A stretch of DNA of 64,000 nucleotides, from assembly GCF_042242105.1 (NCBI RefSeq), contig NC_092019.1, positions 21,938,828 through 22,002,827 of the forward strand, given 5' to 3'. Both the position numbers and the translations under genes were made by a program. The DNA comes from Pempheris klunzingeri (lineage: Eukaryota > Chordata > Actinopteri > Acropomatiformes > Pempheridae). A model generated the notes under the pieces. That model was not told the origin of the DNA. It worked only from the letters and a program-made list of their open reading frames with translations, and made no database searches. Below are positions 1 through 64,000 of this stretch, piece after piece; within the stretch, counting starts at the first letter, position 1; each line of letters opens with the position of its first letter.

Positions 1-987
1 CATTTACAGTATATTTCATTGTAAATTAATTCTGGTCAGAGAAAATGTTAACATTCATGTGTGTTCATACATGTGTGCGATTCCCTCTAAAAACACTTCT
101 ACAGCACTGCTGCAGTACAGAGAGAGGATCAAAACCCTGCTGCTGTGCTGGGCGCCACCCCCCACCCCCCACCCCAGACACAGCTTTCAAGAGCAGAGTG
201 TGCCATCCACACACACCACCAGTCTGACATGACTCCTGACCTGGATCACTACCACTGACCTCTCAATGCTGGTAAAACCTTTATTTGCTCTTTTATCTAT
301 TTCAATATATATCAGAGATGTATATACTTCATAATTAAAAACCAAGTCAGTGGTTTTGTATTTGAATCTCAAATATGATCTTTTTTTTCCTTAGAAAGTA
401 AAAACACTTGCATGCTGAACTTCATTGTTGGCTGTGAGGTAAGATTTGATTTTCAGAAAATGATTGCAAGTTGTGAAAATGTATCACGTCCGTAATTCAT
501 GCAGTAGATACACGCAGAGATAAATTTATTTTTCTCAAACTTACTCAAGTACATTAGTTAAGTCTTTCACATTTGCCAGAGTTTCAGACTCTCTCAAACT
601 CTTTCTAAATCTTTTCTGTTGGTGTTGTGCTTGTGCTACATTGTTCTGATGTAGCTGCTTGTTTCTTTCCAGAATAGAGTTTTGCAGAACATATGCGAAA
701 TTTCCATGCTTGAATACAAATTCAAGCATTCAGATGAGCTAATGTGACATTATCGTACACCTAACATATGTCATACTTGTATTTTGTTGTCATTTTTTCA
801 TTCATTCATTTTCACTTTTAAGCAAATTATTGCTTCACTGCTGCTACAAGCTTGAACTAGGAACTACTTTCAGTAACAAAAGTCACAGGAAGGAAAAAAA
901 ATTGACAATCTTGTACTTCGTGGGTCAGATGAACCAAATATAACTGTCCTCTACAAACAGGATTAAGTAAGAAGTAAGATTTGTGTG

Positions 988-1040
<53 letters not shown>

Positions 1041-1055
1041 AGTGCCTCTCTGTAG
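1..1055 (+). other. 5' flank of the first Siglec gene
   Basis: No coding exon seen. A good donor (gaggtaag, GT at 439-440) could end an untranslated first exon that joins the leader exon at 1056. That exon is inference. The rest is AT-rich DNA plus the GT tract listed separately. Confidence 0.35.
982..1038 (+). repeat. (GT)n microsatellite
   Basis: Near-perfect GT dinucleotide tract with one GC interruption. It lies about 15 bases before a plausible 3' splice site (tctctgtag, ending at 1055) and about 40 bases before the ATG of the first gene. It is therefore probably in the intron that precedes the leader exon. Confidence 0.95.
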
Positions 1056-1078
1056 GATCATCGACCTGACAGAAAACC

Positions 1079-4000
1079 ATGACAGGTTCCGTCAAGGTTT
1101 TCCTCATATACTGTCTTCTTCAAGGTAAGCTGTTCCACATTTGAATGTGTTACAGATGTCTTACAATTATGCACAAATACAAATATACAAAAAACATTTA
1201 CTGTCTGCTGTTATTTGGAATGGTTTGGTTTTCCTTTTAATAATGAGAGTTTATCATTTTCTTGTCATCTTATTGCAATAGTGGACCTTCACCACTTGTT
1301 GAAATACTTATTTGTGTGTTTACCTTGGCTGATATTTAATATTGATATGTTGATATTGTTGTTATTGTTTCACCTCAGGCGGTTTATGCCAACACTGGGC
1401 AGCCTTCATGCCCCAGGCAGTGGAGGGGCTGAGTGGATCCTGCGTGATCATCCCCTGCACTTTCACCTTGCCGCCAGGTTGGGATCAATACCTGGATGAT
1501 TCATGCAAGGCCATTTGGAAGAAAGGCAGCTGGAGTCGAACGCAGGTGTTTGATTCCAGCCTCACTGGGGCAAGTGCGAGCTTAAACATCCTGCAGGGAG
1601 ACCTAACGGGGAACCTGCGTGACAAGGACTGCACCACCATCTTCAACAACCTGCCATCCAACCATTATGACAACTACTACTTCAGACTGCACTGTGAGAA
1701 CGATCTCAAGTTCAACTTTCAAACGAGTGTCCTCATCACCGCTCAAGGTGTGTCCTACTGTATGTCACACGCTGTTACGCATGTAAAGCCACTTCTTTTG
1801 GTTTCTCTCTTTTCATTTCCTTGCTGTTCCCTCCTCAGATTCGCTGCCCAGACCTACCATAACTCCATCCAGGCTGGAGGTGGAAGAAGGGACTCCGGTG
1901 AGGTTGAACTGCTCGACCGTAGCTCCCTGTCCCATTCTCCCCCCAGTTCTGACATGGAGCCCCAGTGTGGGTGACACTGAGGAGAGCGTGGAAGCTAAAT
2001 CTATGACCTCTGTGATGAACTTCACCGCATCTCACCTCCACAATGGACAGAAGTTCTCGTGCACCATTCTCTACAACCGACAAGCTGGCAACAGTGACCT
2101 TGTGTATGAAAAAAGTTTGACCATCCGTGTTCTCTGTGAGTATGTTTCTGGTACTTTAATGTCCTGTTGTTGTGTTGGGTGTTGTGTCAGATCAAAAACA
2201 TATCATATCATCTCACATAATATATGTGATAACAAAAATCAATATGTATGGGTTTTTAATCCTCTAACCAGCTTCTGCTTCTGCTGTAATCAGGAAGTCC
2301 AGTTTGACCACCATCCCTCTGCAGAATTTGGATACAAATGTGTTTTTATACTTACAACTACTGACTTTTTTGGACAACCCTGAACCAATTTAATCAGCTG
2401 CAAAAGGATTTTTCACAACCTGGCAGCCCAAATGTTCTAAAGTCCTAAAGCCTTAATAAATGCTTTATTAACATTAATAATCCAAATCGATACGTGAGTG
2501 ATTGTTGGCTGAACCTGTAACTGGATAACGAGTAGAGAAATCAAATGAATCTAATGAATGGTTAAAGGGGCACTAATCAATATTGTTATAGGAGCAATGG
2601 ATCAAATGACGATGTGTGATGTAAAGGATGATGGTGGTGACGAGCAGCGCGAGAATCATCTCCTGAAATCTCTCACTTAATTTTGTTTTGTTTTTGTGGG
2701 TCTGAACTTTACTGTTTAGGCTCTCATCAATGGCGATTCCACTGCTGTTAGCAGGAAAAGCTCTAATAAACCTACTTGAGTTAAGAACGGTCAGAGAGAC
2801 CAAGTTAGCGACTCGCTGGTGAATACATAGTGGAGCATGTAGCAGCCAAAGAGCCTAATTTTCCCATCAGGTACCAGGTGTTGCTCTCTGTGTCTGCTGG
2901 GTGTGAAAAGAACTTGAACTTTTTTGCTAGCCAACATGCTCCTTCATCAACTTTATACAGTGACAATATGTCTGGGTTTGTTTACAACATGTTGATCTAT
3001 GCGTGCTGGTACGTCACTCATTCAGTTGTTCAAAATTCTCTTCCAGATCCTCCTAATAACACATCAGTCAGTTACTCTGGTCCTGTTCAAGAGGGCAGCC
3101 CAGTGACTCTAACCTGCAACACTAACGCAAATCCAGCTGTGGACAGCTACACCTGGTACAAAGTGGATGGAGATCAGGTGACAGCAGTGGGTTCTAAGAA
3201 GAGGATTTCAACTACGGTCTCGGAGGTCGACAGCCAATTTTTCTGCAAAGTCAGTAACAGATATGGAACCCAGAACTCATCTGTCACTCAGATAGACGTA
3301 CAGTGTAAGTCAAAATAAAAAAAGAAACCCAGATAACAAATACTGACCAGCAACACAGATTAAATCCATCATGTTTTTACTTTTCCAGTTCCTCCCAAAG
3401 ATGCCACCGTAATCGTCGACCCTAACGGTCCAATACTGGCGGGCAGCTCTGTCACTCTGTTCTGTAGGAGCCGTGCCAACCCACCTGTGACCAACTACAC
3501 CTGGTACAAAGATGAGGAAGAGGATGCAGAGCCAGGATCCAGCTTAGTTCTAAGCGGAGTGGACCTGGGCCATAGTGGTGACTACCACTGTGCAGCAAAA
3601 AACGAGCTGGGAGAGGACGTTTCAGCACCGATTCAGCTGGACATTCAGTGTAAGTTCATTTTACACAGTAAAGACATTCATGTGCACTGATAACAAACAC
3701 CCAAACTGTACATTTCCAGTGTGCTCATATGCTGAATATGGCTCTACTGTACATCCAGCTGTGGTCACCCAAACATGATCTGAAGCCAAGACTCAGTCAC
3801 AGGGCGACACTGCGGTGTCTGGGCCGTGGACTGTAAGGCATTGTTGCATTGCGTGACATCCTCAAACTCCTTTCTATGTCAACGGTCCACCATGACTGAG
3901 CTCTGTTGTACGTCCACATGTGTGCCAGTGTGTTAGTTCATGTGTAGATGATTTGTTTGGTGTTTGTCTTTATTTAGACGTCATTTCCAACCACAGTAAA

Positions 4001-6699
4001 TGAAGAGGTTGTTTCAGTTTACTGAAGACAACTCAAAATGTAAATTCATTTTCTATAGACCATAGAAGCATTTATTGACCTTTATAATGTCTATAAAACA
4101 CCAACCTTTTGCTTTCTTTGTATATTTGACAAAGAAAAGATTGTAGTTTCCATTAATCATTCACCTTCATAAATATGTTTAGTCATTGAAACAGCATGAC
4201 ATTGTAAAATATAGATTTTACTTTTTTGCTGAATACAAGAAGCTCAATTCAAGAGTTCACCTCATGAAGGTAAAAGTTCAGTCTTGGAAAAGGCTGTTTT
4301 GGAACTTTTGATCATAAAACATGATCTTCATCAAATTTGTCTTGGAATTGTAGATATTCAAATTTCAAAATTTTTTTCTGACCCCCTTTGGGACTCCTTG
4401 TCCACATTGGTTTAAAAATAGAGATTTAAAGTTAATTTTCGATCTTGGAAACAGCAGTCGAGAAAACCTTGTGTTCTACAGAGTTTTTTACCACTACATT
4501 TGCTAGTTTTTGTTACGTGTAAATCTGCCTCTGTGCTGCCAACATGCCACCCTAAATGGGCAAAGAAAGCTGTAGGTTTTCACTCCAAAGTCCCCAAAAA
4601 AGTGAATATTGTTAAAATCTCTGGTTAAAAGTGTGAGACATATTCTCATCCATTTGTCCTTTTTTAAAGATATCAACTTGTGCGACATTAACATAACGTA
4701 CTAAATCAAACCATGAATTTATGACCTTTAACAGCCCAAAAACCTGCCATGAATCAACGTCATCTCTGCATTCCCAACAAATAAGCCATACCTCTGGATA
4801 CAGGACTAACAGAAACGCTTTCTTTCTCAGATCCTCCCAAGAACACCTCAGTTTCAGTTGACCCCTCTGGTCCCGTCCCGGACGGCAGCTCTGTAACTCT
4901 GACCTGCACGAGCATCGCCAACCCGGCAGCGGTTAACATCACCTGGTTCAGAGTGGCTGGAAGGGAGAAGGAGGTGGTGGGCTCTGAGCAAGACTTCACA
5001 TTCAATGTGACCAAACTCTCAGAGGATCAGTATTACTGTGAAGCTCTGAATGTCCACGGAGCCGAATGCTCAGAGCCCACCAGTATTGATGTCACATGTA
5101 AGATTGTTATATTTATCCTTTTATCAATTGCAAACCTTTATTTTTCCCAAGACCAACATGTACAAATAACCAATCACATTCTCTGTCTCAGTTGCTCCAG
5201 AGATCCTGCCTTCTTCCCGCTGCGTCAAGATTTTATCCCAGATCCGATGTACCTGCGACAGCCAGGGGAACCCACCTCCCTCCCTGGTTTGGGAACTGGC
5301 CGGGGAGCCCGTCAATCACTCTGCTGACATCCCGATCAGGGAAGTTCCCCTGGGGAGCCTGGGCATGAGGAGCCTCATCACGTTGTACCGTCTGGACGAA
5401 AACATGCCCTCTCTAGTCTGCCTCAGCATCAACTCACTGGGCTCTGATAGTTTTACGTTCAACATGTCCTCCAGTGAGACGCAGCTAGGTAGAGGAATCA
5501 GGAAGCTGCATTTATATTTGGTTTTTGTTTTGCATAATCTGCCTCTGTCTGGTTTACCTACTTATTTGGTGTGTGGGAACTTTTCAGGCCTCCACGCTTT
5601 GTCTCTCCTGGTCGGCTCTGCAGTGGGTGCACTGGGGATGCTGGTGGTCTGTGTCCCGCTGCTGCTATTCTTTTGCAGGTGAGACATGTTGAAACACAGC
5701 ATAAAAGACGTTAGCAAACACCCTAAATACAGCACTGTTAACATGACATTTGGGTTCATTTCCAGTGGGCAACAATGGCTACCCCAGAGCAAATATATGT
5801 CCATGGAAAGAATAAAAATAATAAAGCACTGTGTCTATAACAATGACTTTTATTTTGATTGTAGGAAAAGGAAAGCCAGCGTTTCACTCGTCAAAGGCTT
5901 GGTGGACACTTCAGACATTTTAGTTACTAATGAGGTGAGTTTATGCCCTTGCACAAACATACACGTGTATGTGCTGTTGGTGAAAACGTTAAGATGCATA
6001 ACAACAGGAAAATGAAAAGTGAGAGTGTCATTATGTGAGGTACTTCACACTTTACGCCCCTTCCTGTATGTATTCCCCTGTGTGTCACCTTATCACTGTG
6101 AGTCTGAGAGGTGGAAGTTTAAAGTTGGTTCATAAAAAGTGTAAAAAGTACAGCAGAGTCTCAGTCTCTGCTCTCTATTTGTACGCTGAGCACGTTCCAA
6201 ATACTGCTCTTTCTGAGTGATGGCTTCATATGCTGCTTCTGCTCATCTCTATAATGGTGAACTGGTGCTGGTAGTAAACAAAGAACACGCTGCTACAAAC
6301 ATCTAGTCAGACCTAACTGGGTAACGAGAAATACAATCTCCTCTTCTCCATTACTGAAGCAAATCTCTTGCTTTCCTGTAGACCAACTCTTCAAAGGTGG
6401 ATGTGGTTTATGTCAATAAAGCCATTCTGGAAGAGGAAGGAGTAGTTAGGGAAGACCCACTCCATTACGCCAATGTGGACTTTGCTAAACTCCAGGCTAA
6501 ATCAGAGGGGAAGCTCGAGGAAGGGGAGATCAGGGGTCTGGCCTCCAAGACGACGGAGTATGCTGAGATCCGTCTGCACTCCAAGACAAGCAACGGAGGA
6601 GATGCAAACGAAGAAGAGACAGTTGCAGACACTCATTTGGGACAAGAGAAAGACACTGATGGTCTCATAGGACAGGTCAGTGAAAAGGTTGTGGCTTAA
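1079..6699 (+). CDS. MAG-like inhibitory Siglec, six Ig domains
   Basis: Ten coding exons: 1079-1124, 1379-1747, 1839-2135, 3047-3304, 3389-3649, 4831-5097, 5192-5488, 5588-5678, 5865-5934 and 6382-6699. All have GT-AG borders and the frame closes to 757 residues. Order: signal peptide (from [14 protein letters not shown]), V-set, five C2-set domains, transmembrane helix (about residues 603-627), tail. Siglec hallmarks in the V domain are the paired cysteines in GSCVIIPC, the E-strand cysteine in KDCTTIF and the F-strand arginine R118 in YYFR. The first C2 domain has the interdomain cysteine in APCP. Tail tyrosines are Y662 (YVNK, Grb2-type), Y681 (LHYANV, ITIM) and Y712 (TEYAEI, ITSM-like). 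The first five exon lengths equal those of the MAG gene at the far end of the window, so it is a close MAG relative with one extra Ig domain. It should bind sialylated glycans and recruit SH2 phosphatases. It could instead be called CD22-like; orthology is not settled here. Confidence 0.88.
2560..2930 (+). repeat. Interspersed repeat in intron 3 of the first Siglec gene
   Basis: This stretch (for example ggcgattccactgctgttag near 2732) reads like a medium-copy teleost dispersed repeat. It has no ORF and is not Ig-like. The family name and exact ends are not determined; the call rests on recognising the sequence style. Confidence 0.4.
3650..4830 (+). other. Long intron of the first Siglec gene, nothing recognised
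   Basis: AT-rich intron between the third and fourth C2 exons. I see no Ig-like exon with matching phase on either strand and no obvious repeat. Confidence 0.5.
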
Positions 6700-7723
6700 C
6701 TTTAGGGGAAATGACAGCTGAAACTCTTCAGCTGAAAGCTTCAAGCACAGGACTTTACCATGTCCCGCATCAGTTTCCCACAGTCAGCAGAGCCCAGCGG
6801 AGCAGAACAACCTCGTAAAGTCTGCAGCAGAGGGGGCAGCAGCTGCACCGCAGGCAACCTTATTTAAAGTGAATAGTGCCACACACTTGTGTTTAGCTCT
6901 CAACTTTTGTCACTGCAACACTTTTTTTCTCAATCTTTCTTTTGTTTTTCACTGAAAGATTGCCCTATAACAGTCAGAGTTCAGTCAGTGTTCCCTTTAA
7001 ACTTGACCCTCATTCTTCTTCACTATGTGGTTCACTGCTACAGATTAATGCTGTTTATTTTAACATTTCAATGCTAACTTTTGTGTAATAGTTCTTTCGA
7101 TTTATTATTTAAAACCTTTGTGTAGAGTCAAAGAAGCAGGTACACAGAGTGACATTTGTCAAAAGCTTTTTTATTGGTTATTTTGTTTTTCATTAAAACA
7201 CATAAATGTTTGTACTCATTAAAAAAAACAAACCCCAAAAAACATTTTTCCCGCGCTTCAGTTGGCACTCATACAAGAGCTGGAGTCAAAGCGTGCTATG
7301 AAATGGAGCAGTATGCATATAGCCCGTTGTTTGGACAGACATATTTCACAGACAAGCCTTAGTAATGCCACAACATTACAGCCATGCCATTTTGTGTTGG
7401 AGCGTGTCACAGTTAAGTCAATCAATTTTGCAAATATGTACATTTTCCCACACATACATTCTTTTATAACTCAAGAGAATACAAATAAGTTATTTTAGCT
7501 TCATATTTCATGTGCCCTGGGTCTGGATTAAGCTCATAACATTGGTTAGTTCCCTCCCTTCTGTTTGATGCTTGTTACTGCACACTAATAAAAGCAGACA
7601 GGCACTAAAAATATATATAACAGGAGCGGAAAAAAAACATACAGTTGAGTGATAAAACCTGATGAAGTTAAATTTCAGAAGCAAAGTGGCCGTACCTGTA
7701 AGGTAGGACAGGAATACCTGAGG
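6700..7723. other. Convergent 3' untranslated regions
   Basis: Tail-to-tail gap between the stop of the first Siglec gene (6699, plus) and the stop of CD22 (7724, minus). Candidate poly(A) signals are ATTAAA at 7192-7197 on the plus strand and AATAAA at 7170-7175 on the minus strand. If both are used the two transcripts overlap or abut. AATAAA at 7587-7592 (+) is a further option that would give a longer antisense overlap. Confidence 0.5.
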
Positions 7724-10022
7724 TCAGATTTTGATGTCAGAGTACTGGGTCCGCTCTTCATCAGAGGAGCTCGTGTCGCTGCTTGTGTCGCTGCTTGTGT
7801 CGCTGCTCGTGTCGCTGCTCGTGTCTCTGCCAGTTCTCTGATGTCCGGGCTTTGCCTTGAAGCTCACCCTTGAATAATTGAGCTCTACTTCATCCTCGCT
7901 GGTGTCCGTGTCAGAGTTCAGTGGATTTGGAGATCTGGCTGCCTGTGCTGCGACGTTCTCGTAGTCCTCCAGCCTTTGTTGTTCATTCTAAGAGGATAAC
8001 AGAGAAGCCACTAGGTCATTTACTAAATAGGGTTTACTTCTTCTCTCTTTTCTAGATTTAAAAAAAAAGTAGCTCTCCTCTAATCATGTGCTGTAACCAT
8101 AAACACAACGTAGATCAACTATTAATATGACTTCGACATTAAACAAAATGGCCTACAGTGGCATAATGTAAGTAACTGAACATGACACATGAAAAGAACG
8201 TGGTTTATAGGTTTCTGACCTTTCCAGGTTGCTTGGACACCATAGCATACACAGCATCTGCTTTTTCCTGTTTGTTCCTAGAAAAACAAAAGTCAGCGAA
8301 AGTGCCATAATCATACACTGTTGCCCATAAAGTTGGAATAATTGTTTAATACCCTCAATTTTGTTAAAGCCTGAATACACAGTTTGCAAAGGTTAATTGT
8401 GGTTTAAGTTTCACTGTGATATGTTTGGAAGAGTTTGATCGATAGAGTTGAGAAGATATACACTTTATTTATCAAGAATAAATCACATTGTCACAATCAT
8501 TTCACGAGAAGAGGTAAAAAAAACATTTTATTCCAACTTAACAGGCAACAGTGTACGTTTCGTGTCTTGGTATTACATGAAAAACGTAAACTCATTCTCA
8601 CTTTTGCTTCTTTCCAAAGTGTAAAGAAGCGTAGTTGAGGGACTCGTCCTCTGTGTGTCCTCCTTGCTGTCTGATTGGCTTTTGTGCAGAAGCTCCCTGA
8701 GCAGGTGCGGACAGAAAAACAGTGAATGTACAACAGCATCTGAATCAGTTCATTCATTGAGCCTGAAAATGGAAGCTGCGGGTCGTCCGTCGTTCTGAGC
8801 GGTTAGTGTCCTGACAAACGGTGAGGACGGAGCTACAGCACAGTGGGCAACGCAACAGCTTGATCATTGAAAGACACATCCGCTTGTTTAAAGTAGAGCA
8901 AGACAAATGCTGATTTTAGAGGGCTGAGACCAGTGTGGATGTTTGCACTAATATGTGTGTTGAACTGAAATGGTTGGAGCCCCTGAAGTCCTGAAACATG
9001 ATGTTGATGATTCTTTTTTTTATCTTAAGAGCACATTTTAAAGTCTTGCTTGAGATCCCTTTTGGGTTCTCAGGGGCTTTGTACTATTGCCATTGTGAGG
9101 ATTGTTTTAGAAATTATGAGATTGTGATTACAAGGATTTATTATTTCTGCTCAAACATAACCAAAAAGTTTCTTGCTAAAACTGCTAAAAGATCTTTTTG
9201 CAGTTTTAAAGTTTCAGCGTTCTATGTGGCTGTTTTGAGGAAAGAACTTCCATCACATTGAAGATGGACAACATCGGGGCATTTGCATCTTCTTTAAAAA
9301 AGTAGTTAGAAGACTGACTTCTCCTAAACACTGGTTCCTCAGACTTCCATAGTGCCACTCAATTTTTTTTACAGACTCCCCCCCTCCTCATACACCCTGC
9401 CACCTTGTTTCTAATGCAGGTTTCTAAGCCCAAACTGACCATGTGATTTTTCAAAAACTCCTCTCAGAGCCCCAGATGACATGCACTCATGGCACTGCTT
9501 GTGTATTATCGGTAGTTTGCCCCTGTAATACTCCAATACTCTTAAAAATGGTAATTTCTAGTAAAGTCTCCCATATTTATTATTCTCTCTTTGTAGTGAA
9601 ACTTCCTTTGAGTTGCTTGACTCACCTGTTCTCCGGAGGGCAGATTCACAGTGCAGTAAACACTGCTGATGTTGGATGCCGGCCTGTGGAGCAACAGCGG
9701 TCATAAGAAAAAGAACATGCACACTCAGTGACTGATTATAATAAATAACAGGGCAGAGTCTAATTGTGTCATTCATGTCTGGGGGATCTTAAATGGCTGC
9801 TTTGACTCTGCCATGAGCAGCAGCGTCCAGCTCTCAGAGTGTGCCTTGTCCCGGCTGGCTGCTGTCTTACGTGCTGTCTGGAACAGGCTGGTGTCGTTGG
9901 GCGTTTGGACGGCTCAGCTGGTCTGCCAGGAGGTCATCTCTGCTCCTGAAAGGCCCTGCCATGATGGGCTCGCTCATCGGATTCCTCCTCATGGAGCTGG
10001 TCCACCAACCCTTGATTAGTTT

Positions 10023-10061
<39 letters not shown>

Positions 10062-13000
10062 GATATATAATTTATGTCTAGATTCGTTCAATAAGGAAGC
10101 AGAAAAAAGTTTGAACAAATGAGTCATCACCAGAAAACCCACCATGTTGGTGGGGCTTTGTCGAATTGATTTATTCTTCTTGTGTCTGAAAGCACAAAGA
10201 GATGTGACCGTGGTTACAGATGCCAGATCATCTGTGGAATTATTTTTGTTTTTGATTAAAAAAAAAAAAACACGCTGTTGTCATTCTTTACCTGTAGACA
10301 AAGAAAATCAAGCAAATAACAAGCAGGATGGTGAGACAAAGGAAGAAGAGCTTCAGGATGTTCTCTAAGCTTCCTGTGGTTAGAAGAGACAGAGCATCAG
10401 TATATAGATACAAATCTCTGAACAAGCACCACAGTTTCAAACTGCTCTGATTATATCAGAGGAAATGGTGTTTTCTGATTTGTCAAAAAGCAATATGCAG
10501 TACACATACAGACACATGGCCTTGGATTCACTCACGGTCAAACAGCTGGATCTGGTCAGATGCTTTCTGATTAATTTCATTTTTTGCGATGCAGTAGTAG
10601 GCCCCAGGTTCATCTGAATACACTGTGTGGCTCTGGTGGTTTGACACATTTACTTCTACTCCCTCCTCATTTATCTTGTACCATGTATATTGTGTAACTG
10701 GAGGATAGCTGTGACTGCTGCAGGTCAGCGTCACATAACTGGTCCCGTCAGGCTGCTGCTGCTTTGGTTCTCTTAGGATCTTGGTGTGTTTTGGAGCATC
10801 TGAGCAGGGGAATTTAGGAGCAAAGGAAGCAGGACAAAATTATGTATTATGTAATTATGTATTATGTATTTATGGTGACAGCACAAGTGAAAAGACACTT
10901 TAAAGCCACTGTATGCAGATTTTGAAAATTTGAACTGCCCACAAGATGAAAGATGCCATAATGACATAGCAATTCTACACACATGCTATTATTTTTTCTC
11001 AAATTCAAAAAGGAATTAATTGCAGAAACGTGATTCAGTCGAGCAACAGTTACTGTCTAGATTTACGGGTACTTCAGTTATTTACAGTTGGTAATGATAA
11101 CGTAAGTAGGAATGCGTCAGAAAAAGGCAATGAGACGGAAAACTGTCAGCAAGCCAACGTGGATCTACAAAGTGCAGGATGGATTTAAATTGGATTTCTC
11201 ATGTTTGAGAGGCTTTGTGGATACACATGGCGCATTTTGGTGAAAAACACTGAATGTGAGCGTAACTTTGTTTACAAGAAAATCCCACAGGATATACCTT
11301 TAACAACTATCAGTGATGCTACTTCCTCATTTCCTCTAAACTTTCCAGTCTGTGCAACAAAACTCTCACTTGAGCCACCACTTTCTCCTTCACATTAAGT
11401 TTTTGGCCTCACACAGCCTAGAATAATGTTTTGTATTTAGTCCTAGTTCTACGTACATGAATGAATCATCATGAATGCATCAGTCTACTCACACTTGACT
11501 TTAACCTCAGCTTGCTGTGATTTTCCCGTTCCCATTTCATTCCTGGCTTCGCAGCTGTACAGTCCAATGTCAGAAAGACCGGCAGACTTTATGGTGAAGG
11601 TCTGAGTCGCCCAGATGATTTCACTCTTTCCATCAGTCGTCTTGATCCAGGTGACAGAGGTCACTGGTGGGTGGGACTGGGCGGTGCAGCGCAGTACCAA
11701 CGGCATGTTTTCATTCACAGTGAGGCCAGGCTGAGCTTGTACAATCACGTCTTCGGGCTGATCTGCATTTCCCAGAAATATAGTAAAAGTGTATAAATAT
11801 AGTAAAGACAAGAGTCAGAGCTAAATATTGTCAGGTATTATGACCTGTATAGTAGCCACTATCATGATCCTAGACCTTTAATAATAACCTTTAAAATGTA
11901 GTGGAACAGAAGAATAAAGTAGCAGAAAGTGGAAATAATCAAGTAAAGTACAGTGTGTAACTGCATGTAGATACATTCTGCCACTAATTTGACATGTATG
12001 TAAGGTATAATGTACATTATGATTCAACCATTAGAAACCACTGGTGTGGACAGGTAATCAAAATAGTTTCATTTCACATGGAAAGATAAAAAGTTCTACT
12101 GATCTAGATCTAGATTAAGTCACAATAACTTTATTGAAAGTTTTGGGTCTGTTGTGATTAGTTTGATTAGCGCAATGAAACACTCACGTCTCACCACCAA
12201 CTTCCTTTGGCTGCTTTTCAATGAACCTTCCTTGTTCGTAGCGCTACAGGTGTAAAAGCCTCTGTCAGACGACTTTACATCCATAGTGTGGTGGAGAGTG
12301 TTGGGATGCTGATGAATATCAGCCTCAGTGAGAACCCGCACTGAAGACCAAGCATTTGTCTTTGTCAAGGTGAGCGTTGACAATGGGAAGCTTTCAACAG
12401 TGCAGTTGATGGTGATGCGCTGACCTTCCCTGACATCAGCATCCATCGACAGTCTGAGATTGGTGGGAGGATCTGCGTAGAGGGAGCAGCGCTGTGTTTG
12501 ATTTTCAGGAGGAGAGATTCACTTTCAAACATATTGCTTGATGTTACAGCAGCAGGAAGTCGACCTCTGTCCTGAAAACTTAAACACTGTTTAGGAAATA
12601 CTATTATTCGCTCTCTGAGTGAGTTCGATGAAAACACTGATGTAACTCTCATGTCTGTGTGTTAGCTTAGCTTAGCACAAAGATTGCAAATGGTGGTGTC
12701 TAGATGGCCATCGTAGTTTCGCAACAAGATTTGTACATGTTTCTTCATTGTGTGTGTTGCTTGTCACAGTGTATCACTAACCCTAACTATATCCCTAACC
12801 TAACCCTAAACCTGAACCTAACCCTAGCTCAAATCTTGGGAGAGTTTCATAAATCTAGGGTTATTACTGAGATGGAACCATTGGAAACAGCCGGCCTGTC
12901 CAAAGGTAACCAAGTCAGCCAACCAGCATCTCTATGTTCAATAATTAACGCTTTATATCCATTTGTTTTATCCGTATGGAAACTGAAAACAGTGTACAAA

Positions 13001-16000
13001 TCACAATATTCCTCTAACTTGCCTGCAGCTGCTTGCCGTGAAATGGCGACTTGCGGCTGCTGACTACTGACAGTAATGAGAGTATTCGATATTCTCTTCT
13101 AACTCTCTGCCAGAAAGCAAATGAGAACATTTTCTTAAATGTCAAGCTGTTTACCTTTTAACAGACCAGGAAGGATGATTAAAAGGCTATGATTTCTTTT
13201 GGTGACTGTGTCAATCAGGAGCAAGAGAAATTTAAATGTCATACATTAAATGTATAATTTTCAGTGTACTTACAGAGAACATTTATGCAATGCGCGTCAC
13301 TATCCTCCCCTGTACTGATGGCGTTGGTTGCGTTGCATGTGTAACATGCCTCATCTGCTCTTTGCACACTCTTCAAATAAAGAGTCTTTTCAACAGTTTT
13401 ATAGGACTTCCACTGTGAGCGCTCCATCTGTCTGTTGTCACTGTAGCGGTACCAGGAGTATCCCGTCGGGGCAGGATTGGCATCAGAGTCACAGGTGAAT
13501 GTGAGGGAGCGACCAAGTTTCACTTCTTTTGGACTGGGGGAAATATTTGACTTGCTTGGGCCGTCTGGAAGGAAATAACAGCTTTAAACTTTTCTATCGT
13601 GATACAGTCTGTGTATTTATTTCATTTTCTCTGTAACCATCACAAGGAGCTGTGAAACTTACATTGCACCGTAACCTCAAGGGCTGTTGATGTACCATCA
13701 CCTGCGGTGTTAAAGGCTCTACATGTGTAGGAGCCACTGTGCTGAGGCTGAATGATGTTGACAACATATGTCTTCCTGTTTTCCTGGATTTCTGCGTAGT
13801 CTTTCAACCAAACGTATCTGTGAGGTTGTGGGTTGCCTCTCTTCACATTACAGGTTAAAGTCATTTGATCTCCTTGTTTAATCACAGGAGTAGATGAGAT
13901 CGTTACCTCAACTTCAGGCGCATCTGAAACACATGATTTCTTTAGGTTAGTGATAATCCACTAAGAATCCTGTAAATAACATGAAAAAGATGAATGGAAA
14001 TTTCTTCCAAATACCACAGCAAGACCCTCAAAAAGGCACAGCAGTATTACAGCGGTTACAACCGCCGAGAAGCACAAACGCACCAAATCAAATGAATTCA
14101 AGTGAAAGCACAGGAAGTACTCACATGTAACATTGATAGTGAGTTTGTCTGTTTGTCCTTTCCCATGTATGTTTGTGGCTTCACAGTGGTACTCTCCACT
14201 CTGTGAATCAGTAATTGAGTTGATTGTCCATACAGCACCTGAGTGATTTTCCTCATCTTTAAACCAGGTGAAGGTGGGCTCAGGACGTCCTTTGGCAGAG
14301 CAAGTCAGGGTCACAGTCTGCCCTTCTATGACATTTGTATGGCTCGATTTGATCAATGTGTCTTTAGGAGTGTCTGTGTCAACAAATGCAATACAAGTAA
14401 GGAGAAGTCAGTCTACATACAGCAAGCAAGCGGATTGTTTGAGGACATTTAACATGCAGAAGGAAGGAGGCATAATGTATTTCAGTTTAATGGCAGTGAA
14501 GAGTTATCTAAAGTAGTCTAACATGTAGCCAGAGTGTGAGTGTAGTGTAGATTAACAATATAATTGCATGACTTTTTTCTGACATATAACTGTGAGTAAA
14601 AAATGTTAGAGAGCATAAAGAGCATAGAGAATGGTGCAGTTGTATCACGTGCCACTTTTCTGACCTTAAATGTTGTCAACAAATTAAGTAGCAGAAAGTA
14701 GACATTTAGTACAACATTTAAAAAAAAAAATCTTATTATCGCCCCTAAAAAGGACATGGCTGAGTAATTCTGCGTTCCAGTTCTGAACTTAAAACAAGAA
14801 GCACATAAATACATAAAAACGGTCCATTTATGAACTCACACTCAACAGTTACAGTGACATTGTGAATCAAATATGTGTCCTTGTTATCTTGTGTTTGGCA
14901 TGAAAACGTCCTCCCATCATCCTTCCAGGTCATCGTCAGACTGTCTGTGGTTCTCTTCCATGTTTCTTGTTTACGCTGTGTCGAGGGAAATCCTTCAATT
15001 TGCAGACGTGAAGGACATGATCTTAAAGTGGAGCATGTGAGTGTTATACTGCCAATTTCCTTCACAACAGGTGGTTTCTCAAACGTGATGGGGCATGGAT
15101 TTTCTGAAGATATGACAATGAGACAGTATCAGCAGAAATGTAATGGTGAATGTACAGAGTAGCAAGTGTTAGTAAGTTAGAATCAATACAATTATACTGT
15201 ATTAATTATTGAATAAACATTTTTATAGAGGAACTAATTTATACTTTTTCTGCTACAGACACTCTAAGCCTACATTCACATATGGCATTAGTTACTAAGG
15301 TGAACAACAAACTAAGGTGTCATAGCAATCACTACTTGATTTCCAATTCTCAACATATTGACTGAAAATGTTATTTTGATTCCTTATAAAATTACATTTG
15401 TAATTTGATTATGTGTATGACATTCTATCACAAAATCCAGACTTTATTCCTACTAATGGATTAATTTTTTTTTTAAATATTCATATTATTGAATCGTAAC
15501 TCAGCCTGGCCTCAAAACCAGCTTATCTCTCAATGTTTGCGGAACTCATTTTATCGCTATATATTTGTAGTATTCTCATCTTACCTGTAACTGTGAGGGT
15601 CGTGTTTTCAGTTGCCCATTTTGCAGAAGTGGTTTTTCCCACAAATCTGAAAGCATAGTTTCCGCTGTCACTTTTGTTCAGGTTGCAGATCAAAATACTG
15701 CACTCTGGCTTTGGGACTGAGGAGCTATATTTCCAACTTGAAGATGGAGAGCCTGTATATGTCACTCTGCCTGTATAGTCTGCACTAACAGGACGTTTTG
15801 CTTCATCTGTGCTATAAATGATGGTGGCAGAATAATAAGAAACATTCCAATTTGGATTCTTCATCCAAAACCAGTATGCACCAGCATCGTCAACATTAGA
15901 AGTGGCTTTGCATTTGATTTCAGCACAGGACCCCTCTTTAGCTGTCAGTTGACTGTCTTGTAGTGTGAAGAGTTTTGAATTGCCACTAGCAAAATCTGTG

Positions 16001-16148
16001 GGGGCGAAAAGACGCATGGAAAAGTAATGTAGCATACGTAATTTTAAAACAAATGTTAAAATATTCAAAACAAACATAGTGTATTAATATAATTCGTACT
16101 TTTTAGTACAGCCAGAAAAATCAACCACCTGACTGTCTGAGCAGTCAT
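7724..16148 (-). CDS. cd22: CD22 (Siglec-2), eight Ig domains with multi-ITIM tail
   Basis: Fifteen coding exons, 5' to 3': 16148-16100, 15995-15585, 15103-14840, 14373-14125, 13923-13663, 13564-13274, 12472-12188, 11762-11493, 10799-10536, 10373-10292, 9945-9871, 9683-9626, 8696-8602, 8277-8220 and 7987-7724. The model gives 991 residues: signal peptide, V-set, seven C2-set, transmembrane helix (about 786-807), long tail. The V domain has GSCAEIKC, PECSILI and the putative sialic-acid arginine R133 in NYAFR; the next domain has the Siglec cysteine in RSCP. Tail tyrosines: Y843 (SVYCTV), Y875 (LNYASL), Y895 (AVYAMV), Y913 (DYENV), Y942 (LNYSRV) and Y986 (TQYSDI). DYENV matches the Grb2 site of mammalian CD22, and the ITIMs are of the kind that recruit SHP-1, so a B-cell inhibitory role is likely. 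Mammalian CD22 has seven Ig domains; this has eight. The leader donor (GTACG) is weak and could be misplaced. An acceptor at 16175-16176 implies an upstream untranslated exon. Confidence 0.88.
7769..7828 (-). repeat. In-frame 12-bp minisatellite in the CD22 tail
   Basis: Five units of 12 bp (minus-strand unit like gacacgagcagc, with single changes) encode a run of Asp-Thr-Ser-Ser units between the YSRV and YSDI tyrosine motifs. Frame is kept. Such arrays are often length-polymorphic. Confidence 0.9.
8316..8553. mobile_element. MITE, Tc1/mariner-like, copy 1
   Basis: 238-bp element with terminal inverted repeats beginning CACTGTTGCCCATAAAGTTG and flanked by TA on both sides, as expected for Tc1/mariner target-site duplication. 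The right repeat has drifted. It has no transposase ORF. It lies in the CD22 intron between the exons at 8602-8696 and 8220-8277. A second copy is at 61731-61966. Confidence 0.85.
10024..10059. repeat. (CA)n microsatellite
   Basis: Perfect CA tract in the CD22 intron between the transmembrane exon (10292-10373) and the next tail exon (9871-9945). Confidence 0.95.
12777..12828 (+). repeat. Degenerate telomere-like (CCCTAA)n patch
   Basis: About 50 bases of CCCTAA-related units (ccctaac, ccctaacc, taaccctaaa) lie within the CD22 intron between exons 13274-13564 and 12188-12472. Units are imperfect, so this is an old or slipped interstitial telomeric-like sequence. Confidence 0.8.
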
Positions 16149-16174
16149 CTCTGTGGAGCACTAAAGCTTGATAT

Positions 16175-17609
16175 CTGAAACAAAAACACAAGATAGAAAA
16201 TGTATGTGCATGCATAAACATCATGGAATACCACACCATGGAATTTATTTATATTTTTATTTTAATCTATAGTAAACTCGAGTATATTATTTCAATGCTA
16301 ATCAGCTTGGCTCAAGATTGACTTTCTTCCTCTTTTTTTTTTCGTCTGTATGTTTTCTTCCTCATCTCAAGATAAAAGGAGGTTCCGCAGCATTGCAAAA
16401 ATATGCGTTCTCCCTTCTCAGACAACTTGCAGAATTTCTCATTTATTTTTAGTAAATATAAAAGACAGGGAAAGGCAAAATATTGAGGCTCAATGTCCTG
16501 TTGCAAACCTCAGTTGATGTAGTGATTGTGTCTCCACACAGCAGAACCCACAATTAACGTTTATCTCTCTTTATTTGCTTCATTACGGTGTAGAGTTCCG
16601 TTTCTTTTTTCTTTGATACCTAAAATATGATTTCAGCGGTTTGTTTAAAACACTTTTACCTGCTTTACCAGCCGTGCATTCAAAGTAGACCCGCAATACA
16701 CTACATACAATATAACATTATTTTTTTTATAGATTTGGTCATTTATTGTCCCAAAACCGAAACATTATGAACATGCCAAAAAAAATTAATACATCATTTT
16801 AAAGGCTCCATATACCGTATATATCACACAAAAGCCACTGCATACTTGTGAATACAACACGATAACTTTTTGCTGGGGAAAGTTAAATTCCAAATCACTA
16901 ACGACTGAATACATTTTCCCATACAACTGAAAATCTTATCCAGAAATCCAAACTTTACTTTCTCTGTGGACACAGATGTGTCACCACCTGGATGGCTGAG
17001 GTGAAGCTTCACAGGACAGAGACTGTTTGAGTCAAACGTAGGAAATGTTTCATACTGAAACATACATATGCTCGTTCTTACCTCAGTGGATCCACTTACT
17101 GCAGTCAGTAGCACACGGCAGCCCTCCTAAAGTAACACTAAGATTTAAAAAGGGAACAGTGACAGTTGACCCAAAAAAAGAATTTGCATACCCAACCATG
17201 CGAGCTGGGGAACACAATCTTTTATATTGCACTGATGAAGATGATGGAGATTTTCCTTCAACTTGTTTGCTACAGTATGCATGCGGTTCAAGTTCCTCTC
17301 ACTTCCTCTATTCAATGCTTTTGTTAATAGTGAAAGTCACAGTACAGGGGGGCAAAGTCTTTTAACATGCACAAAGCAGCTTGCAGTACTTGACTGACAG
17401 AGTACTTGATCTGATTTGCACAATGCATGATTGCATGGTACTTACAGCGTCCTTTAGAAGAGTCCTTCAGGCTCGTTTAAAAGAGTGAAAACATGTCAAA
17501 AGATTCTGATGTATTGTGCAAATAGTGTGTCTCTTATACTTCAAAACATAAAAGTAAAGGTGAATCACACTTTAACAGGAAACACTGCACAAAGAGAAAA
17601 CGTTTGACT
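16175..17609. other. CD22 5' flank and 3' side of the IRG-like gene
   Basis: No convincing coding exon. It should hold CD22 upstream untranslated sequence; a possible exon ends at 17082 on the minus strand before a GTAAGA donor. It also holds the 3' UTR of the IRG-like gene. A 106-residue plus-strand frame near 17045-17365 has no recognisable domain. Otherwise AT-rich. Confidence 0.4.
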
Positions 17610-18749
17610 TCACTTCCCCTCCCCAAGAGCAGCAGCCATTATCTTGTCAGCATCAGCCGCCATTTCATCGATGGCGCCGTTTAAGGCTTGCAGCATGGCA
17701 GCGAAGGAGCGGCTGGCAGACTTGGCATGTCTGGGCATCGCCATCTGAACCAGCTTGGATGAAACTGAGTTGAAGTCCTTTTCTGCCGCCTCCAGCCGTT
17801 TTTTCACTCCCCCTTTAGTGACCTCCACTGACAGCACACAAGTCCGCAGCCCTTTAAGTTTTGCGGGTTCCACGCCTCGCTGTCGGGCCAGACGCTCAAT
17901 CGATTCATCGTCCAGGCACAGAGATAATTGTACTTTGGTTAGAATCCGCACTCCTATACTTGAGTCCACCATGGAGGCCACAAGGGGAACAGGGATAGCC
18001 GACACCCCACCAGATAGCGAGGCAGCTGCCCATACCAGTGCTTTGAATGCCTCCTTTTTGTGAGAGATCAGGGTGGGGGTAAGCGCTGGTAGTGCAAAGA
18101 GAAGGGCGTGGGCTCGGATCTCTGGAAGGTCTCTTCCCATGTCATCCAACAGGCCTGGGAAGTCAAACTTTTCAAGGGTGGAGGGTCTTACCAGGTACAC
18201 TTTAGGCTGTGCCACACCCTCTGATTTCAGCACTTCCAGACTAGCTTTCTTCTTTTCTTCCAGGCTCTTTTCTGTGTCTTTTGCCGAAGCTAAGAGAAGA
18301 AAGTACACCGTTTCTCGCTGCACTGACCGGGCCTCCAGGAACACCGTCACACTGTTGGGGTGGGGTGTCTGTTGAAAAGTTATGAAGACGGCGTTGTAGC
18401 GGAGAAACTTATATCTATCCATGTATCCCTCTGGCTGAAACGGAGAGGTGGAGGGTACAGGTGGCAGATCCCACAGGCGAAAGTCAGGGTGCTTAGGGTT
18501 AGGGTAGCCTGCCACTTCCTCCGGGGCTACAGAGGATGGAGACGGAACTGTGCCATCGTCTCCGGGACCGAGCCCACGGAGGGAGTTTATGAAGGTGGCT
18601 TTCTCATCCACACGGTCCCCCAGGACGGCTAAGTTGATCCTGCTGATCAGGAGATCCTCCACTGCATCCTTGACATCTGATAACCTATTGCTCTCCATGG
18701 ACTCTTTGAGGGTGTCAAGGAGGTTTAGGCTTCTGAAAACATCAGCCAT
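17610..18749 (-). CDS. IRG-family quasi-GTPase, IRGQ-like
   Basis: Single coding exon, 379 residues. The start MADVFRSL at 18749 directly follows a good acceptor (tttcacag, ending at 18751), so an in-frame Met upstream at 18836 lies in the intron. The fold matches immunity-related GTPases: an N-terminal helix, a G-domain-like core (INLAVLGD... INSLRGLG, then WDLPPVPS, then KFDFPGLLDDMG) and a helical C-terminal half. The nucleotide-binding motifs are degraded: the P-loop GxxxxGKS reads GDRVDEKA (residues 44-51, with E in place of the second Gly and A in place of Ser), and the DLPG switch motif reads DLPP. It is therefore predicted not to bind or hydrolyse GTP normally, like the quasi-GTPase IRGQ. 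Mammalian IRGQ has been linked to autophagic quality control of MHC class I; a similar role here is only inference. It sits alone between CD22 and the Siglec A-D array. Confidence 0.85.
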   Translation of the reverse strand: MADVFRSLNLLDTLKESMESNRLSDVKDAVEDLLISRINLAVLGDRVDEKATFINSLRGLGPGDDGTVPSPSSVAPEEVAGYPNPKHPDFRLWDLPPVPSTSPFQPEGYMDRYKFLRYNAVFITFQQTPHPNSVTVFLEARSVQRETVYFLLLASAKDTEKSLEEKKKASLEVLKSEGVAQPKVYLVRPSTLEKFDFPGLLDDMGRDLPEIRAHALLFALPALTPTLISHKKEAFKALVWAAASLSGGVSAIPVPLVASMVDSSIGVRILTKVQLSLCLDDESIERLARQRGVEPAKLKGLRTCVLSVEVTKGGVKKRLEAAEKDFNSVSSKLVQMAMPRHAKSASRSFAAMLQALNGAIDEMAADADKIMAAALGEGK

Positions 18750-19021
18750 GTCTGTGAAAAGATAAATACTGCAATTGTTGAATAAAGAATATACCAGAAG
18801 GATCATATAGATACTTAGATGTACATTTGCAAACATAGCATTAAAACTGATCTACTTTACCATATTTGCAAGCGTGACAATAGACATGATGGGATCTAAT
18901 ATCAATAAAAATGAATTAAAGTGGCAGCTTTACAATAGAAACCTTGCACCATACTCCTAAAAAAAAACTCAAAGCAAATTGACCAATTAACCAATGACAT
19001 GGCATTACTCCACACACTCAC

Positions 19022-19113
19022 CTACTGAGGCAGCCCTGTGGTCGAAATATTTGTTCTCAGTCGACTGTCCTGCTGCTCTGCATTACAGACAGCGTCAGGT
19101 TGATCTATTTAAG
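19022..19113 (-). promoter_or_regulatory. Candidate first exon and TATA-like box of the IRG-like gene
   Basis: On the minus strand a strong donor (tcagtag then GTGAGTG, GT at 19021-19020) ends a short sequence with no long frame. A TATA-like ttaaataga lies about 30 bases upstream of a plausible transcription start (about 19104-19113). It fits the acceptor just before the IRG start codon. Inference only. Confidence 0.4.
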
Positions 19114-19119
19114 GTGTCT

Positions 19120-21550
19120 GTTCAGCTCGTAGAACATTCTAATCCTGTTAGCTCAGCCCTAATCCAAAATCACTCTCAGCATGCATACCGTGTACATACT
19201 GTATGTAAAGCTACTTGTGATCATGCATAAGCCTGCAGAAAGGCACACACATTCACAACCACACAAAACATTCCAACACGTTTTTAAATACAGCATAATT
19301 TATGGTGTATTAACATTTATTCTCAAAACAGTGTTTATTGTTATTACTGGTTTCATTATTATTGTCCTGTATCACTTAGGTAGAAGCACTCTTTAGAGGG
19401 GACAGTCACAGATACAGCAGGCAGTTTTCTGACGCTAAATTATGTATTTTCATTTTATTTGATAAAATAATAGTTGGGTTTTTTTTTCAGATATTGTATT
19501 TGACATAACTTAGAATATTTTGAGAAGAAGTAAGTTCACATTTTGCTATGATGGTTGTTTCTTACAGTATATTTTTTCTTCCTTATTCGGGGGGGGGGGT
19601 TCCTGTAGTCAGTAATCATGTTGGATGAGGGTTGAATTTATAGTAATAAATTACTATTTTCAAGTACCTTTGTATTAAATCTTTTTTACAGCATGTAATG
19701 TAACATTCAGGGTCGGAGATAAAAACCATAATCAAAAATAAAAGATTAAAAATATCTCATACCATGTCTCTTTTCAATGGATGTGGATCCAGATTATGCT
19801 AATGAGGAAAGGTTGCCTGATTTAGTCATAGCAAGTGATGACTGACTGGAAATCAAAACACAGACTCCAAGATCACTGATTCAAGTTGACTTAAAGTGAA
19901 AATATGGCCATTCCCTGATTGGCTAAATGTTTCCATATCTTTTGCAGAAGATGCAAACGAGGAGTCAATCACCTTTTTAACATCACTACACACATAATTA
20001 TAGCCATTTCTAGATTATGGTGATTAATTAGCTCATTAAACTAACAATCAAATTGCTCAACATGCAATTAACAGTCTAATCTCAGCAACATTACCGGGTT
20101 TCATATGGTCCATACAGGGGTTTCCATGTGACTGTACTTGGAAAGGCCTACTTTAATACTGATCCTTGTATTGTAGTCCACTACATTGGATCAATGAAGC
20201 ACTAAAAAATGCCATGACTCTCTATTTAGAAAAACATCATGTGTGACTATTTGCATATTCAAACTCAAGTAAAAAAAATATATATATATTTTCCCAAGAG
20301 AAACAGCTCGTGTCTTTGCACGTCAAACAGAGAGAGGTGCTGAGGCACTTCAGTTACTTTTTTAAGTTACTTTGAACTTAATGAGCACCACTGTTATCTA
20401 GACAAGAGAGGATGGCAAAAAGTCATCTGTATGGCAATGAAGTACTTTAAAAAATCTCTCTCTCCATGTTGCCTGTCTCTCTCCCTTTTCAACTGTCGGA
20501 TATAAACGCATGCATTTTATTCAGTAACCCTGTGCGAGACATCTGAAAAGCTTGATTTGCAAAAAGCACAATCAGCTATATGACCGATTCAGTTTCTTTT
20601 CCTGCTGGGTACATTTTGAGGCATTACCAATAAAGAAGAACAAGGTAATATCAATAAAGATTAGGGTGGTGTGTGAGAGTAATTATTTCTTTTTATATTA
20701 GAGGAACATGTGTTCAGATATTATTTTAGGCTCACATCCTCTTTCACTTTGATTTCCTGTCTGTTTGACCGCAGAAGAAAGAATTGAAAAAAAATGTTGT
20801 ATGTATATAATATGTACCAATATACAGTATATGTGAGTTCTTATCAAATACAAAGTAGTTAGGCTTCAATTCATTAATTTTAAAGATGATCCAGTGGGCA
20901 ATTATTGATTTAATTGTTAAAAATACTAAAATACTACTCATTTCCTCTGTAATGCTAATGGCTTTGTAGATTATCCAATACACTTATCAGATTTATCATT
21001 TCATCTTAATGCGCAGACATTCAAAAAGCATCAATCTTTTCATCTACTTCTCAGGAAGGACGTGATTAAGTGATTAGCCCAAAATGTCTAGCTACTGTTG
21101 CTGTATTGCTTTAATTTCTGGATCAGAAGTGTGTCAACGTACATCATCGTATTAAATAAAGACATTATAACTTTCAACACAAAAGACCCTTCTACGTACA
21201 GCGCCTTAATTGTAAAGAAACATCCTAAAAAGTTCTCTGTTCATTTAATGTCATTTCAGATCTCTGGTTTTCTTTGTAATTTCTGAAATAGCAATAATAT
21301 GTAAAGTAAAATGATAAGTTTAAATTGCAACATACAACAGTTAATGTAACACAATGCAGTGTTCATAAATCCTACTTTAGCATCATCGAAACCTGTCTGC
21401 AAGCTAAAAGTAACACTGCAGACAGATATACAAGTTACATTTACAGCTTTTTACCTTTTCTTTGGATGTTCTGAAGTCCTTTGAGTTTGCTTTGAAGCTC
21501 ACATAGCCCTTTGAGACCCGCAAGAAAAAATATATTGCAATATGATATTT
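19120..21550. other. Intergenic, nothing recognised
   Basis: AT-rich sequence with a short G run near 19588 and small TA runs near 20278. No exon-like frame with Ig, transmembrane or tail features on either strand, and no RNA gene seen. Confidence 0.5.
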
Positions 21551-21555
21551 ACATT

Positions 21556-21620
21556 TTTATTGCTTTTTACAGAATTTCAGTAACTCATCACAAATACTTT
21601 TTCTCAAAATGTTATTTATT
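21556..21620 (-). terminator. Candidate poly(A) signals of Siglec A
   Basis: AATAAA occurs on the minus strand at 21556-21561 and 21615-21620, about 560-620 bases after the stop of Siglec A at 22177. They are the nearest well-placed signals I noticed; use is unproven. Confidence 0.35.
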
Positions 21621-22176
21621 ATACATCAATCTTTTGAACAAAATCTTTTCTGCTTCACTCAGCGCTCTGTTTCCTCAAGTCTGGAAAAAAGCAAGTCATG
21701 AAAAAACATCCTCATAAGGAACAGAAACAATACATCTTTATACATCGCTGCCATGAAACATGTTTCTTGAAACTCTGTTGCGAAAAGACAGAAGATGAGC
21801 TCTGTTGGCCACGACTTCCTCTTGACAGGACAGAGGGACTCCAATAAACCGCTTGACTCAGACTCATGTCCCCCACACAGGAGGATAGATCACAGGGAGT
21901 CACAACTGTGTGTATTACTTACAGTGTAATTCAAATGACAGCTACTCCTTTTTTGGTCCCCAACACATTTGTCTACACACTAATAGAACAAACAATACAA
22001 CCCTCTGTACACTGCTGTAAAGCCGACAGTGCTGCTACAGAGCTGCTCCTGAAAATAACAGTGCCACGGTGGAAACAGAACACAGGACACATGACAGCAA
22101 GATCACACATCAATCGCATCACAGCAAGTTACAGAAGTGACTTTACAACTTAGCAACATCATCTTCAAATCTAACT

Positions 22177-25100
22177 CTAATCCATCACTTCCTTCACATT
22201 GGAATACAGCCCCACATCCTCACCCTCCTTCTCCTCTGCTATGCAAGGTGTTGTCTCTTCACCCTCCCCTACCTTCTCCTCCTCTTCCTCTTTGCCCTCT
22301 CCATCTGGGCTCTCTTCTGCTTTTTCTCTTTTGATTTCAGCGTACTCCGTCTCTGTGGTCTCTTGTGGCGTCCCTGCCTCTGCTTGACTCTTGCTTTTAA
22401 TGAGGGAGAAATCAAGTTTGGAGTACTCCACGTCGGATCTCCCCGCTGCCACGGCTCCTCCTCCCTCGGCCGCCTCTCGGTCGATGGCCTGATCATCTTC
22501 TGCGTGACCGGCGTCTATCTGTCGGGCAAAGTGCAGAAATGGTACGAGTCATTTAACAGCTGCTGCAATACCAAAAACTGGCAATGCTGATTAGATGACC
22601 ACCTGAAATGGCTCATTTCAGAATGAAAAAGCATCGATTCAGATAAAAACTCCTGCACTGCAGTTTAAAACACTGTCGTGTTCAGCACTACCATTAGGTG
22701 TCACAATAGCAAAGAGTCAAATCCTACACACGAGCACTTTAATGTATAGTATGACCAGCTGTGTGAATAAAAGTACCAATGGGTCCTCGTGACTTGTCAC
22801 CATATCCAGAGTCTCAGCCAGGTTTCCATGGGTCCTGTGTTTGTTTCTGAGGAGCAGTGGTTTTAAACGGCAACAAACATTAACATACAAATAACAAGCA
22901 AAGATTATTAATAACACACTTCAACAGACATGCTATACGATTTCATATGTTTTTTCTAGCATCCCTAATGAATTCGAAATTAACACTTAACATGAACAAA
23001 GTCTGGAATTTAGATAAACGTACAATGTCTCAGCAAAAAAAGACAACAAATGAGGTGTGAAGAATAAGAACCTCATAGTTTACCTGTGGCATTTCCTCAC
23101 CAAACAGCAAAAGACTGCAGAAAGAAGAATGCCAACCAAGAATGCAATTAGCATTTCCAGCCGTGTAACAATTCTTAACAATTTCATATTTCCACCTGGA
23201 ATCAAGAGGAACAAGTTGTTTAGAAAAAGAAAAAAGAAAATAGAATAGAATAGTGCATCGTGGATATCCTGTACAGTTTGGATACAGAGAGTGGTCAAAC
23301 TACAAAGGAGATTAGAGAAAAGAACATTTAAAGTGAGCTCTTACCTTCTTCTTCCACGTTTTTAATGGTGAAGTTTGTTTTTGCTTTACCCATGTCATTG
23401 CTGCTGACACACTCAACAACTGTGCCACTGCTGTGGTCCTTCACACTGAGGGTGATGGTGCTGGTGACTGTGTGCTTTGACACAGTGGCAGTGACAGAGT
23501 ACTCAGTGTGGTTCTCCAACAGCGGCCATCTGATGGTGGGTAAAGGAATCCCCTGACTGATGCACACACAGGTCAGGACCTCCGACGTACTTGTGCACCC
23601 AGAGCTGTCTAGGATCTTTGGATGTGCTGCAAAAAAGCAGAATCAAACATCACATGAAGCATTCTGTAAGTTGACAGAGGAGAATATGACAATAATTTTC
23701 CTTTATAAGGAGCCAGTCTACTTACAAGTCACATTCACGTTGACGGACACAGTCAGAGCCATGTCCAGGTGTTCCGCCATACAGATGTACTGTCCACTAT
23801 GTTCTGCTGTTGCATCAGTGATCAGAAGAGTGGTTGTTCCAGTATTTTTCTGCAGGTCGGTGTCAGGTCCACTGTGCGGATGTTTGACTTTTTTCCATAT
23901 TACAATAACTGGAGGGAAACTCTCTAAACTGCAGGTCAGATTAAGAGCATCACCTTCCTGAATAGCTGTAGTCCCAGTGATTTTAAGTTTCTTAACATCT
24001 AGGACGAAATGATACAAAGACGATATGTCAAAACACATATATGCTATGGAATGGTCAGTCAAAGCATGCTGTGACAGACCTCAGCTTCTTTGGGCATAGG
24101 AAGCAAGAGGAAGCACAAAATACTTTAGAAAACTTAAAAAATGCCGATGACTTTCTAGAAAACCCACATGGAGTCCAAAATGATACTACCTCCAACTCCT
24201 CACATATATTTCAGGGTGTGGAAGTTATTCAGGAGGACATTGACAGGCTCATTAAGGTTGTTCTCTGTTTCCCCAGAAGAAGAGGGAGGAAAATACTTCA
24301 GGACATTTTCTGTCTTAGATCATTTGTACAATGTACTCACATATCACTGCTACATCCACTTCCTTCTTCAGGGTGTTGGTCACATGTTTTACTGTGCACA
24401 CGTACAGCCCAGAATCTTCTGCTGCTACGTTAGAGATGGAGAAAGTGGCCGTTCCACTTTGTTCCTGCAGATCACTTAAAGTGTTGTTCTGCAGAAGAGT
24501 TTCTGTTCTATTTTGCAGGTTTCTGTCAGAAGACTTGGTCCATGTGAGAAGAGATGGAGGGAAACTTTCAACACTGCAGCTCAGATTCAGAGTCTCACCC
24601 TCCTTCACACTTGGATTCCCAGTGATATTAATTTTCTTCACATCTATGAGACAAAATAATATACCGTATCAAATACAGTGTTATAGGACAAAAGGTAAAG
24701 GTGAGAGTAAAGTACAGTCTACACTATACTCACAGGTCACATTCAGAGTCATCGTCTCCTCTGTAGTCGTGCTGCCTGTGAAGCCCACCTTACAGGTGAC
24801 CTCAGTGCCGTGGTGTTCAGCTGAAAGGTTAAAGGTCAAAGTTGAGCTGTGTCTCTGTGTGACAGCCGCCACATTGTCAGTCTTGACAGCGGTGATGTTT
24901 CCTGTGATGTGAGAGTCGTTCTCTCCTGCTTTTCTCCACGTCCAGGTGATTTTAGGAGCAGATCCAGAGCAGAGACCAGGAGCAGTGCAGGTCAGGGTGG
25001 TCTGCTGTCCCTCTGTCAGAGGAGGAATCATCACTGTGGGCCTCTGGCTCAGATCTCAGGGGAGAGCAGATATACAGTCGAAGGAATAATTAGGGTGGTG

Positions 25101-26332
25101 CAGTTCTATCGGTGGGATCAAGTAGGCAGGCATGAGTGTTATTATTCAGTTCAAGTACAACTAATCTAGTATTCCACTCTGTTAAACATTTTAGCCAAAC
25201 ATAAGTATCTTAAATAGAAGAGACAGGAAGTAGGAGTCAATGAGGCCAGTGCTGTCGTTCCTGCTGGCTGCCCACAGAGGATGCTAGAGGCCAAACATTA
25301 TTTCATAGCATTTTAAGAGTTCTTTAATTAAGAGAGTCTTTAGGACGTCTTCAGTGAACAAACAGCATCTACATACACCAGGATTCCTCATACCTTTTAC
25401 AGTGACAGTGGCTCTATGAGATGTGAATCCTTCAATTGTTCCATTCAGGCTGGAACCATTAACTCTGAGCTGATACGACCCAGAGTCTGACTTGGTGAGG
25501 CCACTGATGATGATGCTGCAGTTGTTCTGCCTCACGCCAGGCTCCAGCAGAGACACTCGCCCCCCAAACCCAGACTGAGCCTTCTGGTTGGTGTCGTTCA
25601 AGACGAGTATTTCATCAGAATGAGTGCAATTCTGCTTAGGAGGATCACATTTGTACCAAACCGCACTTTCCAAAGTGAAGCCAGGATTGGTAGTAAAATA
25701 ACAAGGTATCACAGCACAGAGTCCAGCCTCTGCTGTTACCTTCGAGCTCTCTCCTGGAGGTGCAGCTGCTGATGCAAACACAATCAGACAATCAGAAACA
25801 TAGATAGATATTGGTAACATATAAAGATCTAATTATTGATGTGGTGGCACTCTTGAAAGGCCGAACAGTATTTGCAGCAGCATGTGACCAATGTACCTGT
25901 TTCCTGTTGCATGAGGCTGTCGTGGTATAAGCTGGTAATGGTGTCAGGTTCCTCTTTCATTAGAACCATCAACATTAAATTAAGCTAAATAATCACTCTT
26001 TAGTTTTACATATTTTCATGAATTTATCTTTGGTATATAAATTGTTAATTAATCCAAAAGGTACTTATTTATGTCAAACAGTAAAGTGTTACGTGACGTG
26101 AGACCTTCAACAAGCTGCTAAGCTAAATTTAAGGGACAAAAACTAAATACCTGCAACCTGTACCTTGTTCAGCGCAACATCTTTAATTTGTAATACTGAA
26201 GACACCCTCAGCAGCTTCAAAATTTTCATTTTGGCGTCATGACAAGATTGTAATAAAGCTGCACACTGTACCTGTTTCCGCATTGCTGCCTCTCACAGCG
26301 AAGAACAAAGATGCCCAGATGTGAACAAACAT
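22177..26332 (-). CDS. Siglec A, inhibitory, five Ig domains
   Basis: Nine coding exons: 26332-26272, 25765-25394, 25054-24734, 24643-24341, 23998-23726, 23626-23345, 23195-23084, 22846-22777 and 22518-22177. The model gives 711 residues: leader ([11 protein letters not shown]), V-set, four C2-set, transmembrane helix (in exon 7) and tail. Siglec marks: [21 protein letters not shown] with the F-strand arginine, and GLCSGS in the first C2 domain. Tail tyrosines Y630 (VEYSKL, ITIM), Y657 (TEYAEI, ITSM-like) and Y703 (LYSNV, ITIM and Grb2-like YxN) sit in an acidic tail. An inhibitory myeloid or B-cell receptor is likely. Its V and membrane exons differ clearly from B-D, but the first two C2 exons and their introns are almost identical to theirs, suggesting gene conversion. 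The V exon acceptor is a tandem CAGCAG (start 25765 or 25768), allowing one optional alanine. Confidence 0.85.
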
Positions 26333-26815
26333 CCTTATTCGATGGTTGAGACAGTCGACCTCTTCATCAGCAGTGCAAAATGTTGTCTCTCAGAAGCACA
26401 AGCACTTCATACAAAAAGTGCAGTAAACACACAGGAAGTTTGGTTGATCAAACTGGACCAGGAACAGCTCCACAGCTGACTGTACAGACGCTGATACAGG
26501 ATGTTGCATGTTCACTGACTCTGTACTTGTGTGAATAAATTTGACTATTACTTTCCCCAGGGGCCCCTGTCTTGGGCCCCTGTCAACAGCGCTACAGCTC
26601 TGCTCAATAAATAATCGTGCCCTCTGCCATGTCCTGGACCCCTGTCCATCTTTGGCCCAAGACTTTCCCAACTACAGTCTGCCATACTGCACAAGCAAAG
26701 CACATAATTTGAAAAGGCAATGTATTAAAAAAGTTGTGGCATAATCATTCATTTTTGACATTCTCAATTGATTTAATTTGGAAAGACATAAAATAAGGTA
26801 CATGTTGTGTTTCAC

Positions 26816-26905
26816 CTGTGTGTCTTGTTCTCCTCGTTCTCTCCTCTCTCCTCGTGATCTCTGCTGTGTGACTCCGCTCTGAACCGACCCTTCCTCTCAT
26901 CACTC
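26816..26905 (-). promoter_or_regulatory. Untranslated first exon region of Siglec A
   Basis: Purine-rich on the minus strand, ending in acacag before GTGAAAC. It resembles equivalent blocks upstream of B (33575), C (41117), D (49717) and the orphan leader (44082), which supports a shared first exon and promoter. The transcription start is not fixed. Confidence 0.5.
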
Positions 26906-28519
26906 TTCTACCTCTTTTTTTCTTTGTGCAAAAGCATTCAATCCGGGGGTATTCTTGCTATTCTCGGCGGACTTCCACAAATCAGCACACTTTTAATTTC
27001 ACAGTAGTAGATTCTGCATCACATTTTGGAAATTTGTACCTTCATCAATCAATTACGAAGTAAACCGTCTATGTTTTTTCTTTTTTTGTGACTGTGAACT
27101 GAACTAAAACTTTTAGAAAGGGGAAGTCTGTGGCAGTTGCACCAAAAAGGCTGGTCATCTTGCAACAGATCAACAAACCAATAGTTCTGCATCTTCTCTT
27201 TGTGCAAATATTTACGTGACTCACTAAGTTTGAATATTTGTGGTTTTCTAAAGTGTATCTTTATTTCTGTTGCATCATATCTTGCATAATACGCACTGTG
27301 GAAAGTTTGATGTGTGTGAAAGAGAGTGGTCTGTGGTGTTGGCGAATATCTGCAGAGCCAGTTGAGTAATGATGGTGAAAGAATATTTACGAGTGAACCT
27401 TCGTCACTTCGTCACTGATGAATGCATTAAAATACCGGCAGAATATTTGCAATCATGATGTCACTACATTTTAGCTTCAGCACTTCTGTATTTTTATACA
27501 TATATATATAGACATGCAATATCTGTGGACGCTTTTCTCAGCAGTCACCAGGTATTAATTTATGTATTTCCTTATATGGCACCATTTCCTGATAACTTCC
27601 TGATTTCAAATTGCTACTGCTACTAGACTATATCTTTCTTCAGCTAATAAGCTGCAAATCAGACATTATGTGTCTGAATATAGAGAACAGACTGCAGAGC
27701 CTGTAGAAGAGACAGTGTCATAAAGGCTGAGGGGGCTGAGAGTCAGGATGGCTCCTGCTTCATGGGTTTAAAAATGTATAACTTATTAAATAGAAACAAC
27801 AAGTACTAAGCTGGAGAATAGATTTTTTTCCCCCCTGTTTTACTGTTTAATTCTTCTTTCACACTGAAGGTTGTGTAAAATCGTGCAAATTTACTTCTCT
27901 TCATCACAGTGGCTCCCTGAAATGAAAATGAAAGCATAAACGCTACTGACACCTCGTGGGTGCTCAGTCTTAGCATTTATTTAAAGTGTGCACAAAGCTG
28001 ATCACTGTTCAGAAGAAAGAGCTGTACAAAGGCACATTGGCTGGTGTGAGATGCACACATTTAGACATTTTCACATGAAAGGACTAAAAGAACTTATTAT
28101 TTGCCCTACCCATTTTTACTTTAAAATACAGGTTTAAAAACAAAAGTTCATTTAGATATAAAAGGAACTGGGGTGTACCTGCACTTACTTACTAATACTA
28201 CTTACTAATTAAAACATTGTGCTGGCTGAAAGAAACAAAAAGCTTAACTGATGCATAAAGTTGTTTACAGCATAAATACATCCTGTGATAGACACCAAAG
28301 CTTGTCTGCACACAAAGGCTTCTATGGCAGACAAAAGTAAAAGTATTTCCTTGAAATATCTCATCTAAACCTGCATTTCATCCTGTTTACAGCTTGTGTC
28401 AGTGTATGCATGTTGTGTCTCTCGATGTGAATACCCCTGTTGTGTTTTGTCTTGCTCCATCAATATAAAACCAAACAAAGAAATGTATTCTTAAGTGACT
28501 CCACAGAGCTACGCAGTCC
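26906..28519. other. Siglec A 5' flank and Siglec B 3' UTR
   Basis: No coding exon. Parts near 27480-27700 look like diverged versions of the flanks of B and C (about 33900-34240 and 42060-42250), meaning old duplications. A minus-strand AATAAA at 27976-27981, about 540 bases after the Siglec B stop, is a candidate poly(A) signal. Confidence 0.4.
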
Positions 28520-31500
28520 TCAGACCTCTGCCATTATTTCTTTCACATTGGAATACACTACCATATCCTCGCTTTCCTCCTCCTCTGCAGACAAACACTC
28601 TTTAGTCTCCTGATCCTCCCCTCTCATCACCTCCTCCTCCTCGTCTTCATTGTCTTGCCTCTCTACGGTTTTTCCTGCCTTAATTTCAGCATACTCTGTC
28701 TCTGTGCTCTCTTTTGTGCCTTCTGCCTCTGTGGGCCTCTTACTTTTCAACATGGAGAAATGAATGTGGGAGTATTCCACCTCTATTGGGTCCACATCAC
28801 CATCGGCGGTCGATGGCCCAGCGGCCCCTGCTCCTCTTTCAGCCGTCTCTTGGTCATGGCTCCTTTCATTTTCCTCTACATGACCAGCAACAACCTGTCA
28901 GGCACAATAAAGGACTGATATGTCATTTGCCAGATGATATAAGCCAGACAACTTTAAGTAACCTAGACATGTATTCTCTCCATTAGTGCCATTTCATAAT
29001 TTCACTGATTACTAACTACAAAAATGACAATAATTGAAAACTTTGCAGGGTTTACTATAAATCATCTATTCCAATCTGCATCTGGTTACTAGACAGTTCC
29101 CTAAGGTTTGAAAATCAGCTTGAAAAGACTTGAGATACTGATAGTACCTGCTTTTACTTTACGGATTAGATTGCTGTGATTGTGATGATGATGCAGTGTG
29201 ATCTTCTCAAATGAGCCTATACTAAGAGCTGCATGACAGCACAACATTGAGAAAGCTCTGACAGTGTTAAAGTGTCTGATTATCATACGGTAGTGAAATG
29301 AAAGAAATGGAAGTGAATGTCCCATCACTGTTTGATAAATAATAACATGATGTGTATAATAATGAAATGATGTAAAATAAATACCAGTTGAACCGCTTCA
29401 GTGGTCACCACCTCCAAAATCTCAGCCGTGTCATCAGAGATATCCTGATTTTTTCTGAGGAAAAAAATGTATTTAATAATAGGAACAAATTTTAGTAAAT
29501 AAACAAGTAATAGACAAGGATTACTGAATCAAAATTACTCTTGAAACAGATTTTTAAAGGGCTGTATCTATGATTTTTTAGCCCACAACTGAAGACAACA
29601 CAATATCATTTTCACCTGTATTTAATCAGATTACTGTGCTATGCTCAGTACTTTGGGGCACTGATAAATGTGTGGGTTTGCACCATTCAGTCTCTAAAAG
29701 TCTCTAAAATACTAAACTGTCAATTTGGTAACATGGAGGACTAAAAATGTGGGAGAACCAAATGGTGACTACAAGATGGCCTCCAGTCACCCTGGTGTGT
29801 GGGTCAGAGGCTGACAAAGGAAAGCCATGTGCTGTAGCTGTTAGCTTAGCTTCGTCTCTCAGTCGAGGCCTATTTGTAACTCAGGCTGCAGGCCTGTAAA
29901 TGGACTCTCTGGGGTTCCTGTGAGATGAGGTGCAGCACTGAACTGGTCTCCAACAGAGCCCAAGGTGAAACATAGCTGGACCCTCAGAGGTCCAGAGGAG
30001 AGGTGTGAGAGAGAGAGCAGTGGGGGATGTCCAGGGAGTGCATGTAGCACATGTGTGACAGTAAAGGACTCTGGGGAAGTGAATTCAGAGAGGGAGGCCT
30101 TTGTTGACAAAGAAACCAATTTGGTGCAGCCCAACATCTGCTAGCCATTTCTTTTATTCATGAACATGCCGACTGGTCTTTCTGTGTGGGGTTTCCATGG
30201 TCTCCCCTGCCGTAAAATGGATGAAGTGTGCTTAAACACTGGGGTGCACCACCACGAGAAAATAATGCCTAATCAATAAAATGCAAAAAAAAAAGAGAGA
30301 GAAAGAAAAGCAATACATGGATCTCAAAAAGAAGCACAGTTATGCAAGGATAACAAAGTGTACCTGTGGCATTTTCTGGCCAGGCAGCAGATGGCCGCTG
30401 ACACAAGTATCCCAGTAAAAAATGAAACAATGACTTCCGGCTGTTGAACAGTTATTAGCAATTTCTTGAGCAGATCTGGAATGAAGAGGATAAAAATTGT
30501 TTAAAAAAATATGCTTTTAAAATGAGGTATTGAAAATGTTATACATCAGCGGTCTAAAGTAGGTGATGTATTTTAGTTGTCTACTTACCCTCTTGATTTA
30601 TTATGACTGTGAGTTTCTCTTTTGCTTCACCCATGTCATTGCTGCTGACACACTCGACCACAGTGCTGCTGTGGTCCTTCACACTGAGGGTGATGGTGCT
30701 GTTGACTGTGTGCTTTGACACAGTGGCAGTGACAGAGTACTCAGTGTGGTTCTCCAACAGCGGCCATCTGATGGTGGGTAAAGGAATCCCCTGACTGATG
30801 CACACACAGGTCAGGACCTCCGACTGAAGCTCACATCCAGACTTATTCAAGATCTTTGGAAACCCTGTAAACACACGAGCAGAATCACAGCAAAATGCAG
30901 ACAGTGTGAAGATCAACTTCCTTTTCAAGACGATTACTACAGTCTCCTTACAAGTCACAGTTACATCAGCAGATGTAGTCACAGCTGTGTCCAGCTGTTT
31001 TGCTGTACAGATGTACCGTCCTGAATGTTCCACCATCACATCAGAGATGATGAGTGTGGCTGATCCAGTGTGGTTCTGCAGGTCAGTGTCGGGTCCACTG
31101 TGCAGCTCGGTGCTGGAACCAAGTTTAGTCCATGTGATATGAGACGGAGGAAAACTTTCAGCACTGCAGGTCAGATTCAGAACGCCTCCCTCCCTCACAG
31201 TTGTATCTCCACTGATTACAGGCGCCCTCATATCTGTGAAGCAGATTTCAAACAAAGTATCTTCACAATGTCACTTGTGATTGTGTTCATACATTGAATG
31301 CCCCATCTATATTCTACCACTGGAGGGCGCAAAAGTCTTTTCAAACCCCAGACAGAGTAAATCATCTCGCTCCAGCGAGGCTGATTTCCATTGAAAACTG
31401 AATCAGATAAAGTTAATTTTATGTTGCATTGCTGAAGCACACTGAGTTTGTTCCATCGGTCTTTGAAGGTGTGGAAGTTATTCAGGAGGACACTGACAGG

Positions 31501-33270
31501 CTCATTAAGGTTGTTTGCTGCTCTAAACGTTGAGTTTCAGTTTCCCCAGAAGAAGAGGGAGGAAAATACTTCAGGACATTTTCTGTCTTAGATCATTTGT
31601 ACAATGTACTTACATATCACTGCTACATCCACTTCCTTCTTCAGGCTGTTGGTCACATGTTTTACTGTGCACACGTACAGCCCAGAATCTTCTGCTGCTA
31701 CGTTAGAGATGGAGAAAGTGGCCGTTCCACTTTGTTCCTGCAGGCCGCTTAAAGTGTCTTTCTGCAGAAGAGTTTCTGTTCTATTTTGCAGGTTTCTGTC
31801 AGAAGACTTAGTCCATGTGAGAAGAGATGGAGGGAAACTTTCAACACTGCAGCTCAGATTCAGAGTCTCACCCTCCTTCACATGTGGATTCCCAGTGATA
31901 TTAATTTCCTTCAAATCTATGAGACAAAATAATATACCGTATCAAATACAGTGTTATAGGACAAAAGGTAAAGGTGAGAGTAAAGTACAGTCTACACTAT
32001 ACTCACAGGTCACATTCAGAGTCACCGTCTCCTCTGTAGTCGTGCTGCCTGTGAAGCCCACCTTACAGGTGACCTCAGTGCCGTGGTGTTCAGCTGAAAG
32101 GTTAAAGGTCAAAGTTGAGCTGTGTCTCTGTGTGACAGCCGCCACATTGTCAGTCTTGACAGCGGTGATGTTTCCTGTGATGTGAGAGTCGTTCTCTCCT
32201 GCTCTTCTCCACGTCCAGGTGATTTTAGGAGCAGATCCAGAGCAGAGACCAGGAGCAGTGCAGGTCAGGGTGGTCTGCTGTCCCTCTGTCAGAGGAGGAA
32301 TCATCACTGTGGGCCTCTGGGTCAGATCTCAGGGGAGAGCAGATATGTTGTTAAACGTTTCAGTGGGGCAATAGGCCTTCTGACAGGAGTCAGGAGTTTG
32401 TTGGTGCAGTTCATAGGTGACACACAAACACATTCACTGTGTATATTTGTTGTAGCTCTTCCTACCTTTAACAGAGACAGCTGTTTTTAGGGAAAATGTA
32501 AATCCATCTTCCAGCTCACTCCATCTGATGCCATTAACTCTGAGCTGATACGACCCAGAGTCTGACTCAGTGAGGTCCTTGATGATGATGCTGCAGGTGT
32601 TCTGCATCACGTCAGGCTCCGGCAGAGACACTCGTCCTTTGAACCCAGACTGAACTTTCTTGTTGTTCTTTTTAGTGTGGAATATTATGTCTGAGTCACC
32701 ACATCTTTGTTTAGATGGTTCACATTTGTACCAAACCATATTTTGGAGTGTAAAGTAATGAGGAGTGCTGAAAGAACAGGGTATCACAACACAGAGTCCA
32801 GCCTCTGCTGTTATCGCTTCTCTAAGAGTGACACAGAATCCAAAAGAACAATCCGTCCTTCCTCCCACTGATGCTCCTGTTAACGAGGCAAACAAAACAG
32901 AGGCTAAAAAACATGGGAATGGTTTAGCAGATGTTTAGATTTTCACATACACCTAAATATCTAATCACAAGATTACCTCTGATAGGTAGCACGTCTGCTG
33001 TTTGACCAGACAACATAACATGATTTCTGTGTTTCAAACCACCTGTTCACTCTCTGGGATATATTGTTACGCAAATCAATTTGGTTAAGCATTTCAGTAA
33101 AACATATAAAGGGGCATTTATTACTGAAAACTATTTCAGGCTACTTGTATATTAGAATTTTATGTGCAAAGTGTCGCCATCAAAACAAGGTTACAATGGA
33201 GATGCATACCTGTGTCCGCATTGCTGCCTCTCACAGAGAACAGCAGAGTTGCCCAGATGAGAACAAGCAT
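28520..33270 (-). CDS. Siglec B, inhibitory, five Ig domains
   Basis: Nine coding exons: 33270-33210, 32876-32466, 32327-32007, 31916-31614, 31233-30952, 30864-30589, 30475-30364, 29454-29385 and 28894-28520. The model gives 736 residues. Leader [15 protein letters not shown], then V-set ([21 protein letters not shown]), four C2-set domains, a transmembrane helix in exon 7 ending CCLARKCHR, and an acidic tail. Tail tyrosines: Y653 (VEYSHI), Y680 (TEYAEI) and Y726 (VVYSNV). The pattern fits an inhibitory Siglec that recruits SH2-domain phosphatases. Ectodomain exons, introns, leader and about 3 kb of upstream flank are nearly identical to Siglec D, whose membrane and tail exons are unrelated. 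B and D would thus show almost the same surface with opposite signalling. Confidence 0.87.
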
Positions 33271-33574
33271 CCTGACTAGATGATGAAAAGTCAGCGTCTC
33301 CCTCCACAGGATGAACTTTTCCTGTCAGAAACACATCTTACACATTGAGCTGACCAGAGTCACCTCCTCGGCCGACAGCACAGATTTAAATACAAGCTGA
33401 TTCACCAAGTTCACCTGTGTAGTCACATGAATACGAAACATCTTCTTCAGGGCTATGAGCCCCCCGAAATGTTTCATCTGTTCAGGACTGCTGCTAGATA
33501 AATTATCTGCAGCTAAAACAGCTCAGAAATAGATCATCTCTACACACACACACACAGTAAATGTTGTGCTTTAC

Positions 33575-33660
33575 CTCTTTGTGTCTTGTTCTCCAGCTCT
33601 CTTCTCTCCTCAGTGATCTGTGCTGAATCTCTCTGATCTGATCTGATCTGACTTGTCTTC
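33575..33660 (-). promoter_or_regulatory. Untranslated first exon region of Siglec B
   Basis: Ends with a GTAAAGC donor (GT at 33574-33573) and is nearly identical to 49717-49802 upstream of Siglec D. It contains short gatct repeats. Its position and homology across the array suggest the first exon and promoter. Confidence 0.5.
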
Positions 33661-34989
33661 CTCTTTTTGTTCTTCTTCCCTCTTCGTTAACAAGTTTCCA
33701 GGAAGTTTCTGCTGCCTCTCCAGACTGCCACCTTTAGAGCTACAGTCTGCTAATATCACACGTGTATTTGATATACCGAGTTGGGAATGTGCAACTTTGA
33801 ATGATAAAATGAAAAAAGTCTTGAACGCTTTTTTAAATCCTATAATGACTGTGAGAAACTATGGCAAAGGGAAAATGCAGTATATGTGCAGTTTCCACCC
33901 ACCAACTATCTTTCTGCTTTGTAATGCATAACACAATATGTATATATACCAGTCAATAATAACGGTCATTAAAAAGTAATTAATTTCATCATTAGTTTAT
34001 TCATGTGTAAAAAGACAGCTCCGGTTGGATTCATCGTAGTTGTTCATTTCAACTTCGTGGTTTTGGAGAGAACTTTTGCATTTGTAAATGAATGGTTTTA
34101 TGGTTTCATTGTGTATTGTACAACACTCAGAAAAGTTACTCAAATGCTCATTCATTTAAACATTGCCTTATATGACATTGCTGTATTCTCAGATAATTTC
34201 CCGGTCACACTTTAAGGTGCTAGATTACAACTATTTCTGTCTTCATCACTGACGATACGTCGGCATGTTAAACGCTCACTATAGAACTTGTCAACGCTGC
34301 AGAATGTACCGGACGTAAGAAAGGCGTTGTTGTTACCGACAGCTCAAGAGTTTCACCCCAAAAATAAAGTGTGTTTTTGGTCAGACTGATACCTGCACCA
34401 CATTAAAAAGGGAAGTAATCCATGACTTGTTCAACAAGAAAACTGTTACAACTGCTACAACAAAACTAAAAGACAGCACTCTGATCTGCAATTTACAATT
34501 CTTCATATTTTATATCAGAATAAATTCAAAACAGTTTTAAGAGGAACTGAAGAGATCCCATCCTACTGCAGTTCCACTGTGAGAGAAATCTACAGTCCTT
34601 GTTCTGCAGTGATGCATCTCAATAATCAGTCAGCGCCAATGTGAGGTTTCAGCAGTGTGAGTTAGACAACTGCAAATGACCAAGAAAACCCTGTCCACAG
34701 TGGAAACACAGGGACAGACTTTTGGAAGACACCCTCTTCATTTGTCCGGCTAAAGCCTCATATTAGCTTTGTTTAATGAAATGCATTTTGGGCTTTGGAT
34801 TTTGTCCTCAGTCTCTGAAATTAATTTAGGAAGGGATTTAACTCCTTCAGTGTACAATGGCCATACGACTACTGCTGCGACATACATCTGAAAACATGTC
34901 AGCCTACCCTTTGAGTTTCTTTGTTGGAGACATCCTAAATGAAAATGAAACAAGACTAAAAGTCTACAGTCATAGCCAGCGGCTCTGTG

Positions 34990-35640
34990 AAACTGCCACA
35001 GTGCTTTGACCTAAATGCTAATGTCAGCATGCTAACATGCTCACAGTGACAATACTAACATGCTGATGTTGACAATGTATGATATTTATTATGTTAACAT
35101 CTTAGTTTAGCATATCAGCAGATTTGCTGATTGGCTTAAATCACAAAGTAAAGTTGAGGCTAATGGGACAATGTGACGTTTTCACCTGATGATTTTATTC
35201 CAACTTTGGAAATTTGTCTGTAACAGTTAAATCACTTGAAATGTTTTTTAACGCAAGACCAGAAAGATATCCTATTACAACATAAAACTCCCACTGATTC
35301 AGCACCATGGACAGAGCTGGCAGTCACTGCACAACTACAGGGAGAGTGGGTATTTTCAGTGTAATGGACCCTCAGAGCAAATTATTTTGGGATGAAGGAA
35401 ATGTTCAAGAGTATTGGAATTTGGGGGGAAAATGGCATGCTATCATTTCATGGCAATCCATCCAATAATTGTTGTAATACTTCAGTGATGCACCAGGTAA
35501 AGTTGCAGTACGAATAAAGTCACTGAGTCGTCCTCTGGAGATTATGAATGTCTGTATAAAATGGGAACCTATCCAATAATCATCTGGTCTGAAGTGGTCA
35601 AAAGAAACCAACCAACAGACGGACCAATGTTGTCGTCCCT
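34990..35640 (+). repeat. Teleost interspersed repeat, copy 1
   Basis: Contains the phrases gctaatgtcagcatgctaac and, later, catggcaatccatccaataa, which I recognise from a very common dispersed repeat of ray-finned fish. It has no ORF. A related copy lies at 52225-52925 in the duplicated flank of Siglec D. The family name is not assigned. Confidence 0.65.
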
Positions 35641-36073
35641 GCAGTCACAGTGAAGAGAGACACCTATTACTTACACAGCCTCAAAGTGAGGATTCATTTC
35701 TGAGGAGCTCTGGGCTGAAAAGTGGGACACAGAGGACAGAGGTGGGGGCCCCTCTGCCCCCTTTTTTCATGGATGTGGGTAAACTTTAGTTCATGAAAAG
35801 TCAACACATAGAAGCACAACAACGCTTGAATAAAGAAATTCTGTCCAAGTTCCAGTCGCCCCTTGGTTTAAATGGATGGAATTACACAGCCTCTCACACG
35901 TAGAGGTGTGAAGCGTCTCCGCCACCTCAGATTACCACAGTCTAAGAAGATCTCAGCTCGGTGGTAGAAACCATGCACAGAAATGTCATCCATCCACCAG
36001 AGTAACAATTCATCATCAGTCCGTTACAACAATCCATCACATCTGATGAGAGCTCCTCAATGCAACACAGTCC

Positions 36074-39000
36074 TCATATCTCACCCATTATATCCTTCAC
36101 ATTGGAGTACACCGCCTCTTCCTCCCCTTCCTCTTCCTCTGGGACACAATGTTTTGTCTCCTCCTCCCCCCCCATCATCGCCTCCTCCTCCTCTTCCTCC
36201 TCCTCCTCCTCCTCCTCTTTGTCGTCCATCACTTCACCTTCTTCTTCGCCATTGTCTTCAATTTCCTCTTTTACTCCTTTCTTAATCTCAGCGTACTCCG
36301 TCTCTGTGGCCTCTTGTTTCTTCGCCGCCTCGCTTGGTGTCTTTCTTTTCAACACGGTGAAATCAATGCTGGCGTATTCCACGTCTTTTGGTCCATCAGC
36401 AAGATCAGGGGCGGCTTCCTCCGCTGCCACAGCTTCATCTCCTTCAGCTGCGTCTTGGCAGTAGGTCTGATCGTCTTCCACTGCTTGACCAGCGTCAATC
36501 TGTCAGGTACAATGTAAAAGATGCTTCTCATTCAGCAGCTGCTACAAGCACTAAAATGATGAACAATATGCACGAAATCTATCAGGTATACTTACATGAC
36601 TGGTGAACATATATTTCAAGTCATATGACACTTTTGTATTTATTTCTTTTAAATGCTCTGGTATTGTTAAATAACATTTGCAAGACTTGAAACTTGACAG
36701 ATGTCGTAATTCATCACATGCCTGCTTTTATCATGAATGTGGGAATGAAATGAGATCAACCTGTGTGTAATGTTGTCAGACACTTTGAATGACAATATAA
36801 GTCTATCAGACTTGGGAACAAAAAGCACTTTAGTGTACGTACTTTGATCAGGTGCAATTTCCCCAAAGGATTACAATACAACCATTACAGCCTGTTCTTG
36901 GCATTTCAGGTCATTTCGACCCCCAAAATGTGTGAAAATACAGCCCAGGCTTAAAAATACCGACGTTATCCTTTAAAGCAGGCATCAAGCTGGGCTTTGA
37001 TAGAATATACAGCGTCTCAAGTGTCAACCTCCTGCAAGCTGATTTAGCAGTTAGTTCAGTCCAAGCACAGATGTTGTGCTTGCTTGAGTCGACTGTCAAC
37101 GGCTGCATCATTCATGCTTCATTGCCAGTGGCTCATTCATCAGCTGCTGGGCTACGAGCTGACCAGTCGCATCCAATCACATTTGTGCAGGTTGACAAGG
37201 CAGCCAGTCTGACACTTCTAACTATTACTCTGCTGATGATGACTCCTCCTTGTTTGCTGTATTTTTGGTATTGGTGAATTCAGTAAAATGTCCATGTATG
37301 TGTTTGTTAAAGGGAGAGTATTTCTCCTTGTTGCTGCACAGATTCTTTGTTCCCTGGAAGAGCAGACTCTTTTCTGCCTGATCCAGCTGTGCATCCATTT
37401 TCTATTTACAGTCAGTTCCTTGAGTACGGTGTTTCTGACTGAAACGTAATACTATGAAAGCTACATTCACACATCTAAAATACTACATGATATATTGGGG
37501 ACAGTTCTAAACAAAAGCGTTGTACAACTGTTTTTACCAGTACAGCATATATAACATTAGCTAAATAGACTTAAATACCAGTGCTCTGGTATCCTCTTGA
37601 CTGGTCACCATCTCCAGAGGCTCATCCAGATTTCCTGAGCTTTTCTGTTTTTTCCTGAAAAAAGGAAAACAAGACAAGACATTTGAACAACCATACAATC
37701 ACATTTATCTATGAAGATTGTCCAGGAATTGATTATTGGATTAATTACTGTACCTGTGGCATTTTTTAGCCAAACAACAAAGGACTGCTGAAAGAAGAGC
37801 CCCAATAAAAAAGGCAATGATGACTTCCCATCGTGAAACCATATTCATTACTTCTCTGGAGTGATCTGGTATCAAGAAGAAGCAACGAAAAGATGTTTAT
37901 GCCCATGTCACTTATGCAGTAGCTTTCTTTTGACAGCTTGCACAACGGTTGTCTAAGTACAAAGATCACAGTAAAATAAAAAATGCAGTACAAAAGATGT
38001 CATAAAGCAGTGGTCTACAGTAGAAGAAGTGCTGTAGCTGAGAAGATGTACCCTTTTGTTGTGGCATTTTTATCTGGATGGTGAGGTTTTCTTTTGCTTC
38101 TCCTATGTCATTGCTGCTGACACACTCGACCACAGTGCTGCTGTGGTCCTTCACACTGAGGGTGATGGTGCTGTTGACTGTGTGCTTTGACACAGTGGCA
38201 GTGACAGAGTACTCAGTGTGGTTCTCCAACAGCGGCCATCTGATGGTGGGTAAAGGAATCCCCTGACTGATGCACACACAGGTCAGGACCTCCGACTGAA
38301 GCTCACATCCAGACTTATTCAAGATCTTTGGAAACCCTGTAAACACACGAGCAGAATCACAGCAAAATGCAGACAATGTGAAGATCAACTTCCTTTTCAA
38401 GACGATTACTACAGTCTCCTTACAAGCCAGAGTTACATCAGCAGATGTAGTCACAGCTGTGTCCAGCTGTTTTGCTGTACAGATGTACCGTCCTGAATGT
38501 TCCACCATCACATCAGAGATGATGAGTGTGGCTGATCCAGTGTGGTTCTGCAGGTCAGTGTCGGGTCCACTGTGCAGCTCGGTGCTGGAACCAAGTTTAG
38601 TCCATGTGATATGAGACGGAGGAAAACTTTCAGCACTGCAGGTCAGATTCAGAACGCCTCCCTCCCTCACAGTTGTATCTCCACTGATTACAGGCGCCCT
38701 CATATCTGTGAAGCAGATTTTAAACAAAGTATCTTCGCAATGTGACTTGTGATTGTGTTCATACATTGAATGCCCCATCTATATTCTACCACTGGAGGGC
38801 GCAAAAGTCTTTTCAAACCCCAGACAGAGTAAATCATCTCGCTCCAGCGAGGCTGATTTCCATTGAAAACTGAATCAGATAAAGTTAATTTTATGTTACA
38901 TTGCTGAAGCACACTGAGTTTGTTCCATCGGTCTTTGAAGGTGTGGAAGTTATTCAGGAGGACACTGACAGGCTCATTAAGGTTGTTTGCTGCTCTAAAC

Positions 39001-40641
39001 GTTGAGTTTCAGTTTCCCCAGAAGAAGAGGGAGGAAAATACTTCAGGACATTTTCTGTCTTAGATCATTTGTACAATGTACTTACATATCACTGCTACAT
39101 CCACTTCCTTCTTCAGGGTGTTGGTCACATGTTTTACTGTGCACACGTACAGCCCAGAATCTTCTGCTGCTACGTTAGAGATGGAGAAAGTGGCCGTTCC
39201 ACTTTGTTCCTGCAGGTCACTTAAAGTGTTGTTCTGCAGAAGAGTTTCTGTTCTATTTTGCAGGTTTCTGTCAGAAGACTTAGTCCATGTGAGAAGAGAT
39301 GGAGGGAAACTTTCAACACTGCAGCTCAGATTCAGAGTCTCACCCTCCTTCACATGTGGATTCCCAGTGATATTAATTTCCTTCACATCTATGAGACAAA
39401 ATAATATACCGTATCAAATACAGTGTTATAGGACAAAAGGTAAAGGTGAGAGTAAAGTACAGTCTACACTATACTCACAGGTCACATTCAGAGTCATCGT
39501 CTCCTCTGTAGTCGTGCTGCCTGTGAAGCCCACCTTACAGGTGACCTCAGTGCCGTGGTGTTCAGCTGAAAGGTTAAAGGTCAAAGTTGAGCTGTGTCTC
39601 TGTGTGACAGCCGCCACATTGTCAGTCTTGACAGCGGTGATGTTTCCTGTGATGTGAGAGTCGTTCTCTCCTGCTCTTCTCCACGTCCAGGTGATTTTAG
39701 GAGCAGATCCAGAGCAGAGACCAGGAGCAGTGCAGGTCAGGGTGGTCTGCTGTTCCTCTGTCAGAGGAGGAATCATCACTGTGGGCCTCTGGGTCAGATC
39801 TCAGGGGAGAGCAGATATGTTGTTAAACGTTTCAGTGGGGCAATAGGCCTTCTGACAGGAGTCAGGAGTTTGTTGGTGCAGTTCATAGGTGACACACAAA
39901 CACATTCACTGTGTATATTTGTTGTAGCTCTTCCTACCTTTAACAGAGACAGCTGTTTTTAGGGAAAATGTAAATCCATCTTCCTGCTCACTCCATCTGA
40001 TGCCATTAACTCTGAGCTGATACGACCCAGAGTCTGACTCAGTGAGGTCCTTGATGATGATGCTGCAGGTGTTCTGCGTCACGTCAGGCTCCAGCAGAGA
40101 CACTCGTCCTTTGAACCCAGACTGAACTTTCTTGTTGTTCTTGTTAGTGTGGAATATTATGTCTGAGTCACCACATCTTTGTTTAGATGGTTCACATTTG
40201 TACCAAACCATATTTTGGGGTGTAAAGTAACGAGGAGTGCTGAAAGAACAGGGTATCACAACACAGAGTCCAGCCTCTGCTGTTATCGCTTCTCTAAGAG
40301 TGACACAGAATCCAGCAAAACAATCCGTCCTTCCTCCCACTGATGCTCCTGTTAACGACACAGTGAAACAAACATAAGGGGTATTTCAATTTTTAACAAA
40401 ACACCATATTTAATAAAATGATTAAGAAAGCCCGCTACTCCTGATGGATAATAAACCGTTTTCGTTTTCTGTAACTGCTGTTGTCATCAGTGGCAACCAC
40501 AAAGCACTCATCATGAAAAATGAATAACTGTTTTGTTCACATCTTTAATGATGGCATTGAGAGGTAATAAAGATGCATACCTGTGTCAGCACTGCTGCCT
40601 CTCACAGAGAACAGCAGAGTTGCCCAGATGAGAACAAACAT
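36074..40641 (-). CDS. Siglec C, inhibitory, five Ig domains
   Basis: Nine coding exons: 40641-40581, 40348-39938, 39799-39479, 39388-39086, 38705-38424, 38336-38052, 37865-37754, 37654-37579 and 36499-36074. The model gives 758 residues. Leader [16 protein letters not shown]-set with [16 protein letters not shown] and SYQLR, four C2-set domains, a transmembrane helix in exon 7 ending CCLAKKCHR, and a long acidic tail. Tail tyrosines: Y659 (VEYASI, ITIM), Y686 (TEYAEI, ITSM-like) and Y748 (AVYSNV, ITIM-like with YxN); Y630 (QTYCQD) matches no motif. The near-identity with B and D runs from the middle of the last Ig exon (about 38082) to the start of the V exon (about 40359), almost exactly the ectodomain; leader flank and tail are more diverged. 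Confidence 0.87.
36176..36222 (-). repeat. In-frame GAG/GAA triplet run coding poly-Glu
   Basis: CTC/TTC triplets on the plus strand encode a run of 12 glutamates in the Siglec C tail, between the TEYAEI and VYSNV motifs. A and B have shorter acidic runs at the same place. Confidence 0.9.
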
Positions 40642-41116
40642 CCTGGTCTGATGCTTAAGACAGTCAGGCTCTCCCTCCGCAGGACAAACTTCACACTGAA
40701 AGTGTGGTAAACATGCAGGAACTGAGCCAGAGGAAACTCTACAGCTGATATCACAGATCTTAATACAGGATGTTGCATGTTGAGTTATTCCATAGTTGCG
40801 TGATCAGCACAATGTATCCGTGGGTGTGACCGCCCTGACATTCTGTATGGTAACACATTTTGTAATGGTCCTACACTGGAAATTAACTTTACGACAATAA
40901 TCTTTACAAGAAATGCTGCTTTTGATCGCTGAAATCAGTCATTAAACGCACCAACTGTGACAAATACAGATCATTGTTAATCCTCCCATCCATCCTCACA
41001 CTTTCTCCAGTCCAGTCCACCTTTACTTCACCAGAAAATCCAGGAAAGTCAAAAAAAACATTTTTATTTGATCAATTAGCGAAAAATGTAATCACTTCAG
41101 CAATGTTGGGTTTTAC

Positions 41117-41215
41117 CTCTTTCTGTCTCGTTCGCCCGCTCTCTTCTCTTCTCTCCACAGTGTTCCTGCTCTGAACTGCCTCTTCCTCTCAACACTTTTC
41201 TATTTCTTCCCTCTT
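41117..41215 (-). promoter_or_regulatory. Untranslated first exon region of Siglec C
   Basis: Homologous in style and position to 33575-33660 and 49717-49802, with a donor GTAAAAC (GT at 41116-41115). It is more diverged than the B/D pair. Confidence 0.45.
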
Positions 41216-43629
41216 TGTGCAACAACAATGTTTCAGGAAGTTTCCCCAGACACCACTGAGCTGTATTTCTCCCCTCGCAGGCTTTCATACTCTTAATGTA
41301 TTCTCATAATATCAGAATATGTGTGTCAAATAATGTCTAATTACAAATTTGCACCTTTGACATTGAATAATACGATGTGGTTTCTTTAGATCCACTCCAT
41401 GGCTAAAGTAATGATTTTTGAAAAGGGAAGTCCTGTAAAAGTGTGTGTGTTGAGCAACAGACAAACCAGTACAAGCAGTGAAGAGTTCAGCAGAGACTAG
41501 AGAGTCTCACACACGGGATATTTATACAACACAGTGTGTGGGGTTTATCATCATGACGTACACCAAAACATCTCATCTAGTGAGCACAGTTTTGGGCAGA
41601 GATCAGTTTGGTCCACTACAGGAGGAACCTGTAGTTACGTACAGTTGGTACACACACAATTGATATATGAAAGAGAAGAACTATCACAATAGTAAGCCAC
41701 CAAAGATCTTGCCTTATCAGCCTTGACTCAGTGTAGGGAGAAACAGTAGTTACATACAGTTGGTGCTTCTTCTATCAGCATGCACAGTCAGTAATTTTTC
41801 CATTACACACTTCTCACATATTTCTATGGGACTGTTTTGAAGTGTTGGTATTGAACCTTGAATCAGCTGAACAATGCGCGGCACATACGACATGCGTGCT
41901 GCTGTAAATGGTCTGCACTAATAGCTATGCAGTGAGAGTTGAGTGATGACGGTCAAATGAACTTCGTCGTGCATTAAAAAGATAACTTGTGACACTTGTA
42001 AGCACCAACAGTTTCAAATACAAGGTATTTGCTTCCAGCATTTCCCTTTTTCAGCTGCATGCGGCCTCCTGTGAAGCACTTCTGCATATTTGTGTGTTTT
42101 TATGATTAATATTGTGCAATATAGAGATGTAGATACTGTTCAGAGCACAGAAGTGTTCATTTAAATACTGACTTATACGACACCGCTGTGGTCCCACTAT
42201 CTCCACTAACTTCCTATTTGCACTTCAAGGTGCCAGATTCTGACTATTTTTAGCTGCACTCATTTAACATATTGATTTCAGATATCAGAACCTAGAGCAA
42301 CCAGAGGTTAGAAAGGCTGCCCGCAAACCCACAATCAATTGTAGAATCTTCCAACATCTCCAGACTTGTTGAGAAATCTACAAAGCACTTAAATTGCAGC
42401 AGGAATCTCTTTGGTGTGAATAGGGAACAACAAAGAAGTGCTGGAGTTTTACCCTTAACACCTGACATGCAAATACAGCAATCCTGATCTTACCTGACAA
42501 TAATATGTGCTGTTAAAGTCGCAGTTAACACAGGCACTCATTTAAATAATGGCTTTTTCTTCAATAGCGTCCATGTAGCGTGATGCAGCGATTTCAAATC
42601 AATGCCAGAAATTATTCCTACACAGGCCACATAGAACACATCGGATTTTAGAGCTTCTTCTACTTAATATTAACATTTTCATGCAGGAATTATGATTCTT
42701 TCAATATTTTCCATGTAACGTGACGCAGAGATTCCTGTGTAATATCGTCATACATGTATGTTTCTGCATGTCTCTGCATGGTGGTGGTGTGGGGGTGGTG
42801 AATGGGAGTTGGAGGCTCAAACATTAGAAACATTCAGTAAAAAAAAAAAGGGCTGAGAATCCACGAGTGCTTCCACGAGTCTTCATTTTAAACAAGCACT
42901 ACGTTGGCTGAGTTTATTTAGTACTTTATTCTCTCTCTCTGGCTGAAAGTGTATCTACGGCTTGCAATTATTTTTCTAATTCCATGACAGAGATCAAGAG
43001 TGATTGATCTGTTACAGAAAACACTGAAATAAACAAAAGGTTGTTTCCTATTATTACTATTTATAATGCTCATCACAGGCCTCTTGGACACATTCCATCG
43101 TTTAAGCTACTTTTGACAATTTCACCTGTCTTGGTGCAAATCAACGTGACAACAGGTGCGCTGGAGAAGCAACAGCAAGACAACCCCCCAAAAAGGGAAT
43201 GGTTTTACAGGTGGTAGCCACAGACAAATGCTCTCTCCTTGTCCTTCCTGACTGATTCCTCCTCTAGTTTTGCATTTTGCTGGTGTTCTTGTCACTACTG
43301 GTACCTGCAGCCCATTCGGGGCCATAAACACTACTGAGTCACATTGTGAGTTACTGTGATGAAATTCCCGCAAGTGGTATGAATCCAACCCTCAGTCGGT
43401 TTTGGTTTCCATTGACTGTTGCATCCTTTTGTTTTTGAATCTTGTTCCCAAATTACACAATGTACAGTGAAGATTTTGAACTTGAATGTTTAGTTAATCG
43501 AGATCTGATGTGTGATTTAAACGTTTCCTTCATTTTTTTTGAGCAGCGTATTGTGACAAATTATGGAGAACTGTTTCACCAATGATTATCTTTAATATTG
43601 GCATCATAACAAAATTACAATAAATGTAC
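41216..43629. other. Gap between Siglec C and the orphan leader
   Basis: No Ig exon on either strand. About 42060-42250 resembles the upstream flank of B (about 33900-34240), so it is a diverged duplicate of that flank. An 88-residue frame at 43122-43388 has no recognisable domain. Confidence 0.45.
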
Positions 43630-44150
43630 CTGTGTCAACATTTCTACTTCTCGCAGAGAGAAACAAAATCACCAAGGTGACAACAAACATCCTGATTTGA
43701 TGACTAACACCGTCACTCTGTCCTTTAACACTACAAGTGTGGTCAGAATATGAGAAGTTCAGTTTATGAAACTAAGGACTCTACACAGTTGTCATCACAG
43801 GTCTTAAAACAGGATGTTGCATCTTCATTTATTCCACTGTTGCTTAAATCACTTTGGCCACCACTTCACCCAGTGTACGGCTAATCTGATACTTTTACTG
43901 TGAAGCAGTTTGTGAAATCTGCACTAGAAAGGCATTATATCAACAAACATACAACAGCTCACTAACAGCTCCCTCCCATCCTCCAGCACCATTTCCTAAC
44001 ACTGTCCACCTTTCTTGATTCACTACAGCTACACCAGGACATTTTTCATATTCATTTACAAGGGTAAATGTTGCATTTGACCTTTTTCTATCTTGATCTC
44101 TGCTCTGAAATGACTCTTCCTCTCCTCACTTTCCTGTTTCTTCTCCCTTT
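43630..44150 (-). pseudogene. Orphan Siglec leader and first exon (gene relic or alternative start)
   Basis: A 61-base leader exon (43690-43630), the same length as in Siglecs A-D, starts with MFVVTLVILFLSARSR and ends in phase 1 at a GTAC donor. Upstream, at 44082-44150, lies a relative of the shared untranslated first exon, but its donor has drifted to GTCAAA. No V-set exon follows before Siglec C's own leader. It is either the remnant of a lost Siglec copy or an alternative promoter and leader that could splice to the Siglec C V exon at 40348, with which it is in phase. Confidence 0.65.
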
Positions 44151-44812
44151 GTGTCAAGAAGAGGGATTTGTGAAGCTGTTGTTGTTTTTAGATTATCTCC
44201 ATGAATGTGAAACTTCTTGAAAACAGGAAGTGTTTGTATAATATAAACCTTGTCATTAGGATACACCAACAAACCAGTAGAGCACTGCACTGATTACTAG
44301 TGTAATAGTTCATCATTTCAGGCTTCTTTTATATTGATTCAGTCATGCAGAGCACATACTGTAAACAACCAGGTGTGCATTACGCTAAATGCTCTGTGTT
44401 ACAGCCTAATATTATATTGGTCATATATGAAAAAAGACAACTCTCACCACTGGTGAAGTGCATCAGATATCTAAGTATTTGCATGTTATTTCTCAGTTTT
44501 AACAACCTGCAGTCTAGAAAGCAGCTTTGTATTTGATCAGGTTCATATCTGCAACACGTTTCTAAACAGGGAGGTAATCAGCGATGTGTTGAACATGTCC
44601 GAGCTGCAGGTTTATAATGATGGCCTACAGTTGATGTAATTAATGAAGTCTCTGTTTCATCATGAGAGATTACATTGTTTCAACAAAGTTAATTACTGAT
44701 ATTCATGCATTGTGGAAATACCCAAACAACAATAGCTGTTTCCTTAAATAATATAATAACTGATGCTTCCTCATGTGGGGATTCTTGAATCCTTCATTTT
44801 GAATTCCTGAAT

Positions 44813-44938
44813 CATTGGGTCTCTCTCTAATTAAAGAGTTTGGTCTAGACCTGCTCTTTATGTAAAGCGTCTTGAGATAATGCTGTTATGATTTGGCGCT
44901 CTATAAATAAAGATTGATTGATTGATTGAGATTGATTA
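44813..44938 (+). mobile_element. 3' end of an L2/CR1-type LINE or derived SINE
   Basis: The segment with tgtaaagcgtcttgagataa and ggcgctctataaataaag, followed by (attg)n, matches the typical 3' tail of L2-clade LINEs and SINEs that share it in fish. Only about 125 bases are recognisable. Confidence 0.6.
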
Positions 44939-45115
44939 AACTTTATAATGGACTGATATAAAATGTGGTGTTTGGTGTGATTATCAGGAGAGGTTCAACA
45001 TTCTTTGGGCCAAATATTCATAGTTGTGTGTAGCCATAATGCCTCTCCGTTGTTTAGAATATGAAATTTCGACAACTAATAAGAAGCTTCAACAAATTTA
45101 CAAATAAAAATGGCC

Positions 45116-45121
45116 TTTATT
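45116..45121 (-). terminator. Candidate poly(A) signal of Siglec D
   Basis: AATAAA on the minus strand about 345 bases after the Siglec D stop codon at 45463. Use is unproven. Confidence 0.4.
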
Positions 45122-45462
45122 GCTGAAAACCATTGGATGGTTTCCTCCCTTTTGCATAAACTGTACAGTTTGTATTCCAGACACATTGTTAAAGATTTCT
45201 TATAAATTATTTACAATAAAATTTGAAATATTAGTCCATTGACTTGAACAGTACTGTTTCAGATCTCCAGACTGGTCTGTAAAACACTTAAATGACTAAT
45301 AATGATAACATAATAATAATGCTAAGTGTAAGTTGTACTTAAATTCAAATAACCCAAAGAAATGCTATGTTTATGAAATCTTACAATGACAATATGATGT
45401 GACGGATCAGACAAAGTATGGAAGTACCATCTTCCCACCCACACTAAGTGGAAGCAGAGACT

Positions 45463-48400
45463 TTAGTTCAGATTCTGGCCAATAACATCGTACTCTGCTG
45501 ATGGCTCAGTTTTCTGCAATGACATGTAAGTTCTGTCCTCCAGGTTTGGTGTCACCTTTTTTCTTGTGTTCCTTTGAAGAGAAGAGAGAGCGAGACATGA
45601 TGTGTAAAAGTCCCCACTGCACCGAGAGTGCCTTTGAAGATGTATTGATATAAGTGCAGAGACAATAACTTTTTTGGAAAAGCAACTTTTTGAAAAACTG
45701 ACACTTAAGAAAAGGAACTTCAAAAGCAACTTACTGTAACTTAAAAAAAAAATATCTTTGGGAAAAGTTAGTTAAAAAAGTAAAGAAGTACAGTTGGAAT
45801 GATAGGATAAAGCCTGTGAGATAATGACCTCAGTGGGGACCCCAGTCGGTAGGTTGAGGGTTAAAGCATCAAATGATGACATAGTAACTTACCAAAGGAC
45901 CATCATGCAGACAGCATTCACAGTGAGGGATACGGCAGCGACAGCCCAGGGAAGCGCTGCACTTAGTCCATGTTGATCTGCTGTTAGAATGCTGTTAGTA
46001 GATTGTAAAAGTATTCAAGTGCTATGTTTAGGATGTGTCAGCTATCCTCATTTACTCCGTTATTTATACCTATAGCTAGATGACAAAAAAATATTTACAT
46101 CTCACATGACTTTTTTATTATATACGATATACTATATTTATATAGTATTCAAATGATCTTTTTATGAATGCATTTTTGTTAAGCTGCTGTTAAATACACC
46201 CAATACTTCCTGCAAAGTTTCAATGGAAAAGCCTTCCAGAGAGGAGAGGGTATTTTGCCACAGAACTCCTTAAAGACTATTCATATGTGTGTTTCATGTT
46301 TACAGTGTTCATTGACATCAAGCCACAGCAAATCAACAAAAGTAGTCTAACTGAGGCAGAGGAATTTAGATGAAATGCTTTTGTCTAATATCAGCTTCTC
46401 TCAAAAACTGCAATGTTTATTGTCAGTTTGACTATGTGTGGTAAACTCTAGCTGTGATGGCTGTGGTTGTAGACCAACCCTGGAGTATTCTAAACATGGT
46501 GTCAGCCATAGGTTTCTGATGGATTGTCATAAAGGGAAATTGTTTGCTGTGCTATCTTTGTCAGATACCACAACCAAGAAAGAAACGGATTGGGGCAAAG
46601 AGGGTCAAACCTGAGCTGAGGAATTATGAACATATGGAAACCACCAAGGCTGAGTGTGACTGGGTGAAACACCAGCCAACAGACCTGCTGAATGTACACT
46701 TTGAAAAGGCCAGGCAACTGTTAAAGAAAATGATTGTTATGTGTGTGTGTTCACCTTCTTGCATCTCTGAAGCTATGATGGTGATGCTCTGTTGAACACC
46801 CCCCATGTCATTGCTGCTGACACACTCAACCACAGTGCTGCTGTGGTCCTTCACACTGAGGGTGATGGTGCTGTTGACTGTGTGCTTTGACACAGTGGCA
46901 GTGACAGAGTACTCAGTGTGGTTCTCCAACAGCGGCCATCTGATGGTGGGTAAAGGAATCCCCTGACTGATGCACACACAGGTCAGGACCTCCGACTGAA
47001 GCTCACATCCAGACTTATTCAAGATCTTTGGAAACCCTGTAAACACACGAGCAGAATCACAGCAAAATGCAGACAGTGTGAAGATCAACTTCCTTTTCAA
47101 GACGATTACTACTGTCTCCTTACAAGTCACAGTTACATCAGCAGATGTAGTCACAGCTGTGTCCAGCTGTTTTGCTGTACAGATGTACCGTCCTGAATGT
47201 TCCACCATCACATCAGAGATGATGAGTGTGGCTGATCCAGTGTGCAGCTCGGTGCTGAAACCAAGTTTAGTCCATGTGATATGAGACGGAGGAAAACTTT
47301 CAGCACTGCAGGTCAGATTCAGAACGCCTCCCTCCCTCACAGTTGTACCTCCACTGATTACAGGCACCCTCATATCTGTGAAGCAGATTTTAAACAAAGT
47401 AACTTCACAATGTGACTTGTGATTGTGTTCATACATTGAATGCCCCATCTATATTCTACCACTGGAGGGCGCAAAAGTCTTTTCAAACCCCAGACAGAGT
47501 AAATCATCTCGCTCCAGCGAGGCTGATTTCCATTGAAAACTGAATCAGATAAAGTTAATTTTATGTTACATTGCTGAAGCACACTGAGTTTGTTCCATCG
47601 GTCTTTGAAGGTGTGGAAGTTATTCAGGAGGACATTGACAGGCTCATTAAGGTTGTTTGCTGCTCTAAACGTTGAGTTTCAGTTTCCCCAGAAGAAGAGG
47701 GAGGAAAATACTTCAGGACATTTTCTGTCTTAGATCATTTGTACAATGTACTCACATATCACTGCTACATCCACTTCCTTCTTCAGGGTGTTGTTCACAT
47801 GTTTTACTGTGCACACGTACAGCCCAGAATCTTCTGCTGCTACGTTAGAGATGGAGAAAGTGGCCGTTCCACTTTGTTCCTGCAGGTCACTTAAAGTGTC
47901 GTTCTGCAGAAGAGTTTCTGTTCTATTTTGCAGGTTTCTGTCAGAAGACTTAGTCCATGTGAGAAGAGATGGAGGGAAACTTTCAACACTGCAGCTCAGA
48001 TTCAGAGTCTCACCCTCCTTCACACTTGGATTCCCAGTGATATTAATTTCCTTCAAATCTATGAGACAAAATAATATACCGTATCAAATACAGTGTTATA
48101 GGACAAAAGGTAAAGGTGAGAGTAAAGTACAGTCTACACTATACTCACAGGTCACATTCAGAGTCACCGTCTCCTCTGTAGTCGTGTTGCCTGTGAAGCC
48201 CACCTTACAGGTGACCTCAGTGCCGTGGTGTTCAGCTGAAAGGTTAAAGGTCAAAGTTGAGCTGTGTTTCTGTGTGACAGCCGCCACATTGTCAGTCTTG
48301 ACAGCGGTGATGTTTCCTGTGATGTGAGAGTCGTTCTCTCCTGCTCTTCTCCACGTCCAGGTGATTTTAGGAGCAGATCCAGAGCAGAGACCAGGAGCAG

Positions 48401-49412
48401 TGCAGGTCAGGGTGGTCTGCTGTCCCTCTGTCAGAGGAGGAATCATCACTGTGGGCCTCTGGGTCAGATCTCAGGGGAGAGCAGATATGTTGTTAAACGT
48501 TTCAGTGGGGCAATAGGCCTTCTGACAGGAGTCAGGAGTTTGTTGGTGCAGTTCATAGGTGACACACAAACACATTCACTGTGTATATTTGTTGTAGCTC
48601 TTCCTACCTTTAACAGAGACAGCTGTTTTTAGGGAAAATGTAAATCCATCTTCCTGCTCACTCCATCTGATGTCATTAACTCTGAGCTGATACGACCCAG
48701 AGTCTGACTCAGTGAGGTCCTTGATGATGATGCTGCAGGTGTTCTGCGTCACGTCAGGCTCCAGCAGAGACACTCGTCCTTTGAACCCAGACTGAACTTT
48801 CTTGTTGTTCTTTTTAGTGTGGAATATTATGTCTGAGTCACCACATCTTTGTTTAGATGGTTCACATTTGTACCAAACCATATTTTGGAGTATAAAGTAA
48901 GGAGGAGTGCTGAAAGAACAGGGTATCACAACACAGAGTCCAGCCTCTGCTGTTATCGCTTCTCTAAGAGTGACACAGAATCCAAAAGAACAGACCGTCC
49001 TTCCTCCCACTGATGCTCCTGTTAACGAGGCAAACAAAACAGAGGCTAAAAAACATGGGAATGGTTTAGCAGATGTTTAGATTTTCACATACACCTAAAT
49101 ATCTAATCACAAGATTACCTCAGATAGGTAGCACGTCTGCTGTTTGACCAGACAACATAACATGATTTCTGTGTTTCAAACCACCTGTTCACTCTCTGGG
49201 ATATATTGTTACGCAAATCAATTTGGTTAAGCATTTCAGTAAAACATATAAAGGGGCATTTATTACTGAAAACTATTTCAGGCTACTTGTATATTAGAAT
49301 TTTATGTGCAAAGTGTCGCCATCAAAACAAGGTTACAATGGAGATGGATACCTGTGTCCGCATTGCTGCCTCTCACAGAGAACAGCAGAGTTGCCCAGAT
49401 GAGAACAAGCAT
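45463..49412 (-). CDS. Siglec D, activating type with an ITAM tail
   Basis: Eight coding exons: 49412-49352, 49018-48608, 48469-48149, 48058-47756, 47375-47124, 47036-46755, 45977-45893 and 45571-45463. The model gives 607 residues. Leader [16 protein letters not shown]-set ([21 protein letters not shown] with R133), four C2-set domains, an uncharged transmembrane helix ([20 protein letters not shown]) and a 36-residue tail. The tail holds Y587 and Y599 in DRTYMSL, eight residues, YDVI, which fits the ITAM consensus D/ExxYxxL/I-x(6-12)-YxxL/I. There is no ITIM of the A-C type. It should signal through Syk-type kinases in cis without a charged-residue adaptor partner; this is inference from the motif. 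The third C2 exon has a 30-base in-frame deletion relative to B and C. The transmembrane exon acceptor is a tandem CAGCAG (45977 or 45980). Linking the last two exons to this gene rests on phase, order and strand. Confidence 0.82.
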
Positions 49413-49716
49413 CCTGACTAGATGATGGAAAGTCAGCGTCTCCCTCCACAGGATGAACTTTTCCTGTCAGAAACACATCTTACACATTGAGCTGACCAGA
49501 GTCACCTCCTCGGCCGACAGCACAGATTTAAATACAAGCTGATTCACCAAGTTCACCTGTGTAGTCACATGAATACGAAACATCTTCTTCAGGGCTATGA
49601 GCCCCCCGAAATGTTTCATCTGTTCAGGACTGCTGCTAGATAAATTATCTGCAGCTAAAACAGCTCAGAAATAGATCATCTCTACACACACACACACAGT
49701 AAATGTTGTGCTTTAC

Positions 49717-49802
49717 CTCTTTGTGTCTTGTTCTCCAGCTCTCTTCTCTCCTCAGTGATCTGTGCTGAATCTCTCTGATCTGATCTGATCTGACTTGTCT
49801 TC
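49717..49802 (-). promoter_or_regulatory. Untranslated first exon region of Siglec D
   Basis: Nearly identical to the Siglec B counterpart at 33575-33660, donor GTAAAGC. If both are promoters, B and D should be expressed in much the same cells. Confidence 0.5.
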
Positions 49803-50805
49803 CTCTTTTTGTTCTTCTTCCTTCTTCGTTAACAAGTTTCCAGGAAGTTTCTGCTGCCTCTCCAGACTGCCACCTTTAGAGCTACAGTCTGCTAATATCA
49901 CACGTGTATTTGATATACCGAGTTGGGAATGTGCAACTTTGAATGATAAAATGAAAAAAGTCTTGAACGCTTTTTTAAATCCTATAATGACTGTGAGAAA
50001 CTATGGCAAAGGGAAAATGCAGTATATGTGCAGTTTCCACCCACCAACAATCTTTCTGCTTTGTAATGCATAACACAATATGTATATATACCAGTCAATA
50101 ATAACGGTCATTAAAAAGTAATTAATTTCATCATTAGTTTATTCATGTGTAAAAAGACAGCTCCGGTTGGATTCATCGTAGTTGTTCATTTCAACTTCGT
50201 GGTTTTGGAGAGAACTTTTGCATTTGTAAATGAATGGTTTTATGGTTTCATTGTGTATTGTACAACACTCAGACAAGTTACTCAAATGCTCATTCATTTA
50301 AACATTGCCTTATATGACATTGCTGTATTCTCAGATAATTTCCTAGGTGCTAGATTACAACTATTTCTGTCTTCATCACTGACGATACGTCGGCATGTTA
50401 AACGCTCACTATAGAACTTGTCAACGCTGCAGAATGTACCGGACGTAAGAAAGGCGTTGTTGTTAGCGACAGCTCAAGAGTTTCACCCCAAAACTAAAGT
50501 GTGTTTTTGGTCAGACTGACCACATTAAAAAGGGAAGTAATCCATGACTTGTTCAACAAGAAAACTGTTACAACTGCTACAACAAAACTAAAAAACAGCA
50601 CTCTGATCTGCAATTTACAATTCTTCATATTTTATATCAGAATAAATTCAAAACAGTTTTAAGAGGAACTGAAGAGATCCCATCCTACTGCAGTTCCACT
50701 GTGAGAGAAATCTACAGTCCTTGTTCTGCAGTGATGCATCTCAATAATCAGTCAGCGCCAATGTGAGGTTTCAGCAGTGTGAGTTAGACAACTGCAAATG
50801 ACCAA

Positions 50806-52223
50806 GAGCGCTACTGTGTTGGAGTTCTCCCACGATGAACGAGAGGGCCACCTTCATGCGACTACGGGTTGCTGGGGGGGACTCCATAGTTCTACTGGGA
50901 GACTTCAACGGGTGATTGGAATGAACGGCATGCCAGTGTGGTGCTTTGTTATTGGACTTCTGTACTAAGCATGGATTGACCATAACAAACACCATGTTCA
51001 AGCATAGGGTGGTTCGTAAGTGTACATGGTACCAGACCACCTTAGGCCAAAGATCTATGATTGATTTTGTGGTCGTGTCATCGGATCTGCACCTGTATGT
51101 CTTGGACACTTGGATGAAGAGAGGTGCAGAGCTGTCAACTGATCACCACCTGGTGGTGAGTTGGATCAGATGGCGGGGGAAGCTGCCAGACAGACCTGGT
51201 AGGGCCAAACGTGTAGTGAGGGTTTGCTGGGAATGTCTGGTGGAGGCCCCTGTCCAGGAGATCTTCGACTTGGATTCAAGAGAAACAATACGGATTCCGT
51301 CCTGGTCGTGGAACAGTTGACCAGCTCTTTACCCTTGCGGGATTGTTGGAGGTGTCATGGAAGTTTGCCCATCCAGTATACATGTGTTTTGTAGACTTGG
51401 AGAAGGCCAATGATCGTGTCCCTTGGCAAATCCTGTGGGGAGTACTGCAGGAGTATGGAGTACCAGGTTCGTTGCTACAAGCTATTTGGTCTCTGTATAA
51501 CCAAAGTGAGAGCTGTGTCCACATTCTCGGCACAAAGTCAAGCACGTTCTCAGTGGGTGTTGGACTCCGATAAGGCTACCCATTAACAGTGATCCTGTTC
51601 GTGATTTTCAAGGACAGGATCTCAAGGTGCAGCCGAGGTTTGGAGACCTCAGAACTGCATCTCTGCTTTTTGCAGATGATGTGGTTCTGTTGGTTTCCTC
51701 AGATTGTGAGTTGCGTGTGGCATCAGCAGTAATGCAGGCACTATACCGGTCCATTGCAGTGAAGAGGGAGCTGAGCTGGAAGGCAAAGTTCAACATTTTG
51801 ATCTACGTTCCAACCCTCAACTATGGTCATGAGCTCTGAGTAATGACCGAAAGAACGAGATTACTACAAGCGGCTTAAATAAATTTCCTCCGTAGGAGCT
51901 CAGACATCCAGGAGGGGCTCGGAGTAGAACCACTGCTCCTTCACATCGAAAGAAGCTAGTTGAGGTGGTTCAGGCATCTGGTCAGGATGCCTCCTGGGTG
52001 CCTCCCCTTAGAGGTTTTCCGGGTACTTGCTGGAGGGATTACATCTATCATCTGGCCTGGGAATGCCTCGGGATCCCCCAGGAGGAGCTGGAAAGCGTTG
52101 CTTGGGAGAAAGGCGTCCAGAGTGCCCTGCTTGACCTGTTGCTACCGCAACCCGAACCCAAATAAGTGGAAGATAATGGATGGATGGATGGATGGATGGA
52201 TGGATGGATGGATGGATGGATGG
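50806..52223 (+). mobile_element. Decayed Rex3-like LINE (RTE clade), 5'-truncated
   Basis: Fragments of an endonuclease domain (VLLGDFN near 50895; MIDFVVVSSDLHLY near 51057) and of a reverse transcriptase (YGFRPGRGTVDQLF near 51290; LFADDVVLL near 51667) appear in order on the plus strand but in several frames, with material missing between them. The 3' end reaches a (tgga)n tail, as described for Rex3. About 1.4 kb remains of an element normally near 3 kb, so it is dead. Homology of the flanks to 34690 and 35140 shows it arrived after, or was lost from one copy of, the B/D duplication. Confidence 0.8.
52177..52223 (+). repeat. (TGGA)n tail of the LINE
   Basis: Near-perfect tetranucleotide tract forming the 3' terminus of the Rex3-like fragment. 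Confidence 0.95.
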
Positions 52224-52224
52224 C

Positions 52225-52925
52225 TGTAATCACAAAGTTGAGGCTACTGGGACAAAGTGACATTTCGACCTGATGATGGCGCTAAATATAAAGTTAAGGA
52301 ATTACAATTTAGACTCAGATGGACATAAATGCCTGTACCAGATTTTATGGGGGACTGCCCATTGTTCGGACAGCCCATTATTCTGAATCCCCAACAGCAC
52401 AAAAAGTGTCCCACTGGACCAAAAGTCCATTTGTCTGACAGCATATTATCTAAAACTAACAGCACAGAAACGTAACCACAACCAACAATACAGCAGTGTA
52501 GCCTGACTTGCAGCCTACCTTGGTGATGGGTTGCACACCAACTGAGGTAACACTCTCATGATTCTATTCCGACTCTGAATATTAGTCCAACGATCCAGCA
52601 CCATGGACAGAGCTTGAACTAACAAATGCAATGGGAGCGAGCATTTTCAGAGCAATGCAAATGTTAAAGACTATTTGAGTTTCATAACAATGGCATGCCA
52701 CCATTTTATGGTAATCCAATCCAATAGGTGCTCAAACATTTCAATGAAAACCACATGCCAATCATGCGGTGATGCACCAGGTAAAGTTGCAGTACGAATA
52801 AAGTCATTGAGTCGTCCTCTGGAGATTATGAATGTCTGTATAAAATTGAATGGGAACCTATCCAATAATCATCTGGTCTGAAGTGGTCAAAAGAAACCGA
52901 CCAACAGACGGACCAATGTTGTCGT
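52225..52925 (+). repeat. Teleost interspersed repeat, copy 2
   Basis: Counterpart of 34990-35640 in the duplicated flank, including caccaggtaaagttgcagta and cctatccaataatcatctgg. Its 5' part is missing where the LINE lies. Confidence 0.6.
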
Positions 52926-53225
52926 CCCTGCAGTCACAGTGAAGAGAGACACCTATTACTTACACAGCCTTAAAGTGAGGATTCATTTCTGAGGAGCTCT
53001 GGGCTGAAAAGTGGGACACAGAGGACAGAGGTGGGGGCCCCTCTGTCCCCTTTTTCATGGATGCGGGTAAACTTTAGTTCATGAAAAGTCAACACAATGA
53101 AGCACAACAATGCTTGAATAAAGAAATTCTGTCCAAGTTCCAGTCGCCCCTTAGTTTGAATGGATGGAATTACACAGCCTCTCACACATAGAGGTGTGAA
53201 GCGTCTCCGCCACCTCAGATTACCA

Positions 53226-56126
53226 CAGGCTGTTTAGCAGATGTTTAGTTTAGCACATTAGGATGCTGAATCCACTTTATAAAAACATCAATAGATTAAA
53301 TGAAACTTTGGAAAGTCCTGTTTGTGAGGGTTGTTTTAGTTTGGCGGTGTAAAACTGCACTTTAGGAGGACGTGCATCTTGTTCTGTTTTCTTCACGTAA
53401 CCAGAGAAGTGGATCCAAGAAGCAAGAAGAGAATGGCACACATGGTTTCATCATGACTTTCCAAAACAAAGAAAAGGGACAGCATGAGAGACAATTCATA
53501 GTTTTTCTATCAATAATCAACTGTTTGCATTCCATGTTGTTTTTATTTTATTTATGTTTGCATGGAACTGAAGACAGATGAATTTGCTTGAGATGTGAAA
53601 GACTTGTTTAAAATAAAAAAAGCAAGCAAACTACATCATTGCAGAGATCCTATTGTCATTAAGTAACAGTGCTAATTTGCAGAGAGATTGCAAAACCCTG
53701 ATCTGAATTATTATGTCAATCATATATGTAGAAAAAAAAAAATCTCCATAATGGTAATTATGATCACCACAAAGTATAGGACATAGAAATTTGCTTTACA
53801 ACACACTGTGACAAAAGATTAGGTACAACATATTTGATAATTCTATTTCTTTTCAAAATAATTAAATAAAAAATAATCCCCCATGAGGCATTCAAACACA
53901 GGAACTGGTTATTGACTTTGTGCATACAGGAAATTTAAGAATGCTGGCCATCATATCCATCATTAAGTCGACAGAACAATGTCTTACTAAAAGGCTAATG
54001 TGAGTCAGAATAGCTGGCTGACACAGGCTTTGTTTACATGCACAGAGAAATTGAGTATGTAAATCCCCACTACCTTGATTTTTGTATTATTAAACCATAC
54101 ATTTTGTAGACCTGCTTAGGTTATCAATTCTGACTTTTCCATCTGTCCAATTTAAATCAAAGTTGACTATTTTATCTGCACATGATTAAGTTTAAACTTG
54201 CCAATCAGTTAAAAGAAGTTTAATAATGGAAAACATGCAGCAACTCGCCAACTTTGTGACTACTAAAATAGTGAATGCTTTTCCTCAGCTGCAGGTAAAA
54301 AAGATGAAAACAATGCAGTACATACACTCTGTAGTACATAGCCCCTGACACTTGTGAGTAACTCTACAGCAGGCCCTTATATGTAGTATTAAACCCTCAG
54401 GCGCACACAGAACAGCATTATGGGTATGTTTTGATGCCTGATGCTTCATGAGCATGATTTATTCAACTGGGGTGGTGGCAGAGAGAGATTTATTCAGGTT
54501 CACGTAAACAGCTTACGGTGAAGTACTCCTTGGAGTGCACAGTTAGTAGTCAGAGGCCGTATTTACTGTATTTGGTTCTTGCTCCAACTGTAAAACCAAT
54601 TAGACACACAGAGACACGCTGCGGCCCTGATGAACTCACTCCATGATTTTAAATGAGACTGCCACAGTACGGTGTTCTTTCATAACGTACATGTATAAAG
54701 GCTTAGTCATAGAGTGTGTGTATCAAAAGTGCAGTGAGATGTGCAATGATCAAGGAGAGATCATTACACATCTCTCTGCACATCTCTTGTACTCAGTGCA
54801 TGCAGCATAACAGTGACTGTTTAGGAGGAGAAAATTAGTAGACAAGTTGCATATTAAGTCAAACTGTAGCTTTTACTTTCAGTATTTTAGAAATTATTTC
54901 TTGCAGAGAAAACTGACTACGTAATTGCTTTGCATGATTCATTAAGACGTTATTTATCATGACTTACATTGTTAAAACAATCCAATAAACAATACATAGT
55001 GAATATCCCTTTGCATATACACTACATGTGTAATGAAATTAGAGTGAAAATTGACCCCTTAAAATTACCATAATCTTTTGTCTTATTCAAAATGACAAAC
55101 CCATGTTAGTCAGCTACGGTGGCAGTGTGTCTGCGAGTTATTCTGAAGCACTTTTGAGAGAAACAGAGATATATGACTAGCAAAATGTGATGCAAAGTGG
55201 AAGTAGTGGTGTGAAGTGGACGAAGCACAGCAGCAGCTTCATTGGTGGCTTGAGATTCTCTATATACATTAAAGGGGAAACTACACAGACTCACTGACAT
55301 AACTGTCAAGTGTTAATCATGGCCAGTGCAGACTAGGTGGGTGGGGTTTGAAAAACATGGCCGCTTACCAGGCAGGACATATATGGACTAAAAGTCTAGA
55401 ACATCTCAAGCCTCTGCTGATTTGGTTTGGACCTTTTTTTTTTTTTTTTTTAATTATGTGTCTCATGATTCTCCTAATTTAATGAAAATGCAATACGAAA
55501 TTTCCCTTTCAGTTCCCTGAAGTTCCCTTTCAGTGGTTAATAGTAAAGAGAGATTAATATCACAGGTATTTCTTTTTACATCAACCCCAGTCACAGTCAA
55601 TAACAAGGTTTCTCCCTGCATGTAAACACAGCCTCTGATTTGACTATAGTACACACTAGTTAGAGGTGGGTACTATTTACTAAGCTTATATTAAGAGAAT
55701 GTTCAGTCAAACGTGTTTGAATGATGTGTGACAAAACAGTTTTTACTTCCCACACTGGCTTTTCTCCATAATTTAATACTTAAATATGTGTCTGCTGGCA
55801 AAGCAGTCATGCAGGGTGTTTACTGTACATACCGATATCCCTTTCCCTATCAATATACATCTTATTAATATATATTACTGACACCTTCATTATCAAGTTA
55901 GACTATTAGTGCGCTTTTGACATTACATCACAGGTTCATCAAATGTCTATGAATAGCACAACCAACTGGCTAGTCAGCATCACTTCTTGTCATTCAACCA
56001 TCTGATGCAACCATGTGAGAATAAAGCATCAACTTCTCAAGCGAAGAGATGCTCGATCTCCCCAAAGAACCCAGTGATCAGTGACCAGTCTCCTATGATC
56101 TTTCAGCACGATTTGAACGCACACAT

Positions 56127-56159
<33 letters not shown>

Positions 56160-57171
56160 TTGTCTAAAAGAGATAACACTTAGGCCGCTTGCGCGTAAAT
56201 ATGTTGTGCTTTAGGTCTGTATTTTCCAGATCAGTCAGAGAGCTGGAACCCATGCTTTCGGGAGAAGATGTAGAAAATGAGACAGACATTTTGCGTCGGC
56301 CACAGTGCAGGAAATTCTTGAAAAATGTCAACACATTCTACAGTTAACTAGGTGGATCAGAAAGACGCTGTGACATCAGAACTGGGCAGTGTACCATTTA
56401 AATTTACAAAACTTCCTCAATTATCATCAAAAGTGATGGTGACAATTTTTTTTCATCATTTATTATGCGAGGCTACTGAGTCACAGCACACATTAAATGC
56501 AATTATGTGGAAACAAAATGCTGTAATGCGTTTCCATCTCTCGCCTCAGTCGGCTATCTTCTTGGGATGTAATTAACCAAAGACAGAGGAGAGGTTTGCT
56601 CTCGGATGACAGACACACATAAATATAAGAGAACAAAAAGCGCGGTTACTCCTTGCCCTGATGCTTCGACTTGCAGCAGACACAGTGACAGTTACTTGTG
56701 ACGAATGTGGAGCGAATAGTGAGATGGATGCGAGCGCTCAGATGTCTGCCATTTGACAATAACATCAGCAGTCACAACAAAGAACATGTAGAAAGCAACA
56801 AAACACACTGCATGGTGGTTAACACTGTATGTTTTAGAGCCAATGTACTATAACTGAGGCTAGAAATTTAAATAATTTCCTTTACATTGTCCAGTGGGTC
56901 GTGTTCTGACCCAAAAAAGTACCAGTTTTTCCAAATGATGCTGTGTGAAGGGGTGTCCCATGGAGGAGGGGCAGCATGGGGGAGGGGGGGCACTGGCATC
57001 GAGTGGTACATTATGTGAGACAAATCTGAGGAAATGAGAAACAAGGAGTCATCATATGCAGGGTGAAATCCAGTAGAGGAAGTGGGGTTATTACACAGTT
57101 TATGGGGCAGAGGATGTGCTGGGGCTGCCACTGCGTCTCGCATAGCCGAGGGATCAGGGAAGGATCGCGAT
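53226..57171. other. Intergenic between the duplication and MAG
   Basis: No coding exon recognised. It holds the presumed MAG 3' UTR next to 57171; a minus-strand AATAAA at 56459-56464 is one candidate poly(A) signal. It also holds a T run near 55433-55451 and the AC tract at 56119. Frames here are short and domain-free. Confidence 0.5.
56119..56159. repeat. (AC)n microsatellite with a GC interruption
   Basis: Imperfect AC tract with a central cgcgcg; no gene nearby except the presumed 3' side of MAG. Confidence 0.9.
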
Positions 57172-60100
57172 TCATTTGGCTTTGATTTCCGTGTAGTTGC
57201 TGCCGTCATCCCCCCTCCCTGAGGCCCCCTCCCTGGGCCTGGCCCCGATAAACTCCAGAGCAGCGTAATTCAGCTCTTGCCTCTCCAGTCCTGCCATAGA
57301 GCCCACAGGTTGATAATCCCCGTCTTCTCCCTGCAGACAGAGGGAACGATCAGTGGCACAAATCACTGGCAAGGTGCCGGTGACACCTCTGACGACGGAA
57401 GAGTGCGACAGACGTCATAAAGAAAAAGTGTTAGCGGTTACTGGTCGACAACTGACAAGGAGATTGAGATGTTTCCTGTTAGTTTGGCAGTTTGTGTTAG
57501 TTATGAGGCAGCCATGCAGAAGGCAGGGTCTGAAACAAACAGCAGTGTACAGAACACAGAAGCTGAAATGCGAGGAGATGCATCTGTCACTGAGGCTTAT
57601 GTTTTTAATGGGGATTTTTTTTAGGAACCTTACCGTAGTCTCCTCTAGAATGGAGTTAAACTTTGAGCCCAACAGCTCTGTCTTAAGCTGTGCAAGAGTT
57701 AGGGGAGAGAAAAACAGACAGAAAAACGCAGAGAAGCTATGAAAGCAAGAGAAAACAGTGTTCGGAAAGGTCATAGTTGGAGCTACTGGACTTCTAGTGG
57801 GAGAGATTCCTTCTATTACCTCATTTTCAGAGGTCAAAATGGGGTCTCATAATTTACAACTTGTTGCATTACACAAAACTATAACCCCAAACATTGTGAG
57901 AATGGTCATCCAACCCATCTACCATCATAATCATAATCATTGACATCAGCATGTCTCACCACTTTCTTCCTCAGATTTTGTTTGTCCTTCTTGACTGCGC
58001 TGTAGTACAAAGCTGGGTTCTCCAGGACCACGTCCTGCCTAGGGTTGCCATTCTCTCTGGGGGACGGAGTCACATAATCAGACTCGGTCTCGACTGCCAC
58101 TAACGCAGGGTGACACGCCAAGCCTGGGCATCCATTTTAAAACAACAAGCTCTGTAGGGTTATGCTGGAGGCCAACTGTGGCTGTGAGTGACGTGGTTAT
58201 TTTATGGGTTTAGTCGCTGAGCTCACACCCACTTCAGGGGTGATTTGCCAGAGAAAGCTTGCAAATTTGGGGGTCCAAATATGCCTTGAGGCTAAAATAA
58301 AGCACCTTGGTTAAGAGGGCTACCTGGGTTGTATTTAGCGTAGCAGGTCAAGGATACAGAAGCAGTGTCAGAGCAGGGAATTGTGCCTGCAAAATATAAG
58401 GTTAGTCCAGCTCGCTAACCCACTCCACAAGGCAGCCAATGTGGATCTCCATGGATTTCGACAGAGTCTTGACCTGGCAAATAAACTGAATAGCCCTGGA
58501 GAAATGATTCTCACGTCCACATCAGTCCCACATTCACTCATATACAATGTGCATCAAAGTGTTTTAGAATGGATGACAAGGCTTAAGTGTTTCCTTGGAT
58601 TTCAGAAAATGCTTAGTGAGGAAAACGGCTAATTCTGCCTCGCACCGGCATTTCCATTAGTTTGTCATTTATACTCACTTCTTGTTGTTGTGGCCAACGT
58701 ATCTCACTGCTGCAATGATGAAGGCGATGACCGCCACTCCTCCAATGGTGCCAACTATGACTGCCATCATGTACTTTTCTGAAAACAAAGATGATCAAAG
58801 TTAGAAATAAGGCCACGCAACTTAAATGTTGATTAGAATATTGATCAACACATAAAACAAGAAGCATCCATCCAACAAGTCAACAAGAAGCATCCATTCA
58901 AGGAAAAGAAGAGCATAGGAAAGAGGGAGCGACAACATCTAAAACCAAACATCTAAAATCAATCTAGAAACTGTAAGTCCTGGATAAATCAGTGAATAGA
59001 GGCTCTCTGGGCAATGTAGTTTTAAACAAACCTTACTCAAAGAGGAGGAAATATTGCATTTGTTAGGGATTACTTTCTGCTGCGGATCAATATATGGGAC
59101 TGAATCAAAACTAAACCACAGCGCCCGTGTTCATGGTAATGAAAGAACATGTCACCCAGTGCAATAGAGCGGCTCATTGGTGTGTTTTTAATCTTTAGAC
59201 CTTGAAATTTTACCTTGTTGTCATATTGGTGTGATTAAGGATAAACTGCAGAAGAAATGTAATACGACTACGAGAATCAAAGGGAACCAGTTTTGGTGCG
59301 GAGTTGGTCTCTACTCACTCTCCTGCTGTAGTTCCAGGTGTACGCTCTCCCTTCCGTACATGTTGTAGATGCTACAGTGGACATTGACAGCAGGGCCACC
59401 GTTGTCAACCCGCTCGCCTTTCTCCCGCAGCTTGATCATACCCGTGGAGGTGTGTCCATCTGTGTGCGTGTAGAAGTTGAACCGGCCGTCTGTTTCGTTG
59501 ATGGTGATGTTTAGGTCAGGCAGGTAGAACTCAATGGTGGGTTCTGGGTTTCCTGTGGCCATGCAGACACACTGGACACCCTCCCTCACCACTGTGCACT
59601 TTGACTCCTCCAGAAGGACTGGGGCATCTATTCAGGGAAGCAGAAGAGTACAATAGTACAAGAGCTACAATAAGAGCATTGAATATTTATACATATGAAT
59701 ATTCTCTCACTTTTGATATTACCACAGTGACACTTCATATACACATATACACAATTAAACTTTGCCGTTATAATTCATATAAGCTGAACATTGTACTTTG
59801 GAGATGCTCATTACAGGTCATTGTTATTCTGTGTCCTACTTTTTTACACCAATGTGGGGTAAAATGCATGACAGTGAGGCACTCACACTCAACAGTGATG
59901 TTGAGGGAGCTGCTGGCTCTTCCGTGCTCGTTCTCGGCCAGACAGCGGTACTGTCCATCTCCATGCGGTGTGATCTCTATGATCTCCAGCACCGACAGCT
60001 CATCGGCGGTGATGGTGCCCACCAGCTCCCCATCCTTCAGCCAGGTGAGGGTTGGGGCCGGGCTGCCCTGGGTGCTACAGTGCAGAGCCAGCGAGGTTCC

Positions 60101-61963
60101 CTCTTGTACCGTCATGGAGTCGTTTACCAGGGGCTCTCGGGGAGGGTCTGTGACAAAGTGTTGAGAAATTTAGACTCAATAGTCAGATTTGGAAAATGGC
60201 TCTTTGTTTGTTTGTTGTAGTTTGTGGACTTCATGAGTTTGGCATTTTGGCTGTCGCCATCTTGGTTTTTTAGGTTGTCAAGTCATATTTGATTTATTTA
60301 CCCCACACCTGTGATTGATTCACAAAACTGAACATCATGCTGTATTGAAGAAGATTTGAAACTAGCAAATTTAGGCCATAAACTAATTAGGAAAGTGTTT
60401 ACTGAGGTAATAAAGTGAGAAGCAGTGCCATTTTCTTTTATACATTATATGAAATACATAATGTTACCTAATTTCAGGGATAAAATTTAGCAAAAAAATT
60501 TGGCCACTTACGTATCTGGGCGGAAACATCTGAGGCATGTCATCAGAGCAACCTCTTGCACATAGTTTTCATAATGTTAATTGATGCATTGTTATTCAGA
60601 CAAGATCACTTAGGGACACTTTAATGCTGAGCCTCTTACAAACAGTGTGAGGTTCTGTGTCTCAGTATAAAATATATGTGTATGTAAATGAACATATACA
60701 TTTTAAAAGCAAATGCTCATTGATTAATTTGGGCAGAGATTTCGCCCTCTCAAAACACCCAACTCCAAGCTACTCATATTTTTATCTGCTCTAGAGGTGG
60801 GTCAAAGCACTCCTGAGCTGTGTCCTAGTTCCATGCTAAACTGTACAAATAAAGTATTATACGGTACACTTGTTTTTCCACAAGATTGCCTAATACACTT
60901 TCTTTATTTTTCCGCCACTGCATCAAGTTTTGCAGTGAATGATGATTTGTTGCTGAATGGCTTGGAAAATACAGAGCACGCATAACAAGAGCAACTAGTG
61001 GGGCAATTTGTGTGTTTCTGTGTGTATTCACATGTATGTATTTATCTGTGAGGTTTTCTAATTTGTTCCTTGTTGAAATCGTTTGTAGCTGATGTAAATC
61101 CAGGCTGACAACAGCTGCCATCCTTTGCTCAGACATAAACAATTAGAACCACATTATAAACCTACAGGGGGTGACCAGGTACTCAAAACCTTCATCATCA
61201 TCTAAACCAATCCCAAATCTAAATCCGCTGCTTGCTGTGTCCTGCTTCCCTACTGCATACTAATCATGTACAGTGGACATACAACATGTTTCAGAGACTT
61301 ACACTTCACAGCCAGGTACAGTGAAGCGTTCATGATGCCGTAGCCGTTGTCCCCGACACAGGTGTAGACTCCCTCCTGAGCAGGCGTCACATCGTCCAGG
61401 GAGAGCGAGACATTGGACGCCGTGTCCCACAGCAACTCCTGGTCTCCAAACATCCAGGAGATTCTGGGGGGAGGGTTACTGTCCACCTCGCAGTGCAGCG
61501 TCACAGAGCTGCCCTCCATCACCTCTGAGGACACGTTTACCCACACAGAGCGTGGAGCATCTGGGAGGGAAAATAGAGCGGAGAATTTAATGTCCCAGGA
61601 TTCGTGTGTGTGGACACTGACTGACCCCCACCTCTTAAAAAATCGCTTGATTTGTCCTGCTGCAACAGATTTAGAAACACACAATTCAGTCCATATGTAG
61701 GACAGCGATATATATATATATATATATATACACTGTTGCCCATAAAGTTGGAATAATTGTTCAATACCCCCAATTTTGTTAAAGCCTGAATACACAGTTT
61801 GCAAAGGTCAATTGGGGTTTAAGTTTCACTGTGATATGTTTGGAGGAGTTTGATCAATAGAGTTGAGAAGATATAAACTTTATTTATCAAGAATAAATCA
61901 CATTGTCACAATCATTTCATGAGAAGAGGTAAAAAACATTTTATTCCAACTTTATGGGCAACA

Positions 61964-62012
<49 letters not shown>

Positions 62013-63840
62013 ATTATAGGAACTGAAACATTGTTTGGAACAGAGCAGCAGAGCAATAACAAGGCTGAATTTCCAACACAGATCACCCACTTTGGAAGAA
62101 CACACCCTCACAGAAACATGCAGATTAGACAACATGCAGTCATATGCATGCTGTCTAATCTGCATGTCTCCTTTGCATTTAGACAAAGGAAACATGCAGA
62201 TTCTGCTTGAACATTAACTACTTAGATTTGTAGTTGGCTCTATCGATGCCAATGTTTCTCTTGCGCAAAATCCAAGTACAGTCTCACAGAGCACTAGCAT
62301 GGCAATAGACTCAGTTTTGTTCAGTTCCTAAATTGCTTGGTGGAAAAAGTCATCATTATTAGTTATTGGCCTTATCGTGTGAGGTGCTTTTTTAACTTAC
62401 ACTTGATGTCTAGAGAGATGAGTCTCTCATAGACCAGAGTGGTGTTGGGGTAGTAGACCCTGCAGCCCAGGAGCTGCCCGTTGTGCATGGGTCTGGGTGT
62501 GAAGGTGAGGGTGCTGGAGAGTACCGCTGTGTTGCTCTCCTCCAGGTAGTCAGAGGTGAACTCGGGGTCGGGCAGATAGTCTGTGTACATCCACTGGATC
62601 TCTGGAGTCATGTCGGGGCAGTTGTCCGGGGCATAGCATGTCAGCTCCAGATTCTCATCACTGACAATCTCCTCTGGCACGTCGATGTTGGGTTGATCTG
62701 GTGGACGGGAGAACAAAGACATTACTGGTTTCGTTAAAGGAACAATAACAGGTGGACGTTGTTTGTACAGCAGCATTGTATCTACATGCAGCGATGCGGC
62801 TCAAAGTTAAGCAGAAAGCTACAGCAAATACAATGTGCCGATCAATAACACAAGCTTAAAAGATTAAAAACACAAACATAAAATGAGTAGCAAAAAAGGA
62901 TGGAAATGAAAAAGCTTGAAAAACATGAATGCTGGAAAGGCAAAGTTACCCCAAATTAGAGCATCAGTAAACAGCAAGCTTGCAACACACTACATATTGT
63001 GCACTGTTTATTGCTTTCTTCAGTTTTATTCCTGTAATAAAAAGGGTTTCAATGCACACATTAATGAATTTGGCCAATGGTGATTTATAACTGAATGGTG
63101 ACTGTTGCTTGCTTGGTCGAACACATATTTCAATGGTTTGTGTTAAAGTGATTAAAGGCAAAGCTCTTATAATCATTACAGTGAATGGTAATTTCATTAT
63201 TTCTATTATTTTAAAAATATATTTCTGGTTTAGTGGTTACAGTTGAATGTACATTCCCCTCTGGTCAGTGACTTACCCAGAACTTTGAGCTCGGCATAGT
63301 CTGGGAACGTATACATGTTGGCTCCACCGAGGTCAGCACGAAAGTAGTATCTCCCTGAGTGCTCCGTGCCAATGTTGTTGATGAGCAGAGTGCAGTTCCT
63401 CTGGTGCAGGTCGCCCAGCAGCTTGGTACGGCCCTTGTAGCTCTCGTGCACGATGTCTGTGCGCGTTTTGAAGACAACAGGTGGGAAGAGCTGAGGGTAC
63501 GGCTGGCCGAAGTACCAGATGCCATGAACGCCACGGTACGGCCTGATACCAGACGGATACATGAAGGTGCACGGGATGACCACACAGGAGTTTGTCATGG
63601 CCGAGATGTCCCGAGGTACCCAAACGTTCCACTGGCAACTGGCATCTAGGTGGAGATCAGGGACAGATGTTGAGTGATTACAGAAATCCTCTCCAAAGGT
63701 GTCAAATCACTGAATGCATAGTGATAAGGTATGATGAAAGAATATATCTACTATGTCTACCATCAAACTAGGAAGAGGTACAGGAATTTATTACCATTGA
63801 TGATCAATAGCAGTGGTAAGAGCAGCTCCAAACACCACAT
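57172..63840 (-). CDS. mag: Myelin-associated glycoprotein (Siglec-4)
   Basis: Ten coding exons: 63840-63795, 63645-63277, 62697-62401, 61560-61303, 60147-59887, 59627-59319, 58778-58679, 58056-57960, 57687-57634 and 57330-57172. The model gives 649 residues (mammalian MAG 626). Leader MWCLELLLPLLLIIN; V-set with NSCVVIPCTF, HGIWYFGQPYP, FKTRTDIVHES, RNCTLLI and YYFRADLGG, all close to mammalian MAG; four C2-set domains, the first with PDNCPDMTPEIQW; a transmembrane helix (MMAVIVGTIGGVAVIAFII). The arginine of YYFR is R118, the sialic-acid-binding residue number of mammalian MAG. Tail: Y565 (LYYSAV), Y619 (LNYAAL, ITIM) and Y643 (SNYTEI). MAG on oligodendrocytes binds gangliosides and sialylated glycoproteins on axons. 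The least certain exon is 58056-57960: the frame stays open upstream (SDYVTPSP), so a longer isoform with an unseen extra exon is possible. A 54-base exon (57687-57634, LKTELLGSKFNS) could be alternatively spliced, as tail exons of mammalian MAG are. Confidence 0.92.
61708..61730. repeat. (TA)n tract left of MITE copy 2
   Basis: TA dinucleotide run abutting the left end of the MITE. The element inserted in, or expanded, a TA-rich target. Confidence 0.9.
61731..61966. mobile_element. MITE, Tc1/mariner-like, copy 2
   Basis: 236-bp copy of the element at 8316-8553, with almost perfect inverted ends (CACTGTTGCCCATAAAGTTG at the left, its reverse complement at the right) and TA on both sides. It lies in the MAG intron between exons 62401-62697 and 61303-61560. 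Better end identity suggests a younger insertion than copy 1. Confidence 0.9.
61967..62009. repeat. (TA)n tract right of MITE copy 2
   Basis: TA dinucleotide run of about 43 bases directly after the MITE's right end. Confidence 0.9.
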
Positions 63841-64000
63841 GGTCTCTGCTCAACGCTGGACCATAGACCTCTGCAACAAATAACATCCTGTCAGTCACAG
63901 CACATGCATCACCAACAGCAAAAAAAAACCCTGAAATGTCTTGTTTACAGCATCGGTGTTGCTGTCTGACTCACACACTGAATATACACAAAATGTGTCT
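63841..64000 (-). other. MAG 5' flank
   Basis: About 160 bases upstream of the MAG start codon. A possible acceptor just before the leader is visible (minus-strand ttgcagaggtct near 63870), so the promoter is probably outside the window. Confidence 0.35.

Follow-up and report, generated by a model that had tools for sequence, protein, structure and literature searches.

The window analysed here, a 64,000-nucleotide stretch of the Pempheris klunzingeri genome (searched as 646 Mb in 439 contigs, with the window on contig C8), contains four tandem Siglec genes, designated A to D, flanked by MAG and a CD22-like gene. Read along the minus strand from the far end of the window, the gene order is MAG, Siglec D, C, B and A, an IIGP-type GTPase gene, and the CD22-like gene. 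The V and C2 domains of the MAG gene match MAG among the sequences of solved structures (E 7.5e-72), and its tail frame holds a strict ITIM, LNYAAL; such a motif is described in the tail of teleost, and not of mammalian, MAG in the accessible part of the source (PMC7226832). The interferon-inducible GTPase gene that follows Siglec A was assigned by Pfam (IIGP, E 8.6e-36), as was the CD22-like gene (Ig_CD22, E 1.3e-40), both PDB matches of which are CD22 (best E 1e-9). The plus strand carries one more Siglec-like gene at about 1-6.7 kb, with MAG as its best solved match (E 1e-10).

All four tandem genes are on the minus strand. The models of Siglec B (28520..33270; nine exons, 736 aa) and Siglec C (36074..40641; nine exons, 758 aa) are complete and intact. 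The exons of Siglec A (22177..26332) were assembled from the second Ig domain on, and their joined translation is out of frame until the membrane exon. Compared with the whole genome at E up to 0.01, the V domain of D found eight places, namely D, B, C, A, MAG and three at 13.3 Mb of contig C8.

Siglec D (49412-45463) is an intact gene model of eight exons encoding 607 residues, with a single stop at its end, GT-AG borders at all introns and exon entry phases of 1-1-1-1-1-1-2. Exon 1 (49352..49412) encodes a 20-residue signal peptide and is the same as exon 1 of B at 61/61 bases. Exon 2 (48608..49018) encodes the V-set domain, matched by the Pfam V-set and Ig_CD22 models, in which the Siglec arginine is R112 of the exon translation (SYQLRV). 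The first C2-type Ig domain follows in exon 3 (48149..48469), whose start, DLTQRP, aligns with DLTHRP of CD33; Ig domain 3, recognised by Pfam, and Ig domain 4 are encoded by exon 4 (47756..48058) and exon 5 (47124..47375), respectively. Relative to B and C, exon 5 lacks 30 bases (10 residues), an in-frame loss particular to D. Ig domain 5 occupies exon 6 (46755..47036), which is sibling-like down to base 46802 and specific to D beyond it. The uncharged transmembrane helix of 21 residues is encoded by exon 7 (45893..45977), and the cytoplasmic tail with the ITAM, followed by the stop codon, by exon 8 (45463..45571).

The preliminary description had already given D a membrane exon and a tail of its own, and the sequence of both, with YMSL, eight residues, YDVI and a preceding Asp, was confirmed. 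It had further supposed that exons 46755-47036, 45893-45977 and 45463-45571 are spliced together; in the gene model they join with GT-AG borders and consistent entry phases (1, 1 and 2). The acceptor of the helix exon is of the NAGNAG type, with an alternative start at 45980 that adds one residue; TACTAAC lies just 5' of it, and a pyrimidine-rich stretch precedes the tail exon. A candidate poly(A) signal, AATAAA, is found on the minus strand about 340 bases past the stop (45116..45121), the count of this hexamer in the locus (6) being not above chance (mean 3.96).

In D, an N-terminal V-set domain with the conserved arginine is followed by C2 domains, the arrangement that defines a Siglec, and Pfam matched it to V-set, Ig_CD22 and C2-set_2 as well as other Ig models. 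Sialic-acid binding by Siglecs is reported to depend largely on the V-domain arginine in the accessible part of PMC13233462. This residue was invariant in 8/8 V domains of an alignment from which one further V domain of the genome (L017) was left out owing to stop codons at the coordinates used, and R112 of D aligns with the arginine of GSYFFR in CD33. Among solved structures, the V-C2 unit of D matched CD33 first (E 2.6e-25), then Siglec-8 and Siglec-5; MAG was matched at E 2.7e-11 and CD22 at E 6.1e-10. The 17 best of the 104 matched PDB sequences were CD33, Siglec-5, -8, -10, MAG, CD22 or sialoadhesin, and antibody light chains came next within the best 60 of the 104. The V-C2 unit of A likewise had CD33 as its best match. 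The local MAG picked MAG and the CD22-like gene picked CD22, where D and A picked CD33 by a wide margin; the CD33 relationship of D and A is one of best matches only. Inhibitory CD33-related Siglecs are stated to be absent from fish in the accessible text of PMC7226832, a statement at odds with this locus should the best hits be correct, and against which the locus would then argue.

The cytoplasmic tail of D is 35 residues long and carries, within one exon, YMSL, eight residues and YDVI, with Asp at -3 from the first Tyr. It agrees with the ITAM definition printed in the available part of PMC2832619, (D/E)xxYxx(L/I)x6-8Yxx(L/I), and the earlier description of the tail as a canonical ITAM in cis is borne out. 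Equally correct was the description of the helix as uncharged, since its best 21-residue segment is devoid of D, E, K, R and H. The positively charged helix residue of DAP12-coupled activating Siglecs is absent from D, and with an uncharged helix the DAP12 route of activating mammalian Siglecs is not expected; the best reading is that D would signal through its ITAM in cis, without need of DAP12.

The frequency of such a tail by chance was estimated in two ways. When the 35 tail residues were shuffled 200,000 times, Yxx[LI]x6-12Yxx[LI] appeared in 0.25% of the shuffles and the acidic x6-8 form in 0.02%. At the DNA level, the 5755 bases past exon 6 were dinucleotide-shuffled 1,000 times and scored for a helix exon flanked by acceptable splice sites and, behind it, an in-phase terminal exon bearing the motif. 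Of the 1,000 shuffles, 92 offered a helix exon alone, 147 a terminal ITAM exon alone and 2 both together in phase; the combination with the acidic residue arose in 0/1000. Across the window, 1293 stop-to-stop frames of at least 30 residues gave 11 matches to the loose ITAM motif. The frames of two of these contain the acidic form as well: one is the D tail, the other a match at 15727 on the plus strand, opposite the V exon of the CD22-like gene. Speaking against the ITAM, the 38-residue end of D, searched against Pfam at E up to 10, matched no family, the ITAM model PF02189 included; the same model gave two sub-threshold places in the genome, neither at D, and matched 0/14 control genomes. A scan with NCBIfam, whose families are prokaryotic, was empty, as was to be expected.

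The cytoplasmic part of B and C is made of a helix exon, a short linker exon and a long tail exon, unlike that of D, and the tail of A is of the same kind as theirs. The motifs previously listed for A-C (VEYxx[IL], TEYAEI and VYSNV/LYSNV) are all legible in these tails: VEYSKL, TEYAEI and LYSNV in A, VEYSHI, TEYAEI and VVYSNV in B, and VEYASI, TEYAEI and VYSNV in C. With a strict ITIM defined as [ILVS]xYxx[LV] and the switch motif (ITSM) as TxYxx[VI], A has one strict ITIM (VEYSKL), B one (VVYSNV) and C none; VEYSHI and VEYASI end in Ile and count as relaxed ITIMs only, and TEYAEI fits the switch motif in all three genes. Judged by these motifs, A and B are probably inhibitory sensors of sialylated surfaces, and C probably so too, though less surely, as a strict ITIM is missing from its tail. 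The former labelling of A-C as ITIM receptors fits A and B in the strict sense; for C it depends on a relaxed ITIM together with an ITSM.

As had been noticed, the ectodomain of D is nearly identical to those of B and C. Between D and B, a block of 97.8% identity (4056-column alignment; 46802..50807, minus strand) spans upstream DNA, exons 1-5, most of exon 6 and introns 1-5. Its 5' end lies some 1.4 kb ahead of the start codon, and its 3' end, base 46802, falls within exon 6, the last Ig exon, and not at an exon border. In 250-base bins, identity is 94.7-100% throughout the block; the bin 46851-47100 still stands at 100%, and the following ones drop to 60% and later to 45-54%. The block shared by D and C is shorter (49028-46802, 97.3%), the upstream DNA and intron 1 of C being different, and in the upstream part D and B are closer to each other than either is to C. 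The roughly 1.4 kb of upstream DNA common to B and D suggests co-expression of the two genes. The V domains of B, C and A are 95%, 94% and 58% identical to that of D, respectively. Near-identical ectodomains, motifs of opposing type and neighbouring positions, the marks of paired receptors, are all found together in this set.

Introns 2-5 are as similar as exons in the comparison of B, C and D, so the likeness of the blocks is recent, and we read the D-B block as recently converted. B and C are about 98-100% identical over exons 2-6 with introns 2-5, and their bins past exon 6 show 43-68% identity, despite the related tails encoded there. Siglec A is a patchwork relative to its siblings, with 96-100% identity over exon 3, intron 3 and exon 4, 97% over 198 bases of exon 6, 76-78% over exon 2 and 71-74% over exon 5. 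Could D instead be a tandem duplicate of B whose 3' end was replaced, with conversion no longer acting and an activating role that is incidental or decaying? The closeness of D and B over 4 kb, including upstream DNA in which C is more distant, is what such a duplication would leave. The drop in identity past exon 6 is, however, also seen between B and C, the frame of D is intact, and the patchwork of A, together with a young block joined to several older 3' ends, fits gene conversion better, which makes the duplication unlikely. Gene conversion best explains the mosaic of A-D. A comparable pattern is described in the accessible part of PMC5701461 for SIGLEC11 and SIGLEC16, which resemble each other over upstream DNA and the first eight exons.

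Two further explanations concern the 3' end of D. Exons 7-8 might not be used by D, the transcript ending elsewhere (as a soluble form or with another tail), or the assembly might be misjoined. Near-identical neighbours can indeed confuse an assembler, but a swap of arms between B and D would still place the ITAM on a nearly identical ectodomain, which speaks against a misassembled chimera. The phases, the splice sites and the chance test all speak for use of these exons, and searches with the tail of C uncovered no further tail of that family; we consider this explanation very improbable. Slightly less so, though still improbable, is an endocytic or clearance receptor, in which YMSL and YDVI would act as sorting signals for the uptake of sialylated cargo without SYK signalling. 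Both tyrosine motifs fit Yxx(L/M/V/I/F), which the available part of PMC2832619 lists as an endocytic, ITAM-like motif; yet the eight-residue spacing and the Asp at -3 match the stricter ITAM definition, and sorting signals need neither.

Other sources and destinations of the two kinds of tail were sought in the window and in the genome. A hidden ITIM tail for D was rejected, as tblastn of the window with the C tail gave no significant match between D and C; this search returned the tails of A, B and C and, more weakly, those of the plus-strand gene (E 0.13) and of MAG (E 0.24), besides chance matches. Against the genome, the C tail found places in A, B and C only. Queries with the tail, the helix and the 3' end of D found no leftover ITAM exon in the introns of A-C within the window. 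Protein searches of the genome for a donor gene, with the tail of D and with its last Ig strand plus helix, returned D itself as the sole place, few candidates having passed the first filter, so that distant donors may escape. A scan of the other Siglec-like genes (C8:13.31-13.33 Mb) and of 10 kb either side of the window with the loose motif yielded matches, many of which fell in simple repeats; judged by eye, none was a convincing receptor tail. Positive selection on the ectodomain was also considered. Nonsynonymous differences were compared with neutral ones (synonymous sites plus introns 1-5 for D-B, and introns 2-5 for D-C and B-C), giving p = 0.14 (D-B), 0.016 (D-C) and 0.022 (B-C) in three non-independent tests; against synonymous sites alone, p was 0.44, 0.12 and 0.13, respectively, and selection was dropped as only a hint.

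Taken together, Siglec D is likely to be the activating partner in a paired set, to share its sialylated ligands with B and C, to signal through an ITAM in cis and to be kept like its siblings by gene conversion. The sequence itself shows the intact gene, the motif, the uncharged helix, the conserved arginine and the shared ectodomain with its break at 46802; we infer splicing of the exons in vivo, co-expression, ligand binding, and the recruitment of SYK and phosphatases. Ligand would cluster D through an ectodomain that sees what B and C see, a Src-family kinase would phosphorylate YMSL and YDVI, and the tandem SH2 domains of SYK would then bind, leading to phagocytosis or inflammation. Engaged by the same ligand, B and C would recruit SH2 phosphatases via their ITIM- and ITSM-type motifs and oppose D. 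Repeated gene conversion would keep the sensing halves of B, C and D alike, leaving the signalling halves separate. A pathogen engaging B or C through mimicry of host sialic acid would trigger D too, and would hardly miss it given the identity of the V domains; this rationale is drawn by analogy with mammalian pairs, as presented in the accessible part of PMC6288428.

In those mammalian pairs, as the preliminary description stated and as is found in print in the available parts of PMC13233462 and PMC6288428, the activating Siglec uses a basic residue in its helix and DAP12, whereas D combines an uncharged helix with an ITAM of its own. Siglec-5/Siglec-14 and Siglec-11/Siglec-16 otherwise resemble the set described here, with near-identical ectodomains and opposite signalling, and the 5' exons and upstream DNA of Siglec-11/16 are homogenised by gene conversion, as we read it in this locus (PMC5701461 and PMC6288428, accessible parts). 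CEACAM1/CEACAM3 and other ITAM CEACAMs likewise pair an ITIM receptor with one that has a cis ITAM or ITAM-like motif, kept alike by conversion. These mammalian receptors are not Siglecs, however, and according to the part of PMC2832619 available a phase-0 intron interrupts their YxxL; in D a single exon holds the entire ITAM. Among fish, the NILTs of salmonids and carp (PMC3022915) and the zebrafish CEACAMs (PMC3628338) are, like the set here, Ig receptors with a cis ITAM or ITIM, but their ectodomains differ from that of D, the accessible descriptions being without the Siglec V-C2 unit. Teleost Siglec1, CD22, MAG and Siglec15 are fish Siglecs like D, and MAG and a CD22-like gene flank the cluster itself.

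The expectation that a fish Siglec pair with built-in ITAM signalling would be a distinct solution is therefore upheld for Siglecs and not in kind: cis-ITAM partners are already known in CEACAMs and cis motifs in fish NILTs, so that a cis-ITAM twin of an ITIM receptor is, on the accessible parts of these sources, new for Siglecs only. Among the titles and abstract openings of the best-matching, mostly non-subscription literature, none described a Siglec whose own tail carries an ITAM, and the sole mention of an ITAM in the available part of PMC7226832 concerns DAP10/DAP12. Tilapia Siglec7 and Siglec14-like are published fish Siglec genes (mentioned or cited in the accessible part of PMC12837193), and may include an earlier description of such a gene.

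On balance, we lean towards the view that ray-finned fish, independently of mammals, built a DAP12-free Siglec with a cis ITAM that mirrors its inhibitory CD33-type siblings through gene conversion, a second origin of Siglec pairing at the MAG-CD22 locus. If this is true, an activating twin against sialic-acid mimicry was built twice with different wiring, and D would be a single-chain activating Siglec candidate for fish immunology. The end of the putative conversion tract within one Ig exon would, in addition, amount to a natural experiment separating the sensing half of the receptor from its signalling half.

Differences among the Siglec B, C and D genes were compared over the exons at window 48608-49018 (D), 32466-32876 (B) and 39938-40348 (C) and those after them, with synonymous sites and introns (introns 1-5 for D-B, 2-5 for the other pairs) taken as neutral. 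Per site, nonsynonymous differences exceeded neutral ones in all three pairs, at 26/1208 against 9/1068 (differences/sites) for D-C, 21/1231 against 7/1075 for B-C, and 18/1208 against 12/1402 for D-B. These sequence comparisons hint that, after conversion, the three genes may have been under diversifying selection. In the Siglec C tail (window 36074-36499, minus strand), 12 consecutive glutamates are placed between TEYAEI and VYSNV, compared with longest runs of 5 and 4 in the tails of Siglec A and Siglec B, respectively.

A Siglec-like gene oriented oppositely to Siglec A-D (window 1354-6699, plus strand) carries the tail motifs LHYANV and TEYAEI, its best solved match being MAG (E 1e-10). 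Elsewhere on the contig, at about 13.316-13.321 Mb of G000:C8, L018:4861-7071 and L018:7295-9516 each hold a short Siglec-like gene with V, C2 and helix parts. These genes form inverted copies with 96.4% identity (alignment of 2230 columns), separated by 223 bases, both keeping the FCFR arginine in their V frames. A genome search with the Siglec D V domain located a third Siglec-like V domain at 13.326 Mb.

An interferon-inducible GTPase (IIGP/IRG) gene, a single long open frame at window 17610-18851 (minus strand), is flanked by Siglec A and the CD22-like gene. Between Siglec D and MAG, reverse-transcriptase-like open frames (window 50925-52165, plus strand) were judged by eye to be a LINE relic.
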